A DNA stretch of 64,000 bases. Origin: Oceaniferula marina. GTDB lineage: Bacteria; Verrucomicrobiota; Verrucomicrobiia; Verrucomicrobiales; Akkermansiaceae. The translations under genes and the position numbers were made by a program. Below the pieces are notes generated by a model that worked only from the letters and a program-made list of their open reading frames with translations, was not told where the DNA came from and ran no database searches. The stretch is taken from assembly GCF_013391475.1 (NCBI RefSeq), contig NZ_JACBAZ010000002.1, positions 1-64,000 on the forward strand, written 5' to 3'. Shown one piece after another: positions 1 to 64,000 of the stretch; the first letter of the stretch is position 1; every line of letters begins with the position of its first letter.

Positions 1-483
1 TTTAGTCTCCGCTTTTTGCTCAGCTGCACGCGCACCGTTCATTCCACCACCAGTGGAGCTTCCTTCTGCGACTTCTATAATCGGTAAAGGGCCTAATAAA
101 TATCTCAGCAAGGGAGCAACTCCATCTGGAAGCATCTCCACACAGCATTTATCAATCTCAACCTCAATCATGGCCTCTGCTAAAGCAATCCACATCATAC
201 CTGCGTTAGGATTGAAAGGAGGATTAGGTGGTCCGGGAACTTTTTGGGGAGGAGCTGGCCTTACGTTTGCGTTACCACCTCCAGGAGGCTGAGGAAGAGG
301 AATAAATCTAGGACGCCTTTCAAGCCCTTTCACGTCGTAGTAATTGATGCTATCGTTATCAATCATTCCATACACATTAATTCCGCCTTGCTCTTCAATC
401 GGATCTCTCGATTTCCACCTCCCCGTCACCGGATCGAGATACCTGTATGCGTAGTAGTTGAGCCTGAAGTTTGAGGTTTTCAT
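1..483 (-). pseudogene. RHS repeat-associated core fragment with variable tip (runs off window)
   Basis: This reading frame is open from ATG at 483 to the window edge (161 codons), so its 3' end is not seen. The first 50 residues are the end of an RHS core: LNYYAYRYLDPVTGRW, then SRDPIEEQGGINVYGMIDND, then the closing YYDVKGL. The remaining roughly 100 residues are a Pro/Gly-rich stretch followed by a unique tail, as expected for the variable tip of an RHS/polymorphic toxin. A TGA lies two codons upstream of the ATG, so the long RHS repeat body is missing. It is either an orphan tip cassette or a decayed gene. The same core segment recurs at about 1064-1100. The RHS assignment is firm; toxin activity is not shown. 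Confidence 0.7.
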
Positions 484-565
484 CACTCAATTTTGAATCC
501 ACAATCCTCGGACTGACCCTTTCTGTCCTCGGTTCATACCGTTTGATCCTTTGTAAAATCAAAAA

Positions 566-964
566 TCAAGGACTGACACCTCTCCTTCGGCCGGGAAGAA
601 TAACATCTCCTTTCAAACTATAATATACATAGGCACTATCCTTAATGGAGCCTGGACTATCAAAAGAACGAAAAGATCCACCCTCAAAGATAAAGACACA
701 TATACTCCCCTCTTTGTAATGCAAGATACTGCTACAAACCAAAGAATATTTTTTGGTTTCAGGAAACTTTTTCGCTAAAGCCTTTTTACATTTCTCTTGA
801 ATTTTCTTAGTGAGCAACAACGAAGTATCACCTTTATGGATCATATCTCGTGACAACCTCATTTCGTAATATTCACCTCCAATCCTTGAATGACCAATCA
901 GTATTTGATCGCCAAGTGAAATTTGAACAAACAAAAACCAAACAAATAATACTATATTTTTCAT
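566..964 (-). CDS. Small secreted protein behind an RHS remnant
   Basis: I do not recognise the family. The 132-residue product starts with a clear signal peptide (MKNIVLFVWFLFVQISLG), and the mature part is mixed alpha/beta with many Lys and Ser. The frame is continuous with the upstream RHS remnant (1198-965), but the internal ATG at 964 followed by a signal peptide is the more sensible start. Its position between two RHS core fragments suggests an orphan RHS tip product or an immunity-type protein. That is inference from context only. Confidence 0.5.
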   Translation of the reverse strand: MKNIVLFVWFLFVQISLGDQILIGHSRIGGEYYEMRLSRDMIHKGDTSLLLTKKIQEKCKKALAKKFPETKKYSLVCSSILHYKEGSICVFIFEGGSFRSFDSPGSIKDSAYVYYSLKGDVILPGRRRGVSP

Positions 965-1198
965 TACACTTAATAACTTTTTTAATATTTCTCCAGATTT
1001 TATAGTAGTTGTAACCAAAATCTGAACAAGACAAACCATGCGAACCTGTGGCTGGGCAAGCCTTCCCATCACTGGATCGAGATACCTGTATGCGTAATAG
1101 TAGAACCCGGACGAAATGTGAGTAGGAGCAGATCTATTTTTCAGAGGTGTCTCCTCTCGCAAACACTTACTGCTCGAATATGTCGCTATGAAGCCCAT
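965..1198 (-). pseudogene. RHS core remnant, second copy
   Basis: An open frame from 1198 encodes SSGFYYYAYRYLDPVMGR, the same RHS core motif as in the fragment ending at 483. After the shared GATCC(A/G)GTGA segment the two copies diverge abruptly. Here the frame continues as unrelated sequence (LAQPQVRMVCLVQ) rather than the expected RW-x-SRDP. It therefore looks like a broken RHS 3' end whose core junction was used in a recombination. The frame runs straight into the small secreted protein at 566-964, which probably has its own start. Assignment rests on the 18-residue motif only. Confidence 0.55.
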
Positions 1199-1246
1199 TA
1201 ACGATCTGAGTTGCTATCAGCTAAATGACGGCGGCTGAAGTGTAAA

Positions 1247-1474
1247 ATGTGGATATCCTTCTATTTTCCGCTTGCTATACGACTCAAACCCGATCTCGAG
1301 AAACGCCTTGCCGCGCTCGCAGAGAAGACTGGTAGAACAAAGACCTTCTACGCCCGTGAGGCCATAGAGCAGCACCTCGAGGACCTCGAGGACTACTATC
1401 TTGCTGCGGAATCAGCGAGAAACCCAGGACGCATTTACAGCTCTAAAGAGATAAAACGTGAGTTGGGATTATAG
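1247..1474 (+). CDS. Antitoxin of a RelBE-type toxin-antitoxin pair
   Basis: The 75-residue protein carries LAIRLKPDLEKRLAALAEKTGRTKTFYAREAI, the ribbon-helix-helix DNA-binding pattern of CopG/RelB-like antitoxins. An acidic region (EDLEDYYLAAE) follows that would bind the toxin. The extra N-terminal residues MWISFYFP are unusual for the family, and no later in-frame start exists before the LAIRL strand. The gene overlaps the toxin start by 17 bases, so the two are translationally coupled. Such antitoxins neutralise the toxin and repress the shared promoter; that is known of the family, not shown here. Confidence 0.85.
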   Translation: MWISFYFPLAIRLKPDLEKRLAALAEKTGRTKTFYAREAIEQHLEDLEDYYLAAESARNPGRIYSSKEIKRELGL

Positions 1475-1724
1475 TTTTACGTCCAGGGCCCGTAAGGAAC
1501 TCAAAAAGCTCGGGCACGAATCGGCCCGCAAAATCATACGTTTCCTTGATGAACGTGTTTGTGAGGCGGACAACCCTAGACAACATGGCAAAGCCCTCAA
1601 AGGAAGTCTTGATGAATACTGGCGTTACCGGATTAAAAACTTCCAGATTCTTTGTGAAATCAAGGATGACACTCTGATTGTCCTTGTTGTCAAGGTGGGT
1701 CACAGACGCAACGTTTACGATTGA
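1458..1724 (+). CDS. RelE/ParE-family toxin
   Basis: The 88-residue protein begins at a GTG inside the antitoxin gene. It has the RelE/ParE fold pattern: SFTSRARKELKKL at the N-terminus, then GSLDEYWRYRIKNFQILCEIKDD and VVKVGHRRNVYD. The central YRIKNFQILCEI strand and the terminal GHRRNVY are typical of RelE mRNA interferases that cleave mRNA in the ribosomal A site, although ParE gyrase poisons share the fold. The overlap with the antitoxin gene fixes the start. The gene is full length for the family. RelE and ParE activity cannot be separated from the sequence alone. Confidence 0.88.
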   Translation: MSWDYSFTSRARKELKKLGHESARKIIRFLDERVCEADNPRQHGKALKGSLDEYWRYRIKNFQILCEIKDDTLIVLVVKVGHRRNVYD

Positions 1725-1766
1725 TTCAAATCCACAGCTGAATCACCATGCCCGGACGACCACCAC

Positions 1767-2282
1767 TCAGCCCTGGGATGTCTCCGAACTTCCCCGGGCT
1801 TCTTTTTTGCGCTGACGGGCTTCCCGAAAAAAGCTCTGCAAAATCCCCAGGCACTCGTCCCCCAAGACCCCGGATGCCAAATCACAGCGGTGGTTCAAGG
1901 GAGGATTGGCATCGAGCAAATTAATCCAACCTCCCGCCGCGCCCCCCTTGGCATCAGGGCAACCAAACACCACACGGTCCGGTCGGCAGTGCACAATCGC
2001 ACCGGCACACATCGGGCAGGGTTCTTTTGTTACATACAAAGTGCAACCTTCGAGCCGCCAGTCCCCGAGTGCACTCTGGGCCGAGGTCAACGCCAACATC
2101 TCCGCATGGGCCGTTGCATCCTTCAGGGTTTCAACCTGGTTCCACGCCCGGGCAATCACTTGACCCTCACGCACAATCACAGCCCCTACCGGGACCTCCT
2201 CGGCACGGTATGCCTTTTGAGCCTCGCGTAAGGCCAATTGCATAAAATAATCATCGGACTGATAGTCAAACTGCTCGCTCAC
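1767..2282 (-). CDS. tadA: tRNA-specific adenosine deaminase
   Basis: TadA deaminates A34 to inosine in the wobble position of tRNA-Arg(ACG). The zinc-binding motifs are complete: HAEM (His ligand plus catalytic Glu) and PCPMCAGAI (two Cys ligands). VPVGAVIV and the terminal FFREAR helix are also family features. The frame is open further upstream, but the extra residues are not conserved-looking. The GTG at 2282, giving VSEQFDYQSDDYFMQLALREA, gives a product near the usual 150-170 residues. It converges on the toxin gene and diverges from rpe. Confidence 0.93.
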   Translation of the reverse strand: MSEQFDYQSDDYFMQLALREAQKAYRAEEVPVGAVIVREGQVIARAWNQVETLKDATAHAEMLALTSAQSALGDWRLEGCTLYVTKEPCPMCAGAIVHCRPDRVVFGCPDAKGGAAGGWINLLDANPPLNHRCDLASGVLGDECLGILQSFFREARQRKKEARGSSETSQG

Positions 2283-2480
2283 GACCAAAGAGTGACAAAA
2301 ATCCGCCACCAAACAAACCCAAATCGAACCCGGAAACCCATGCAACGCGACAGTGGCATCGTCAGAGTCATCAGCGCTGACTCCGGAATCTGAAAATAGT
2401 TCAATATCTCCTCGTTTCCTTCTTCCAATTTTTCATAATGGCTCTATCGCCGGCTGTGGCGAACTTACGAAAATTAACCC

Positions 2481-3131
2481 ATGAAACGAATTATTGCTCC
2501 TTCTCTGCTCGCCGCTGATTTTTCCCGTATCGGTGAGGAAACCCAACGTGCCATTGAGTCAGGAGCCGACTGGCTCCACCTCGACGTCATGGACGGCCAC
2601 TTTGTCGACAATATCTCCTTTGGCCCTGCCATCATCGATGCCATCAATCGCTCATCCGATATCTATCTCGACGTCCACCTGATGATTTCCCGTCCGGATC
2701 ACTACCTGCCCCGCTTCATTGACGCAGGAGCCAACATGATCACCGTACACACCGAATCGGAACACAACGTTGCCAACACGCTCGAGCGCATCCGTGAAGC
2801 TGGCTGTGACGCTGGGCTCGCCATCAATCCCGCCACCTCGCTCGATGACGCCCTGCCCTACCTCGACCAGATTGACATGCTGCTCTGCATGACCGTGGTT
2901 CCCGGCTTCGGCGGGCAATCTTTCATGCATGAAGTCATGCCTAAAATTGAAGAAGCTGTCCGTATCCGTGAACAGCGCGGGCTTAACTTTCAGATTCAAG
3001 TCGATGGCGGGATCGATGCCAGCACGGCCGTCCCCGCCACCCAGGCTGGTGCCAACGTTCTGGTCGCCGGCTCTTCCACCTTTTGCGCACCGGACATGGC
3101 TGCAGCCATTGAAGCCATCCGGACCGCGTGA
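2481..3131 (+). CDS. rpe: Ribulose-phosphate 3-epimerase
   Basis: The enzyme interconverts D-ribulose 5-phosphate and D-xylulose 5-phosphate in the pentose phosphate pathway. The 216-residue TIM barrel shows IAPSLLAADFSRI, the metal-binding segment LHLDVMDGHFVDNISFGP, the MTVVPGFGGQSF phosphate loop and the late Asp/phosphate motif VDGGID. Length and all motifs are normal. The stop codon overlaps an upstream GTG of the next frame, but the next gene more likely starts at 3179. Confidence 0.97.
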   Translation: MKRIIAPSLLAADFSRIGEETQRAIESGADWLHLDVMDGHFVDNISFGPAIIDAINRSSDIYLDVHLMISRPDHYLPRFIDAGANMITVHTESEHNVANTLERIREAGCDAGLAINPATSLDDALPYLDQIDMLLCMTVVPGFGGQSFMHEVMPKIEEAVRIREQRGLNFQIQVDGGIDASTAVPATQAGANVLVAGSSTFCAPDMAAAIEAIRTA

Positions 3132-3178
3132 ACTCCACTCACCAAAAAGACCAAGCACCGCATCCCACATCCATCACC

Positions 3179-5020
3179 ATGAAGCTACGATTTCCTTTGC
3201 CTCTTGCCTGTCTGACCATGTTCGGCACCCTCGCCCACGCCAGTTTTACACCTGAACAAGAAATCAAAGAGAAAGTCCCCCAGGCGAAAAAAATCATCGA
3301 TTCATGGAAAAATGCATCCACCAAGGCTGAGAAGCGAACTGTGCACGTCGTCTATTGGTCGCCCGCTGACCGCCAACCAGCGCCGAAACATCGCGAACGT
3401 CTGACCCGGGTGATGCAGGAAGCCCGAAAATTTTATTCCAATGGGATGGACAAACTCGGCTTCGGCCCGATGAGCATCTCACTCGACCTCGATCAGGACA
3501 AGCTGCTGCGCATTCACGAAGTTCAGGGCAAACACCCCTACACCCATTATCGCTACAACTCGGGAAACGAAATTCGCGATGAGTGCCGGCCCACCTTGGA
3601 AAAAGCCGGACTGGATCTAAATCAAGAAACCATCGTCCTGTTCTGTAATATGTCGAACTGGGCACCGGAGAAAAAGCGCATCACCCAAAACAGCCCCTAC
3701 TACGCTGGTGGCACCCCCAGAAACGGCTGCGCCTGGCAGGTGGACTCACCCATTCTCGACCCCATCTACCTGACCAAACAGGAGCCCAAAGTCCACGACG
3801 GCCAATACGGACACATCTCGATCGGCAAGTACAACTCGATTTTTTGCGGTGGCGTCATCCACGAACTTGGCCACGCCCTCGGACTCCCCCATTGTTGCGC
3901 TCGAGCCGACGAAAAACAACGCTGGGGCACCGCCTTGATGGGACTCGGCAACCACACCTACGCCGAAGACCTACGCGGCGAGGGAAAAGGTACGTTTCTC
4001 ACCCTGACCAACGGCCTGAGGCTCTCCACCCACCCACTCTTCACCGGTCACCGACAAGAGATCGAAACCCGCTCCACCTCAAGCCTGAGCCATCTGCAAG
4101 CCCGCAATGATCCGGCATTCGGTGAAAAATCCTTCAGCATTACAGGCAGCATCCACACCCCGAAGAACATGGCACCGGCCTACGCCATCCTCGCCTACTG
4201 TGACCCCGAGGGCGGAAAAAATTACGACGCCACCACCGCCACCGCCATCCCGGACAAACAAGGCCGTTTCACCCTCCACTGCACCGATCTCAAAGCCGGT
4301 AAAAAGGCCCAACTGCGACTCGTCATCCTGCACTGCAACGGCGATGCCTCCTCGCACGTCGGCCCGTACAGCCCGTTCAGCTACGATTACTACGTTGACT
4401 CCAAAGGCATACCCCACATCGATGCTCTGAACTTCGCCATGATGTTCTCCGAGGTGCAACAAGCAAACCGCGACAAAAAGCCGGAGCAACGCAAAAAAGC
4501 CTTGGAATCACTCAGCCGCTCCAAAGTTAGCAAAGCCGCCACCATCGCCAAACGCCTCTTGGCCGAGCAACACCTCGAAGGCAAACCTGCCAGCATCAGC
4601 AAACAAAAAAAATCGATCGCACTCGGTGACACCGAACCAGACCAGGTGAGAAACGGCTACGGAGAGCCACTCTACAACCGTATGCCCAGCGACAGCATGA
4701 TCCTCCAGGCATCCGGACAAACCTTCGAACATGGCGTTTACGCCCACGCTCCCGCCCGCCACCAATACGCACTCGCTGGCCAATGGAAACGACTCAAAGG
4801 ACAGTGCGGACTCGCCCAAAACTCACCCGGCAGTGTGCGTTTTATCATCCGTGCCGACGGCAAAGAGCTCTGGCGCTCAGCTATCATGCGCGCGAATACC
4901 CTCAGCTCCTACGACGTTGATCTCAGTGGCAAACAAAGCCTCGAACTCATCGTTGAAGACGCAGGTGACGGCAACCGCTCGGACTGGGGGCTCTGGCTCG
5001 AGCCCACACTGGAGCGCTGA
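3179..5020 (+). CDS. Secreted HEXXH metallopeptidase with C-terminal NPCBM-like domain
   Basis: The 613-residue product starts with a signal peptide (MKLRFPLPLACLTMFGTLAHA). ATG 3179 was chosen over the in-frame GTG at 3128 because it places the signal at the N-terminus. Near residue 225 is HELGHALGLPH, the metzincin-type HEXXHXXGXXH zinc site. The last about 150 residues (ALGDTEPDQVRNGYGEP to the Trp-rich DWGLWLEP) look like an NPCBM carbohydrate/cell-wall binding domain, with the typical pattern of a hidden sugar-binding beta-sandwich. I infer an exported protease or glycopeptidase anchored to glycans. The substrate is unknown. Confidence 0.75.
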   Translation: MKLRFPLPLACLTMFGTLAHASFTPEQEIKEKVPQAKKIIDSWKNASTKAEKRTVHVVYWSPADRQPAPKHRERLTRVMQEARKFYSNGMDKLGFGPMSISLDLDQDKLLRIHEVQGKHPYTHYRYNSGNEIRDECRPTLEKAGLDLNQETIVLFCNMSNWAPEKKRITQNSPYYAGGTPRNGCAWQVDSPILDPIYLTKQEPKVHDGQYGHISIGKYNSIFCGGVIHELGHALGLPHCCARADEKQRWGTALMGLGNHTYAEDLRGEGKGTFLTLTNGLRLSTHPLFTGHRQEIETRSTSSLSHLQARNDPAFGEKSFSITGSIHTPKNMAPAYAILAYCDPEGGKNYDATTATAIPDKQGRFTLHCTDLKAGKKAQLRLVILHCNGDASSHVGPYSPFSYDYYVDSKGIPHIDALNFAMMFSEVQQANRDKKPEQRKKALESLSRSKVSKAATIAKRLLAEQHLEGKPASISKQKKSIALGDTEPDQVRNGYGEPLYNRMPSDSMILQASGQTFEHGVYAHAPARHQYALAGQWKRLKGQCGLAQNSPGSVRFIIRADGKELWRSAIMRANTLSSYDVDLSGKQSLELIVEDAGDGNRSDWGLWLEPTLER

Positions 5021-5057
5021 TCGCACCCTGCATCAGAGCTGACCAGCGAAAAATCAA

Positions 5058-6350
5058 TCAGCGCAGTTTCACCGACAGCTCAGCTGTAGCTATCGAGGTC
5101 GCATCAAGGCGCTGCTCAACCGAACGAATCATGGCATCCACGCTACGCTTCACCTTGCCCTGAAACAAAACCTCCCCCGCTCCGGACTTCACGGTGACTG
5201 CTTGATCAAGGTCAAGCAACGCGTCGGACAGGCGTAAAGTGACAGAATCCATCGGTTCAAACGGCTTTCCCTGATCCACCTTTTCAGTCTCCAGCACAGG
5301 TGGGTCAAGCAACTCATCGCTCTTCGGTAAACTCAAGGTGATCGTCTGCCCCACGACTTCCGCCGTCAACATCTGCCTGGCTTTCGGCGCCGGATTGGCC
5401 AGCCAGTAGAAACGCTCCTGAGTGACATTGTCCTGATACCATTGCACCTTTTTAGGCCACGGATTTCGGGTATGATTAGCCAACCATGGGATGGCTTGCT
5501 GGCATTCACGGTTCATCCAATGTCCATACTGGGGATACACAATCCATTTGTGCGGATAAGCGCCCGGCTCAGCCTTTGCCAACTGATCCAGCTTCTTTCC
5601 CCAAGCCTCACACCACTGGTTGCGTTTATATGCCGCATCCTTTCCTCCACATTGAATGATATAGGGAAGGTTCAACAAATTATACGTCTGAGCATCGCCC
5701 GGGTGACCCGCCATCATACCCGCTCCCGCCCAACGGTCTGCCATCCGTGGAGCCAACTGATAAACCCCGTCACCACCAGCTGAATAACCCACGATATACA
5801 CCTTGTTAGGGTTGATGTCAGCAAACAAAATAAAGTTGTCTATCAATCGATCAAACATTCTATCAATGTGAGCCAAATGCCAGAGATCCCATGTGTCTGT
5901 TGGGGCTCTGGGAGCGAGCATAATACCTTCTTTCGGGGTATACAGCTTCACTTGATTCGACCACTGTTGGTCATTCACACGCGCGGGAGCACCTCCGCCT
6001 CCATGCATTGAAATATAAAGGGAATGGCCACCTTCGGGCTTCTCACCGAGGGTCCGGTACTGATATTTTAAAACCTTACCTCCCAGGGTAATGGCCTTGG
6101 ATTCAAATTCCTTTTTTCGCAGTTCTTTTTCCCTGTTAGTTTTAATTGATAGGATTTGTTGGGATAGTTTGTTAGCCTGATCTCGACTCAACATTTTCTG
6201 GTTGTCGTTTCTCAGCTGATCCCATTGCGGATCGAATGACGTCTTCTCCGGTGCCGACACCGCGGACGACTCATCCGCAGATACGGGCACAGCCAACACA
6301 AAGACAGAGGAAAACAAACCCAAACCACAGGCAATCATTTCGCGATTCAT
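5058..6350 (-). CDS. Secreted alpha/beta-hydrolase (esterase/PHB depolymerase-like)
   Basis: The 430-residue product has a signal peptide from ATG 6350 (MNREMIACGLGLFSSVFVLAVPVSA). The frame is open to 6425 but that extension would bury the signal. The hydrolase core has an oxyanion-type SMHGGGGAP, the nucleophile elbow VGYSAGGDGVY and a later PQYGHWMNRECQ carrying the likely catalytic His. About 90 C-terminal residues form a separate beta-rich domain. The fold resembles plant-type feruloyl/acetyl esterases and depolymerases. The acyl substrate is unknown. It is convergent with the metallopeptidase gene. Confidence 0.75.
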   Translation of the reverse strand: MNREMIACGLGLFSSVFVLAVPVSADESSAVSAPEKTSFDPQWDQLRNDNQKMLSRDQANKLSQQILSIKTNREKELRKKEFESKAITLGGKVLKYQYRTLGEKPEGGHSLYISMHGGGGAPARVNDQQWSNQVKLYTPKEGIMLAPRAPTDTWDLWHLAHIDRMFDRLIDNFILFADINPNKVYIVGYSAGGDGVYQLAPRMADRWAGAGMMAGHPGDAQTYNLLNLPYIIQCGGKDAAYKRNQWCEAWGKKLDQLAKAEPGAYPHKWIVYPQYGHWMNRECQQAIPWLANHTRNPWPKKVQWYQDNVTQERFYWLANPAPKARQMLTAEVVGQTITLSLPKSDELLDPPVLETEKVDQGKPFEPMDSVTLRLSDALLDLDQAVTVKSGAGEVLFQGKVKRSVDAMIRSVEQRLDATSIATAELSVKLR

Positions 6351-7358
6351 GTCTTCATCCTGACGCAAGCGGTTCAAAATGCAAGCAAGAGGGCTGAAAG
6401 GAGCAGTCGGGGCAGGGGAGGGCACACTCGCAGTACCTCATGGGGCCAGCACAGGTAAAAAAAACCAATAAGGACAGCCTCTTCACCTTGGATCGTCGGT
6501 ATCGATTTGGTATAATACCATTCTCCCAGTTAAATTGGCAGAATGGTTTGAGTTTAAGATGATGAGTCAGTCAGCAAGCTGAATGGTAAGAGGACACTGA
6601 ATCTTTTAGATTTTACCGTTGTTGCGCGTCGGTTGCATAGCCCGCTATGCGCCTTCCTTGCGCCTAGTTAAAATCGAAAGCCTTCAGTGCCATTCAGCCA
6701 ATCTAACTGATCAAATGGTATAATGCTCTCAACAACTGCGACCATTCTCAAAACAGGCGAAGCAATCGATGATTTGATGCGAGATGCAAAAAGGCCGAAA
6801 GTGGACTGCGCGATTCATAAAGGTTTCGGATCCATTTCTGTTATGACGTTGCTTCTCCCTGGTCGAGGTGCCCGAAACACAAGAATCACAAATTCGTCAT
6901 CGCTGAGTCAACATGGGCAGCATCCCCATTTAGCAAAAAATCAGGCGACCAAATTCAGGGCAGACATCGATTTTTCTCTCAGCACCCAAATCTCGAAAAA
7001 ACATGCTCATTTTCGAGCTATTTTTAAGGCCCTGAGAATCCATTTTTTAAACGCCTCACGGGGGGTAGGACAGGCGGTTTGATTCTTGACCCCTTTAAAT
7101 TCGCCCAAAAACCAAGATAATCGACTGATTATGAGTAAGTTAAGCGACCATTCAAAAAAGACGGTTTTCAGGCCTCTTTTTACTACATTTTGGGGCTAAA
7201 ACAAAAATAGGGGCCCTATCTTGTATTTTGAACCCTGATGCTGAAAAGCCACCTTACAAAGGCTAAATAATTAGCATTTAGCTGAAGCTTTCCATGAAAC
7301 AACTCGTAAAGGGCTTCCAATTTTTTCAAATCGACCAAGTGAGGCAGAAAAATCGGCC
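6351..7358. other. Gene-poor spacer holding an inverted-repeat element
   Basis: About 1 kb lies between the esterase and mnmG. It contains the inverted-repeat element at 6515-6721. The rest, from 6722 to 7358, has no convincing gene. A 119-codon open frame at 6723-7082 begins at the edge of the element, has no recognisable domain and has atypical composition, so I left it out. The stretch looks like decayed mobile DNA, but no transposase can be recognised. Confidence 0.5.
6515..6721 (+). mobile_element. MITE-like element, copy 1 (207 bp)
   Basis: The ends are imperfect inverted repeats of about 32 bp starting ATACCATT; both reach a GAATGG block after a CAGTTA(A/G)ATTGGC core. A second copy lies in opposite orientation at 26560-26820. 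Inside is a hairpin (GCATAGC...GCTATGC) and a wider dyad around GATTTTA. No open reading frame fits, so movement would need a transposase from elsewhere. Flanking A/T bases could include a TA target duplication, but this is not certain. Confidence 0.75.
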
Positions 7359-9218
7359 TCATTTACGCAAGGCGATGGCAAGAATCGCAACATCAGCAGG
7401 GGTGATTCCCGAGATGCGACCCGCCTGACCGATCGTTTTTGGGCGGATGGTATTCAGGTGTTTTCTCGCTTCCGCTTTGAGACCTTGCACCGCATCATAG
7501 TCAAAATGGTCCGGGATACGCTTGTCTTCCATACGCTGAAGTCGCTCGATTTGCGCCTGCTGACGCTCCAAATGCCCAGCATATTTAAAGTCGGTCTCCA
7601 AAAGCGACCACAAGGGGGCAGGGGCCTGCTCAAGAATTTCCCTCGGCAGTGAACGCCACGAGTTTTCAGAGCGACGGAACCAATGATCCAGCTTGATACC
7701 TTCATGCGAAATCGTCGGGATCAAGGCCTTGGCAGCATCCAGTGCGCTTGTTTTCTCACACAATCGCTCAGCTCTCAAACCAGATACCAAGCCGATATCC
7801 GCAGCCAGAGGACTGAGTCGTAGATCGGCATTATCCTGCCGCAAAAGCAGTCGGTACTCCGCACGCGAAGTAAACATCCGGTAGGGTTCGGTCGTTCCCT
7901 TGGTCACCAAATCGTCGATCATCACTCCGATGTATGCTTGGTCGCGCCTCAGGACAAACTCAGCCTGACCCATCACCTTGAATGCGGCATTCGAACCCGC
8001 CATCAAACCCTGGGCCGCCGCCTCTTCATAGCCAGAGGTGCCATTGATCTGACCCGCAAAATAAAGACCCGAAACCTGCTTGGTCTCCAGGGTGGGGGAC
8101 AACTGAGTCGGAGGACAATAATCATATTCCACTGCATAGCCGGGACGCATAATCTGAGCCTGCTCCAGTCCGGCAATCGAATGGATAAAGTCCAACTGCA
8201 CATCATAGGGAAGGGACGTGGAGACCCCGTTGATGTAATATTCATGGGTGTGGCGACCTTCCGGCTCCAAAAACACCTGATGTCGCTCTCGTTCGGCAAA
8301 CTTCACCACTTTATCCTCGATCGACGGACAATATCTCGGCCCCGGGCCTTCAATTTTACCCGCATACATAGGCGATTTATCGAGGTTATTGCGTATAATA
8401 TCATGGGTTTGAGGACTGGTCCAGGTGATGTGACAGGGCACTTGTTCCACGTGGAACGTCAAATCATCCTCATTCGCTTTCCCATTGAGGGTGTGCAAAT
8501 CATCAGGGTGCTTGACCAGCGTATCCGCCATATAGGAGAAGAAGGGTGGGGGAGTATCACCTTCTTGTTGATCGGTTTTGGAAAAATCAATCGTCCGACC
8601 ATTGATCCGGCAAGGCGTGCCCGTTTTGAATCGTTCCACTTGGAAACCAAGTCGATGCAGAGCATCGGACACCGTGGATGTGGCATCACCCATACGACCA
8701 CCGACTTCATTCTTCATGCCAACATGCATCAGCCCGCGCATGAACGTTCCTGCCGAGAGCACCACTGATCGGGCGCTTATCTGCAACTGTAAAGAAGTAC
8801 TGACCCCGACCACCTGATCGTTTTCAACCAGGATATCCGCAACATTTCCCTGATGCAGGTCAATGCCATCGGTCGATTCCAGTAGGTGTTTGATCCGGAA
8901 CTGATACGCCTTTTTATCGCATTGCGCACGAGGAGCCCGAACCGATGGTCCTTTACTGGCATTGAGCATGCGAAATTGGATCCCGGTTGCATCGGTATTC
9001 AAGCCCATGGCCCCGCCGAGCGCATCAATTTCCCTGACCATGTGTCCTTTGGCAAGACCACCGATGGCCGGGTTGCACGACATCGCACCAACCGTATCGA
9101 TGTTCTGGGTCAGAACCGCCACCGAACATCCGAGCCGGGCAGCAGCCAAGGCGGCTTCGACACCGGCGTGACCAGCTCCGATCACAAGAACATCATAACT
9201 TTTGGGGTAAGTGAACAC
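7359..9218 (-). CDS. mnmG: tRNA uridine-5-carboxymethylaminomethyl modification enzyme, FAD subunit
   Basis: MnmG (GidA) works with MnmE to install cmnm5U at the tRNA wobble uridine. The 619-residue protein has the FAD-binding [19 protein letters not shown] at the N-terminus, then [23 protein letters not shown]. Later come [12 protein letters not shown], the [13 protein letters not shown] segment and the C-terminal helical MnmE-binding part ending in [16 protein letters not shown]. Length is normal. The codons for FHVEQ contain an exact GTTCCACGTGGAAC palindrome (8444-8457), and another copy lies just upstream of the gene. mnmG commonly sits near the replication origin with par sites. Confidence 0.98.
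8443..8458. promoter_or_regulatory. parS-like palindrome inside mnmG
   Basis: TGTTCCACGTGGAACG contains the perfect 14-bp palindrome GTTCCACGTGGAAC. This equals the ParB-binding parS variant known from pseudomonads and is a close relative of the Bacillus TGTTTCACGTGAAACA. It encodes FHVEQ of MnmG, so coding constraint alone could keep part of it. The second copy at 9282-9297 is noncoding. Confidence 0.6.
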
Positions 9219-9281
9219 GCCGGGTATGTAGCCCTAAAACCATAAGATTCAAACTCGAAATATCCATGTGCAACAAGCTGA

Positions 9282-9297
9282 TGTTCCACGTGGAACG
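9282..9297. promoter_or_regulatory. parS-like palindrome upstream of mnmG
   Basis: The same 16 bases as at 8443-8458 recur in the 166-bp spacer between mnmG and the stress-protein gene, here with no coding constraint. Two exact copies 840 bp apart in the mnmG locus fit a centromere cluster bound by ParB. No parA or parB gene is in the window. An incidental E-box-like palindrome is the alternative. Confidence 0.65.
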
Positions 9298-9384
9298 TAG
9301 AACATCCCTCAATCGAAATTTTTCGCTCGGTAAGATTCGATATTGATTGTCCCGTGGCATCAATTGTGATAGAGGTGTACTGCT

Positions 9385-9828
9385 ATGAAAACGATTGTTG
9401 CAGGGATAGATTTTTCAGATGCTTCCAAGCCTGTGCTTGAGGCAGCCACCAAACTCGCCAGAGCCCTGGGTGAGGGGCTTCATCTGGTTCATGTGGTCGA
9501 AGCCGAGCCGACTTATGCGGCCTACGGTTTTTCACCGGACGAGTTTCCTGCGATGCAGGAGGTTCAGCAGGAATCCGTCGAACGCGCTGAGCGAAAACTT
9601 ACGAGTATTGCGAGTGAAATCGACATCAAGGGCATTGAAACCGCCGTTCTTCAAGGCCAAGCACTACACAGCATTCTGGAATATGCGGAAGAAGTGGATG
9701 CCGATCTTCTGGTGCTCGGCTCGCACGGTCATGGTTTCCTGGGAAGCCTACTCCTAGGCAGTGTTGCTGAGGGTTGCGTGAGAAAAGCCAAGTTTCCCTC
9801 CTTGATTGTTCCGGTCTCATCAGACTAG
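9385..9828 (+). CDS. Universal stress protein, UspA family
   Basis: The 147-residue single-domain Usp has the N-terminal strand KTIVAGIDFSDAS. It also has the complete ATP-binding signature near the C-terminus (GSHGHGFLGSLLLGSVAEGCVRKAKFPSLIVP, the G-x2-G-x9-G-S pattern). ATP-type Usps are soluble stress sensors; the particular stress is not shown. A GAGGTG ribosome binding site sits about 8 bases before the ATG. The gene is followed by hflX on the same strand. Confidence 0.92.
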   Translation: MKTIVAGIDFSDASKPVLEAATKLARALGEGLHLVHVVEAEPTYAAYGFSPDEFPAMQEVQQESVERAERKLTSIASEIDIKGIETAVLQGQALHSILEYAEEVDADLLVLGSHGHGFLGSLLLGSVAEGCVRKAKFPSLIVPVSSD

Positions 9829-9907
9829 TCGAAAAGACAAAAAGAAACGAAACCGCGCCTCGCGCTGTTGATTGGCTCTTGTCATTCACGGGCAAGTAAG
9901 GCATGGC

Positions 9908-11230
9908 ATGACCTGCATGTTTGAGGTTAGAGACAAACCGGAAATGGTCGAGCGCGCCTTGCTCGTACGTATCTGTCATGACCGCCGTGAAGCGGATGAA
10001 GCGGAATCCCTGTTGGCGGAGCTCGGCGAGCTGGTCAACACCCTGGGGATCGGAGTCATAGACTCCGCGCTCGTGTTTACCCGATCACTTCACAAACGCT
10101 ATCTCTGCGGAACAGGTAAGGCTCAGGAAATTGCAGATCTCGCCAAAGCCCATGAATGCGACTGCATTGTGTTCGATAACGCCTTTCTACCGTCACAACA
10201 ACGCAACTGGGAGGAACTCACCGGGGTCTGTGTCATTGACCGCGAAGAAGTCATTCTCGATATCTTTTCCAAGCGCGCTCATACCCGCGAAGCCCGACTA
10301 CAGGTGGATCTTGCAAGGATGCAGTATTCATTACCGCGCCTTTCCAGGATGTGGGGTCACCTCGACCGCGAGGGTGGGGGAGCCGGAGGTGGCAAGGGTG
10401 GGGGTGGCGCTGCCCGGGGAATGGGAGAACAGCAAATCGAAGTGGATCGACGGCTCGCCCGGACACGGATCGACCAGTGCAAACGGGAACTGGCGGAAGT
10501 CCGCAAACAGCGCAACACCCGACGCAAAGAGCGCGAAAAACAAGGGACTCCCTGCGCAGCGATTGCCGGATATACCAATGCTGGAAAATCCACACTGCTC
10601 AACCGGCTTTCCGATGCCGATGTCATGGCGGAAGACATGCTGTTTGCCACCCTCGATACGACGACCCGCTCCATTGAGTTGCCCGATGGTCAGGCCTTGC
10701 TCTTGACCGATACCGTTGGCTTTGTCCGCAATCTTCCACACCGCTTGGTTGAAGCCTTCAAAGCTACATTGGAAGAGGCCGTCCTGGCCGACTTCATTAT
10801 CCATGTGCTTGATGCCTCGTCGCCTGAAGTCCTCAAATTTTACCAAACCACGATCGAGGTGCTTGAAGAACTGGGGGCGGGGGACAAGCCGATGCTTGTC
10901 GTCTTGAATAAAATCGATGCTCTCGACGACCCGGTTCAGCTGGCCGGTCTGGAGGTTTCCTTTCCTGAAGCTGATCACACGATTGCCGTCAGTGCCAAAA
11001 CAGGGCAGGGGATGGAAGAGCTCCTTAAGCTCTGCTCCAAGATGATGGCAGACCGAGTCCAGACACAACGTTATCGGATTCCACAAAGCCGCGGAGACCT
11101 CTCCGGTATGCTTTACCGTGAGGCAAAAGTCATTTCTACGGAATATGAAGGCAATGATATGGTTCTTACAGCTGTCGTTCCTGCAAGCATTGCTGGAAAA
11201 CTCTCCGAATACATCGATGCGGAGGAGTAA
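9908..11230 (+). CDS. hflX: GTPase HflX, ribosome-associated
   Basis: HflX is a GTPase that splits stalled or hibernating 70S ribosomes. The 440-residue product has the N-terminal HflX domain (GTGKAQEIADLAKAHECDCIVFDN and QLVDLARMQY-like helices). A glycine-rich linker (GGGAGGGKGGGG) follows, then the G domain with GYTNAGKSTLLN (G1), DTVGFVRNLPH (G3), NKID (G4) and SAKTG (G5). The frame is open from a TTG at 9872, but ATG 9908 has AAGTAAGG at a good distance. It probably shares a transcript with the stress-protein gene. Confidence 0.95.
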   Translation: MTCMFEVRDKPEMVERALLVRICHDRREADEAESLLAELGELVNTLGIGVIDSALVFTRSLHKRYLCGTGKAQEIADLAKAHECDCIVFDNAFLPSQQRNWEELTGVCVIDREEVILDIFSKRAHTREARLQVDLARMQYSLPRLSRMWGHLDREGGGAGGGKGGGGAARGMGEQQIEVDRRLARTRIDQCKRELAEVRKQRNTRRKEREKQGTPCAAIAGYTNAGKSTLLNRLSDADVMAEDMLFATLDTTTRSIELPDGQALLLTDTVGFVRNLPHRLVEAFKATLEEAVLADFIIHVLDASSPEVLKFYQTTIEVLEELGAGDKPMLVVLNKIDALDDPVQLAGLEVSFPEADHTIAVSAKTGQGMEELLKLCSKMMADRVQTQRYRIPQSRGDLSGMLYREAKVISTEYEGNDMVLTAVVPASIAGKLSEYIDAEE

Positions 11231-11328
11231 ATCCAAACGGGGAACCGCAACAACATTGGCACAACCATTTTCGGGTCCTCTCCATTGACGCGCCTGACAA
11301 CGATGCCATCTTATCCCAGACTGAAAAC

Positions 11329-12477
11329 ATGATCCGAACCACGCTTTTCACCATTTTCCTTAGCAGCAGCCTATTTGCTCAGGCGGTCCCACTTGTCCCT
11401 GCCACTCCGACACCGGGCAGCACCGAAACCACAAACCCAGCCAAAACGCCGGCCAAAGCCGTGGTCATCGAAGAAGATCCGGCCGCGAGCAGCTCCTCAA
11501 AAACGGACAAGGCCTCCCGCACCCTGAGCGATAGCGGGATCACTCTTCCCCCCAAAGGTGAGGCATCCGTCAAACTCCAGATCTACCTCGACCAACAACA
11601 TTTTGGCCCGGGCATCATCGACGGCAAACCAGGCACCTTCACTCAGAAAGCCATCGCCAACTACAACCTGAGTAAAGGAAGGGAGCAAACCGATACCCGT
11701 GTGCTGAAGGAGGCCGAAGAAAAAGTATCCGTCACCTATGCCACTGCGATCGTTCCATCGACCGTCAACGACTACGTGGATACCAGCCTACCCTATAAAC
11801 GCTCCCTCCAGGCACAACGCAAAGCCATGCACTATCGAAGCATTGGCGAATTCATGGCCGAACGTTACCATACCTCCGAAGACCTTCTGGTTGAACTGAA
11901 TAGCAAAAAAGCCGTCTGGGGTGCCCAGCCAGGGTCGGTGCTGAAGGTTCCCAATATCGAGCCCTTCCTGATTGAAAACCTCAAACGTGGTCGAAGCCAT
12001 AAAACAACAGAAGAACTGAGCGCCCGGCACGTCATCGTCGATACCCAGATCAAGCAGGTCCTCATCTACAAACTTCAGCTTCCGAATGAGCAAAGCAACG
12101 GCGATACCGTCACCGTCAAGGCCGCCCAACCCAAACTCATCGCCAGCTTTCCCATCACCCCCGGAAAAACCCAATTCATCCCCAAGGGGTTCTGGAACCT
12201 CAAAAATAGCTACGAACTCATCGAATGGCGCTACGACCAACAAATGTTAGATACCGGAGTTCGCAGTAAAACCGGCCTCGCCATCCCACCCGGCCCTAAC
12301 AACCCGATTGGCGTGGTCTGGAACGGACTGACCAAGTCAGGCATCGGGATCCATGGCACAGATAATCCACGAACCATCGGCCGCGCTCGCAGTGCAGGGT
12401 GCATCCGGCTGGCCAATTGGGATGCGGCCCGCTTCCCGAACCTGGTTCGCCCCGGCGCCGTAGTCGTCATTCGCTAA
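11329..12477 (+). CDS. L,D-transpeptidase (YkuD) with LysM-like region
   Basis: The enzyme would form 3-3 peptidoglycan crosslinks or attach proteins to the wall. The 382-residue protein has a signal peptide (MIRTTLFTIFLSSSLFAQA), a Pro/Thr-rich linker, a peptidoglycan-binding-like repeat (LQIYLDQQHFGPGIIDGKPG) and a LysM-like stretch around residues 165-205. The YkuD domain at the C-terminus has the active-site pattern HGTDNPRTIGRARSAGCIRL, with the catalytic Cys in SAGC and the upstream His in GIGIHGT. Length is normal for this class. Confidence 0.92.
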   Translation: MIRTTLFTIFLSSSLFAQAVPLVPATPTPGSTETTNPAKTPAKAVVIEEDPAASSSSKTDKASRTLSDSGITLPPKGEASVKLQIYLDQQHFGPGIIDGKPGTFTQKAIANYNLSKGREQTDTRVLKEAEEKVSVTYATAIVPSTVNDYVDTSLPYKRSLQAQRKAMHYRSIGEFMAERYHTSEDLLVELNSKKAVWGAQPGSVLKVPNIEPFLIENLKRGRSHKTTEELSARHVIVDTQIKQVLIYKLQLPNEQSNGDTVTVKAAQPKLIASFPITPGKTQFIPKGFWNLKNSYELIEWRYDQQMLDTGVRSKTGLAIPPGPNNPIGVVWNGLTKSGIGIHGTDNPRTIGRARSAGCIRLANWDAARFPNLVRPGAVVVIR

Positions 12478-12667
12478 AAGCTCGACAGCAATCCGTTCTT
12501 TCCATGGGACTTAAGTAATACCAACTCAACGCAGCCCCATTTAATTAAGTAAAACTAAGCATCTGCCGGCTTTTCCCTGCTGTCAGAGAAAAATGAAGTA
12601 AATCGTCGAGAGGTGCTTTACAAGTCGGACAAACTCGGCATAAATCCTTCAAATTTAGCAACACCCG

Positions 12668-15600
12668 ATGCCTAAAGACGTAACAATTCAAAAAATTCTG
12701 GTGATCGGCTCCGGCCCGATCGTGATTGGACAAGGCTGTGAATTTGATTATTCCGGCGTACAGGCATGCAAAGCTCTGCGCGAAGAGGGCTATGAAGTCA
12801 TCCTGGTCAATTCCAATCCGGCGACGATCATGACCGACCCCGAGTTTGCACCGCGCACCTTCATCGAACCGATCACTCCGGAAGTCGTTGAAAAGATCAT
12901 CGCCCGTGAGAAACCGGATGCCTTGTTGCCGACCCTCGGTGGCCAGACCGCACTCAACACCTCGATGGATCTCTTCAAGTCCGGAGTGCTGGACAAATAC
13001 AATGTGCGTATGATCGGCGCCAATGCCGATGCCATTGACAAGGGAGAAGACCGACTCCGCTTCAAGGAAGCCATGCTAAAAATTGGGCTGGACCTGCCGC
13101 TGAGTGGGGTTGCCCACACCATGGAAGAGGGCCGTGTCATTGCTGAAGAAATCGGGACCTACCCGCTGATCATCCGCCCGGCCTTCACCCTCGGGGGAAC
13201 CGGAGGTGGTATCGCCTACAACAAAGAAGAATTTGAAACCATCGTCACCCGGGGAATCGATCTCTCTCCCGTCAACGAAGTCCTCATCGAGGAAAGCCTG
13301 CTCGGATGGAAAGAGTATGAAATGGAAGTGATGCGCGACAGCGCCGACAACTGTGTGGTGATCTGTTCCATTGAAAACCTCGACCCCATGGGTGTTCATA
13401 CCGGAGACTCCATTACCGTGGCCCCCGCCCAAACGCTTTCGGACCGGGAGTATCAAATCATGCGGGATGCCTCTTTTGCCTGCATCCGCGAAATTGGAGT
13501 CGAGACCGGAGGTTCGAACATCCAGTTTTCCGTCAACCCTGAGGATGGCCGCTGCATCGTCATCGAAATGAACCCGCGGGTCTCACGTTCATCCGCACTT
13601 GCATCCAAGGCGACCGGCTTCCCGATTGCCAAGATCGCCGCCAAACTTGCCGTCGGCTACACCTTGGATGAACTTCCAAACGATATCACCCGCGAAACCC
13701 CGGCGTCCTTCGAGCCCACCATCGATTATGTGGTGACCAAACTGCCACGTTTCACCTTCGAAAAATTCCCAACCGCCGACTCGGTGCTCACCACCCAGAT
13801 GAAGGCCGTCGGTGAAGCCATGTCCATCGGCCGCACCTTCAAGGAGTCGATGCAAAAGGCCTTGCGCTCCCTCGAAACCGGCCGCTTCGGATTCGGGTTC
13901 GATGGCAAAGGACCGAAAAACCCAACCCGGGAAGAAATTGAGCGAAAACTCCACGTGCCAAACGCGGAACGGATCTTCTGGCTCAAAACCGCATTCGAAC
14001 AAGGCTGGACCATCGATGAAGTCTTCGAAGCCACCACAATCGATTTTTGGTTCCTCGAGCATCTGAAACAAATCGTGGATGAAGGCAACAAGCTTGCCGA
14101 GCTCGACTTACGTAAAGCCAAACGGCTCGGGTTTTCCGATCACCAGATCGCCCACGCTAAAGGCATCAGTCAGGACGAAGTCCGCGCCCAGCGTAAAGCG
14201 GAAGGCATCATCCCGACCTACCGCCTGGTCGACACCTGCGCTGCCGAGTTCGAAGCCATGACACCGTATTACTACTCTACCTACGGTGATGAAAACGAAG
14301 CACGCGAAACCGATAAAAAGAAAATTGTTATCCTCGGTGGTGGTCCTAACCGAATCGGACAAGGCATTGAGTTTGATTACTGCTGTGTGCACGCCGCCTT
14401 CGCACTCAAAGAGCTGGATTATGAAACTGTAATGGTAAACTCCAACCCGGAGACCGTCTCCACGGACTACGACACCAGTGACAAACTCTACTTTGAGCCT
14501 TTGACCCTGGAAGATGTGCTCAACATCTGTGATCAGGAAAAACCAGATGGCGTAATCGTCCAGTTTGGTGGCCAGACACCGCTCAACCTGGCAGCAGACC
14601 TCAAGCGCCACGGCGTTCCGATCATCGGCACCTCTCCAGAATCCATCGAACTCGCCGAAGACCGTAAGTTTTTCTCCGCACTCCTTGATAGAATCGGCCT
14701 GAAACAAGCCGAAGCCGGAACGGCTGTTAGTGCAGAAGAGGCGGTGAAGGTTGCCCAAAGAATCGGCTACCCAGTATTGGTTAGACCATCATTCGTCCTT
14801 GGTGGACGCGCCATGATGATTGTCTACAACGATGCTGAGCTCACTCACTACATGAACGAGGCCGTGGACGTATCACCGGATCGTCCGGTTCTTGTCGACC
14901 GCTTCCTGGAAGCTGCGACCGAAGTGGATGTCGATTGTATTTCCGATGGTGAAACCTCTGTTGTTGGAGCCATCATGCAGCACATTGAACAAGCCGGTAT
15001 TCACTCCGGTGACTCAGCGTGTGTGATCCCGGCGTTCTCTCTATCAGAATCTATCAAAGAGCAAATCATCAAAGCGGCTAAAGATCTTGCCCGTGAACTC
15101 AAAGTGCGCGGCTTGATGAACATCCAGTTCGCTGTCAAGGACGAGGAGCTTTACGTCATTGAAGTCAACCCGCGTGCCTCACGCACCGTTCCCTTTGTAT
15201 CAAAATCCATTGGCGTGCCCCTGGCCAAACTGGCTGCAAAAATCATGGTGGGCAAAACGCTCAAGGAGCTCGGCTTCACCGAGGAGCAACTTCCCGGTCA
15301 CTACTGCGTCAAGGAAGCCGTTTTCCCATGGCCGAAGTTCCCGGGCATCGATATCGTGCTCGGGCCTGAGATGAAATCCACCGGTGAAGTCATGGGCATC
15401 GATCAGGACATGGGCATGGCTTACGCCAAAGCCCAAATCAGCGCCTTCAACCCACTGCCAACGGGTGGCAACGTCTTCTTCTCGGTCAACGACCGCGACA
15501 AAGACCGCGCCGTTCAGGTCGCCAAGGATCTCGCCGATCTCGGGTTTGCCATCCACGCCACCGGAGGAACCTACCGCCGCTTTAATGACGAAGGTATTGA

Positions 15601-15865
15601 AGTCAATCGCCTCTACAAGCTCGCGGAAAGAAAACGCCCGAACGTGCTCGATATGATGAAAAATGGAGAAATCCAGTTCAGTATCAACACACCGAGTGGT
15701 CACGAAGCACGCGAGGATGAAGTCCGGATCCGCTCTGCGGCAGTCGCCCATAAGATCTCCCACTGCACCAACCTGTCTGCGGCGGAAGCCTCGATCCTAG
15801 CCATCCGCTCACTTCAGGAAAATGAGCTCACGGTCACCACACTGCAGGAATACCATCAGCTGTAG
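12668..15865 (+). CDS. carB: Carbamoyl-phosphate synthase large subunit
   Basis: CarB makes carbamoyl phosphate from bicarbonate, ATP and ammonia delivered by CarA, feeding arginine and pyrimidine synthesis. The 1065-residue protein shows the internal duplication: [18 protein letters not shown] in half one and [18 protein letters not shown] in half two. Each half carries an ATP-grasp domain ([12 protein letters not shown] and [30 protein letters not shown] and [18 protein letters not shown]). The C-terminal about 140 residues form the MGS allosteric domain. carA is not adjacent. Length and motifs are normal. Confidence 0.98.
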
Positions 15866-15994
15866 GCCACTCGCCTCCGCCCAATACACTGGGCGCGACG
15901 TATAGCTACACACCTGCAAGTGGTTTTTAAAATAAACCACAGCATCTCCCGTGAACCTCTCAGGGGAGTAACGTAGTGTTGCTAACGTCGATTG

Positions 15995-18900
15995 ATGAAA
16001 CGCACATCTCTATCTCTGCTTGCTGCCACATTCTGTGTGATGCTGCCAGGTTTGCTGTCCGCAAATCCGGTCATCAGTGAGTTTGTCGCTTCCAACGATG
16101 GCAGCCACCTCGACGAAGATGGCGATGCTTCTGATTGGATCGAAATCAAAAACAACAGCAGCAGCCCAATCAGCCTCAACAATTGGAAGCTGAGTGATGA
16201 TGCCAGCCTTCCAGGGAAATGGTCGTTCCCCGAAATCTCACTCGGGCCGGGTGAACACCTGATTGTTTTTGCCTCGGGAAAAAACCGGGCCCAAAGCAAC
16301 GCCGAGTTACACACCAATTTCTCCCTCTCACAATCAGGAGAATACCTTGCTCTCACCGCCCCGGATGGCAGCGTAGCGAGCGAATTCGCCCCATCCTATC
16401 CACCCCAGGAAACCGGCTCCTCCTACGGTGTTTCCACTCCGTCCAATGAAGTCGTGCTGATCAGCGAGGATGACGCCTGCAAGGCATACGTCCCGGACAG
16501 CAGCTACCATACCCTCGTCGGTGACACCTGGAAAACCAACACACCGGTATTTGATGACTCAGGATGGCTGAGCGGCACTCAAGGAGTCGGCTACGACGAA
16601 AAAACCGGCTATGACAGCGACATCGGCCTGGATGTTGAGGCCATCATGAGTGACATCAATCCCTCGGTCTATATCAGGATTCCAATCACCAGCACCATCG
16701 ACCCCAACAATATTCTCTCCCTCACCTTACGGGCGAAATTTGAAGATGGTTTTGCCTCATATATCAACGGTGTTGCCCCGGCAAATGGCAGCTCATTTGC
16801 CCCGAACCCAGTAACCTGGAATTCCAGCACCGAGGGAGGGAACAGCCCGGAAAGCCAAGCCGGAGTCTTTCAGGAGTTCGACCTCTCCGATACCATTCCT
16901 CACCTGGTGGCTGGCAACAACAACCTCCTCGCGGTCCAAGGCCTGAATGCCGCAGCGGGTAGCTCAGACTACCTTTTCCGTGCTGAATTGGTTGCCCAGG
17001 TTGCGGACGCCGGAGCCACGACCACCGGGTATTTTGACACACCAAGTCCAGGGACCATCAACGGCAGCACCACGTATGCAGGGTTGCTTGGTGACACCTC
17101 CTTTCAAGTTGGGCGGGGGTTTTATTACACCCTTTTCAATGAAACCGTCACCTGCGACGACCCGGGTTCGACCATCATCTACACCACCGATGGCACACTG
17201 CCGTCCCTGACCAATGGAACCAAGGTTCCTGCCAGCGACGAGTTTTCAACCCCTCTGGCGATCGTTCCCATTCACACAACAACAACCTTGCGTGCCATCG
17301 CAATAAAAGAGGGCTACCGTCCCACCAATGTTGATACCCAAACTTACCTCTTCCTTAACGATGTTCTGAAACAGGATGGTGACGGCTTACCCATCTACGA
17401 AAGAGCCAGCACCGATCCAAATTACCGAGGCCCCGCGGTATGGGACTACGAAATGGACGGGCAAATCATCCATGACCCTCGCTACGCGAACCTCATCGAT
17501 GACCTCCAATCACTGCCGACGCTTTCCATCACGATGCCAGTTGAAGACATTTGGGGTAGCAACGGCATTTACCGCAACCAAACCATGGAAGGATCGGCCT
17601 GGGAGCGCGAATGCTCGGTGGAAATCATCCACCCGGATGGCTCCCCGGGCTATCAAGTCAATGGAGGGTTACGCATGCAAGGCTCGGGCAGCCGGGCGCG
17701 CTCCGTGGGTAAAAAATCCATGCGGATCGCCTTCCGAAAAGATTACGGATCTTCCCGCTTCAAGTATCCACTCTGGGGATCCACCGGACCCACTGAAGTT
17801 TCCAATATCGTCCTCAGAGGTAGTTATTTTGACTCATGGACGGTCCACTCAGACAGTGGAACCATGGAGGGGGTCTCCCGGACCAGTGCACTGCAGTTCC
17901 GCACCCACTATGCCACCCTTGCCCACGCCCGCACCGGCAACCTCACGGTGGCATCCAACTGGGTTCACCTCTATATCAACGGCCAGTACTGGGGGCCTTA
18001 TAATACCCACGAACGGCCGGACGGAGAGTTTGCCGAACTTCACAACGGAGGTGATGAAAGCGATTACACCGTCATCAAAACCAAGGGAGAACTCATTCAA
18101 GGGACAAAAACCGCATGGAACGCGCTGATGACGCTATGCAACAATTACACCGGCGGTTTCGATGCCACCCAGCATCAACAAATCCTCGACCAGATCGATC
18201 AGGACCAATTCATCGATTACATGTTCGCCAATATCTGGGGGGCAAACAACGACTGGCCACACAATAACTGGTACGTTCACCGGAATGACACCCTCAACGG
18301 CCCGTTTCTTTTCTATATCTGGGACCCGGAGCACTATATTTGGACCAATTCGGATAGAACCGGAGTCAGTGATTCCGGCAGTCCGGGAATCATCTACGAC
18401 CGCCTGCGTAGAGGTCCGGAGTTTCAGGTGCATTTTGGCGATCGCGTCCATAAGCTCATGTTCAATGACGGCGTCTACTCACTGGCTAATATGCTCACAC
18501 TCTTTCAGGACATCGCAGAAGAACTCGAACCCGCGATGAACTGCGAATCCGCTCGTTGGGGCGATGAACACGCTGATACGCCCTACAACACCATCGACCA
18601 CTGGCTCCCCCAAGTCGCCTACCGTAAAAACACATGGATTCCAGCCCGGCAAACCACCGTGCTCAACCAACTCCGCTCACGAAACCTCTATCCGGATACG
18701 GCAGCCCCCGTCTTTTCCCAACACGGTGGAACCATCCTCTCAGGCTACCCACTCACGATGAGCAACCCGGATGACGTCGGTAACATCTTCTTTACCACCG
18801 ATGGATCCGACCCCCGACTGACCGGAGGCTCAAACTCCACATCTGCCCAAACCTACTCCGGGCCAGTCACCCTGGAACCCGGCCCCCAAGGCATAACGGT

Positions 18901-19843
18901 CAAAGCCAGGGTAAAAAACAGCAACGGTGAGTGGTCCGCGCTTAATGAGGCCCATTTCACGATCGGCGCTCAACCGAGCACATCCACGCTGGTCATCAGC
19001 GAGTTCAATTATAACCCGGGCGAGCCCACAAGCGCCGAATCCAATGCCGGATTTACCGACAACGATGACTTCGAATTCATTGAATTGCTAAACACCGGCA
19101 GCACAACGCTGGATCTGCGAAACCTCGCCTTTGATAACAACATTGAGGGCATCGACTTCGATTTTACCAACGTGCCCACCCCCTTGCTCACCCCGGGTAG
19201 CCGTATTGTCCTGGCTAAAAACAGCGCAGCCTATGCCTTCCGCTACGGCAACTCGGAACAGGTCGCAGGAAATTACTCTGGAAAACTCAGTAATGGGGGA
19301 GAAACCATCACCCTACTGCACCGCGGGTCCCCCATGATTGCTTTTGCCTACAACGATAAATATCCATGGCCGATCAGTGCCGACGGCCAAGGAACATCCC
19401 TCGTCCTGATCAACCCGATGTCCAACCCGGACCATGGACTCGCCGACAACTGGCGAGCATCTGGAACCACCCACGGCACACCGGAAAGTAAGGAAGTCTT
19501 ACCTGAGTCTCCAGCTCTCCCGCTTGCCGACGCCAATGGCAACGGCCGGGCCGACCTTATCGACTACCTGATCATAGGGCGCCCACAAACTGGAATGCAT
19601 AACCTTGGTGGCGTAGAACATTATCAGACACTCACATTCACCATCAACCCACTGGCTGAAGCTGCCAGAGCCAGCGTTCAGTACTCTGAAAACCTCAGTC
19701 AATGGTCGTCAGCCGATAGCGATATTGACTTGATTTCAGAAACCTTCAACGGCGATGGAACCATCACCTACCAGTGGCAATGCCTGACACCACAGAGTAC
19801 AGGCAAATGCCAGTTCATGCGTTTGAAAGTAGAGCAGCGTTGA
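15995..19843 (+). CDS. Large secreted protein: lamin-tail, CotH and chitobiase-C-like domains
   Basis: The 1282-residue product starts at ATG 15995 with a signal peptide ending about LLSANP. In order it has a lamin-tail domain (VISEFVASNDG to about residue 130), a beta-sandwich resembling galactose-binding modules, and a chitobiase/hexosaminidase C-terminal-like module (STIIYTTDGTLPS). A CotH region follows at about residues 500-880, then a second chitobiase-C-like module (NIFFTTDGSDPRLTGG) and a second lamin-tail domain. A DANGNGRADLIDYL calcium loop precedes the C-terminal beta domain ending FMRLKVEQR. CotH domains are atypical protein kinases in spores; here the role is unknown. The gene at 54977 has the same architecture. 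Confidence 0.8.
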   Translation: MKRTSLSLLAATFCVMLPGLLSANPVISEFVASNDGSHLDEDGDASDWIEIKNNSSSPISLNNWKLSDDASLPGKWSFPEISLGPGEHLIVFASGKNRAQSNAELHTNFSLSQSGEYLALTAPDGSVASEFAPSYPPQETGSSYGVSTPSNEVVLISEDDACKAYVPDSSYHTLVGDTWKTNTPVFDDSGWLSGTQGVGYDEKTGYDSDIGLDVEAIMSDINPSVYIRIPITSTIDPNNILSLTLRAKFEDGFASYINGVAPANGSSFAPNPVTWNSSTEGGNSPESQAGVFQEFDLSDTIPHLVAGNNNLLAVQGLNAAAGSSDYLFRAELVAQVADAGATTTGYFDTPSPGTINGSTTYAGLLGDTSFQVGRGFYYTLFNETVTCDDPGSTIIYTTDGTLPSLTNGTKVPASDEFSTPLAIVPIHTTTTLRAIAIKEGYRPTNVDTQTYLFLNDVLKQDGDGLPIYERASTDPNYRGPAVWDYEMDGQIIHDPRYANLIDDLQSLPTLSITMPVEDIWGSNGIYRNQTMEGSAWERECSVEIIHPDGSPGYQVNGGLRMQGSGSRARSVGKKSMRIAFRKDYGSSRFKYPLWGSTGPTEVSNIVLRGSYFDSWTVHSDSGTMEGVSRTSALQFRTHYATLAHARTGNLTVASNWVHLYINGQYWGPYNTHERPDGEFAELHNGGDESDYTVIKTKGELIQGTKTAWNALMTLCNNYTGGFDATQHQQILDQIDQDQFIDYMFANIWGANNDWPHNNWYVHRNDTLNGPFLFYIWDPEHYIWTNSDRTGVSDSGSPGIIYDRLRRGPEFQVHFGDRVHKLMFNDGVYSLANMLTLFQDIAEELEPAMNCESARWGDEHADTPYNTIDHWLPQVAYRKNTWIPARQTTVLNQLRSRNLYPDTAAPVFSQHGGTILSGYPLTMSNPDDVGNIFFTTDGSDPRLTGGSNSTSAQTYSGPVTLEPGPQGITVKARVKNSNGEWSALNEAHFTIGAQPSTSTLVISEFNYNPGEPTSAESNAGFTDNDDFEFIELLNTGSTTLDLRNLAFDNNIEGIDFDFTNVPTPLLTPGSRIVLAKNSAAYAFRYGNSEQVAGNYSGKLSNGGETITLLHRGSPMIAFAYNDKYPWPISADGQGTSLVLINPMSNPDHGLADNWRASGTTHGTPESKEVLPESPALPLADANGNGRADLIDYLIIGRPQTGMHNLGGVEHYQTLTFTINPLAEAARASVQYSENLSQWSSADSDIDLISETFNGDGTITYQWQCLTPQSTGKCQFMRLKVEQR

Positions 19844-19984
19844 TCACCTATTTGAGCACAATTCGTTCAAATACGAACATTTTAAGCCTTGGGCTAGGCT
19901 TCCAGGATCCATCGTGTAAGATCAACCTCCTGTCTAAGTATTAGGCATATGGCAAAACTACCTGCCATTCACCACTCAGTTGCT

Positions 19985-21394
19985 ATGAAAACACAACAAT
20001 CATCTCAATCACGACGCCGTTTTCTGAAAAACGCTACCGCTGCTGCAGCCATCACAGGTTTCCCCAGCATTTTAACCAGTAAGACGAAAGCCGCTGCAGC
20101 CTCAGCCAAACAACCCCTGCGGGTCGTCCAGGTCGGATGTGGCCGCATTGCCAAGGGCATGGATATCCCGGGCATACTCAGACACCCAAAGCTCGCCCGC
20201 ATCGTGGGCGTTTGCGACGTCGACAGCCAACGCACCGAATGGGCAAAACAGCAGGTTGAAAAATCATACAAAAAATCACTCGGTTCAGTTCCTGAGATCA
20301 CGATGAGTGGTGACTACAAAGAGTTGATTAAACGCGACGACGTCGATGCGGTTGTTATCAGCACACCCGATCACTGGCATGCGCAACCGGTGATCGAAGC
20401 CGCCCTCGCCGGAAAGCACATCTTTGTCCAAAAACCACTGACCATGACCATCGCCGAGGGGCGCCTGGCATCCGACATCGTCCGGGCGAACAAGCGGATC
20501 CTTCAGATTGGCTCCCAGCAACGCTCGACCGAGCAATTTCACCGCGCTTGCCAGCTGGTTCGGAATGGTAAAATCGGCAAAGTCCGCCGGATTCAAATCG
20601 GTCTGCCCATCGACCCGGCAGGAGGCAATGGCAAGGTTGTTCCCGTACCCGACAACCTCGATTACGAGCAGTGGCTTGGATGCACTCCAAACGTTCCTTA
20701 TGCGGTTGACCGTGTTCATATGCAGGGAGGATTCAGAACCCGCCCTGGCTGGCTGCGTCAGAACCAGTTCACCTGCGGCATGATTACGGGTTGGGGGTCC
20801 CACCACCTCGATATCGCGCATTGGGCGATGGATACCGAGCTTACAGGGCCAATTGCAGTTGATGCATCGGCGAAATGGCCAGGCGAAGACAGCTTCTGGG
20901 ATGTTCACGGCGAGTACAACGTTAAACTCAAGTATGCCAATGGCGTCGATATGGAAGTCAGCCACAAATTCACCAACGGTCTGAGGATCGAGGGGGATGA
21001 CGGCTGGATTTGGGTCAGCCGGGGCAGCTACAGCGCCACCAAGAGCGATCCGACTTCGGGGAAAAAGAGCAAAGCCTTTGACGCCAGCGACAAGAGCTGG
21101 GTGAACTCCGATCTCTCGAAAGATGATGTCCAACTGCACCGCAGTCCGAAGTGGGATCACCACCTCGACTGGCTGCAAGCCGTCAATGAAGGCAAAGACG
21201 CCGTCACCAACGTTGAAACCGGACACCGCTCCTGCTCAGCCTGTATGGTTTCCTGGATTGGCATGAAACTCGGCCGACCTCTGAAGTGGGACCCCGTCAA
21301 GGAACGCTTCGATGACGCCGAAGCCAATACCATGCTCGCTCGCGCCGAACGCGGCCCATACGGAGTGAAGCAATACGCCAATAAACTCAAATAA
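19985..21394 (+). CDS. Tat-exported Gfo/Idh/MocA family oxidoreductase
   Basis: The 469-residue protein starts at ATG 19985 with a twin-arginine signal (SRRRFLKNATAAAAITGFP). A Rossmann domain follows (VVQVGCGRIAKGMDIPGILRH and VGVCDVD), with the family segments STPDHWHAQPVIEAALAGKH and VQKPLTMT. The C-terminal domain contains GWGSHHLDIAHWAMD. Such Tat-exported members are common in Verrucomicrobia and Planctomycetes and use NAD(P) on sugars or related compounds. It heads a same-strand run with two more exported proteins. The substrate is unknown. Confidence 0.88.
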   Translation: MKTQQSSQSRRRFLKNATAAAAITGFPSILTSKTKAAAASAKQPLRVVQVGCGRIAKGMDIPGILRHPKLARIVGVCDVDSQRTEWAKQQVEKSYKKSLGSVPEITMSGDYKELIKRDDVDAVVISTPDHWHAQPVIEAALAGKHIFVQKPLTMTIAEGRLASDIVRANKRILQIGSQQRSTEQFHRACQLVRNGKIGKVRRIQIGLPIDPAGGNGKVVPVPDNLDYEQWLGCTPNVPYAVDRVHMQGGFRTRPGWLRQNQFTCGMITGWGSHHLDIAHWAMDTELTGPIAVDASAKWPGEDSFWDVHGEYNVKLKYANGVDMEVSHKFTNGLRIEGDDGWIWVSRGSYSATKSDPTSGKKSKAFDASDKSWVNSDLSKDDVQLHRSPKWDHHLDWLQAVNEGKDAVTNVETGHRSCSACMVSWIGMKLGRPLKWDPVKERFDDAEANTMLARAERGPYGVKQYANKLK

Positions 21395-21402
21395 CCCCAC
21401 TG

Positions 21403-22776
21403 ATGATGACATCACTCAGAAACACGATGGCCAGCCTCACCGTGGGGCTGGTAGCACTCGGTTCCGGGCCTCTACTTGCTGAAAAAGAGGCTCCCTTCCG
21501 GATCATGACGCTCGATCCAGGGCATTTTCACGCTGCCCTGGTACAAAAATCCATGTATCCGGAAATCAGCCCGGAGGTTCACGTCTACGCACCGGCCAGC
21601 CCGGATCTGGATCTGCACCTCGCGAGGATTGAAGGATTCAATCAACGCAGTGAGAACCCAACCCAGTGGAAAACCACCGTACACAAAAGCCAGGATAGTC
21701 TGGCGAGCATGCTCAAGGAAAAGTCCGGCAATCTCGTGGTTCTGGCAGGCGATAACTCGAAAAAAACCGACAACATTCTGGCATCTGTCCGCGCCGGCTT
21801 AAACGTCCTTGCGGACAAACCCATGGTCATCACCCCCGACGGTATGCAAAAGTTGCGGGAAGCCTTTCAGCTTGCCGAGAAAAACAATGTCCTGCTGTAC
21901 GACATCATGACGGAACGGCATGAAATCACCACCATGCTGCAACGTGAACTCTCGCAAATACCGGAACTCTACGGAAAGCAGGAAGCCGGAACACCGGAAA
22001 AGCCAGCCGTTACGAAAGAAAGCGTGCATCACTACTTTAAGTATGTGTCAGGCAAAGCTCTCAAGCGCCCACCATGGTTTTTCGATGTCAAAGCGGAAGG
22101 TGAAGGCATCGTCGATGTCACCACCCACTTGGTCGACCTGATTCAATGGGAGTGTTTTCCTAACCAAACACTCAAACAAGAACAAGTCAACATGCTCAAA
22201 GCCAGAACCTGGCCGACCGCGCTCAGCTTGGCCCAGTTCAGTAAAGCGACCGGCCTGGATAGCTTCCCCGCCTCACTCAACCCTTATCTGACGGATAAAA
22301 AAGTGCTGGAGGTCGATTGCAACGGAGAGATGATTTACACGCTGAATGGAGTTCATTGCAAAGTTTCGGTAATCTGGAATTTTGAAGCGCCCAAAGGAGC
22401 CAAAGACACCCATTACTCATTGATGCAGGGAAGCCAATGTGCGCTGGTCATTCGTCAAGGTGCCGAACAAGGGTACAAACCCAGCCTGTACATCGAACCC
22501 ACATCAAAGGAACAAAACTTACAAAGCCAGGTGGATGCCGCCATCGCCAAACTTCAAGGTCAATGGCCAGGCGTGAGCAGTAAAAAAACCAACACCGGAT
22601 GGCAGGTCATCATCCCCGATCAATATAAAATCGGTCATGAAGGACACTTTGCACAAGTCACTCAAAAATACCTCAAGTACCTGCAAGATGGAAAATTACC
22701 TGAATGGGAAGTTCCTAACATGCTAGTAAAATACCAAACCATCATGGATGCTTACACCATGAGTAGAAAAAAATAA
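21403..22776 (+). CDS. Exported Gfo/Idh/MocA-like protein, putative oxidoreductase C-terminal type
   Basis: The 457-residue product has a signal peptide (about residues 1-26, ending PLLAEK). Residues from RIMTLDPGHFHAALVQKSMYP look like a degenerate Rossmann start, with ADKPMVITPDGMQKL in the place of the EKP motif. The C-terminal part, DVTTHLVDLIQWECFP, matches proteins annotated as putative oxidoreductase C-terminal domain. It begins 9 bases after the preceding oxidoreductase gene and ends 4 bases before the next gene, so the three form an operon. The enzymatic substrate is unknown. Confidence 0.75.
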   Translation: MMTSLRNTMASLTVGLVALGSGPLLAEKEAPFRIMTLDPGHFHAALVQKSMYPEISPEVHVYAPASPDLDLHLARIEGFNQRSENPTQWKTTVHKSQDSLASMLKEKSGNLVVLAGDNSKKTDNILASVRAGLNVLADKPMVITPDGMQKLREAFQLAEKNNVLLYDIMTERHEITTMLQRELSQIPELYGKQEAGTPEKPAVTKESVHHYFKYVSGKALKRPPWFFDVKAEGEGIVDVTTHLVDLIQWECFPNQTLKQEQVNMLKARTWPTALSLAQFSKATGLDSFPASLNPYLTDKKVLEVDCNGEMIYTLNGVHCKVSVIWNFEAPKGAKDTHYSLMQGSQCALVIRQGAEQGYKPSLYIEPTSKEQNLQSQVDAAIAKLQGQWPGVSSKKTNTGWQVIIPDQYKIGHEGHFAQVTQKYLKYLQDGKLPEWEVPNMLVKYQTIMDAYTMSRKK

Positions 22777-22780
22777 TACG

Positions 22781-23761
22781 ATGCGATCTTCATCATGGTC
22801 ACCACTCCTGTTAGCCGTTGGAACACTCACCGGTCATGCTCAATTTGAGGCCAGTCAGGCACAAGGAAAGATAGAAATTAGAGATCGGGGAAAGGTTGTC
22901 CTCGCTTGGCAATATGAACCGATTCAGCAGGCCAAAGGCGGAGCTAAGTTTGCAGGAAGTGCTTTTCTGCACCCGATCACAACGCCAGCAGGTTTCGAGC
23001 TAACACGTATTCAGCCAGGAGATCATTTGCATCACTTTGGTCTTTGGTGGCCATGGAAGATGGTTCAGGTTCAGGGGAAAAAATACAACACCTGGGAGAT
23101 CCAACAAAAACAGGGAAGACATCGATGTGTTCAAGCCGGCATTCTGAATCAATCGGCTAACAAGGTCAGTATTTCATTTGAGAACCATAGTGAAATCAAC
23201 ACCGCGGCAAAAGGCAAAGCAGCTTCCTATCAGCCAGTTATTAAAGAAACAGGAAACTTGACCATTCAACGTCAAGCTGGTGATAGCTACATCATTGACA
23301 TTCGCTTAAACCAGAAACCGATTCAAGGGTCCCAGACAAGCATCGCCCAGTATCGCTACAGCGGGTTTTCATGGCGGGGAACCGCCGCATGGAACAAAAC
23401 CAACAGCACCCTGCTAAGTAGTGGTGGTCACAAGCGTGATCAGGCCAACGGCACCACAGCAACATGGGCCATGGTCTATGGTGACACGGAAATTCATAAG
23501 CAGGCTGGCAAAGCCACCATGTTGATTATGAGTGCTGCGAAAAAGCTAAACCACGCGGAAGAGCGCCTCCGTGTTTGGGATTCCAAAGCACACAACGGTG
23601 CTCCCTTTATCAACTTCAACCCCGTGATGAAACAACCCGCAAGCTTTGACGCCAATAACAGCCCGGTTCGCAGCAGGCACTATCGCATCATTGTGGCAGA
23701 CAAGGTCATCACACCAGATGAAGCAAACCAATACTGGGCTCAGTGGAAATTACTTCACTGA
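22781..23761 (+). CDS. DUF6807 (PmoA-like) exported protein
   Basis: The 326-residue protein has a signal-like N-terminus and the DUF6807 pattern: FLHPITTPAGFELTRIQPGDHLHHFGLWWPWKMV near residues 65-90 and a later RYSGFSWRG. This family is annotated PmoA by weak resemblance to methane monooxygenase subunit A, but it occurs in sugar-degradation loci and is unlikely to oxidise methane. It is the third gene of the operon starting at 19985, and its end overlaps the convergent ThuA gene by 12 bases. Confidence 0.75.
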   Translation: MRSSSWSPLLLAVGTLTGHAQFEASQAQGKIEIRDRGKVVLAWQYEPIQQAKGGAKFAGSAFLHPITTPAGFELTRIQPGDHLHHFGLWWPWKMVQVQGKKYNTWEIQQKQGRHRCVQAGILNQSANKVSISFENHSEINTAAKGKAASYQPVIKETGNLTIQRQAGDSYIIDIRLNQKPIQGSQTSIAQYRYSGFSWRGTAAWNKTNSTLLSSGGHKRDQANGTTATWAMVYGDTEIHKQAGKATMLIMSAAKKLNHAEERLRVWDSKAHNGAPFINFNPVMKQPASFDANNSPVRSRHYRIIVADKVITPDEANQYWAQWKLLH

Positions 23762-24709
23762 ATCGTCAACTTTCAAGTCACCTAACACATATTGGATTCC
23801 ATCCAGATAGAACTCAAGCATGCGACTGCTTTGATAGCTTTCCGGCTGATGCGAAGGTGAAACATAAAACACGCGACCTTTGCCGTGCTTTTTAATCCAT
23901 GAAACGTAGCGCCTGTCACCTTTCATGATCTTCTTAGCACCTTCATCCAGCTTGGACACATCCATTTCAAGTAAAGGTCTGAAGTTTTTATCTTCATATG
24001 CGCGATTGAATAGATAGGGCTCGTCCACGTGGATAAATTTCTCACCGCGAAATGCCTTCAAGAGTGCGTGATCTGGCTCCACGGGAGATAAGGTGATCCA
24101 CTGTCGTTTCGGATGACGAACAAAACTTGCTCCTAACATATCACCAAAAGAATCTGATTTATTCATAAACACAACCGCACCATGAATGGCCATCAGACCT
24201 TTACCTTCCGCAACAAAGTTCATTAAAGCCGTTTCGAGTTCTTTGGCCCGAGCCAACTGTTGTTCTTTGTTTAATGATGAATCTTTTGCCAAAGCATCGA
24301 TAAACAAATTACGCTCTGGCCGTTTCGTACAAGTATTGTTCAACACAATGGCATCAAACTGCTTCAACGATTTGGCATCGAACATCTGTACATCATCGGT
24401 ATGAACCACCTCAAACGCTCCCGTCGTGGACAAGACATTGATGACCTCCTTTACATGAGGAATGACTTTGTGACAAAACCCGGTCGCAAGGGAACACATC
24501 AAAACCTTACGCTTTTTCTCCGGTTTTACCCGGGCTTTAGTCGGTGCCAGCTTCTGTATTTTTCCCACCCATTCCGCGTCAGGAGCTTGGATATCCAGGT
24601 TGGCAGCTGGCGTTTTTTCAACAGCAGCCAAGGGGATGGGCAAAAGCAATCCTGCTAGCAATAAGCACTGGATGGATCTACGTGTTGTTCGTCTGTGAAG
24701 CTTTGACAT
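23750..24709 (-). CDS. ThuA-domain exported protein
   Basis: The 319-residue protein carries a signal peptide (RRSIQCLLLAGLLLPIPLAAV) and a ThuA-like class I glutamine-amidotransferase fold: KVLMCSLATGFCHKVIPHVKEV, FDAIVLNNTC, GKGLMAIHGAVVF and the final GRVFYVSPSHQPE. ThuA proteins are linked to trehalose and other sugar use. Its convergent neighbour and the Gfo/Idh/MocA genes suggest one sugar-handling locus. Codon 4 (24709) is the better start. Confidence 0.82.
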   Translation of the reverse strand: MSKLHRRTTRRSIQCLLLAGLLLPIPLAAVEKTPAANLDIQAPDAEWVGKIQKLAPTKARVKPEKKRKVLMCSLATGFCHKVIPHVKEVINVLSTTGAFEVVHTDDVQMFDAKSLKQFDAIVLNNTCTKRPERNLFIDALAKDSSLNKEQQLARAKELETALMNFVAEGKGLMAIHGAVVFMNKSDSFGDMLGASFVRHPKRQWITLSPVEPDHALLKAFRGEKFIHVDEPYLFNRAYEDKNFRPLLEMDVSKLDEGAKKIMKGDRRYVSWIKKHGKGRVFYVSPSHQPESYQSSRMLEFYLDGIQYVLGDLKVDDSVK

Positions 24710-24789
24710 ACCGATCATTACGCATCAAACTCCCAATATTATTCCTTTCGGTCAAAAATCAGGTCATCATATCCAAATGTGAACGAAAA

Positions 24790-25812
24790 TCAGCTGACTA
24801 CTTTAGCACGCAGTAACACATCATCGCCGATACGTTCAAATCGTTGATCCGATAATTCAAGTGACCCCAAACCAGCCTCAAAACCCAGATCAGGGCCGCC
24901 AGTGAGCATCGGCGCATAAAAAACAAACAGTTCGTCCACCAAAAATTCCCGTAAAAAGGAAGACACGAGCCTTCCTCCGGCTTCCAATAAAACCGTCTGG
25001 CAGCCAAGATCGGCTAATTGCCTTAAAGCATCCTGTGGGTTGCCGCCTTCGTGAACCAGTGTTCTCGATTGAAACGTATCAGTAAACATCTTGTGCTTGC
25101 TTGGAAGATCACTCGCTTTACCGCGCGTCATCACCATGCGCCATGGCTGATCTTTTGGTGGTAAACTCGGGCTTCTCAAGGTCAAAGACGGGTTATCAAC
25201 CCGAAATGTCCTTCCTCCGGTAATAATAGCATCACACTCAAAACGAATCCGCTGCACCCGCTCTCTGGATTCAGGTGAGGTCAACCACTGCCCTTCACCC
25301 GGAGGTCGGGTGACTCTTCCATCAAGGCTAAGCGCAGATTTCAGAATCACCCAAGGCAAACCGGTTCGCTGGACCTTGGCAAACCCACGGATCAAATCCT
25401 CACAAGCTGAGGCAAGCACTTCCGAACAGACATCCACACCGGCCGCTTCAAGAATACTCTTAGCAACACCGCGATGTTGAGGATTGGGGTCTTCAGCTCC
25501 ATAAACCACCCGGGAAATCCCCGTATCCAGTATGCCCTGCGTACAAGGCGGTGTTTTTCCATGACTCGAACAAGGCTCCAAGGTCACATAAATGGTAGAT
25601 CCCCGCAGGGCTTGCACACCATATGTCGCCGTAACAGCAGCAATCGCCTCTCGCTCCGCGTGGGGTAAGCCCGCTTTGTGATGCCAACCTTTACCCAGTA
25701 ATAACCCGTCTTTGACAATAACAGCTCCTACCGCCGGATTAGGTGAGGTCAAACCAACACCACATCGAGCCTCTTCAATCGCAAGCTGCATCCATGATTC
25801 GTCACCCTCCAT
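24790..25812 (-). CDS. ribD: Bifunctional riboflavin deaminase/reductase
   Basis: RibD carries out two steps of riboflavin synthesis: deamination of the diaminopyrimidine and reduction of its ribosyl group. The 340-residue product has the N-terminal zinc deaminase (PNPAVGAVIV, HAERE, PCSSHGKTPPC) and the C-terminal reductase from about residue 145 (VILKSALSLDGRV, SPESRERVQRIRFECDAIITGGRTF, LLEAGGRLVSSFLREFLVDEL). Length is a little short but complete. The start faces the spacer with the DnaA boxes. No FMN riboswitch was recognised upstream. Confidence 0.94.
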   Translation of the reverse strand: MEGDESWMQLAIEEARCGVGLTSPNPAVGAVIVKDGLLLGKGWHHKAGLPHAEREAIAAVTATYGVQALRGSTIYVTLEPCSSHGKTPPCTQGILDTGISRVVYGAEDPNPQHRGVAKSILEAAGVDVCSEVLASACEDLIRGFAKVQRTGLPWVILKSALSLDGRVTRPPGEGQWLTSPESRERVQRIRFECDAIITGGRTFRVDNPSLTLRSPSLPPKDQPWRMVMTRGKASDLPSKHKMFTDTFQSRTLVHEGGNPQDALRQLADLGCQTVLLEAGGRLVSSFLREFLVDELFVFYAPMLTGGPDLGFEAGLGSLELSDQRFERIGDDVLLRAKVVS

Positions 25813-26288
25813 ACGGAGCAGAGCCTACTCCATAAATCCAAGCCGGATCAAACATCAAGTGACTCGTTCCAACACAAAAAATGAGATGTGAGTAAGGTTG
25901 CCCTCATTGTGAATAAACTGTGAACTCTCTGTGTTCAGATAATTAAGATTCCTAAAACACCCAATCTTACAGAGACCTATCCCGCATAAACTCACAACTT
26001 ATTCTTCACGTGGAACAGTTGTAAAATCAACGTGAAACACAAGTTTGGTCGACTTATTCACATACAGAAGAAGAAGAATTTATTTAAATTTAAATGAAGA
26101 AATCATCATACTCGTGAATAACAACAACACTCATGAAACAAGAACCATCAGGAACAGACGGGAGATGTATGATAGGTTCTGACGACAAAGAACCAAGGAT
26201 AGAAAAGCAATGATTTTTGACTCGCTGCTTGACCTTCGGTAGTTGATATGGAGTTATATCGCCATCCGTTTAACTACAGAGACATACC
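25813..26288. other. Candidate replication origin (oriC)
   Basis: This is a 476-bp AT-rich spacer between ribD and the PUR-like gene. It holds two exact DnaA boxes: TTATTCACA at 26054-26062, and on the other strand TGTGAATAA at 25908-25916. A one-mismatch box CGTGAATAA lies at 26113-26121. An AT-only run at 26077-26095 could serve as the unwinding element. A half-matching parS-like CACGTGGAACA is at 26007-26017. The plus strand turns from C-rich to G-rich across this point. The rpmH-rnpA-yidD-yidC cluster lies 3-6 kb to the right. dnaA is not in the window. Confidence 0.7.
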
Positions 26289-26495
26289 ATGAGGAATAAC
26301 GATCGACTGCATACCGAGAAAATTATCGCAGACCGTAAGACATTTTATCTGGATTTATTGGAAAATGCACGAGGCAAGGTGATTAAAATCACAGAAGATG
26401 TTTCTGGAAACCGTGACACCATCATGGTCCCCGCTGAGATCCTTAACGACTTTATCGAAGCCTTGACCGATATCCAAGAGACGGCCTCCGAGTAA
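26289..26495 (+). CDS. PUR-like DNA/RNA-binding protein (DUF3276 type)
   Basis: The 68-residue protein reads EKIIADRKTFYLDLLENARGKVIKITEDVSGNRDTIMVP, which matches the PUR-alpha-like single repeat found in small bacterial proteins of this kind. Such proteins bind single-stranded nucleic acid. It lies directly beside the candidate origin, an intriguing place for a strand-binding protein, but a link to replication is inference. A MITE-like element follows 64 bases after its stop. Confidence 0.7.
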   Translation: MRNNDRLHTEKIIADRKTFYLDLLENARGKVIKITEDVSGNRDTIMVPAEILNDFIEALTDIQETASE

Positions 26496-26559
26496 GGAGT
26501 TCGTTTTAATTCTTTTTTGTCAGCCCTTGTTCCGCTGACAACGTTCGCTGATGAGCTTT

Positions 26560-26820
26560 ATACCATTTGATCAGTTAAATTGACTGAATGGCACTGAAGG
26601 TTTTCGATTTTAACTAGGCGCAAGGAAGGCGCATAGCGGGCTATGCAACAACCAAGCGGAGCGAGATAGCCAATCCCGCAGGGTGCGAGCGGCGGCGAGC
26701 AGCAAATGCGTAACAACGGTAAAATCTAAAAGATTCAGTGCCCCCTTGCCGTTCAGCTTGCTGACTGACTTATCATCCTAAACGCAAACCATTCTGCCAA
26801 TTTAACTGGGAGAACGGTAT
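26560..26820 (-). mobile_element. MITE-like element, copy 2 (261 bp)
   Basis: Read on the minus strand this is the same element as 6515-6721, with near-identical ends and interior including GACTGACTTATCATC and GTTGTTACGC. It carries about 50 extra bases near its middle, beside the GCATAGCGGGCTATGC hairpin. The outer end reaches the stop codon of the thioesterase gene, whose TAA (26820-26822) starts at the element's last base. Confidence 0.75.
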
Positions 26821-27233
26821 TAGAGCTCGGAGGACCATTGTTCCGCCCATTCGCGTGGCAGGCGCTGAGGACGCCCTGCTGGCATTTGCACGCACGCCAG
26901 AGCTTGGCGGCAGGTAATCAATGGCTGAGTCTCTCCTTCGCGGCACATCGTGAATTCAACCCAGAAGCGGGCCCGTTCAAGGGATGCCAGACTACCGTGG
27001 ATGACCAGATGGTCGCCGAGTTTGGCAGGACGTCGGTAATCAATTTCTGTGCGAACGACAACAGGGAAGAGTTGGGTTTCAGCCATGCTGGCAAGATCCA
27101 TGCCCATACTGGCTGCCAGACGTGTCCGGCAGGTCTCAATCATGCGAAGGTAGGCAATATTGTGTACGACACCCCCACAATCGGTGTCAAAAAACATTAC
27201 TTCTTCATGGGTGGTCATTTCGGGTTTGGACAT
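26820..27233 (-). CDS. Hot-dog fold acyl-CoA thioesterase, YbgC type
   Basis: The 137-residue product (from the ATG at 27233) shows the YbgC/4-hydroxybenzoyl-CoA thioesterase active-site segment FFDTDCGGVVHNIAYLRMIE, with the catalytic Asp in DTD. Beta strands VRTEIDYRRPAKLGD and ARFWVEFTM follow. YbgC proteins hydrolyse acyl-CoA and associate with the Tol-Pal system. The frame is open to 27395, but that would run into the divergent PIN gene, so a later Met is preferred. The element at 26560-26820 abuts the 3' end. Confidence 0.88.
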   Translation of the reverse strand: MSKPEMTTHEEVMFFDTDCGGVVHNIAYLRMIETCRTRLAASMGMDLASMAETQLFPVVVRTEIDYRRPAKLGDHLVIHGSLASLERARFWVEFTMCREGETQPLITCRQALACVQMPAGRPQRLPREWAEQWSSEL

Positions 27234-27376
27234 GAACAGAAGAGTCATGAAATGTATATCCGGAGTCAAGAAGGGATGCGCGCTTTTCCAGTAGGGAAGC
27301 AGAAGCTGCGGAGTGCAGCCGATGATTGAAATAGTTTCGCTTGTTTGCTGATTGATTGTAGGGCATTTTAATCGGC

Positions 27377-28429
27377 ATGCGCAAAAAACCGGCATTACGA
27401 TCAGTGAATATTGCCCGATTGGTATACTTGCTAATTTGTGAGTTAGCCGGTGCGGCCATTGCCAATTATGTCGGGGATGCCGATAAAATTTGGATTGGTA
27501 TTGTTGGAGGACTGGTTGTGGCCGGCTTTTTCATCTTAATCGAATCCATGACCAAAAAATTCACCTTGCGTGGTTTTTCCAATGCGGCCATCGGATTGAT
27601 GATTGGTGTTTTTTGTGCCTGGTTGTTATCGCGGGGAATTGTATCTTTGTTGGAGTCGACACTAACGGGAAGGTTTCAATATATTGATGTTCTAACCATG
27701 AGTGTGAATGCCAGTTTGTATGCCAGTCTTGGTTTTTTGGGATCAGTATTGGCCTTGAGAAGTGGTGGCGATGATTTTTCACTCTTGATTCCTTACGTTC
27801 GTTTCCACAAGGAGTCGACTCCGGGACCTCCCTTGCTCATGGATGCCCATGTGATCGCAGACAGTCGATTGTATGGTATTTTGCATGCTGGTTTCATCGA
27901 GGGCAACCTGGTGATTCCTCGCTTTGTGTTGGAGGAGTTACACATCATGGCGAATTCACCGTCAACAGCACGTCGGGCCCGTGGTCAGCGCGGTTTGGAG
28001 ACATTGGAAAAAATTCAAGCCAGCGATAAATTGCGCATCACGATTCATGATTCCGATGGCTCTGAGGCGGCGGACACTCATGATGCCCGCCTGATGCATA
28101 CCTGCCGACTCTTGTCTGCTCGCTTGTTGACGACGGATGAAAATCTGACGAAAGCAGCGCGGTTGCAAGGGATTACAGTCTTGAACATCAACGACTTGAA
28201 TCAGGCCCTCAAGCCGAAGGTTGCAGTTGGTGAACGTATTCGTTTACCTTTGGTTCGGACGGGCCGGGACGAACATCAGGCGGTTGGCTATTTACCGGAC
28301 GGTTCGATGATTGTGGTAAACAATGCGGTCAATAAAATCAACACAACCCAGGATGTGGTGGTGATCAGCACCTTGGAAACCGGTGGAGGAACCATGGTCT
28401 TTGCTGAGCTGTTTGAACAAGATGAATAG
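27377..28429 (+). CDS. YacL-like membrane PIN-TRAM ribonuclease-type protein
   Basis: The 350-residue protein has four N-terminal membrane segments (about residues 10-125), a PIN domain from LLMDAHVIADSRLYG with acidic residues and the later LLTTDENLTKAARLQGI, and a C-terminal TRAM-like domain (GERIRLPLVRTGRDEHQAVGYL). This is the arrangement of YacL. PIN domains are metal-dependent ribonucleases; the target is unknown. It diverges from the thioesterase gene. Confidence 0.88.
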   Translation: MRKKPALRSVNIARLVYLLICELAGAAIANYVGDADKIWIGIVGGLVVAGFFILIESMTKKFTLRGFSNAAIGLMIGVFCAWLLSRGIVSLLESTLTGRFQYIDVLTMSVNASLYASLGFLGSVLALRSGGDDFSLLIPYVRFHKESTPGPPLLMDAHVIADSRLYGILHAGFIEGNLVIPRFVLEELHIMANSPSTARRARGQRGLETLEKIQASDKLRITIHDSDGSEAADTHDARLMHTCRLLSARLLTTDENLTKAARLQGITVLNINDLNQALKPKVAVGERIRLPLVRTGRDEHQAVGYLPDGSMIVVNNAVNKINTTQDVVVISTLETGGGTMVFAELFEQDE

Positions 28430-28549
28430 GGCTTCCTAGTCCAGGATATGGATCGATCGGGTGGATAGTGGCCACTCGAAACTGGGGGTTTGTTGTCTAC
28501 ACTTGGTGGATGAACTTTGATGGGTTCAACTAAAGTTAGACCAAGTAGT

Positions 28550-28728
28550 AAAACAGACGGGACGATAGCCGAGATGAATGAGTTCTTTGGCAAGGCGCGA
28601 CGAAAGAATGGTGCGGGCACCATGACTAAGGAGAAACAAAGCCAAAGGAGTCATTCATCCGGAACTCTCATGGATCACGCAGTGCTTTTCCACATACCTC
28701 AACAACGATCAATCGTCTCGTCTGTTTT
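28550..28728. repeat. Large imperfect palindrome between yacL-like gene and yidC
   Basis: An extended dyad is centred on ATGGTGCGGGCACCAT at 28608-28623. On the left are AACAGACGGGACGAT and CCGAGATGAATGAGTTCTTTGG. On the right are GCCAAAGGAGTCATTCATCC and ATCGTCTCGTCTGTTTT, the complementary order, with about 50 extra bases in the right arm. The 130-codon open frame at 28517-28909 crosses the palindrome, has no domain and is rejected as a gene. The structure looks like a mobile palindromic repeat or a decayed hairpin element. Nothing else was seen in 28430-28905 apart from the terminator. Confidence 0.6.
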
Positions 28729-28842
28729 GCGGAGTGGTATAAGACCTCCCGATTTGCTAGGTAGCTTTTTGATCCATGGGAGAGCCGTACCAGAGAGAGT
28801 CAGTATACGGTGGTTGAAATCAGGAACGGGTATCATGCAAAA

Positions 28843-28874
28843 CACCCGTAAGCGGGGGTGTCCGATTACGGGTG
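28843..28874 (-). terminator. Terminator after yidC
   Basis: A perfect 9-bp stem CACCCGTAA/TTACGGGTG encloses a 14-base loop and is followed on the minus strand by TTTT. It begins 32 bases after the yidC stop and closes the rpmH-rnpA-yidD-yidC unit. Confidence 0.75.
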
Positions 28875-28905
28875 CTTGGAGTGATGATTTTAATCAACGG
28901 TGGAT

Positions 28906-30837
28906 TTAACCACCGGTTTTAGGGTTGCGTTTCTTGCCGGGTTTTTTGTTGTCCGGTGTGGCATCACGCATGGGTTGTTTGCCGGACTTGGCGGCTTGTT
29001 GGATCCGCTGCTGTTCTTCAACGCGTGCAGCCATGCGCTCCATAAAGGTTTTTTTTCCGGGTTTTCCGCTCGGGGCGCGTTTTTGCAATTCTGGTTCGGG
29101 CAGGCGGTTGGTGAGCCAGGTTTGTCCGATCGAGAAGATGTTTTGGGTGGTCCAGTACAGGGCGAGGGCGGAAGCAAAATTATAACAGAAGAAGAAGAAC
29201 ATGAAGGGCATGAACATCATCATACGTTGCTGCATCTTATCACCGGTTTTGGGCGTCATGCTCATCTGAATGACCATGGTGACGGCCATCAGGATAGGGA
29301 GTAGGTTGATTGGGATGCTATCGCCGAGGAACGGTAGGCCAAAGGGAAGTTCGTAGATGGTGTCGGGCATCGAGAGGTCTTTGACCCAGAGGAATTCACC
29401 GCCACGGAGTTCGACGGCAAATTGAAGCATTTTATAGTATCCGAAGAAAATCGGGATCTGAAGGAACATCGGCAGACAGCCACCCATGGGGTTGATCTGA
29501 TACTCCTTGTAGAGCTTCATCGTCTCCTGGTTGAGCTTGTTCGGATCGTCTTTGTACTTCTCACGCAAGTCCTTCATCAGCGGCTGCAGCTTGCTCATCC
29601 GCTTCATGGTGCGGGTGGACTTGTTGTGGAGTGGCCAGATGACGATCCGGATCAGAATGGTCAGGGCGATGATGGCAAGACCCCAGGACCATTTGTCGGC
29701 GAGGTGGACAAAGGCGACGTCGTGAAGCCAGTTAAGCACGTTGTTCAAAGGAACGGAAACGAACCAGAACCAGCCGTAGTTCATCACTTCTTTGACGTCA
29801 CCGTCCATTTGTTTCAGCTCGCTGTAGTGCTTGGGCCCAATATAGACACTGTAGCTGTAGGTGGTGGTGTCCTTGGGGCTGAGTTTTTCTTCTGGCAGGG
29901 AGAATCCGGAGCGGATCGCATATTTCGGGCTGTCGGGGTCGCTGCCAGGCAGGTTGACTTTCGACGTTTTTGCCCAAAAAGTGGACGGGTAGGCCTGCTT
30001 GGGGCGAACGATGGTGGTGAAGAACTGGTTCGAAACACCGGCGTATTGGAGTTCACTTACGCTTTCCTTGAGCTGCGGTTTGGCTTTGCTAAAGAAGCCT
30101 TTTTTGAACCAGTTGCTGTCGGTATTTTCAAAGCTTCCGTCGTCGAGGTAGAAGGCTCCACCCTGGTTTTCCCACTCTCGCTGGTAAAGAGGAGTGGCAG
30201 CACCATTGAAGAACGAATAATGGGCGAGGTTGACGGTGCCTTTGCTTTCGTTGCTGAAGGTGATTTTTAGCTCGAGTGACCATGGGGCTCCAGCTTGGGT
30301 GGCGTCTTCAACCAGTCGCCAACGTTTGGTGATTTTCAGGCCGGCGGGGGTGCGTGCCTCGCAGTAAATGGTGTTGGGTTCTGCCTTATTGTCCTTAAGG
30401 TCGTAGTGAAGGGCGAGAAACTCATCGACACCTTCGCCGATTGCTCCGATGGCGGCCGGGGCATCGGCGTTGAGGATGATGTGCTCGGTTTTCGAGCCAA
30501 CGGCCATCTGGTTGAGTAGCTCTACCGATTTAATGCCGCCACCACGAGAGGTCAGGGTGAATTTCACCTCGTCTTTACCATTTTTCTGAGAAGTGAGGTA
30601 CTTGATTTGTTCACCGACCTCTTCGACGAAGGGTTCGCGTTTCAGCCCTGCGGTGTTTGTTGGGGCTTCCCCTGTTTCGCCGGTATCGGGTGATGCAGCC
30701 TTGCCTTGATCGGCTTGTTCACTGCTTTCCGGTTTGTCCTGATTTTGGGTCGGGGGTGGGGTTTTGGGCATCCACGCGTAATTGAGAACGAGCAGAATGC
30801 TACAGATTGTGATGATGATCCATCCTTTGCGGTCCAT
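28906..30837 (-). CDS. yidC: Membrane protein insertase
   Basis: YidC inserts membrane proteins, alone or with SecYEG. The 643-residue product has the N-terminal membrane segment (IIITICSILLVLNYAW), a large periplasmic domain of Gram-negative type (about residues 60-365), and the conserved five-helix core (WSWGLAIIALTILIRIVIWPLHNKS, MGGCLPMFLQIPIFFGYYKML, MMMFMPFMFFFFCYNFASALALYW). A long basic tail ends NKKPGKKRNPKTGG. The order rpmH-rnpA-yidD-yidC is the classic gene cluster found near bacterial origins. Confidence 0.98.
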   Translation of the reverse strand: MDRKGWIIITICSILLVLNYAWMPKTPPPTQNQDKPESSEQADQGKAASPDTGETGEAPTNTAGLKREPFVEEVGEQIKYLTSQKNGKDEVKFTLTSRGGGIKSVELLNQMAVGSKTEHIILNADAPAAIGAIGEGVDEFLALHYDLKDNKAEPNTIYCEARTPAGLKITKRWRLVEDATQAGAPWSLELKITFSNESKGTVNLAHYSFFNGAATPLYQREWENQGGAFYLDDGSFENTDSNWFKKGFFSKAKPQLKESVSELQYAGVSNQFFTTIVRPKQAYPSTFWAKTSKVNLPGSDPDSPKYAIRSGFSLPEEKLSPKDTTTYSYSVYIGPKHYSELKQMDGDVKEVMNYGWFWFVSVPLNNVLNWLHDVAFVHLADKWSWGLAIIALTILIRIVIWPLHNKSTRTMKRMSKLQPLMKDLREKYKDDPNKLNQETMKLYKEYQINPMGGCLPMFLQIPIFFGYYKMLQFAVELRGGEFLWVKDLSMPDTIYELPFGLPFLGDSIPINLLPILMAVTMVIQMSMTPKTGDKMQQRMMMFMPFMFFFFCYNFASALALYWTTQNIFSIGQTWLTNRLPEPELQKRAPSGKPGKKTFMERMAARVEEQQRIQQAAKSGKQPMRDATPDNKKPGKKRNPKTGG

Positions 30838-30888
30838 GATGTATGAAGTCGTTGGTTATTGGTTGATTAAAAAAATTGAGAGAAGCGG

Positions 30889-31158
30889 TTACGAGTGGTG
30901 TTTGTGTTTCGGTGGAACCGGGTCTTCACCACATTTTCCCCACGGGTGACAGCGGCAAATCCTGCAAATACCGAGCCAAGAGCCACGAAAAGGTCCATGG
31001 ATTTCCACGGCCTGAAGAAAATAGTTTGAACAGGTCGGGTGAAAACGGCAGCCGCTGTTGGGGCCGCTGATGGCTTTGAGCACCGGATTGAGCCATTTCT
31101 GGTAGATGCGGATTCCACAGAAGATGAGAGTGCTGATGATTTTCGCAAGCAGTTTCAC
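30889..31158 (-). CDS. yidD: Membrane protein insertion efficiency factor
   Basis: The 89-residue protein has the YidD signature: [43 protein letters not shown], with the conserved Cys residues and the [15 protein letters not shown] block. YidD is a membrane-associated helper of YidC insertion. It ends about 50 bases before yidC starts and follows rnpA by 6 bases. The 89 residues are normal for the family. Confidence 0.96.
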
Positions 31159-31164
31159 TGATCG

Positions 31165-31548
31165 TCACGGCTGGGAAGAGGGGTTGTGCTCAGGGGGAGC
31201 GGCGGGTTGTAGAATTCCGAGTCGCCGGGCTTGTTTCAGCCAGTCGTGTTCGAGCTGTTCGAAGGTGGCTTCTGGTGCGCGCCAGCGGAGGATGGTGACG
31301 ATGTAGCGTTTTCCCTGGATGCTGTCGAGGTGTTTAGCCTGGATGTGGTGGATCCGGCGCCTTAAACGGTTGCGGGTGACGGCATTGCCCACTTTACGGG
31401 TGACGATGACACCGGCTTTGTGATGAGGGAGCTTCTCGTCTCCGAGTGTGCTGAGAACCAGATAGGGGCCACCTTTTGCCTGGCCGTGTTGGCGGACAGT
31501 GGAAAACTCCGCATGACGCGTCATGCTGAATTTTCTCGCGAGGCGCAT
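31165..31548 (-). CDS. rnpA: Ribonuclease P protein component
   Basis: RnpA supports the RNase P RNA in 5' processing of tRNA. The 127-residue protein contains the family block VIVTRKVGNAVTRNRLRRRIHHI, the RNR motif that binds RNA, and FSMTRHAEFSTVRQHG at the N-terminus. It is preceded by rpmH with a 177-bp gap, wider than in many species. No RNase P RNA gene was seen in the window. Confidence 0.95.
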   Translation of the reverse strand: MRLARKFSMTRHAEFSTVRQHGQAKGGPYLVLSTLGDEKLPHHKAGVIVTRKVGNAVTRNRLRRRIHHIQAKHLDSIQGKRYIVTILRWRAPEATFEQLEHDWLKQARRLGILQPAAPPEHNPSSQP

Positions 31549-31725
31549 GGTGGTTCTGAGCTTGGGGTCCGTGCTGCTGAAGGTGCTGATCGCTTGATGC
31601 AGAAAACGGCCACATGTTCTGTGACCGTAAATCTGATACCGACCTGCGGCCTTTGATGCCGGAGGAGGGGTGGAGTTTTGTTTGGGTAATCGAGATTACC
31701 CCCTCCGGGGGGAAGCGTCCGTAGC

Positions 31726-31914
31726 TTAAGCGGCTGTGGTGTGCTGCTTAATGTGGCGCTTGTATTGGATTTCGGCACCTTTAGGAAGCAGGCGCTTACG
31801 GCCTTTGGCACGACGACGACGGAGGCAGTCGCGGCCAGCTTTGGTGCTCATACGTGCGCGGAAACCGTGTTGGCGTTTGCGGACTCGCTTGGAAGGTTGG
31901 TAAGTGCGTTTCAT
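31726..31914 (-). CDS. rpmH: Large-subunit ribosomal protein bL34, long form
   Basis: The 62-residue protein begins [20 protein letters not shown] and continues [22 protein letters not shown], the whole of bL34. Most bL34 proteins end at about 44-47 residues; here about 15 more follow ([20 protein letters not shown]). Such tails occur in some phyla. It heads the cluster to rnpA, yidD and yidC, whose usual neighbour dnaA is missing from this side. Confidence 0.97.
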
Positions 31915-32139
31915 GATGAAAGACGTAAGTTAATGGTGAAGACTGATGAGCGGCTGCTTTCGCTCAACATGAGCGCCTGGCCGGTAAATCGCATCGGTGC
32001 GGGCGCGCAAACTAGAGAATTTTTGTGTCTTGTCAACCCAGCATTCATCAACTTGGCCAATTTTCTTAAAAAAATTTGCCTGACAGGCCTAATTCGTGCT
32101 AATTCATCGTTCAGGATGCCTGAATTGAGAACAAAAAAC

Positions 32140-32610
32140 ATGCTGGCTGAGCCTCATCGCGAAGTCAGGGTTGAGCCGGCAACCATTGAGGACTTGTCTG
32201 AGTTGGTTCAATTGGTTGCTGAGCTGATGTCCCAGCAGGGGGACTTCGACCCCGACCGCAGCGCTCATCAGCGTGGACTTTCGTTGATTTTAGAGCAACC
32301 GAACCGCGGCCGTATCTTTGTCCTGCGCAACGATGATCAAATTTTTGGTATGGTGAACCTGTTGTTCACGATTTCCACTGCCTTGGGCGGTTTGGTGATC
32401 TTGATGGAGGACTTGGTGATTCACCCGAACCACCGTGGCCAGGGGTATGGTGCGATGCTGCTCGATTATGTCGTGGATTTTGCCAAAAAGAAAAATTTTA
32501 AACGGATCACCCTCTTAACGGATAAAATGGGGGCGGAGTCGCAGCATTTCTTTAAAAAAGAAGGATTTGAATATTCCCACCTCGTCCCGATGCGCAAGGT
32601 GATCGAGTGA
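32140..32610 (+). CDS. GNAT-family N-acetyltransferase
   Basis: The 156-residue product has the GNAT acetyl-CoA binding signature VIHPNHRGQGYGAMLLDYVVDFAKKKN and the C-terminal QHFFKKEGFEYSHLV. The frame is open far upstream, through the opposite-strand rpmH gene, so the start must be internal. ATG 32140 or 32116 both leave the complete domain, beginning VRVEPATIEDLSELVQL. The substrate is unknown. Its stop overlaps an open frame of the next gene. Confidence 0.85.
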   Translation: MLAEPHREVRVEPATIEDLSELVQLVAELMSQQGDFDPDRSAHQRGLSLILEQPNRGRIFVLRNDDQIFGMVNLLFTISTALGGLVILMEDLVIHPNHRGQGYGAMLLDYVVDFAKKKNFKRITLLTDKMGAESQHFFKKEGFEYSHLVPMRKVIE

Positions 32611-32675
32611 GGGGCGGCCGCATGGTATGGCGGGGCTGGAAGGAAATGACGTGGCGAGAGCGGAAGGTTTATTGT

Positions 32676-34124
32676 ATGAAGGTCCGATATTTGATCCTAT
32701 CTCTGCTTACTCTAGCTCAGTCTCCCTTGCTTTTTGGTGATGAGCCCACCTTGTTTTCATTTCTCCCCGTTTCAGGAGGTGCGCGTTTGAAGCATTGTTC
32801 GGAGTACACTCCGTCGGGTTCGCAGTGGGGACCAGGCATGAACGAGAAAAATGTTTTTCATCATCAGCTCAGCTGGGGCGACGCTGACCGGGGTTGGAAA
32901 ATGCGGATCGGTAAAGGCGGGCAGATTTATTCTTTGATCGGGCCATTTGGTGAGGCGATGCCACCACAGATTCACAAGGGATCGGAATGGAATGATGAGG
33001 TGTGGCAATTGGTTTCCGTCTGTTCCTCCAAAAATGATGCTACTCTGGTAAAGGTGGGTTCTCAGAAGAAACGGCCATTGGCCTATTTCATCCATGGGTC
33101 TGGAATTTATAAACGAGATCCGCAATGTATGGATGCTTTTTATAATCCTATTCTCGCTGAGAGCGTATCGCCATCATCGTATGCGATCTTGAACTGGGGC
33201 CAGCATGCCCACGTTCCTAGTATCCACCGCTCCAGCGCGCTTTATTATACCCGGATGAATGTGCTTCAAGACGGGACCATCGAGTTGAACTACGCCATCC
33301 ACAATTTTGGGAGCGACCTGTTGGATTATTTCAATACCCCCTGGGGGGGTGTCAGGCACTCTGCTTTACCAACTCATCTTTTATCGCGTCCTGAGGGCGG
33401 GTATGCGCCAACTGAATTTGTTTCCTTTGGTGGGGATGGCATTATCGATGCCAACCAATCGGGTGGGTGGAGTGGCTTTTTTACCCGGAATGCTCCCGAG
33501 GCATGGGGTGTTGCCCTCGTTTTCGGAAACAGTGAACAAAATCAGAAAGCGGTCAAATTGCGTTACCGTTGGGGGTATGCCGGGGGAAAGAAAAACGCCC
33601 GGGACTATTTTGTCTCCGTGGTCAATCCCCGTGTGCCCGTTGGTAAAAACCAAACGTTGAACGTTCGAATCTATATAATCGTTGATCAGCTTAAAAATAT
33701 CAGTAGACGCGCTGAGGACTTGATCCCAAAAACGAGATATCATGTGAGCTCCTTGGAGAAATCACCTCCGCTGACTGTGGAGTGTGAAGCTGAAAATTAT
33801 GTCGGAAAGCTACAGCTTTCCGCATGGCCAACGGCTGGGAGTCGTCCACTGTTCCTCGTCAGGCAGCGTGCGACAGGGAAGACGTTTGTTACCGACGATT
33901 TGTATGCCTTTGCTTCACGAGATGATTTTTCCCCTTACCACCCTGCTTATAAGGGCCGTGCACCCGTGGTCCGACCCTATGACGGTAAAACCGAGTATCT
34001 CAAACTTCTCGGATTCGCTGGTGATGACTTCAGCTTGAAGATGCCGGGTCATGACGGGGCCCATCACAGTGATCCTTCGGGCTCATCCCCCCAAGAGAAC
34101 AGCTTACACGGTATCAGGCGATAG
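32676..34124 (+). CDS. Secreted protein of unknown function
   Basis: I do not recognise the family. The 482-residue product starts at ATG 32676, with GGAAGG upstream and a signal peptide (MKVRYLILSLLTLAQSPLLFG); an open frame begins earlier at 32607. The mature protein is rich in Trp, Tyr and Gly and looks like an all-beta carbohydrate-active enzyme or lectin-type fold (NAWGVALVFGNSEQNQ-like strands). No catalytic motif can be named. Its last 11 bases overlap the convergent walJ gene. Confidence 0.65.
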   Translation: MKVRYLILSLLTLAQSPLLFGDEPTLFSFLPVSGGARLKHCSEYTPSGSQWGPGMNEKNVFHHQLSWGDADRGWKMRIGKGGQIYSLIGPFGEAMPPQIHKGSEWNDEVWQLVSVCSSKNDATLVKVGSQKKRPLAYFIHGSGIYKRDPQCMDAFYNPILAESVSPSSYAILNWGQHAHVPSIHRSSALYYTRMNVLQDGTIELNYAIHNFGSDLLDYFNTPWGGVRHSALPTHLLSRPEGGYAPTEFVSFGGDGIIDANQSGGWSGFFTRNAPEAWGVALVFGNSEQNQKAVKLRYRWGYAGGKKNARDYFVSVVNPRVPVGKNQTLNVRIYIIVDQLKNISRRAEDLIPKTRYHVSSLEKSPPLTVECEAENYVGKLQLSAWPTAGSRPLFLVRQRATGKTFVTDDLYAFASRDDFSPYHPAYKGRAPVVRPYDGKTEYLKLLGFAGDDFSLKMPGHDGAHHSDPSGSSPQENSLHGIRR

Positions 34125-34917
34125 CTTGTTGGCCCGTTGTACACTGAATCCACGGCGTCGGCTCATGCTGCTGGGCGCAGTGAACAGCTACCTTACCCAG
34201 GCCGCAGCGCTGCAGGGACTCGGAAACCACGCGGGAGGCGATGTGTGGGCAGTTGCAGTCCGAGCTGAGATGACTGAGCATCACGTTCTCCAGCCGTTCG
34301 CAGGCGATTTCCTCTAAAAACTCAGCCGTTTGGGTGTTGGAGAGGTGGCCGTGGCGCGAGGCAATCCGTTGTTTGGTTGCCCATGGTCGTTTGGTATCGC
34401 GCTCGAGTAGGGTTTCGTCGTAATTGGCTTCGATATAGATGGCGTGGCTACCGCGGAGTTGCTCACGCATCAGGTGGGTGACATGGCCGACGTCGCTGAC
34501 CATGCCGAGCTGGACACCATGACCTTGCAGGACAAAGCCGACGGGTTCCGCGGCATCGTGTGGGATTTTAAACGCCTGCACTTCGAAATCGCCGAGGGAA
34601 AACGTCTGGCCGCTTTGGAACACCCGCCATGGGATGTCACTTTTCATTTTGTATTCCAGAGCTTCCCGGGTGAAGGCGTTGGCAAAAATGGGGATCGAGC
34701 GTTTGCGTAGCAGGACGTCAATACCTCGGGCGTGGTCGCTGTGTTCGTGGGTCACCAGAATGCCGTCGAGGTCATCAGGGGACACCCCCAGCTGCTCCAT
34801 TCTCAGGACGACTTGTTTGGCACTCAGCCCGGCATCCACCAAAATCCGGGTATTGCCACAGCGTAGCAGGGTGGCATTCCCCCCACTTCCGCTTCCGAGC
34901 ACAGCCATCTGAATCAT
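34114..34917 (-). CDS. MBL-fold metallo-hydrolase, YycJ/WalJ type
   Basis: The 267-residue protein has the metallo-beta-lactamase zinc motif THEHSDHARGIDVLL. The family segments MAVLGSGSGGNATLLRCGNTRILVDAGLSAKQ and AIYIEANYDETLLERDTKRPW, and the SRHGHLSN motif, are also present. YycJ/WalJ proteins are thought to be DNA exonucleases coordinating replication and repair. The start is one of the Mets at 34917 or 34908. Confidence 0.87.
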   Translation of the reverse strand: MIQMAVLGSGSGGNATLLRCGNTRILVDAGLSAKQVVLRMEQLGVSPDDLDGILVTHEHSDHARGIDVLLRKRSIPIFANAFTREALEYKMKSDIPWRVFQSGQTFSLGDFEVQAFKIPHDAAEPVGFVLQGHGVQLGMVSDVGHVTHLMREQLRGSHAIYIEANYDETLLERDTKRPWATKQRIASRHGHLSNTQTAEFLEEIACERLENVMLSHLSSDCNCPHIASRVVSESLQRCGLGKVAVHCAQQHEPTPWIQCTTGQQAIA

Positions 34918-35032
34918 GCCCGCGAGTATCGGTTGAGTGAGGTCTTGATTCAAGGTGGAATTGCTTGTTAGCCGGAATAAGCGTTGGTTTCAGGGTCAGG
35001 GCTCCTCCATTAGGGGGATTATCTCGGTGGTG

Positions 35033-35195
35033 CCTGCGGCGCTGACAGGATGGTCAGGATTTTTTAAGATTTTACAGGATTCTTAGAGGTGCCCTTGAAT
35101 TTTCAAAGATCAAGGTTGGTCCAAAACCTGTCGCTTACTTCTTAAAAAATCTTGTACATCCTCTTCAATCATGTAAATCCTGTCAGCGCCGCAGG
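35033..35195. repeat. Palindromic intergenic repeat with 19-bp perfect ends
   Basis: CCTGCGGCGCTGACAGGAT at 35033-35051 is exactly complementary to ATCCTGTCAGCGCCGCAGG at 35177-35195. Inside, the left arm has GATTTTTTAAGATTTTACAGG and the right arm has CTTAAAAAATCTTGTACATCC, again partly complementary. The element fills most of the 366-bp spacer between walJ and the PLD gene. Repeats of the ATCCTGTAAATC type occur in many bacterial genomes; mobility here is inferred only. Confidence 0.7.
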
Positions 35196-35283
35196 CTGTT
35201 AGTCCTTAGTGTATTCTCCCTGGTGTCAGTGTCCGAGGTGCGTGCTTGACCTGATGAGTTGATACTTTAGCCTGTTTGATTAG

Positions 35284-36837
35284 ATGATAAACCAATGGGA
35301 GAGAGCGAGCTGGCTGCTATGGGGGGTATTTGCCTTTAGTTGCTTGCTAGGGGCCTGCACTCGTTTGCCTACGGACTACCCGAAGACGGTTTCGCATGCC
35401 TGGCAGCAGCCGGAAACATCTCGGGTGGGTGGATTATTTGAACGGGAGGCGGCAAAACACCCGGGGAAATCCGGATTTCAGGTGATTCCGGACAACCGGC
35501 GAGCATTTACTGACCGGGTGGCATTGGCCGAGTTTGCGGAAAAGACGCTCGATGTGCAGTATTACATGTGGAACAACGATACCATTGGGAAAACTCTGGC
35601 AGAGCGTGTGATTGCGTCAGCGGACCGGGGCGTCAGGGTCCGTTTTCTGGTGGATGATATCAATCTGAAGCGTCGGGACAGCCTGGCTGCGGCGATGTCC
35701 GCGCATCCGAAGATCGAGGTGCGATTGTTCAATCCGGCACTTCATCGCGAGTGGAAGATGCTGGAGGCGGGGCTGAGCTTTAAGCGCATGAATAAAAGGA
35801 TGCACAATAAAGTGATGATCATGGATAACGCCTGCGCTATCATTGGTGGGCGCAACATTGGGGATGAATACTTTGGCGTGCACCCCGAATTCAATATGCG
35901 GGATCTGGATATCGTGGCGGTGGGGCCCATTGTCAGGGACATTTCCCACAGCTTTGATGAGTTTTGGAACAGCGTGGCTGCGATCCCGATTGAGGTTCTC
36001 GTTGATGAGCCATCCGATATGGAGGATTTTAAACGCTCCCTGGCTCTGTTGAAGAAGCAGGTGGCGCAGGCGGATTACCCTTTTTCTCTGGATCGCGATC
36101 TGAAAAGCCTTGAGGCAAATTTGAGCGGGATTAGCCGCAACCTGATTTGGGCTCGCGGTGAGGTGTTCCATGACAGCTTCCGCTCGATGAAAGAAGCCGG
36201 GCGTGGCGAAACCGTTCTGGAGCAACTGCACCGGGAGGTGTCTTCTGCGCAGCGTGAAATATTCGTCGAGTCTGCTTATTTTGTGATGAGAGACCCCGGG
36301 GTTGAAACTGCCGGCTCGTTGGAGAAACGTGGTGTCAGGATACGCGTGTTGACCAATTCCCTGGCATCCAATGATGTGATCGCCGCGCAGGCTGGATACC
36401 GGAAGCATTCGCAAGCATTGCTCGCGTGCGGTGTGGAACTTTATGAGTTGAGGCCGGATGCAGCAGTGGTGAAAGCGGATGTCATGGGAGATCGGAAACA
36501 TGCCCGCACGAGCTTACACACCAAGGCTCTGGTGATCGACGGCAACCGTGCCTTTGTCGGTAGCTACAACCTGGATCCGCGCTCGGCTGAGATTAACTCT
36601 GAGATCGGCTTGATGGTTTACAGCCCGGTTTTTGCCGGGAAAGTTCGTGATTATTTAAATCAGGGGGTGAAGCCCGAAAACGCTTACCGGGTGAGCCTGA
36701 CGAAGCGAGGGAGGCAGCAGTGGCAAACCCAGGTGGATGGCCGAGTCCATACCTGGTCGCGCGAGCCAGAAACCAATGCCTGGACCCGCTGGAAATCGAA
36801 GATGTTTGGTTGGTTGCCGATTGAAAGCCAGCTGTAA
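35284..36837 (+). CDS. Phospholipase D-family lipoprotein (cardiolipin-synthase-like)
   Basis: The 517-residue product has a lipoprotein signal (LLGAC lipobox, Cys about residue 25). It has two HKD motifs, MHNKVMIMDNACAIIGGRNIGDEYFG and LHTKALVIDGNRAFVGSYNLDPRS, the paired active sites of the phospholipase D superfamily. The layout resembles cardiolipin synthase C-type proteins, which transfer or hydrolyse phosphatidyl groups. The lipid anchor would place it in the periplasm. The exact reaction is not determined. Confidence 0.85.
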   Translation: MINQWERASWLLWGVFAFSCLLGACTRLPTDYPKTVSHAWQQPETSRVGGLFEREAAKHPGKSGFQVIPDNRRAFTDRVALAEFAEKTLDVQYYMWNNDTIGKTLAERVIASADRGVRVRFLVDDINLKRRDSLAAAMSAHPKIEVRLFNPALHREWKMLEAGLSFKRMNKRMHNKVMIMDNACAIIGGRNIGDEYFGVHPEFNMRDLDIVAVGPIVRDISHSFDEFWNSVAAIPIEVLVDEPSDMEDFKRSLALLKKQVAQADYPFSLDRDLKSLEANLSGISRNLIWARGEVFHDSFRSMKEAGRGETVLEQLHREVSSAQREIFVESAYFVMRDPGVETAGSLEKRGVRIRVLTNSLASNDVIAAQAGYRKHSQALLACGVELYELRPDAAVVKADVMGDRKHARTSLHTKALVIDGNRAFVGSYNLDPRSAEINSEIGLMVYSPVFAGKVRDYLNQGVKPENAYRVSLTKRGRQQWQTQVDGRVHTWSREPETNAWTRWKSKMFGWLPIESQL

Positions 36838-36917
36838 GCCTAATGCGCCCGGCGGTCTATCCGGACATTGGCTCATTTCACTGGATGACATCTCAGGATT
36901 AGCGTATAGGTTTTGGT

Positions 36918-39527
36918 ATGGTGACACCGGATATTGATGGCGTTGAAATTTTGGGCCTGATTGGAAAAGGCGCTTGTGGCTCGGTGTTTGTTGCCCGCCG
37001 GCTAGAGGGTTCTGCCGCTGCGGGGGAATACTGCGCAGTCCGCGTGCTGAACCCGGTGGCCGTCAATGTTTCTTTGGTTGAAAAGATGTTAGAACGGGCC
37101 GAGGGAGACCAATGCCCGGAAGGTATGGGGGCCGTGGAAATCAAACAACTGGACGGAAGTTCGGGGTCCGTGGTTCTGGTGATGCCATTGTTAGCGGATG
37201 TGACGGTGGCCGCCGGTAAGGAAACCACGCTGGACGTTTCACCCCGAAACTTGGATATCCGGATGTCTGGCCCCGAACTTGGAACCTGGGAAGACCGCTG
37301 GGACTTGATTGAACGTATCGCCCGGTCCCTTGCCAGTATGCACCAGCATCATGTGCCGCACGGGAATATCAAACCGAGCAATATCTTTTTTGATGATGCT
37401 GGAGAGGTCGTGTTGACCGATTGTACCATGGGCTACATGCCTGGTGTCGGGGTTCCTCCGTATACCAATGCCTTGCTTTATGCACCTCCGGAACAGTTGA
37501 CCGACCCCAGCGGATACACCTCTGGAAAAGGGTATGGATGGGATGTGTATGCCTTTGGCATGCTCGCATTCCGCTTGCTGACCGGGTGTTTGCCCGATTG
37601 TGATTCCACCCGTAAAAAAAGGGGGAAGGGGAAAGAATCGATGACGCCGGTTCAGAATGATCTCGACCGTCTTATGCAAGATGTGGAAACCATGCCTCTT
37701 GACCGTTGGTTGACACGTAGTTCGGAGGCCTTGGAGGTGGAGCGTCGCAACCTCATCGCCCGTTGCTTGGAAATCGACCCGAACAAGCGGTTTTCTGATC
37801 TCAACGACCTTCTTCATGTTTGGCATGATCTTGCGATTGAATCGGATGTGATCGATGCGCGGCAGGAGCTTCACGATGTGAAGGAGAGCCAGCGCAAGGT
37901 TTCGCTAGCAGGAGTTGCCTTGGCTGTGTTGGCAAGTGCTGCCCTGATCGCTGCCGCTGTTCTGGCATACCAGTGGAACCAGGCAAAAACCAATTGGGCT
38001 CGTTCCGAGCAGCATGCTGCCGACCGTATCAGTGCACAGGAAAAGCAACATCAGGAAAAGCTGAGCGTGCAAAATGAAAAGCTGCGGGAAATAGAAAAAC
38101 GAATGGCGCGGGCGATCGAAGATCAAGAGCTTGCCGAACGGCGGGAACAAAAACATAAGGATCAGTTGATTTCGTTAGGTGTTGCGAACGATCATTTGTT
38201 AGCTTGGATGATGCGGGACCACAGTAAGGAGCTACCTGAGTTGCAAAAGTCGGGGTCCGCGAGGGACATTCTGATTCAAGAGTTACAACAATTTTTAAAA
38301 CTAACCGAGGATGGTGAACATTTTCAAGAGGTGAGGGCCAGGATCATGATGCAGCTGGCTGAGTTACGGGTGCACAAGAGGAAGCCCGTCGAGGCGGATG
38401 TTCTTTTGGATCAGGCGGTGGCCGCGTGGCAGGCCGCTGGGATTGAAGAGCCCGGGCATGCTTACCGGGTGGCCCGGGCACGAGCAGCTTGTTTGATTCA
38501 GGCCCTGGACCAAAACCAAAACGATTTGGCGAAACGCTTACTACCAAAAGCCAGGGTCGCGGCGATGACCAACCAGAACGACCAGAGTGTGGAGGCAAAA
38601 CGGTTGAATGCCGTACTGCATGTCATTGACGGCAGGATGCTTGAATCGACCGACCCGGCGAAAGCTTTGCAACATTTTGAACAGGCAATCAAGGGGATGC
38701 AGGGGGTTCACCGGACCTTGACCGAGCATGTCACCGTGCGCTCTGACTTGGCACGGTTTCAACTCGAGGCGGCTAAACTGGCTGGTTCAATGAATCAGGT
38801 GGAGGATGCTACACGGCTGCGCGGTGATGCCGCCAAGTCGCTGGAAACGTTATTGCAAAAGAACCCACACCTGAAGATGCCCAAAATCCAGTTGGCAAAA
38901 ATCCACATCATGGCTGCCACGGCTGAAATTCAGGAAGGACAGGATGTGCAAGGTGCCCGGAAGCTGGATCAGGCTGAGGCTTTGCTTAAGTCCTTGCCGG
39001 CCGGGGATCATACTCCGGACGGAGCGAATATGCAGCGAGCCGCGGCGATGGGCTTACGTGCCGTTCTCCTCCGCGATGCGGGAAAGGCATCGGAGGCCAA
39101 GCGCACCTTGAACGCTGCCATTGCATTGGTGGATGAGGTGGTTCGACAGGAGAACCAAAGGGAATCACCCAGTAACGAGCCCTTGTACCGCCTGGCTGTT
39201 TTGAACTGGCAGTTGGCTGGCATCATGGGTGACGGTGGCAATCGTCAGGCTGAGCTTAAGCAGGGGAAACAAGCTGCGGAGCTGATGGAGAGTTTGCTGA
39301 AAGGAGGGGCCGGAACCCACGACACCGGGATGCGCCGGGCTCTGGGATACCTGTATGGGGATCTGGGTCATACGGCTGCATTGATTGGCAACCGCTCCCT
39401 TGCCCGCGATTACTATCAACAGGCGGCAAAAACCTGGCAGAGTCTGATTGAAAAAAACGGCAAGCAGGACGAATACCTTGACGGGTTGAAGTGGAGTGAA
39501 TCCAGATCCCGTGAAATGGAAAAGTGA
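36918..39527 (+). CDS. Degenerate Ser/Thr protein kinase with membrane segment and TPR-like tail
   Basis: Residues 10-310 have the bacterial Ser/Thr kinase fold: the glycine loop LIGKGACGSVF is intact. However, the ATP-binding Lys of VAIK is Arg42 (CAVRVL), and the catalytic loop HRD-x-K-x-x-N reads HGNIKPSN, so the catalytic Asp is Asn150. The DFG Asp is kept (D168) but the following residues are CT. These are the changes of a pseudokinase. A membrane segment (LAGVALAVLASAALIAAAVLAY) follows, then a coiled coil (residues about 360-420) and an outside region rich in helical repeats. The role is probably scaffolding or sensing. It is 42 bases from the downstream gene. Confidence 0.82.
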   Translation: MVTPDIDGVEILGLIGKGACGSVFVARRLEGSAAAGEYCAVRVLNPVAVNVSLVEKMLERAEGDQCPEGMGAVEIKQLDGSSGSVVLVMPLLADVTVAAGKETTLDVSPRNLDIRMSGPELGTWEDRWDLIERIARSLASMHQHHVPHGNIKPSNIFFDDAGEVVLTDCTMGYMPGVGVPPYTNALLYAPPEQLTDPSGYTSGKGYGWDVYAFGMLAFRLLTGCLPDCDSTRKKRGKGKESMTPVQNDLDRLMQDVETMPLDRWLTRSSEALEVERRNLIARCLEIDPNKRFSDLNDLLHVWHDLAIESDVIDARQELHDVKESQRKVSLAGVALAVLASAALIAAAVLAYQWNQAKTNWARSEQHAADRISAQEKQHQEKLSVQNEKLREIEKRMARAIEDQELAERREQKHKDQLISLGVANDHLLAWMMRDHSKELPELQKSGSARDILIQELQQFLKLTEDGEHFQEVRARIMMQLAELRVHKRKPVEADVLLDQAVAAWQAAGIEEPGHAYRVARARAACLIQALDQNQNDLAKRLLPKARVAAMTNQNDQSVEAKRLNAVLHVIDGRMLESTDPAKALQHFEQAIKGMQGVHRTLTEHVTVRSDLARFQLEAAKLAGSMNQVEDATRLRGDAAKSLETLLQKNPHLKMPKIQLAKIHIMAATAEIQEGQDVQGARKLDQAEALLKSLPAGDHTPDGANMQRAAAMGLRAVLLRDAGKASEAKRTLNAAIALVDEVVRQENQRESPSNEPLYRLAVLNWQLAGIMGDGGNRQAELKQGKQAAELMESLLKGGAGTHDTGMRRALGYLYGDLGHTAALIGNRSLARDYYQQAAKTWQSLIEKNGKQDEYLDGLKWSESRSREMEK

Positions 39528-39569
39528 GTAGGTCTTGCTTTACCGATCGATGTGGCTATTTTCATAGCT

Positions 39570-41447
39570 ATGAAAAACTCCCGCATGCAATCGATTTATC
39601 AGCCAATCCGATCGTCCTGGCAATGGATGGAGGGTGGCAAATGGCAGCCGCTGTTGGCGGTTCACCTGATTGTATTGTTAGCATCGGCTGCGGTTCTGAC
39701 TCCGTTGAGTGGTCTGATTGTGCGTTCCGTGGTGGCCTTCTCCGGGCAGGAGGCTTTAAGTGATACGGAGATTGCTTCGTTTCTACTGAGCCCTGGAGGG
39801 GCGGTGGCCGGGATGTTACTCGGAGCCTTGCTCTTGACCTTTGCGATTTGGGGATACGCGGCGTTATTGGTTCCCGTGTATGCGATCCAGACCGGTGGTC
39901 GTGCCAGTCTGGCGGCTACACTTGCCCGGGTGCTTGCCTGTGCTCCCTCCTTGTTTCGCTTATCGCTGCGGGTGATGATCCGTTACCTCCTGATTTTCTT
40001 GCCATTTGCCGCAGTGATCGGATTGACCTACTGGCTACTGCTTTCGGGTTACGATATAAATTATTACCTCGCGGAAAAGCCACCTGAGTTTTTTGCTGCC
40101 CTGGCGATTGCGGGTGTGGTGTTGGTTTTGTTGGGGGTTATTTTGATCCAAGTCACGATCTCATGGTTTTACGCTCTGCCCTTGGTCTTGTTTGCTCATG
40201 AATCTGCAAAACAGGCCAAACGACATAGTGTCGAGCTGAGTTGCGGACAACGGAAGTCGATCGCCCTTTGCCTGGCGCTCTGGCTGTTCGGGACTCCGGT
40301 ATTGAACATGCTGCTCACGGCTCCGTTGAACTGGCTCGTCGGTTGGTGGGTGCCTCAGCTGGCTGACCGTTTACCAATGTTGGCATTGGTGTTGGGTGGC
40401 GGCTTACTGCTCAACGGTTTGCTGTCCTTTGTGCTTGGTTTTGTGGCGCTATCCCTGCTGGCGCACCGTAATATTGAAATGTTCCGAGATCTCGATCTGG
40501 GGGAGACCTTGCCGGTGGTGGATCAGGCTGAGCAGAACGCTGGGCATCAACGGGTTCGTATTCCTTTGGGGGACAAACTGTTGTTAGTTCTGGGCTTGTT
40601 GGTGGTCATGCTCGCCGGGGTGCTGTGTTACCGTTGGGTGAATACGATCGAATTGAAGGATGATGTGTTGGTGATTGCCCACCGCGGGTCATCGCTTGAG
40701 GCTCCTGAGAATACCATGGCAGCGATCCGCAGCGCAGTCGAGGCGGGCTCGGATTGGGTGGAAATCGATGTGCAGGAAACGGCCGACGGCAAGGTGGTGG
40801 TGTTCCATGACAGTGATTTCAAACGGGTTGGAAGCAATCCGCTCACCATCTGGGATGCCCGCTCCGAGCAGTTGCCAGGGATTGATATCGGCTCTTGGTT
40901 CGATCCGACATTTGCTTCCGAAACCACACCCAGCCTTCGGGAAGTTTTGCAGCTTTGCCGGGATAAATCCGGGGTGTTGATCGAGTTAAAATACTACGGG
41001 CATGACAAGCAACTCGAGCAACGTGTGATTGACATCGTAGAGCAGGAATCGATGCAAGACCAGGTGATGGTGATGTCATTGAGTTATCCCGCGGTGCAGA
41101 AAGTTCGCAAGCTCAGACCTGAGTGGAAAGTCGGTTTACTCTCCACGGTGGCCATCGGAGACATCACCAGTCTGGATGTCGACTTCCTCGGGCTCAACAG
41201 CCGGGCCGCCACCAAGCGCCTGATCGATCGGGCGCACCGGAATGGGATCGATATCTTCGTCTGGACCGTGAACGACCCCATCGATATTTCGACCATGACC
41301 AGCCGGGGCGTGGACGGTCTGATCACCGATGCCCCGGCACGTGCCTTTTCTGTTCTGGAGCAGCGCAAGGAGCTGAACCCCAGTGAGCGGCTCATGCTGG
41401 AGCTGGCGCATATCTTTGGCCGTCGCTCGAAGGCTATTGAGCAGTAG
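39570..41447 (+). CDS. Membrane-anchored glycerophosphodiester phosphodiesterase
   Basis: The N-terminal about 370 residues contain several membrane helices of the GDPD membrane-domain type. The C-terminal catalytic domain begins DDVLVIAHRGSSLEAPENTMAAI, followed by GSDWVEIDVQETADGKVVVFHD and ELKYYG. These segments hold the usual His and acidic ligands, HRG, ENT, EIDVQ and HD. It would hydrolyse glycerophosphodiesters to glycerol 3-phosphate. Start ATG 39570 is preferred over the GTG at 39552. The 3' end overlaps the convergent paralogue gene by 14 bases. Confidence 0.87.
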   Translation: MKNSRMQSIYQPIRSSWQWMEGGKWQPLLAVHLIVLLASAAVLTPLSGLIVRSVVAFSGQEALSDTEIASFLLSPGGAVAGMLLGALLLTFAIWGYAALLVPVYAIQTGGRASLAATLARVLACAPSLFRLSLRVMIRYLLIFLPFAAVIGLTYWLLLSGYDINYYLAEKPPEFFAALAIAGVVLVLLGVILIQVTISWFYALPLVLFAHESAKQAKRHSVELSCGQRKSIALCLALWLFGTPVLNMLLTAPLNWLVGWWVPQLADRLPMLALVLGGGLLLNGLLSFVLGFVALSLLAHRNIEMFRDLDLGETLPVVDQAEQNAGHQRVRIPLGDKLLLVLGLLVVMLAGVLCYRWVNTIELKDDVLVIAHRGSSLEAPENTMAAIRSAVEAGSDWVEIDVQETADGKVVVFHDSDFKRVGSNPLTIWDARSEQLPGIDIGSWFDPTFASETTPSLREVLQLCRDKSGVLIELKYYGHDKQLEQRVIDIVEQESMQDQVMVMSLSYPAVQKVRKLRPEWKVGLLSTVAIGDITSLDVDFLGLNSRAATKRLIDRAHRNGIDIFVWTVNDPIDISTMTSRGVDGLITDAPARAFSVLEQRKELNPSERLMLELAHIFGRRSKAIEQ

Positions 41448-42111
41448 TGGCCGCAGCGGCCATCACCTTGGCGTAGGCTTGGGCACCCTCACTCAGTTGG
41501 GCGAGGGGGATTTGGGCGGTTCTACCGGCTTTGTTGATGGTAATGAACAAGGTGGCCTTGCCATTGACGGTTTCGATTTTGGCAAAATGGCCGTAGTAGC
41601 TGCTCGTCCCTCCTTTTTGTAACCAAATGGGTGTGGTATCCGAGGCGGGTTTTGGCAACTTGCCGGTTTGGGCCTGGTCGATGATCTTTTGTAGGGTGGT
41701 GAATGCTTGCGGTGTCGAGAGGCGAAGGTAGGGCATCTTGGCCAGAACCTGGCTCTGGTCAGGCGTGCTGAGCACAACCTTGGGTACATTGCTGCCCATG
41801 TTGCCAGCTCGGAGCGATCCATACACAAGCGGGGAGAGGGATTCGAGTTCTCCTTTTTTGGTGCTGTTGACGTAGACCAGCGTCGCTTGTCCTTTGAGTT
41901 TGGTAAAAGCAGTCAAACTGACTGTGTCGCAGAGACTTCACGTGGATCCCGGATCCGTATAAACGAAGGCAAGAAGTGATTTTTTTTCTTCTGCCTTGGA
42001 TTGTGCCTGATCGAGTTGATCAATCGGATAAACGTGTTCAGGCACCTTGAAGCCGCCCATGGCGGGCATCGCCAAGAGGCAGAGGATGAGAAGCTTTCTA
42101 ACGATAATCAT
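41434..42111 (-). CDS. Putative selenoprotein, thioredoxin-like (USLC), paralogue B
   Basis: The frame from ATG 42111 to TAG at 41434 (225 residues) is broken only by one TGA, at 41938-41940. Read through, it gives VYTDPGST-U-SLC, a U-x-x-C redox motif, after a signal peptide (MIIVRKLLILCLLAMPAMG). Around it is a thioredoxin-like pattern ending in the IPK-like cis-Pro region (NVPKVVLSTPDQ). The upstream neighbour is its closest homologue, with U at the same place. A 15-base hairpin with AGTTT loop starts 14 bases after the TGA (41910-41924). The 18-bp gap to paralogue A implies one transcript. Alternative: a premature stop, but the twin argues against it. Confidence 0.83.
41910..41924 (-). 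promoter_or_regulatory. Candidate bacterial SECIS of paralogue B
   Basis: Reading from the TGA on the minus strand, CAGTC-AGTTT-GACTG forms a perfect 5-bp stem. Its 5-base loop starts 18 bases after the TGA, with G at loop position two. These values match the published bacterial SECIS consensus (spacing 16-37, G in the first two loop bases). The paralogue has the same AGTTT loop on a different stem. Confidence 0.75.
41938..41940 (-). other. In-frame UGA codon (putative selenocysteine) in paralogue B
   Basis: This TGA follows ACG (Thr) and is followed by AGT CTC TGC (SLC). It lies in the position of the thioredoxin CxxC first cysteine and is the only internal stop in the 225-codon frame. Confidence 0.83.
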
Positions 42112-42129
42112 AGGTGTGGAGATCGGAGC

Positions 42130-43023
42130 TTATTGTTCAGCCAATTCCTCCGCCCGTTGCCGGCTTTTTTCAGAGAGGTGGCTGGTTGAGAAGGTGACGG
42201 TTTGGCCGTTGGCCTTTTTGAGTGTGATGTTATCGCCTGTGAGGGAAACGAAGGTAGCCTGCATGGATTTACCGTTTTGAGCGCTTTCCCAAGTTTCTTC
42301 CGCGAACGTTGGTGTGCTTTTCGTCGTCTCAGCTTCTTGGGCGATGGAGGATGCCCCTCCGAGAAGTTTGGCATATGCTTGGGCCCCTGAGCTGAGTGTC
42401 TCTAATGAAATAGTGGACTCCTTACCGGTTTCTTTCATTTTGAGGACCACGCTTGGACCTTTGTTAGGGTGATCCATAAGTTTGATAAAGGTCCCATTGT
42501 ATCCCCGCGTGGTGTTTTTAAGGTTCCAACGCGGGACGATGGTATGATCCGCGACGGGAGGATTACCATCGAGCGCAGCTTTGACAACTTTACTGCTGGC
42601 CGAATACTCCTTACTGGATTTCAGCTGTTTGTAGGACATCTTCGCATAGACCGTCATTTGATCCGGAGAGGTGATCACTGCCTTGGGAATGGTCATGCCA
42701 AGTTTCGGGTGTTGCAGGCTCCCAAGCACCAGCGGGGAGAGCAACTCGCGACCGCTTTTCGAGTGACTGCTGACGTAGACCAGAACCGAGTGTCTTTTGA
42801 ACTTCTTGAATGCTTCCAAACTGGCAGCGTTACAAGGGCCTCAGGTCGAGCCAGAATCGGTATACACAAAGGCCAGGGCCTTGTCGTCTTTTTCCGCCTT
42901 GGATTTCGCTTCTTCCAGCTGCTCGGTCGTAAATACCGAAGATGGAACTTTGAAACCGGCGAGGGAGAAGTTCGCGCTTAGTCCGAACAAAACGCAAGCG
43001 AGTAGCATTCTGGGTAAGATCAT
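42130..43023 (-). CDS. Putative selenoprotein, thioredoxin-like (UGPC), paralogue A, with SHD1-like tail
   Basis: The frame from ATG 43023 to TAA at 42130 (297 residues) has a signal peptide (MILPRMLLACVLFGLSANFSLA) and one internal TGA at 42841-42843. Reading through gives VYTDSGST-U-GPC-NAASL, the thioredoxin active site CGPC with Sec for the first Cys. The core of a thioredoxin-like fold follows (LVYVSS..., IPKAVITSPD). The last about 50 residues (TWESAQNGKSMQATFVSLTGDNITLKKANG) resemble SHD1 domains common in Verrucomicrobia. A hairpin with AGTTT loop starts 18 bases after the TGA. Paralogue B follows after 18 bp. Substrates are unknown; an exported redox role is inferred. Confidence 0.87.
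42812..42828 (-). promoter_or_regulatory. Candidate bacterial SECIS of paralogue A
   Basis: GCTGCC-AGTTT-GGAAGC pairs at five of six stem positions (G.A mismatch in the middle) around a 5-base loop with G at position two. The loop starts 18 bases after the TGA, exactly as in paralogue B, whose stem has different bases. Structure conserved while sequence changes points to selection. Confidence 0.75.
42841..42843 (-). other. In-frame UGA codon (putative selenocysteine) in paralogue A
   Basis: TGA followed by GGC CCT TGT gives U-G-P-C, the classic thioredoxin active site with the first Cys replaced. It is the only stop in a 298-codon frame. Confidence 0.86.
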
Positions 43024-43412
43024 ACTGGTGTTCTATCTGCCATGACCAGCCAGCTTGTCAACGCCTATCTGATAGCCGGTTTGATTTATAGGATTGACTG
43101 AAAGATAGGGGTGGTGATGCCGTATTTCTCAGACTATCAAAGCTTTGTATAAGGCTTTGTGTTTTATTCGGTTTGAGCCAGGTTTTCTTTATTTAGCTTA
43201 TTTTTAGCCATGGCGTATTACATTTTGTAAGCCGGGTTGGAACTTGCCTTTTATCCTGTGGGGCCGGGATTTTGAATCCATTTTACAGCGGCAGGAAGAA
43301 TAGCGTCGGGAGAATAATTTCATTCAGATGTTAAGATATTGAGTTCGTTTGCAGTGTATGTGGTATGGGTGAGCCTTTTTTAGGCTTAAGCATTAAAAAC
43401 ACACACAATATC

Positions 43413-46400
43413 ATGAAAAATACTATTTTGAAATTCAGCAAACGTATGAAACTTGCACATCTACAAAGGATGGTAGTAGGCAGTTTCGCCATATTCGGGG
43501 CAGTGGCAGCTCAGGTTAATGCGGCAACCCCATTACCCGACGATTTAAAACTTGTGATAGATGTTCAGGACTCCGGAACGTCAACGACGTATCAACAAAC
43601 CTTGCATCTGCACAAGCGCTCGGTTCGAGCGCCAGGATTCGTACTCTACACATGGGATGCGACCAATGGTTACGTGGCACAACCCACTCCCGAGGTTCGG
43701 ACATTTAAAGGAACGATCGGAGAAAATTCCAATGCGCTGGTGTTTGCTTCAATCAACGCGGATAACCAATTAAAAGCATCTTGTATTGATATGGAGTGGG
43801 GGCACGGTCGCCGATGGTCGGTTAGTGGTTTGGACGTTTCGGCACAGCTCGGCAGTCCTCAAACAGCTGACCCAATGCCCAGTCAGCCTGTGGCCGCCCC
43901 ATCCAATGGATCGGCGGGCACTCCGACCGTTGGTCCAAAGGTTCCGACGGGTACGTCGGCTGGCGGAGTCCCCTATGGCGGGATTGTCGAGGCTGAACTG
44001 GGGATGGATTGCCCGGTTGCTGCTTACACTCGTAATGGACAAAATCTGGATAACGTCCTCGCCCACTATGAGGTGGACCTCATGTTGTGGGAGCTGATGA
44101 TGGCTCGCGATTTAATGGTTCGTGTTGTGGTTCCAACAATTGTGATCCGCACAGAGAACTTTTACTCATCGGATCCGGGTAACACCTCATTGGGTGAACT
44201 CAAAGCTGCTTGGTTGGATACCAACGCACCCCTGGTGTCACGTGGTTGGGATAATGTTTGGTCTTCGGAAGGTTACTATGCATGGTCTGGTGTGGGTCAG
44301 GACGAAAGCTCGGTTTCAGCTGGAGCGTTGTATCATGAAATTGCGCATAACTGGACTGCATATCACCTAGGCTATATGGCCGATACGATGGGTGGTAACA
44401 AACCCGTGATTGGACCGCGGACTGCGGATACCATGTTGAATAAGCGTCAGGAAGCCATTGATGAAAATAAGCTTCCGGCTGGAACATATACTGATCCTCT
44501 TCCTCCGCATACCTATGTTGATGTGGCATTGACCTCAATCAATACCGCCATTGATATCGATGTGTTGGCGAATGACCACGATGCCAACGGAGATTCTATT
44601 TCTGTCGTTAGTCATACCACCACGACGGTGCCAGGAGGCAGTGTGACCTTGAATGGAGATGGCACTCTGCATTATGTTCCACCGACAGGTTATGTGGGGA
44701 AGGACATGATTGTGTATACGGTGCAGGATGATTCGCCGATGTCTTTAAAGACCCGCGACGTGGTACATATTGAAGTGGTGAATAATGGACTGATGGTGCA
44801 CTATGATATGGAAGATGCTACGGGGACACTTGCATCAGATGTTTCAGGCGTTGGTATTGCGGGTGATTTGAATGGTGCTGACTTTGCCACGGATTCGGTG
44901 GTATCTCCGCTAGGAAAAGGAATACGCGCGGATGGAACACAGAGTGAAAATCATACCGAAAATGGAGACTGGAGCGGGATCCTGATGGGCTCAGGCAACG
45001 TGATGCCCATCACTCTGAATCCCAGCCGTGAGGCCTCACCATTCGAACAGGAATATAACCAACATAGCGCGTTTTATGACATCATGGATGGCAACTACAC
45101 CTTTGCCACTTGGTTCTGCGCCGAGAGTTTTGACAATGCCGATTACCCACAAGGAGGCGGTTATGGTGCTTATATTGCGGCGCGGAGATGGCACCCTGAG
45201 ACGAAAGTCGGTTGGGATCTCTATGCACAAAATAATACGGTGGGGATGCACTGGCATGTTTTTGACGGAACGAAGACCATCGAGCATCTGAGCGCCAGCT
45301 ACCCGTTGACGGAAGGGAAATGGTATCATATCGCGGCCGTGTTTGACCGTGCGACTGATGAAATCCGTATTCTGGTCAATGGTCAGATCGTGGCAACCCG
45401 GACTAACGCATTTGCAGGCACCAATGGAGTCATTTTCAATGGTCGGGCTCCGCTGGCTTTGGGTGAATTCAGCAATAGGAAGATGTGTTTCGATGATGTG
45501 CGTATCTATTCCAAGGCACTCACGACTGCAGAAACACAAGCACTCGTTGATTTGGCGGATTCAGGAAAGGCGCGTTTTATAGAAAGCACTGTGCAGCACA
45601 GCTCATATGTGGATACGTTTTTTAATCAATCTCTCGTGCCAAATATTTGGAGTGAAGGATATGGTCCTCTGAGCTACGAAATTCTTTCTGGTCCGGCATG
45701 GCTTACTGTCGATAGCACAGGATCTCTTCTGGGTACGCCTGAATCGGGTGATTCCGGATTAAATACGTTCACCATTCAGATGACCGATAAGAATGGCAGC
45801 ACGGACACGGTGACGCTTGAGATCAACGTCCCCACCGTATCGACAGTGAATCGGATTGCCCACTGGAAATTGGATGACGGCAGTGGCACGACTGCGACCG
45901 ATGAAACAGGCAACTATGATGGCACTCTCAGTGGACCGACATGGACTGCTGGAAAGGATGGAGGGGCGCTCTCTTTCAACGGTGTTAGTGATCAAGTGAC
46001 TTGCGGAGTCATTCCTGCGACCTCACAAATGACTTTTGCAGGCTGGATCAACCCTGCTTCTACCTCGGGGATACAAGCGATCTTCGGCAAACCGGGATCT
46101 TTTTCAATCAGTTTAAATGGCTCAGCACTTCGCTATACCAAGCCAGGAGTGGCGGACTACGGTTCCAGCGGGCTGAGTCTGGCTGCTGGTGTTTGGCAAC
46201 ACATTGCAGTGACGATCAACGGTTCAGAGTTGCGCTTCTACAAGGATGGGGTGCTGCTGAGTCAGTCAAGCTGTTCTTACCCTAATAATAATGGGAACAA
46301 CGTCTTGCTCGGAAACAATCAATATAGCCAGTTCTATGGCGGCTTGTTTGATGATATGCAAATGTTTGATGTCGCACTCAGTCCAGATGAAGTGGGTGCG

Positions 46401-49400
46401 CTTCATGCCAGCTATTCAGCTGGAACTCCAGCAAGTGCTCACTGGAAGCTGGATGAAGGGAGCGGTGCAACGGCGACCGATGAAATGGGAAGCTATGACG
46501 GCACCATCAGTGGCGCGACCTGGACCACCGGTAAAGATGGTGGAGCTCTCTCTTTCAACGGAACCAGCGATCAAGTGACTTGCGCCTCGGTTCCTTCATC
46601 GTCACAAATGACATTCATGGGCTGGATCAAGCCCGATGATACTTCGGGCAATCAGGCCTTGTTCGGAAAGTCCCAGTCATTTTCCATTAGAATGAGCGGC
46701 TCTGAGCTCGAGTATACGAAACCGGGAGTCGGGGATTATAAATCTAGTGGTGTGGGTCTGATTTCCGGAGAATGGCAGCATGTGGCAATCAGTATCAATC
46801 AATCTGAGTTGAGTTTCTACAAAAACGGTGTGCTGGTTTATCAGAGAACTTGTTCCTCACCTAACGAGAATACAAACAGTGTTTTGCTTGGAAACAATCA
46901 ATATAATCAACGCTTTGGTGGCTTGCTGGACGATCTTCGTATTTACGATATTGTCCTGCACCCGTTTCAAATTCAATCGATCTACAACGGCTACGAGGAT
47001 CCGATGATTAACGAAGCGCCAACGGCTAACGATACGAATGGCAGTGTGGCAGAAAATGCCGGAGTCGGAGCCGCCGTGGCAACGGTCACCGCGACCGATC
47101 CGAATGTGGGAGACACTCTCAGTTATGCGATCACCGCGGGAAATGGAGGCGGCGAGTTTGCTATCAACAGTGGTACAGGAGAAATTACCACAACAACAGC
47201 ATTGAACTATGAAACGATGGCTAGCTATAGCCTGACGGTCACGGTCACGGATGATGGCGCCCCCGTACTTAGCGACACCGCAACGGTTACGGTGAATGTC
47301 ACCAACGTCAACGAAGCGCCAACGGCCATGGACTCTGTAGGCAGCATCGCGGAAAATTCAAGTGCCGGAGCAGCCATCGCCACCGTTACTGCCAGTGACC
47401 CTGATGCGGGTGACTCACTCGCTTATGCAATCACGGCAGGAAATAGTGGTGGATTCTTCGCTATCGACTCCAACGGTAACGTGACCACCACCGGTCCGCT
47501 GAACTATGAAGCAGGCAGCCAGTATGTGCTTGGCGTGACCGTTGTCGATGGGGGAGGTTTAAACGACACCGCGACGGTTACGGTGAATGTCACCAACGTC
47601 AATGAAGCGCCAACGGCCTCAGACGTGGTAGGCAATGTTGATGAAAATGGCTCAGCGGGAGCAGCTGTAGCTACGGTGTTAGCAAGTGATCCTGATGCTG
47701 GGGCTTCACTCAGCTATGTGATTGTCTCAGGAAACGATAGTGGACTCTTCGCTATTGATTCAGCGGGTAATATAACAACAACCGCAGCTCTCGATTTTGA
47801 AGACCTGAGTCAGTATCTTCTTACCGTTACGGTTTCGGACGGAGCTTTGGATGATACGGCCCAGGTGACGATTAACGTCAATGATGTCAACGAAGATCCC
47901 GAATTTACCGTCGACACAATCGACCTTGTTGATGCCTTGGACAGCACGGCCTACACAGGTCAAACTCTGGCGGGTTCCGCAACGGATGTCGATCAAGGCA
48001 CCAGCTTTAGTTTCTCCAAGGTGTCAGGCCCGGCTTGGTTGCTTCTTGCTGCTGATGGAGCTCTTTCAGGAACGCCAAGTTCCAGTGACCTTGGTGCTAA
48101 TGTTTTTGTCGTCGAAGTTAGTGATGGCAACGGGGGCACGGATACCGCAACACTCAACATTGAGGTGTTGGATAAGCGGCTCACGACAAGTTTTGCCAAC
48201 TACTGGTCGAGTTATGCTTGGAGCCGGGTAGTGGATGGAGATGTGAACACCTTTGCCTGGACGCATGGCTCGGCGCAGGTCGATGATCATTTCACCATCG
48301 AATACGGAGTTCCTGTTGGTCCTGGTGTTTTCCAAATCCTGACCGGAGACCCTGGTAATGGGGGAGACTCTCTTGCTGCGGGCGTGATGGAAACTTCGAA
48401 CGATGGGATAAACTGGACCAATGTAGCGACCTTTAGCTCGGGAAATGCTCAAACAACATTGGTATCCCCAGTGAAGTTTGTCCGCCTACGTTGCACCGCG
48501 TCTCAGGGACAGTGGCTTAAAATCCGCGAATTTGTCCCACCGACAAATGCCGCACCCGTTGCCAATGATGTGACATTCGGTATCGCCGAAAATGCGACTG
48601 TCGGATCAGCTGTCGGAACGGTGGTTGCGACAGATGCTGACGCTGGCGACACGCTCACCTATGCAATTACCGGAGGGAATGAAGCGGGAGCGTTTGCGAT
48701 TGATAGCAGTGGCAATATCACAACAGCAGCCTCTCTCGATTACGAGACTACTGCGCAGTATGTTTTAACCATTACGGTCACGGATGACGGCACACCCGTT
48801 CTGAATGATACAGCCGTGGTCACCGTTGATGTAAGTAACGTCAATGAAGCACCCACACTAGATGACAACAGTGGTAGTATTGCGGAGGATGCCATGATTG
48901 GATCCGCCGTTGTTACAGTATCTGCCAGTGACCCGGATGTTGGAGATACCCTCAGTTACGCCATAAGCTCAGGAAATACAGGTAACGCTTTCACAATCGA
49001 TAGCAGTGGCAATATCACCACGGCGACGGTGCTCGATTTTGAAACGACACCGAGTTACGTTCTTACTGTGACTGTCACGGATAATGGATTACTCGCTGAT
49101 ACCGCTGCAGTGACCGTCACCGTAACTGACGTCGTAGAGCTGACCTCTCCGGTGATTGTCACGGGAGCGGCGAGTAACATCAACCAAACCACAGTTGATC
49201 TTGCCTACTCGATTTCTGACACCGGAGGAGAAGATCCATCAGTCACCATCTATTACGGAGAAGTCAACGGCGGGACGGTTCCTGCGAACTGGACCAGCAG
49301 TGCTGCCCAGGGAGTGAAAACGACCGGAAGTTATCTAACTTCACTGAGTGGTCTGACCGAGAATATCACCTATTACTTCACTGTACATGCCAGCAATACG

Positions 49401-50297
49401 GCTGGTGAATCATGGGGTAGCACGGGAAGTTTTACCACCACCGCGGACACTTCTCCGAAGTTGGTGCGAACCACCGTGAGTGCCGTGAGCAATAGTTCAT
49501 GGACCACCGTGAACTTGGGGCAGAACTACACTTCCGCCGTGATCATAGCGACTCCGATCTATCCAAACACAACGACCCCGCCAGTGGTGACACGGATTAC
49601 CAATGTGAGTGGTGGCAGCTTTGATCTGAAGGTTGATCGGGCTGACGGCTTGACCGATGCCATGACCATTGATGTATCTGTTATTGCCGTGGAAGAAGGT
49701 GTTTATACCCAGGCAACTGACGGAGTGACCATGGAAGCGGTGAAATACACATCGACAGTGACATCTGAAAATAACAGTTGGGTCGGAGAAGCTCAAACTT
49801 ACCAAAATAGCTATACATCCCCTGTGGTTGTTGGTCAGGTGATGAGTGCCAACGATGCCAATTGGTCGGTATTCTGGAGTATGGGGAGCTCCCGCACGGC
49901 TCCAGCTGATGCGAGTACGCTTAACGTCGGTAAACACGTTGGTGAGGACCCCAATACCACCCGGGCGAACGAAACCATCGCTTACATTGTGATCGAGAGT
50001 GGAAGTGGCACGATCAATGGTGTCGCCTATGAGGCTGCCCTGGGTGCTGATTCGGTGCGTGGCTTTGGTAACTCGTCGAGCCCGTATACTTACAACTTGA
50101 GTGGAGGTCTCAGCACTGTAAGTGCTGCAGCAGCCAGTATCTCAGGAATGGACGGGGGGAATGGAGCTTGGGCGGTACTGTCCGGTTCACCATCACTAAC
50201 AACAACTAGCATTGGCTTACATGCTCTGGAGGATCAGCTGAATGATGCTGAGCAAAGTCACACTACCACTCAGGTAGGCTACGTTGTGTTTGAGTAA
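43413..50297 (+). CDS. Giant secreted protein with HEIAHNW region, LamG and cadherin-like repeats
   Basis: The 2294-residue product starts at ATG 43413, with a signal-like segment (VVGSFAIFGAVAAQVNA). Near residue 308 is LYHEIAHNW, an HExxH zinc-site pattern, within a domain lacking other named landmarks. Then come an Ig/cadherin-like unit, a LamG domain (about 470-720), a putative Ig unit, two more LamG domains (about 815-1190) that are clear duplicates, and three cadherin-like repeats (APTA.D..G...EN). A further Ig unit, an F5/8-type domain, two more cadherin-like repeats and an FN3-like unit follow, ending GYVVFE. It carries no PEP-CTERM tail. It likely acts as a surface adhesin or protease. 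Upstream 43024-43412 shows no other gene. Confidence 0.8.
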   Translation: MKNTILKFSKRMKLAHLQRMVVGSFAIFGAVAAQVNAATPLPDDLKLVIDVQDSGTSTTYQQTLHLHKRSVRAPGFVLYTWDATNGYVAQPTPEVRTFKGTIGENSNALVFASINADNQLKASCIDMEWGHGRRWSVSGLDVSAQLGSPQTADPMPSQPVAAPSNGSAGTPTVGPKVPTGTSAGGVPYGGIVEAELGMDCPVAAYTRNGQNLDNVLAHYEVDLMLWELMMARDLMVRVVVPTIVIRTENFYSSDPGNTSLGELKAAWLDTNAPLVSRGWDNVWSSEGYYAWSGVGQDESSVSAGALYHEIAHNWTAYHLGYMADTMGGNKPVIGPRTADTMLNKRQEAIDENKLPAGTYTDPLPPHTYVDVALTSINTAIDIDVLANDHDANGDSISVVSHTTTTVPGGSVTLNGDGTLHYVPPTGYVGKDMIVYTVQDDSPMSLKTRDVVHIEVVNNGLMVHYDMEDATGTLASDVSGVGIAGDLNGADFATDSVVSPLGKGIRADGTQSENHTENGDWSGILMGSGNVMPITLNPSREASPFEQEYNQHSAFYDIMDGNYTFATWFCAESFDNADYPQGGGYGAYIAARRWHPETKVGWDLYAQNNTVGMHWHVFDGTKTIEHLSASYPLTEGKWYHIAAVFDRATDEIRILVNGQIVATRTNAFAGTNGVIFNGRAPLALGEFSNRKMCFDDVRIYSKALTTAETQALVDLADSGKARFIESTVQHSSYVDTFFNQSLVPNIWSEGYGPLSYEILSGPAWLTVDSTGSLLGTPESGDSGLNTFTIQMTDKNGSTDTVTLEINVPTVSTVNRIAHWKLDDGSGTTATDETGNYDGTLSGPTWTAGKDGGALSFNGVSDQVTCGVIPATSQMTFAGWINPASTSGIQAIFGKPGSFSISLNGSALRYTKPGVADYGSSGLSLAAGVWQHIAVTINGSELRFYKDGVLLSQSSCSYPNNNGNNVLLGNNQYSQFYGGLFDDMQMFDVALSPDEVGALHASYSAGTPASAHWKLDEGSGATATDEMGSYDGTISGATWTTGKDGGALSFNGTSDQVTCASVPSSSQMTFMGWIKPDDTSGNQALFGKSQSFSIRMSGSELEYTKPGVGDYKSSGVGLISGEWQHVAISINQSELSFYKNGVLVYQRTCSSPNENTNSVLLGNNQYNQRFGGLLDDLRIYDIVLHPFQIQSIYNGYEDPMINEAPTANDTNGSVAENAGVGAAVATVTATDPNVGDTLSYAITAGNGGGEFAINSGTGEITTTTALNYETMASYSLTVTVTDDGAPVLSDTATVTVNVTNVNEAPTAMDSVGSIAENSSAGAAIATVTASDPDAGDSLAYAITAGNSGGFFAIDSNGNVTTTGPLNYEAGSQYVLGVTVVDGGGLNDTATVTVNVTNVNEAPTASDVVGNVDENGSAGAAVATVLASDPDAGASLSYVIVSGNDSGLFAIDSAGNITTTAALDFEDLSQYLLTVTVSDGALDDTAQVTINVNDVNEDPEFTVDTIDLVDALDSTAYTGQTLAGSATDVDQGTSFSFSKVSGPAWLLLAADGALSGTPSSSDLGANVFVVEVSDGNGGTDTATLNIEVLDKRLTTSFANYWSSYAWSRVVDGDVNTFAWTHGSAQVDDHFTIEYGVPVGPGVFQILTGDPGNGGDSLAAGVMETSNDGINWTNVATFSSGNAQTTLVSPVKFVRLRCTASQGQWLKIREFVPPTNAAPVANDVTFGIAENATVGSAVGTVVATDADAGDTLTYAITGGNEAGAFAIDSSGNITTAASLDYETTAQYVLTITVTDDGTPVLNDTAVVTVDVSNVNEAPTLDDNSGSIAEDAMIGSAVVTVSASDPDVGDTLSYAISSGNTGNAFTIDSSGNITTATVLDFETTPSYVLTVTVTDNGLLADTAAVTVTVTDVVELTSPVIVTGAASNINQTTVDLAYSISDTGGEDPSVTIYYGEVNGGTVPANWTSSAAQGVKTTGSYLTSLSGLTENITYYFTVHASNTAGESWGSTGSFTTTADTSPKLVRTTVSAVSNSSWTTVNLGQNYTSAVIIATPIYPNTTTPPVVTRITNVSGGSFDLKVDRADGLTDAMTIDVSVIAVEEGVYTQATDGVTMEAVKYTSTVTSENNSWVGEAQTYQNSYTSPVVVGQVMSANDANWSVFWSMGSSRTAPADASTLNVGKHVGEDPNTTRANETIAYIVIESGSGTINGVAYEAALGADSVRGFGNSSSPYTYNLSGGLSTVSAAAASISGMDGGNGAWAVLSGSPSLTTTSIGLHALEDQLNDAEQSHTTTQVGYVVFE

Positions 50298-50411
50298 AAA
50301 AGAAAATGGTCTGTTCAATGGTCCGGGTGCCCCTGTAATGGGGGTGCCCTCGGCAGGGAGAACAACCCGTAATCCCATGCTATTGCTGTCGGTTCCTGAT
50401 TTCAGGGCTGG

Positions 50412-50449
50412 AAAAAACAGGGGAATACATGTGACCACGTATTCCCCTG
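50412..50449 (-). terminator. Terminator after the FG-GAP/UnbV gene
   Basis: CAGGGGAATAC at 50418-50428 pairs perfectly with GTATTCCCCTG at 50439-50449. On the minus strand it is followed by six T. It closes the gene ending at 50561. Confidence 0.8.
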
Positions 50450-50560
50450 TGAAGTGTGAAGCTGGAGATTCTTATTTCTTACGACGCAGGGCATTTTCTC
50501 TCTTTTTGATGGAAGTGGAATAGTGGACAAGCAAAAGAACAATGGGAACAGCTCTGCTGA

Positions 50561-53500
50561 TCAGCGCATCGGCTGCCTGTTGGCATAGAGGGAAACAGCT
50601 TTTTGAAGGCTTTGAACGAGAGAGGCGTTGGCCTGTTTTTTTGCTAATGGGAGTGCTTGCCGTGCAATCTTGATAGCTTGATCGAATTTGCCCAGTTCAG
50701 CGTATGCTGCGGCTAAGGTGTCCAGATACCCAGGTTCTTGATATTGGCTAAGCTCGACGGCACGAGTCGCACAACGGAGGGCTTCTTTACCATTGCGAAA
50801 AGAGGGGTCGTGGTGGGTGGCTAGCTGCCAAGCGATGTTATTCAGGACCACGGGATTATGGAATCCCGTTTGTGAGGCTGTTTTATAAAAGGCTGCGGCA
50901 TGACGGTTCATGTTCTTTTTAAGGTATTCCTCCGCAATCCAAGTGAGTAATAGTGGGTATTCCTTGTGATCGAGTAGTTGGTTGTGGGCGCGGACAACAT
51001 AGTCAGCGACATCCACGAGGTGATCGCCCTCCATAAGAAGGCGAGGGATGTAGAGCAGGTTGATTTTTTGTGTAGTCGTTAGCCAGCGACCATTTGTTTT
51101 TGGATCGGGGGCGATCCCGGTGGTTTGAGCGAGCTGTTTTGCGTCATGAACAAACGTGTCAACCGAGTGTGCACCGTTGTAGAGAGTCACGATATTGCCA
51201 TTGGTGGAAACAAGAAGGCTGCTTGGTGTCGGGAGATCCTTGATGATGGGAAATGTGTGGTTGAAAATCGCAGCTAGTGCAGAGTTTGTTGCGGCGTTTG
51301 GGACACCTGACTGCCAAGGGGATTGAAGGTGCTTAAGAAGCCTGGAGGCCTCATTTTGATCTTCGAGTTCGGAATCAATACATAGGAAGACCAGATTCAA
51401 ATGATCTCTTATTGTTTTAGCAGAACGGATTAAGGATGTTATTTCCTTTCGACAATTTTGACATCGCTGACTCCACAGAATGACGAGTAGTGGCTTCTTG
51501 AGTTGTTTGATTTCAATGAATTGATTTAGATTCTGGTCTTTGAAACGTAGATTCGGAGCTGGAAAAGGAATTCTGAGCGGTGCCCTGACCGCGCTAGAGC
51601 TGTTGCACGCTTGATGGGATGTTGTTTGTTCAGGTTGTGGGGGAGAAAATGTCAGTTTTTGAAGTGTCGGGTTTTCCTGAATAGCTTGGTAATAGTGGTT
51701 GATTGCCGGAGGCGGGAAGGACTGGGTTGATCCGTCCGGCCAAGTGACGGATAAGGCTCTAATCTCGGTGGCGTCACCAAGACCAAAGTTGAGTCGCTTG
51801 CTGGACTGGCTGGCAAATCCTTCACCGGCTTTGAGGCTGCGAATCAAGAGACGGCCATTTTCGAGGGTCACCTTGACCCGGGCTCCAATCGCATCACGAT
51901 TGTTGTGGCTCGTTCCTCTGAGTTTGATGCCTAACCAGTTTCCTGTATTCTTCATTTGATTATGCATGAAGCGAAGGCGAGGGGCATTTCTATTGGATGC
52001 CCAAAAATCGATTCTTCCATCACTGTCCCAATCCATGAGAGCGAGCCCCCGGCTATCGTCTGGCATATCCCAGCCACTTAAAGCGGAAACGGTGGAAAAT
52101 TGGGCGTCGCCGCGGTTCAAAAACACACAGTTCCGTTCATTGCCACTGAAGGATTTTCCCTCGTGAGCCATGCGGTTGACCGCGCTGATGTTGGCAACAT
52201 ACCCGTCTGCGCTGGATGTTGCCAGTTCGAGTTCTTGTTCGCTGATTGGAGCTTTCGACATGACCTGTCGCCACCATATACTTCACAAATCGTCCATCTC
52301 CTTACCAGTAATAAACCCATTGGCGACTAACAAGTCGTCCCAGCTGTCATTGTTAATATCAGCTGCTAACGATGCCCAACTCCAGCGGCCAACACGAATG
52401 CCAGTGTCATCACCGGCAGCTTTAAATCGTCCGTCTCCTTGGTTGATGCTTAATGTGTTTCCCTTAGCGAGGAGTTGAAATGTATTTTTCATTTCTTGGT
52501 CGGTTCCCGACTTGAAAGCCGCTTGCCGAGTGACCCGGCTTCCTGCGGAGGAGAACATATTACTCACGTGAATATCCATGTTTCCATCACCGTTAAAATC
52601 CCCTGAGCAAGCACCCATGCTAAATTCACCGGAAATTAAACCGGCCTCTTTAGTGACTTCAGTAAATACCCCTCGGTTATTTTGATACAGGTTATTTTGC
52701 CCAAAGTCGTTGGCAACGTAAAGGTCCTGATCTCCATCATTATCCCAATCATCCCAGTGGGCTGCGTAGGTAAAACGGTTGTTGTGTTGGTTTAGCCCTA
52801 CTTGATCAGTGACATTTTTAAATCCAAGTTCTCCAGTGTTCTTTAAGAGTGTGTTTCTCCCCCCATTGGTTGCATTATACACAGGATGAGGGACAGGGAT
52901 GTTTCCTTGTACGGATTGCTGTCCCTTTCTAACGGTTTGATCGCCATAATAGCGACATGCGTAGAGGTCGACTAACCCATCTTGATCGTAATCAGCCGCG
53001 CAAAGGCTGTAGCAATAGCGGACGTCTTTCAGCAGTTTGATCCGCTTGAAATGCCCCGTGGAATCATTGGCAAGAATGGCCACTCCTGCCGAGGTTGCTA
53101 GCGCCATATCCTGATCGCCATCGTTATCAAAATCGACAAATAGGGCGCAGGTGCTGTTGTCCATGAAGTCGATACCTGATTGATGAGCCGCATTGATGAA
53201 TGAGCCATCAGCTTGCTGAAGCATCAGCATATTGGGCAGTCCTCCTAGTTGGCAAACATAGACATCCTCTCGACCATCTTCATTGACATCGGCAACACTA
53301 AGGCCATTGAGAGCAAAAAACTCGGGTTTAAGGGCCGCCTCAATACGTTGTAACCAATGGTTTGCACCTTGATAGATCATCGTATTTTCGTCCTCATTTA
53401 AACGGAGAACCGAAGTGGTAAGGTCCTCAAACATCAAGCTCTCACGGGTCAAACGAGTGTCGTCATCAAGACCTCCAGTCAGCTTGACAAGTTGCACATT

Positions 53501-53980
53501 TTCTCCAGCTAATTTCCAGTGTGCCAGCCACTCGGTGTTGATTTCGCGGAAGCCGTTGTCCGTTTTGATGAACAAGGCTACCAATTGGCGCGTCCTAAAA
53601 ACATTCGATTGTTCATCATCGACGACCACTTCAATGATCTTGAATTTAGTGCGTAGAATCTTTCCTCGGATGAGTTCCTTGAAGCGTTTCAAAGAGGTGG
53701 CGTGGTGGGCTTTTTTTGCCAGAGACGCATCGGCAGTCCCGCTTACGATCAATCCGCCTTTGTGGGGAGTCAATTCTGTGTTTCCAAAATCGATATTAAG
53801 ATGAAAGTTGCTGGCGAGATCCTGTGCAAGTTGATCACGCGGGATTTCGCCTTTCATCCATTGCCCAAGATGTTTCAGTGCGCCTCCCGCTTGACTCGAG
53901 AGCTCTTCTTGTCGGTCAAGAGGTGCGGCGATGATCGGAATGTAGCTACAGAGAAAATAGAGAATCAGGAAACGGCGCAT
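50561..53980 (-). CDS. Putative selenoprotein: FG-GAP/UnbV protein with thioredoxin-like and TPR regions
   Basis: From ATG 53980 to TGA at 50561 (1139 residues) the frame has one internal TGA at 52283-52285. Before it: a signal peptide (MRRFLILYFLCSYIPIIAA) and FG-GAP/VCBS repeats (DVNEDGREDVYVCQL, DYDQDGLVDLYACRY, DWDNDGDQDLYVANDFG). Read through it continues NGFITGKEMDDL-U-SIWWRQV, the FG-GAP/ASPIC-UnbV region, then UnbV (GDATEIRALSVTWPDGSTQSF). A thioredoxin-like module with a CQNC motif (LWSQRCQNCRKEI) and TPR helices follow. From memory, relatives have Cys-containing DLC-S-FFWRQVV at the Sec site. A hairpin 17 bases later supports Sec. Confidence 0.84.
52256..52270 (-). promoter_or_regulatory. 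Candidate bacterial SECIS of the UnbV gene
   Basis: CGACA-GGTCA-TGTCG forms a perfect 5-bp stem. The loop begins 17 bases after the TGA and starts with GGTC, the motif seen in the loop of E. coli fdhF SECIS. Spacing and first-base G match the bacterial consensus. Confidence 0.78.
52283..52285 (-). other. In-frame UGA codon (putative selenocysteine) in the UnbV gene
   Basis: The codon lies between TTG and AGT in the same frame as both flanking open stretches (566 and 565 codons). The final stop of the gene is also TGA, so the code is standard. Confidence 0.83.
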
Positions 53981-54040
53981 GACTGGATGAGTTCAAATTT
54001 TGTCGACACTTTGACATGGCATGACCTTCTGAAAAGAAAA

Positions 54041-54073
54041 AACACCACAGTAGAGCGATGCTACCGTGGTGTT
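54041..54073 (-). terminator. Terminator after the first PEP-CTERM gene
   Basis: AACACCAC.GTAG / CTAC.GTGGTGTT forms a stem of 12 pairs with one mismatch and loop AGCGATG. The left flank is A-rich, giving T on the minus strand, and TTTT follows on the right, so it may work on both strands. Confidence 0.82.
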
Positions 54074-54093
54074 TTGAAAAAGGACGAGGTTGT

Positions 54094-54717
54094 TTATTTT
54101 CTTCGGCGCAGAATCAATGCAAGACCACCAAGGCCGAGTAAGGCTGTTGAGCTGGGCTCGGGAACTTGAACAAGGTCAAGTCTGACGTTATCAATGAGGA
54201 CCTGTGGACCGTTGGTTTCAATATAAAGAACAATATCAGAGGATGCTGTATCCACCGTTCCGACCACGTCATAGTCAGCAAATTCGGTTGTCAGTGTCGA
54301 AGACGTGACTGGTCCTCCAATCAAACTCGCACCAAATCCATCTTGAATATCAAAATCAAAAGTGGGTGAGTTGTTTGAGTTGTCTGCAGCTAGTGTTAAG
54401 GTGAAGATGTCGCCTGGATTGACAGCTCCGCCTAGAATGGATGCCGTGATGTTTTGCGTTAGACTGGCTGAACCGCCTTCTAAGAATACATACACACTTC
54501 CATCAATACCTGTTGGGTCGGGTGAACTAGCTTGCATTCCACCGCCGCCGGATTTGGTCCAGCCATCGGGTGTGTTATTGTTCCAGTCTGGTGCTGGGAG
54601 AGGAAGTCCGGCACCGTTTTCAAACGAGTGGTTGTTGATGGTGACCGACGCCGCATGCAGGGCGCTGGCCCCACATAGCAGAGCAACCGCCATGCATAGT
54701 TTTATGATATGTTTCAT
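54094..54717 (-). CDS. PEP-CTERM sorting-signal protein
   Basis: The 207-residue protein has a signal peptide (MKHIIKLCMAVALLCGASALHAA) and ends VPEPSSTALLGLGGLALILRRRK, a complete PEP-CTERM tail (PEP motif, membrane segment, basic end) recognised by an exosortase for anchoring. The middle is a beta-rich adhesin-like region. It lies upstream of the UnbV gene with a terminator between. The shared 17-bp motif at 54888-54904 is 171 bases upstream. No exosortase gene is in the window. Confidence 0.9.
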   Translation of the reverse strand: MKHIIKLCMAVALLCGASALHAASVTINNHSFENGAGLPLPAPDWNNNTPDGWTKSGGGGMQASSPDPTGIDGSVYVFLEGGSASLTQNITASILGGAVNPGDIFTLTLAADNSNNSPTFDFDIQDGFGASLIGGPVTSSTLTTEFADYDVVGTVDTASSDIVLYIETNGPQVLIDNVRLDLVQVPEPSSTALLGLGGLALILRRRK

Positions 54718-54887
54718 CGTATTCTTTTATGTTTGGTTTGTATTCAGTAATTTCTCTTTTGAGAAAGAGAAGAAATTAATTGAACAACGCTTATAATATA
54801 AGGAATGAGGTATGGCTATAAAAAAAGGATGAATTTTGTCAAAATGTGGGTTGTGTGAGTGGATAATTTATAAAAACATGTACGATA

Positions 54888-54904
54888 TGTCCATGGCTTG
54901 CACG
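54888..54904. promoter_or_regulatory. Shared upstream motif, copy 1
   Basis: TGTCCATGGCTTGCACG occurs upstream of the PEP-CTERM gene at 54717. TGTCCATGG is repeated again 18 bases to the right. The same motif with two changes is at 59798-59814 upstream of the other PEP-CTERM gene. An operator is likely. Confidence 0.6.
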
Positions 54905-54976
54905 ATTTGTCCATGGTCGTTCGATCACTTGTATAAATGGACGCTGGTTCAAAGAGCGAGATCTTTGAGGATGCTT

Positions 54977-57900
54977 TTATCGCTCGGTGATTCGTAAGCG
55001 AACAAACCCACGCGGTGAATCAGGTAGGGACCAGGTGTAGACCGGGTTACCATTTGGATCAGGTGTCTGTTGGATGACGGTAAGTTCCGTTTCGCTCCAA
55101 TCCTCAAGGTTGGTTGACCACTGTGGGGCAACCTCAACATCGTCGTGCCCTAGTTTTTGACTGTAAGTTAATCTGCGTATGCCATCGATGCTCTCAGTGG
55201 TGGGACCTGATGATAAGGCATAATCGACAAGGTTACCTCCGGTGTAGGGCGTGCTGTCAGATGTTCCAGGGTTGCCACCGGATTGGATGCTGGCGCGCCA
55301 ATTGATTGCGTTACTGTGGTCGGGTAGGCTTTGAGGGTGGATTAAGACAAGGCTGGCGCCAGTGCTGTCTGGTGACGTTGGCCAGGGTGGCACGTCGTTG
55401 TAAACAAAATCCTGAATCGGGTCGTCAGCTCCGAAGGAGAGAGTGATCCGTTCGCCGTCATTGCTCAGACCGCTGGTTGTCTCTCCGGCAATCGGTAGCG
55501 AGTTACCATACTCCGCTTCGAAGGCTGCTTTATTTTTCACCACGAGAACATATTCGCCCGGAGCGATACTCGTGATGCTTGAATCGGCAAACGAAAACTG
55601 GATGCCTGCGGTGAAACTGACAGGGCTGAGATCGAGGGTGGCACTGCCGACATTCATGATTTCAATGAACTCAAGGTCACCACCACCGGTTGGTTTATAC
55701 ATGATTTCGCTGATGACCAAGCTGTTGCGGTAGGTTGAAAGGTCCGGACTGGAAACGTTGAATTCAATCGGGTCTGACCAGTGGCTCCACCGACCACTGG
55801 TATCTTGATGACGCACGCGGGCGCGGTAGGTGCTACCCGTGGCGATGACGGATGGCGGGATGACGACTTCTGAGTCGAAGCTTGTTAGTTCGCCGCTTTC
55901 CCAGATGGCGTCGATTTCATGGGGTGGCGCTTTCAGTGGGTTGTAGTTGAGTGCTAGTGGATCAGCAACTTCTCCCAGTCTCCACTCCATGGCGGCAAAA
56001 GACCCGTTTCCGTTAGGATCAGTGAACGCGGTGCTTTGAAATCTCAGATCAGTGATGGGGAATCCAGTGGCTCCCGTGTAACTGATGGTTGGTTGGTTGG
56101 GGATGTTGATGTCGGCGGCCTCGGCTAACAGGTTGTCGTATCCGTGACCACCTGCGCTCATGAATTTGCGGGTGAAGTCCATTTGGCCTTCATGATCGGC
56201 GGATAGAATGGTCCGTGTGTAAGTGGCGCCTCCTGGATTCGCTGTTGCCGTGAGCCGGTTGTAGTATCCTTTATGTTTACTCTTCGTATGATAATTCCAA
56301 ACGTGTTGATCCGCATCCGCCCAGGTCAAGGGGTCTCCTGGCGGGTTGACGATGTCGATAAACTCATTAAGCACCGTATCGACGGCTTTGGGGTTGAACA
56401 GAAGATCGAGCATCTCTCGCTGTTCATTTTTTCCTTCGAGATAGTTGAGCGGGTAGCTGGGGGTGAGGCATAGTCTGAATCGATCCCAGGTGTAATACTT
56501 GTGGGTTGGTGTTAAGACGGTATCGAGATCCCAGGGCATAAAGACCCATTTGTCGGTGTCCGGGTTATGGTAATAGTAACCTTGTTGGCCATCGCGCTGA
56601 TCATAGTGCGCCATGACTTCCGCGACCGCTTTGTATCGGGCATAACTGAGGTGATCGACATTGTCCCGCCACCATTGCTGGGATTGGGAGGTGTTCAGGT
56701 TGTTACGCAGGGTGTTGCCATCGCTTGGGCCGAGAGGTTCATCCGCGCCCTGGTTATCTTGGAGTAGGGGAGATTCCAACTTGTAGACATTGCCATCGGG
56801 CAAATTGCGATCATCAAGAAATCTGCCGTCTGGAACTTCGACACTGAAATAGAGACCCCAAAAATCTCCGTTGTATTGATCAGATGGGTTTGCTTCGGAG
56901 GCATCATCAACCACGCGGAAGTGAAAGTAGCTGGTCCGGCTTGAGGGGATTCCCGCGAGTTCAAATAAACGATAGGAAACACACTCGTCGATTCCTCCCA
57001 TGCCACGATTGGCGTGCGCCCATGGGGCTGTGCCACCATTGACTTTCATGTCTTTCCAGCGACTTTCATATTTCTTGCCGTAGTTGTCGCGTGCTTGAAA
57101 ATAATGGCCACGGTTGAATCTCAGGCGCCATTTATTTTTGCCTGTGACGTAGGTCGAAAACTGTCCTCGGATATTAAAGCGGACATGGTCATAGACTCTG
57201 CCGTCGTAGATTAAGGTTCCTTCGAACTGGGTGTTGCGGAAGGAGCTGCTATATTGCGAGTTGGTGATGTCGGAACTGTTGGCAATCAGATGATAGACAG
57301 GGATGGTCTCGAGAAGGCCCTTGCTGAATGTCTGAACTGAACTTACGCCGGGCTGGTTGGTTCCTTGCCACGACGGCACCCCGTCATAACAAAAATACGC
57401 AAAATTCGGTTGTGGGTCATCTTGGTACGGAACTTGGATCTGGTGGTTTGCAGTGTCTGTCGCACGGATGCGATAACGGATCATCCTGCGGTGCACTTGC
57501 ACGCTGGCTGGAATCATGACCGTAAAAATGGAATCTCCCGCAAGGATGTCACCGTTGGTTCCATCATCGAACATGGTAAGTGTTGCCCAGCTATTTTCAT
57601 AACTAACATCACTCAGACGGATATAGTTTCCTGGATCGACGATTTGGTAATCGAGATCAACGGAGGCAACGCCATCGGGGTCGGTGATTTTGGCGGTGAT
57701 AGTGACGGTATCCGTCGATAGCGGCTGTTCAGGGAAATGATCGACCTGCCGGATCTGCGGAGGTGTGATGGTGGAGTAGGCAGTGTTGACTGCGCCTGGG
57801 GTAGGAACTCCCGAAGAAATCGATCCAGGTGCTGGAGTTTTTAGTTCAAGGTCGATTGATAAGTCGCTGCTGCCGATGGTTCCGTTGAGAACTTGAACGG

Positions 57901-58879
57901 CAATCGTGTTGGTTCCTTGTTGAAGATAGGCTGATGCTGCTGTCAGCAGAGATTCTTCCCAAGCGCTTTCGTGATCGTAGGAAAAGTTTCCCGGAGGAAA
58001 TGGGATGGCTCCGTCAGGCATGGAGAATCGCTTGACCTCCTGACCATTGATGTAAACTACGCAGCCATCATCGTAATAGGCTCTGAGTAGCAGTGTTGAG
58101 GGGATGGTTTGTCCTACTCCGATTGTAAACTCGTGCCGAAGAAAAATGCTCTGATAGCTGTTCCGCATATCGTTGAGTGTCGTTGCGTCATCTCCGTCAC
58201 CGTAGCCGATGGGGGTTTGTCCGGTGAGCCAGAGGCCATCGGTGGTTTCATCGTATCCATGTTCGAACCATTGTCTGCCACTGGTGTCGTTTGACGGGTA
58301 GCTGGTTCCTTTCCGATACCGCCATGCCGTATCGCCAGCAGAGAGAAACATAACCTCGGGGACAGAGTCTCCGGTGCTGTAACTGCGCCAGGATCCCGCT
58401 AAGTTATTGTCGAGTGAGGGGTGGATGAGTTCCATCGATGCACCATCGCCATTTGCAGCTGTTGGCCACGGAAAATGGACGCCGTAATCGACGGTGTCGA
58501 TGACGAGTCCCACACTATCCCTGAGGGTGATTTTTTCTCCGCTGTTGCTCAGTTTTCCTGACCATGGTCCGAGAGCGCTGGCCCCATACTCGGCGAGCAG
58601 GGTCGTGGGGTTTTGGGCGATTACCACAAAACCACCCGGAGCAATGTCTATGGCGGGAAATGTAAAATCCACCCCATTACTGAACTGCCAGTTGGTGAGA
58701 TCCACGGTTACGGAACCTCGATTGAAGAGCTCGATGAATTCAGCGGGTTTGGTTTTATCCGCCGGGTCGTAGTGGATCTCATTGATGACGATGTCATTCG
58801 AACCCGCTGTAGTCGAGCCAGGGCATCCTAGGTAAATGCCAAGCTGAGCTATTAGAGAGATGGAGGAAAAAAAGCGCAA
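54977..58879 (-). CDS. Large secreted lamin-tail/CotH protein, paralogue of the 15995 gene
   Basis: The 1300-residue product begins at TTG 58879 with a signal peptide (FFSSISLIAQLGIYLGCPGS). It has a lamin-tail domain (IVINEIHYDPADKTKPAEFIELFNRG), a beta-sandwich with a gap-like region (about 170-345), an Ig-like unit (TDTVTITAKITDPDGVASVDL), CotH (about 510-880, TLIYDGRVYDHVRFNIRG), an FN3-like unit, and a second lamin-tail (LVISEIMYKPTGGGDLEFIEIMN). The C-terminal beta domain ends RGFVRLRITER, like the other. No ATG start was found near, so TTG is used. It follows the second PEP-CTERM gene; its terminator lies between. Confidence 0.78.
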   Translation of the reverse strand: MRFFSSISLIAQLGIYLGCPGSTTAGSNDIVINEIHYDPADKTKPAEFIELFNRGSVTVDLTNWQFSNGVDFTFPAIDIAPGGFVVIAQNPTTLLAEYGASALGPWSGKLSNSGEKITLRDSVGLVIDTVDYGVHFPWPTAANGDGASMELIHPSLDNNLAGSWRSYSTGDSVPEVMFLSAGDTAWRYRKGTSYPSNDTSGRQWFEHGYDETTDGLWLTGQTPIGYGDGDDATTLNDMRNSYQSIFLRHEFTIGVGQTIPSTLLLRAYYDDGCVVYINGQEVKRFSMPDGAIPFPPGNFSYDHESAWEESLLTAASAYLQQGTNTIAVQVLNGTIGSSDLSIDLELKTPAPGSISSGVPTPGAVNTAYSTITPPQIRQVDHFPEQPLSTDTVTITAKITDPDGVASVDLDYQIVDPGNYIRLSDVSYENSWATLTMFDDGTNGDILAGDSIFTVMIPASVQVHRRMIRYRIRATDTANHQIQVPYQDDPQPNFAYFCYDGVPSWQGTNQPGVSSVQTFSKGLLETIPVYHLIANSSDITNSQYSSSFRNTQFEGTLIYDGRVYDHVRFNIRGQFSTYVTGKNKWRLRFNRGHYFQARDNYGKKYESRWKDMKVNGGTAPWAHANRGMGGIDECVSYRLFELAGIPSSRTSYFHFRVVDDASEANPSDQYNGDFWGLYFSVEVPDGRFLDDRNLPDGNVYKLESPLLQDNQGADEPLGPSDGNTLRNNLNTSQSQQWWRDNVDHLSYARYKAVAEVMAHYDQRDGQQGYYYHNPDTDKWVFMPWDLDTVLTPTHKYYTWDRFRLCLTPSYPLNYLEGKNEQREMLDLLFNPKAVDTVLNEFIDIVNPPGDPLTWADADQHVWNYHTKSKHKGYYNRLTATANPGGATYTRTILSADHEGQMDFTRKFMSAGGHGYDNLLAEAADINIPNQPTISYTGATGFPITDLRFQSTAFTDPNGNGSFAAMEWRLGEVADPLALNYNPLKAPPHEIDAIWESGELTSFDSEVVIPPSVIATGSTYRARVRHQDTSGRWSHWSDPIEFNVSSPDLSTYRNSLVISEIMYKPTGGGDLEFIEIMNVGSATLDLSPVSFTAGIQFSFADSSITSIAPGEYVLVVKNKAAFEAEYGNSLPIAGETTSGLSNDGERITLSFGADDPIQDFVYNDVPPWPTSPDSTGASLVLIHPQSLPDHSNAINWRASIQSGGNPGTSDSTPYTGGNLVDYALSSGPTTESIDGIRRLTYSQKLGHDDVEVAPQWSTNLEDWSETELTVIQQTPDPNGNPVYTWSLPDSPRGFVRLRITER

Positions 58880-58916
58880 CAGGTCGAGAGTAGTTTTTTA
58901 ATGAGAAGAGTTGAAG

Positions 58917-58954
58917 AAAAAAAACACCCCGACCACGTGAGCGCAGCCAGGGTG
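58917..58954 (-). terminator. Terminator after the second PEP-CTERM gene
   Basis: On the minus strand a CACCC stem start and GGGGTG stem end enclose a GC-rich loop and are followed by eight T. It lies 22 bases after the stop of the PEP-CTERM gene at 58976. Confidence 0.75.
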
Positions 58955-58975
58955 AAACATACAAATGAGGTTGAA

Positions 58976-59635
58976 CTACTTCCTGCGGCGCAGGGTCAGA
59001 GCAAGTCCACCGAGACCGAGTAGTGCTGATGAGCCAGGTTCGGGAACGGCTGTGGCTTGGATGGCGACAGCATCAACGATTGACCAATCTCCCTCGTCGG
59101 CACCCGTGTCGGCTACGCTGCTTAATGTAATAACGATGTTGCCGTCAGTATCAACCGTGGCAATACCAATTTTCTGGAAGTTGTAGTCACTTTTTCCGTC
59201 TGTACCATCGTTCAGCACCAGATCATCTGTTGGGCTAAGCTCTTGATTGACAAAAATGGAAGCGCCTCCCTGGATCGTGTATGGCACTGCAGACGATCGA
59301 TTACTTTGCTCTCTCCACGTAGCGAATACATCCCATTGGGTGCCTGTTGTCATGTTGGAAAATGTCCATGTTGCCGTTTTGCCAGCGACAGGATCAAAGT
59401 CCCATTCGGTGTTATTCCAATAGACTGAGTCGCCCGTTTGCCATCCTGCAGCCGAGGAAGTAAAGTTTCCTGTGATCGCACCCATGGAATCACCACCAGT
59501 ACTTTTGTCGACGATTGTAGAGTGTGTAGTATCACCCCCTGCCGGACCGCCTCCGTCGATGACGGCTATCACTGCTGCTTGGGAGGCTATTGTATACCCA
59601 AGGAGTGTGGTCGTTATGATTAATTTCTTTTTCAT
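58976..59635 (-). CDS. PEP-CTERM sorting-signal protein, second
   Basis: The 219-residue protein begins at 59635 (MKKKLIITTTLLGYTIASQAA), with an alternative Met at 59647. It ends AVPEPGSSALLGLGGLALTLRRRK, again a full PEP-CTERM tail. The middle is a beta-rich region with a WDFDPVAGKTATW core, unlike the other PEP-CTERM protein. It is followed by a terminator and the CotH gene, matching the layout at 54 kb, and has the same motif 163 bases upstream. Confidence 0.9.
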   Translation of the reverse strand: MKKKLIITTTLLGYTIASQAAVIAVIDGGGPAGGDTTHSTIVDKSTGGDSMGAITGNFTSSAAGWQTGDSVYWNNTEWDFDPVAGKTATWTFSNMTTGTQWDVFATWREQSNRSSAVPYTIQGGASIFVNQELSPTDDLVLNDGTDGKSDYNFQKIGIATVDTDGNIVITLSSVADTGADEGDWSIVDAVAIQATAVPEPGSSALLGLGGLALTLRRRK

Positions 59636-59797
59636 TATATTTCTCATTGGTTTTTGAGCTTGAATTCAATCACAGCTGAGAGGCGAAATTGGTTTCGTTC
59701 AAGCTGAGCTATGAAGGATCGTAATCCTTTCGATTGACATGCGAAAAGACTGATTGAGGGGGTGAAATCGACGGGTTTCATAGTTACTTGCACAATG

Positions 59798-59814
59798 TGT
59801 CCACGGTTTGCACG
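59798..59814. promoter_or_regulatory. Shared upstream motif, copy 2
   Basis: TGTCCACGGTTTGCACG differs from the first copy at two of 17 positions, both transitions, and is placed at a similar distance from the PEP-CTERM start. Confidence 0.6.
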
Positions 59815-59854
59815 GGTTGGTCGTGTTAGGTTGACCTGTATGTATTCAATGACT

Positions 59855-62851
59855 TCACTTGCTCTCGGCAACGACTTTGCCGTTTAGATAAAGTATCTGT
59901 TTGCCTGTTTCTCCATCGACGGTAGCCGCGACGTGGCACCATGTGTCGATAGGTAAAACATCTTTGGCAATCAGGGCGGGTTCACGTGTAATCAAACGCA
60001 GCGACCGACCGCTTGGCCAAGTGTCTAATAGGTATCCGTTGCTTGTGCCTACTGCCGTTTTGTCAATGAGTCGGGCGGCACCGCTTTTGCTATCAACCTT
60101 TACCCAAGCAGAGAGTGTAAGACCGGTATGGCAATGTAATTTTTCCGACGGAGGCACTTCCAAGTAACCTCCAGAAAATTGGAGAGCTTTGCCGCTTGGT
60201 CCTCCACGCGTGGCAATCTCGGAGACCTTCCCTTGGATATTTGCTGGTACGATATGACCAGCATCAAATGCCACTACGGTTGATTCTGGTTGTTGTTTGT
60301 TGCTTGCATCTGGCTTGGCAAGCTGAGCGATTTTTTCTAAACTTAGCACCCCATCGATCACCAATACGCGTGCCATCTCACCAGAAAACCGTGAGCCTCC
60401 TTGGCTGTCCGCACCTATGCGCAGTGGTAGTTTGGTGCTGCGAATGGCATGTTGACTCAAAATAATGACTTTCTCAGCAACATCCACAGGGGCAGAGGAA
60501 ATATTCGATGTTCTTTTGAATTCAGCCTCTAACACTTGTCCTTTCTTCATTGCTAATACGTAGCTGTTACCTTGTTTTTTTACTTCGGGTAAGTTCCACT
60601 GCGGAGTCCTGTTACCAAAGTTATCACGGATGCGTACCGTGGCATCGCGCCCCGCTGTCACGGCAAACCAGCTTGTGGCATTGTTCTGGCGCACAGCGCT
60701 GACCTTGTGTCCTCCTTCTACTCTTAGATCACGGAATGCAGCATCGTGCCAACGCCAGGGCATGGCAGGGAATATGCGGATGACCTCAGTGTCATGTTTT
60801 CCTGGAGTTGAACTCCAGCACTGCAACATCATTTCGTGCACTGCCTGCTGTGCCATGAAATTACCTTCCAACGTAAACGGGCGATAGGTGAAGTTAGAAT
60901 AGCCACTCTTGGTTTGGTCTCCGTTGACATGAAAACCATTGCGCGTGACAAATGCCGAAGTGTAGATGTCGAGATAACGCAGCGCCGCTTCAGCGTGTCC
61001 GACTCGTGCCAGCAGACAGCTCCACCATGAAAAGCTATATCCTGTCCAGGCTCGCGTTCCTTTTTCCTCTACATCGTTTACCGTTGCTTCGATGATTTTG
61101 TTGTCCCCTTCGCCGCCGTCAGCGGTGATTAAGTTGAATGGGTGTAGTGCCATTACATGCGACATGTGCCTGTGGCTGCTAGGAAATGGCTCGTTTGCAC
61201 TGAGCATCAAGCGACCGTCGTCCAGCACGTGGTAACCACCCAGTTGCTGCGCAGCTTTTGCCCATTTCTGAGCTTCAGCTGTTTTGTTGAGCGATTCTGC
61301 CATTTCCTGTAGCGATAGGAATAGCATCTTCAGGCACATAAGGTCGTAATTGCTGTTAGGTTTCATCCAAGCGCGCTTGCTGGCGTTGAAAAATTCTGGT
61401 GACGATGACAAGGGAAGTACCAGAACTCCATTTTCATCGGGTTTGAGTAAACCCAACATGCACTCGCCGACCCCAGCCGACCACGGGTAGGCACGTTTTT
61501 TGAGAAATGCATCATCCATGGTGTAACGCCAGTGCAAATAGAATAGATGTGCACTCCACGCACTCATTGTTGGCGACATACTATACTGCCCCCAGCCACC
61601 GAGCGGTTGACCTGCTAGCGACATAACCCCTGGGCAGGCAAGTCCACCTGTACCATAGAAATCCCGCGCAAATTCCTCGAAGAGCTGTTTGCGATCCCAT
61701 AGGAAATCCAGGTAGCTTAGGCCCTCGTTGAAGTGTCCCGACATCTGATAGGCAATATAGGTCATCTGCGTGTTCAAGTCATTGTGGTAGTCGCCTTTCC
61801 ATGGCGGTAGTCCTCCGTTATCGGCTGTCCAGACCCCCTGTAATGGCATTGGTGGTGCCCCACGGCGTGATGCTGCGCCATGGAAATAGCGCACTAAATA
61901 ATACTGACGGCGAATGTGTGCATCTACCTCGGGGATGGACACTGCTGATTGTTGCCAAAAATCATGCCACCAAGCTAAGTGAGGCTGGATCATCGCATCG
62001 TAACCTTTTTGCAGGGCATCGATACAACGTTGTTGTGCGAGCTTTAACGGATTTTTAGCATCAGTGGTCGAGGTTACCGCCAGTGCTAACAATGTTTCAT
62101 TTCCAACCCGTTTGCTTTGCACACATACGCAGTATTGGAATCCATCCATTGCATCTTGTATATACCAGGTGACGTTTCCTTTTGTTTCATGTTTTGCAGC
62201 AGGGTAGCCTAACTTTGTCACAGCACCACCACTCGATGGTCCTGCACTGCCAGCATGGCGTTTTGATCCCGAGGGCAGCAACATGATCGACTCTGGAGCC
62301 GCCCCTGGAATGCGTATGAAGGCAACGTGTTTATCAGCACTGAAAAACGCGCTGATTTTTTTTCTGTTTGCCATGTGAACCCAACCCTCTGCCGTTGCCA
62401 AGTTCAACTCAAATGCTTGCATCTTGGTGCCTGGTGCTAGTTTGATTTCCAAACGACCAGCTGGCAGTTTTGTCGGGGTTACTCCGTTGTAGGGTGTATC
62501 CCACCACCTGTTCACCTCACCTGACTTGCCTTGACGGACCATCTCAGCTCCTTTTGCCCATGTGTATTTTTTCCACCATTCCTTTTCGCCATTTGTTCGC
62601 TCATCCCATAAGTCACCACGGTCCAGAGAGAGGCGTAATGTTTCTCCTTCACCCCAAAGTAAACCACCCATCAGACCATTGCCCAAGGGGATAGCATCGT
62701 CCCATCGGTGTACTGGTGCTTTGAGCAGCAAGTTCGCATTGGGCTCCGGCATCACTGGTAACTCAATGGGGGGGGCTGCTGTGAGAGTTCCTATGCTTAG
62801 TGTGCAGGTGAGTAATGCCCACATTTGCTGGTTAAAGATTTTGATGCTCAT
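59855..62851 (-). CDS. GH95-type glycoside hydrolase with C-terminal LamG domain
   Basis: The 998-residue protein has a signal peptide and the GH95 N-terminal pattern (DAIPLGNGLMGGLLWGEGETLRLSLDRGDLWDERTN). The helical barrel shows HNDLNTQMTYIAYQMSG, SSSPEF, SSHRHMSHVMALHPF, then PFTLEGNF. In characterised GH95 alpha-L-fucosidases the last site reads QIDGNFG with an Asp that activates the base; here it is Glu. A C-terminal LamG lectin domain (about 830-998) follows. It overlaps the SMP-30 gene by 20 bases. Fucose or galactose removal is inferred. Confidence 0.83.
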   Translation of the reverse strand: MSIKIFNQQMWALLTCTLSIGTLTAAPPIELPVMPEPNANLLLKAPVHRWDDAIPLGNGLMGGLLWGEGETLRLSLDRGDLWDERTNGEKEWWKKYTWAKGAEMVRQGKSGEVNRWWDTPYNGVTPTKLPAGRLEIKLAPGTKMQAFELNLATAEGWVHMANRKKISAFFSADKHVAFIRIPGAAPESIMLLPSGSKRHAGSAGPSSGGAVTKLGYPAAKHETKGNVTWYIQDAMDGFQYCVCVQSKRVGNETLLALAVTSTTDAKNPLKLAQQRCIDALQKGYDAMIQPHLAWWHDFWQQSAVSIPEVDAHIRRQYYLVRYFHGAASRRGAPPMPLQGVWTADNGGLPPWKGDYHNDLNTQMTYIAYQMSGHFNEGLSYLDFLWDRKQLFEEFARDFYGTGGLACPGVMSLAGQPLGGWGQYSMSPTMSAWSAHLFYLHWRYTMDDAFLKKRAYPWSAGVGECMLGLLKPDENGVLVLPLSSSPEFFNASKRAWMKPNSNYDLMCLKMLFLSLQEMAESLNKTAEAQKWAKAAQQLGGYHVLDDGRLMLSANEPFPSSHRHMSHVMALHPFNLITADGGEGDNKIIEATVNDVEEKGTRAWTGYSFSWWSCLLARVGHAEAALRYLDIYTSAFVTRNGFHVNGDQTKSGYSNFTYRPFTLEGNFMAQQAVHEMMLQCWSSTPGKHDTEVIRIFPAMPWRWHDAAFRDLRVEGGHKVSAVRQNNATSWFAVTAGRDATVRIRDNFGNRTPQWNLPEVKKQGNSYVLAMKKGQVLEAEFKRTSNISSAPVDVAEKVIILSQHAIRSTKLPLRIGADSQGGSRFSGEMARVLVIDGVLSLEKIAQLAKPDASNKQQPESTVVAFDAGHIVPANIQGKVSEIATRGGPSGKALQFSGGYLEVPPSEKLHCHTGLTLSAWVKVDSKSGAARLIDKTAVGTSNGYLLDTWPSGRSLRLITREPALIAKDVLPIDTWCHVAATVDGETGKQILYLNGKVVAESK

Positions 62852-63743
62852 GATTTTGTGCGTTTAATGATTTTGGAGGAATACGTTTACCTTTAGCTGT
62901 TGTGCGGATGATAAAGACTTTACCTGCCAGCGGTTGAGCTGCTAATTGTTCTTCGCTCAGACCCTCTTTGGCTGTTGTTATGTAGAGATCTTGCAGGTCA
63001 TCACCTCCGAAGGTGCAGTTGGTGATCTGTGAGGTGGGGAGGCGGTAGAGATCGGTGATTTTGCCGGGTGTGGGATCGATGCGGGCGACGGCACTGCCGC
63101 CCCAGAGAGCGACCCAGAGTTTACCCTCTGCATCGATGTTCATGCCATCAGGGTAGCCAAGATCAGTGGGAATTTTGCAGATCGGGCGGCGGTTGCTGAT
63201 TGTTCCTGTGGCGTTGTCGTAGTCAAAGGCCTCGACTATGGAGGTTAGGGTATCGATGTAATACATGGTGTCGTTTGACCATGCTATTCCATTGGAAATA
63301 GAGACATTACTTACCATCCGTGTGAGTGAGTGGTCTTTCTCCATGCGGTAAAGATTTCCACAGTGTGGAGTGGCATCCATATCCATCGTGCCAACCCAGA
63401 AACGCCCTGACGGGTCACATTTTCCATCATTAGCTCGATTGTTGGGAATGTCTGATTCTAGATTTGTTAAATGGTGCGTTTTTCCATCGGCAAAGGAAAA
63501 CCGGCAAATAGCATGTTGTAGAGCAATGATCAATTGGTCTTGTTCCTCTGCAATAGGATGAATGGTGCCAATGGGTGAGGAGACATCGCGCTTGCAGGTT
63601 TCCTGTGTTTGAGGATCCCATTTCCAGATGGTCTTGCCCAGAATATCCACCCAGTAAAAGGCGCCCTTCCACCACGCCCCGGATTCACCTAGTTGGGATG
63701 CAGGGGCTGGTAGGGTAGTAAACGCAGTCTGGTGAATTTGCAT
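62832..63743 (-). CDS. SMP-30/gluconolactonase family lactonase
   Basis: The 303-residue beta-propeller has the family metal-site segments NNRANDGKCDPSGRFWVGTMD, SNGIAWSNDTMYYIDT and GYPDGMNIDAEGKLWVALWGG. Family members open sugar lactones formed by sugar dehydrogenases. It has no obvious signal peptide, so it is probably cytoplasmic. Its stop overlaps the start of the GH95-type gene by 20 bases, so the two are coupled in one transcript. This fits aldose oxidation by the same locus. Confidence 0.9.
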   Translation of the reverse strand: MQIHQTAFTTLPAPASQLGESGAWWKGAFYWVDILGKTIWKWDPQTQETCKRDVSSPIGTIHPIAEEQDQLIIALQHAICRFSFADGKTHHLTNLESDIPNNRANDGKCDPSGRFWVGTMDMDATPHCGNLYRMEKDHSLTRMVSNVSISNGIAWSNDTMYYIDTLTSIVEAFDYDNATGTISNRRPICKIPTDLGYPDGMNIDAEGKLWVALWGGSAVARIDPTPGKITDLYRLPTSQITNCTFGGDDLQDLYITTAKEGLSEEQLAAQPLAGKVFIIRTTAKGKRIPPKSLNAQNHEHQNL

Positions 63744-63760
63744 TCTTTGCGATGGCTTTA

Positions 63761-64000
63761 TTATTGAATCTGAAGCGTCATTTTACCGCTGACGGTAGCA
63801 CCTTCTTTGAGGGGGTGACGGAAGCGGCCGAGATGGCCTCCGAGGAAGAGTTCGGCGCCACCGGTGTCGATATCGATGCAGTAGAGGCGAACTTGGTCGC
63901 CATCGATGCGGCAGCGTCCAGCCTGCGTGCCATCGGAGAGGATGATGAGGTGGTCGCCCGCAGGGGAGGACATTTTGTAAAAAAGGATACCGGTGCGGGT
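63761..64000 (-). CDS. C-terminal end of an unknown protein (runs off window)
   Basis: The frame is open from the window edge through TRTGILFYKMSSPAGDHL to KMTLQIQ (79 residues) and stops 17 bases before the SMP-30 start. Only the end is seen, with beta-strand character and no recognisable domain. It is likely the first gene of the same operon. No function is assigned. Confidence 0.65.
   Translation of the reverse strand, partial: TRTGILFYKMSSPAGDHLIILSDGTQAGRCRIDGDQVRLYCIDIDTGGAELFLGGHLGRFRHPLKEGATVSGKMTLQIQ

Follow-up and report, generated by a model that had tools for sequence, protein, structure and literature searches.

A probable selenoprotein subfamily of CRTAC1-like beta-propellers, examined from a locus of Oceaniferula marina

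One reading frame with an internal TGA

The window analysed here is a stretch of 64,000 nucleotides of Oceaniferula marina (contig NZ_JACBAZ010000002.1, positions 1 to 64,000). On its minus strand, positions 53980 to 50561 form a single reading frame with one internal TGA, as seen in the list of open reading frames and in the read-through translation. A sequence-only reading of the window had proposed that this TGA is read as selenocysteine (Sec) in an FG-GAP/UnbV protein. The span 50561-53980 that it gave was correct, the strand being minus. It had described two stretches of 565 and 566 codons, in one frame and separated by a single TGA. The N-terminal ORF (52283-53980) is indeed 565 aa long and in the same frame as the C-terminal ORF (50561-52261), but the 566 aa of the latter are counted from its first ATG, and the stretch open 3′ of the internal TGA really comprises 573 codons. 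This ATG is placed 8 codons past the TGA, within the hairpin listed below. The read-through segment DDL-U-SIWWRQV and the CQNC motif (residues 840-843), both announced beforehand, were found in the translation. The features of the locus are as follows.

50561-53980, minus strand: probable selenoprotein gene coding for 1139 residues, Sec being residue 566; terminal TGA at 50563-50561
53921-53980, minus strand: N-terminal hydrophobic export signal, from the sequence; lipobox-like cysteines in several relatives
51911-53305, minus strand: CRTAC1-like FG-GAP beta-propeller, residues 226-690, approximate limits (Pfam and match to CRTAC1 9etn)
52130-52315, minus strand: Sec insert, residues 556-617, between two propeller strands; subfamily-specific
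52283-52285, minus strand: in-frame TGA, probably read as selenocysteine (U566); codon conserved in relatives
52256-52270, minus strand: SECIS-like hairpin CGACA-GGTCA-TGTCG, the stem beginning 12 nt and the loop 17 nt past the TGA
51689-51892, minus strand: UnbV/ASPIC domain, residues 697-764 (Pfam, E 1.7e-19)
51101-51583, minus strand: TlpA/ResA-like thioredoxin domain, residues 800-960, approximate limits (profile and fold)
51452-51463, minus strand: CQNC redox motif; CxxC conserved in long members
50636-50788, minus strand: TPR repeats, residues 1065-1115 (Pfam match at 21.6 bits, under the curated cut-off of 30.1; predicted helices)

The hydrophobic N-terminus, together with the lipobox-like cysteines of several relatives, suggests that the protein is probably exported. 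Pfam detected FG-GAP repeats and the UnbV/ASPIC domain, as well as a thioredoxin match below cut-off (Thioredoxin_8, residues 829-902). CRTAC1 (9etn) was matched in sequence at 1.8e-44, and by fold over the modelled propeller and UnbV domain (Z 42.5, rmsd 2.1, 429 residues); this combination of an FG-GAP propeller and a UnbV domain is the one that defines the CRTAC1/ASPIC-UnbV family. The C-terminal domain matched TlpA (1jfu) at 1e-20 by profile, and TlpA/ResA by fold in the poorer, full-length model; it has the thioredoxin fold, the CxxC and the cis-Pro position of TlpA/ResA-like proteins.

Two structure models were used. The first was built from 7 rows (mean pLDDT 60.7), and the second, limited to residues 226-960 (735 residues), from 23 rows (mean pLDDT 82.5, pTM 0.75). 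The fold search with the second model covers mainly model residues 1-561 and is uninformative there on other families. The Sec insert contains DL-U-SxxWR, and an SGxERN motif at its end. Sec (model residue 341) is predicted to be the second residue of a helix spanning residues 565-572 (model residues 340-347), in a region where block means of local confidence are about 56-74.

As to the surroundings of the gene, it had been presented as the third selenoprotein of the window: two neighbouring thioredoxin-like genes carry a TGA as well, and this TGA is kept in relatives of the first one. CotH/LTD genes adjoin the Sec gene both in the window and in one relative (L041). A link with CotH was considered and dropped, as CotH is very common (12-62 per genome among the matches listed, ten genomes).

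Conservation of the TGA codon and of the hairpin that follows it

The read-through protein was compared by tblastn with 135 loci. At the aligned codon, relatives with the DL-x-SxxW segment have TGA, one TGC excepted. Frames were established for 29 members, which gave a direct answer on whether homologues have Cys or UGA at this site, a comparison that the sequence-only reading had put forward: TGA was found in 28 (window gene included), TGC in one (L127), and TAA or TAG never. The other TGA members are 28-39% identical to the window protein, and Trp is present at +4 from the TGA in all 29. A UGA in frame, kept at a single aligned position along with its flanks, is characteristic of bacterial selenoproteins. 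An otherwise intact gene split by a single in-frame stop could also be an ordinary FG-GAP/UnbV gene with a premature stop, due to pseudogene formation or to a sequencing or assembly error. Such an accident has almost no probability left, given this choice of TGA or TGC at one site in many genomes, and the protein conservation that persists 3′ of the TGA.

The segment had been called typical of FG-GAP/UnbV proteins. This did not hold, as most FG-GAP relatives are devoid of it; among the relatives examined, the Sec insert is confined to this subfamily of CRTAC1-like beta-propellers, of which the segment is the mark. Cys had also been announced at this place in relatives: it does exist, but is rare (four sequences, in a separate branch that has Asp and Gly too), TGA being the rule.

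A profile of the segment was then used on two samples of genomes. In the phylum sample (387 genomes, E <= 1e-10), matches were obtained in 17 genomes; one of these (G379) has three TGA copies, and four (G319, G369, G340 and G255) have near-full-length matches without TGA. In the order sample (386 genomes, E <= 1e-14, at most 10 matches scored per genome), 74 genomes gave 383 matches. The best 150 of these 383 have one internal TGA each, and one of the 150 has a TAA in addition. A DNA pattern for D-L-TGA-xxx-W-R-x-V, searched in the same 386 genomes, was present at 275 places in 64 genomes, up to 12 per genome; the reversed pattern, used as a control, occurred at 1 place. Two of the 64 genomes (G494 and G721) have no profile match, and their pattern places are probably due to chance. 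Carriers include, by label, metagenome-assembled genomes of Verrucomicrobiaceae (L041), Verrucomicrobiales (L042, L044), uncultured Verrucomicrobia (L043), Planctomycetales (L040) and an uncultured bacterium (L045).

Sequences around the TGA were collected with a motif requiring D at −2 and Trp at +4, which yielded 71 distinct sequences, 19 of them from the DNA pattern. Of the 71, 68 have Ser at +1 (once coded by TCG instead of AGY) and 67 have Arg at +5; for the 19 pattern-derived sequences, part of the Arg codon was fixed by the search.

A perfect 5-bp hairpin with a GGTCA loop had been reported to start 17 bases after the TGA. The hairpin is as described, and the distance is that of the loop, the stem starting at 12 nt. 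Across the family its position is constant and its letters vary (CGACA/TGTCG, CGCCA/TGGCG, CGTCA/TGACG, AGGCA/TGCCT), and a version with a 4-nt loop also occurs (GAGCAC/GTGCTC). Its frequency was compared with that in 2000 synonymous-codon shuffles, where each protein was kept with its own codon usage. Among the 28 TGA members found by protein similarity, 20 have a stem of at least 5 bp with a GG loop (shuffles: mean 1.06, maximum 5), and 26 have a stem of at least 5 bp with any loop (shuffles: mean 4.9, maximum 13). In the set of distinct sequences, 67 of 71 have such a stem, 61 in the 5-nt-loop form and 6 in the 4-nt-loop form. The DNA pattern fixes some bases of the 5′ stem; once the 19 sequences derived from it are excluded, the stem is present in 50 of 52 (44 and 6, respectively). 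Pair 17-27, which is fixed by neither selection, was seen as A-T, G-T, C-G, G-C and T-A, and is paired in 64 cases out of 65, compared to a mean of 50.8 and a maximum of 58 in 10000 permutations. Codon choice follows the stem as well: TCG codes for Ser at +9, within the stem, in 54 of 56 sequences, and for Ser at +11, outside of it, in 4 of 45. We conclude that the hairpin is kept beyond protein constraint, with compensatory pairs. The loop sequence alone is weaker evidence, because a conserved Val constrains its GT as well.

A putative SECIS, in the form of a hairpin soon after the UGA, is therefore seen in all but 4 of the 71 sequences (L017, L122, L207 and L221, which have no 5-bp stem). 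No hairpin of this kind is present in the Cys paralogue L127. In the window, the folding energy of the hairpin is ordinary (z −0.33) and would not by itself have revealed it, and Rfam gave no match at its gathering threshold.

The ATG that follows the TGA in the window raises the question of two separate proteins, an N-terminal propeller and a C-terminal UnbV-thioredoxin-TPR protein, produced by a conserved stop and reinitiation. At the place of this ATG, 60 of 71 relatives have GTG, which counts in favour of this arrangement. An ATG is found there in just 2 of 76, however, the codons from the TGA to the ATG are conserved as protein, and the break would fall within the beta-propeller. This arrangement would also leave unexplained both the covariation in the hairpin and the link with SelA reported below, and we regard it as very unlikely.

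Selenium machinery of the carriers, and homologues without TGA

In the host genome SelA was found, SelB was above cut-off, and a candidate tRNA-Sec scored 51.7 bits, the sole one of 12 matches above the gathering score of 47; 5 of 14 control genomes also give a match above the cut-off of the tRNA-Sec model. The host therefore appears to have the three components SelA, SelB and tRNA-Sec that a bacterial selenoprotein calls for.

SelA was detected in 120 of the 386 order-sample genomes, 115 times above cut-off. It is present in 69 of the 74 family carriers, versus 51 of the 312 other genomes (69 with both, 5 with the family only, 51 with SelA only and 261 with neither; p = 6e-37, relatedness ignored). 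When only SelA matches above cut-off are counted, the four numbers become 65, 9, 50 and 262 (p = 5e-32, relatedness again ignored). The five carriers with no SelA match (G428, G431, G582, G586 and G701) are all less than 90% complete, and two of them, G582 and G586, do contain the TGA pattern. In four more carriers (G442, G489, G555 and G573) the SelA match is below cut-off. The host of the odd member L017 (G011) has SelB, and no SelA match. All seven TGA genomes G379 and G732-G737 have a SelA match, that of G735 being a fragment under cut-off; four of G732-G737 do not count as independent, since their SelA places equal those of order-sample genomes G493, G470, G489 and G537, which are apparently the same assemblies. 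Conversely, SelA is absent from all four genomes that have non-TGA homologues only (G319, G369, G340 and G255).

Homologues without TGA have Cys (L142, L143, L158), Asp (L144, L145, L168) or Gly (L159) at the site. Together with L127, which comes from a genome (G034) having SelA and TGA paralogues, there are four Cys-containing homologues, as is usual for selenoproteins; they stand on a separate branch. In a tree of 36 rows, from which L044 and L123 were excluded, a single branch (100/100), distinct from the Sec rows, unites those with Cys, Asp and Gly. Nineteen Sec rows cluster with the window protein at 99/99, and six others group at 100/100. L017 and L045 have long branches and an uncertain placement. 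The tree is midpoint-rooted, and does not tell whether Sec or Cys came first.

These homologues also bear on the amino acid inserted. Downstream hairpins can stimulate readthrough in general, and UGA might be read here as another amino acid, by near-cognate Trp or through a reassigned code, with the hairpin as the stimulator. The residues found in place of TGA are Cys, Asp or Gly, never Trp; TGA is also used as a terminator by family members; and carriers co-occur with SelA. All this makes insertion of another amino acid extremely improbable.

Taken as a whole, the best explanation is a single exported selenoprotein encoded by this gene, with Sec as residue 566, and we give it a probability of about 0.86. 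Decoding as Sec, membership of the subfamily and the domain assignments are supported by comparison of sequences.

Possible role of the selenocysteine, and comparison with known systems

All 21 members that continue for 380 residues or more after Sec have exactly one CxxC there, 255-285 residues past it. The intramolecular Sec/Cys redox link that the sequence-only reading had thought possible is thereby made plausible. This count excludes L014 (TAA 224 codons after Sec), L044 (contig end 63 codons after Sec), five short TGA members (L015, L016, L017, L125 and L126) and L127. At the cis-Pro position Pro is invariant in all 10 aligned rows. Both observations suggest that a redox role of the thioredoxin domain is under selection, and led us to propose that Sec is reactive and that the fused thioredoxin domain is its reductant.

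Under this proposal, SelB bound to the hairpin beginning 12 nt after the UGA would deliver Sec-tRNA(Sec), and selenocysteine would be inserted as residue 566, where a helix of the propeller insert begins. The protein would most likely be an extracytoplasmic redox enzyme, in which Sec, held on the propeller, would be the attacking or peroxidatic residue and would be re-reduced by the CxxC of the TlpA/ResA-like domain. A catalytic role of Sec is our inference. The CxxC-to-Sec relay has slightly less than an even chance of being right, and the nature of the substrate, an oxidised thiol, a sulfoxide or a peroxide, is a guess.

The relay cannot be general, since the five short TGA members have no CxxC domain: like L127 and the seven non-TGA homologues, they end about 190-223 residues past the site. 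That these short members retain Sec is an argument for a true selenoprotein in which Sec is not partnered with the fused thioredoxin domain, Sec binding a metal or reacting with an outside partner and the thioredoxin domain having another role, such as folding or maturation. In three of the short TGA members Sec is followed two residues later by a Cys, and in distant paralogues the site is occupied by Asp or Gly, which points in the same direction; the constancy of the CxxC and of the Pro in long members speaks against it. We consider this possible, but rather doubtful.

The family was also searched for in earlier work. An inventory of prokaryotic selenoproteins published in 2026 counts 119 families or subfamilies (PMC13188914, Table 1), among them the families cited to Haft and Tolstoy 2025. 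Neither that table nor text searches of the same article returned an FG-GAP, UnbV, CRTAC1 or beta-propeller entry, and a text search of PMC9312934 gave no match. NCBIfam 20 has no specific model, the 7 families obtained at E up to 1 being all far below their cut-offs. In open-access full text, no paper joined selenoprotein with UnbV or FG-GAP, and none of those with selenoprotein and CRTAC1 was on bacteria by its title. Within the sources checked, this large family of probable selenoproteins is unlisted in NCBIfam and in the table and searched text of the inventory. Gene callers that treat TGA as a stop would split such genes, so that these large and probably exported proteins presumably appear in annotations as paired fragments.

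A broader proposal is that we are dealing with an unlisted class of extracytoplasmic selenoenzymes, a beta-propeller with a built-in thioredoxin reductant, present as at least 10 paralogues in some SelA-bearing Verrucomicrobiota genomes, where it would account for a large share of the selenium demand, each paralogue having perhaps its own substrate. We hold the chances for and against it to be even. If right, selenocysteine would be found on a fold that has no entry in the inventory table (PMC13188914), and selenoproteins would have multiplied in a group of bacteria seldom considered in connection with selenium. Many natural sequence variants would then be at hand to test which SECIS features are needed.

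Compared to known systems, the protein shares its propeller and UnbV domain with the CRTAC1/ASPIC-UnbV family (PF07593, PF13517; 9etn). Unlike this family, it has fused thioredoxin and TPR parts, and CRTAC1 gives no sign of the Sec segment: its profile match covers positions 18-64 of 149 and stops short of the Sec column.

The hairpin presumably resembles the fdhF-type bacterial SECIS: it is short and placed soon after the UGA, and 59 of the 67 family stems carry a GGTC loop. It differs by a stem often of 5-6 bp, by its two loop registers of 4 or 5 nt, and by the other loops found in the family (5 CGTGG, 2 AGTTT and 1 GGTTC).

A UGA codon, a SECIS-like hairpin and hosts with SelA are features in common with the prokaryotic selenoprotein families tabulated in PMC13188914. 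The position of Sec, in a propeller insert outside the thioredoxin domain, is not that of the GPx and peroxiredoxin selenoproteins, where Sec belongs to a thioredoxin-fold active site. By its CxxC, its cis-Pro position, its sequence and its fold, the C-terminal domain is like the TlpA/ResA-type thioredoxins, from which it differs in being fused behind a Sec-bearing propeller. In thioredoxin-type selenoprotein families, Sec is carried by the UxxC or CxxU-type motif itself (PMC13188914, Table 1), whereas here the thioredoxin domain would be the Cys part of the protein, and Sec would reside in the propeller.

Neighbours of the Sec FG-GAP genes

The Sec FG-GAP gene, encoding an FG-GAP/UnbV beta-propeller protein with a proposed selenocysteine, is adjoined in the window by a large ORF on the opposite strand. 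LTD/CotH-kinase genes lie beside the Sec gene both there and at the homologous locus L041, and the window's CotH gene has a PEP-CTERM protein on either side.

window 43365-50297, plus strand: single ORF, 2310 aa
window 54094-54717, minus strand: PEP-CTERM protein
window 54977-58879, minus strand: LTD/CotH-kinase protein gene
window 58976-59647, minus strand: PEP-CTERM protein
L041 1947-5369, plus strand: LTD/CotH-kinase protein gene
L041 10278-13973, minus strand: LTD/CotH-kinase protein gene
L042 2575-3792, minus strand: glutathione-peroxidase-like domain fused to methyltransferase domain

A link between LTD/CotH-kinase genes and Sec FG-GAP genes is possible; CotH domains numbered 12 to 62 per genome in the ten genomes searched. 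At L042, another homologous locus, roughly 1.7 kb separates the fusion gene from the Sec FG-GAP gene, and this interval holds an ALAD gene.

Two Trx-like genes with an in-frame TGA

Two Trx-like genes of the window, each with one in-frame TGA, adjoin each other.

window 41434-42111, minus strand: Trx-like gene 2, TGA at 41940-41938, context GST-U-SLC
window 42132-43023, minus strand: Trx-like gene 1, TGA at 42843-42841, context GST-U-GPC

Among the matches listed (39 relatives), 15 of the 16 rows spanning the gene 1 site, the window's own two included, carried one TGA. Hairpins with an AGTTT loop, recognised by eye and in part by computed folding, follow the TGA of both genes, and their folding energies are ordinary.

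Divergent and Sec-less homologues

L017, a divergent family member from genome G011, has the TGA without a hairpin of the family kind. SelB was present in the G011 bin and no SelA match was found there; L017 may be decaying, or the bin may have a gap. In seven sister proteins (L142, L143, L144, L145, L158, L159 and L168), the Sec site is occupied by Cys, Asp or Gly, and their genomes (G255, G319, G340 and G369) are without SelA. These proteins offer natural substitutions for probing the role of Sec.
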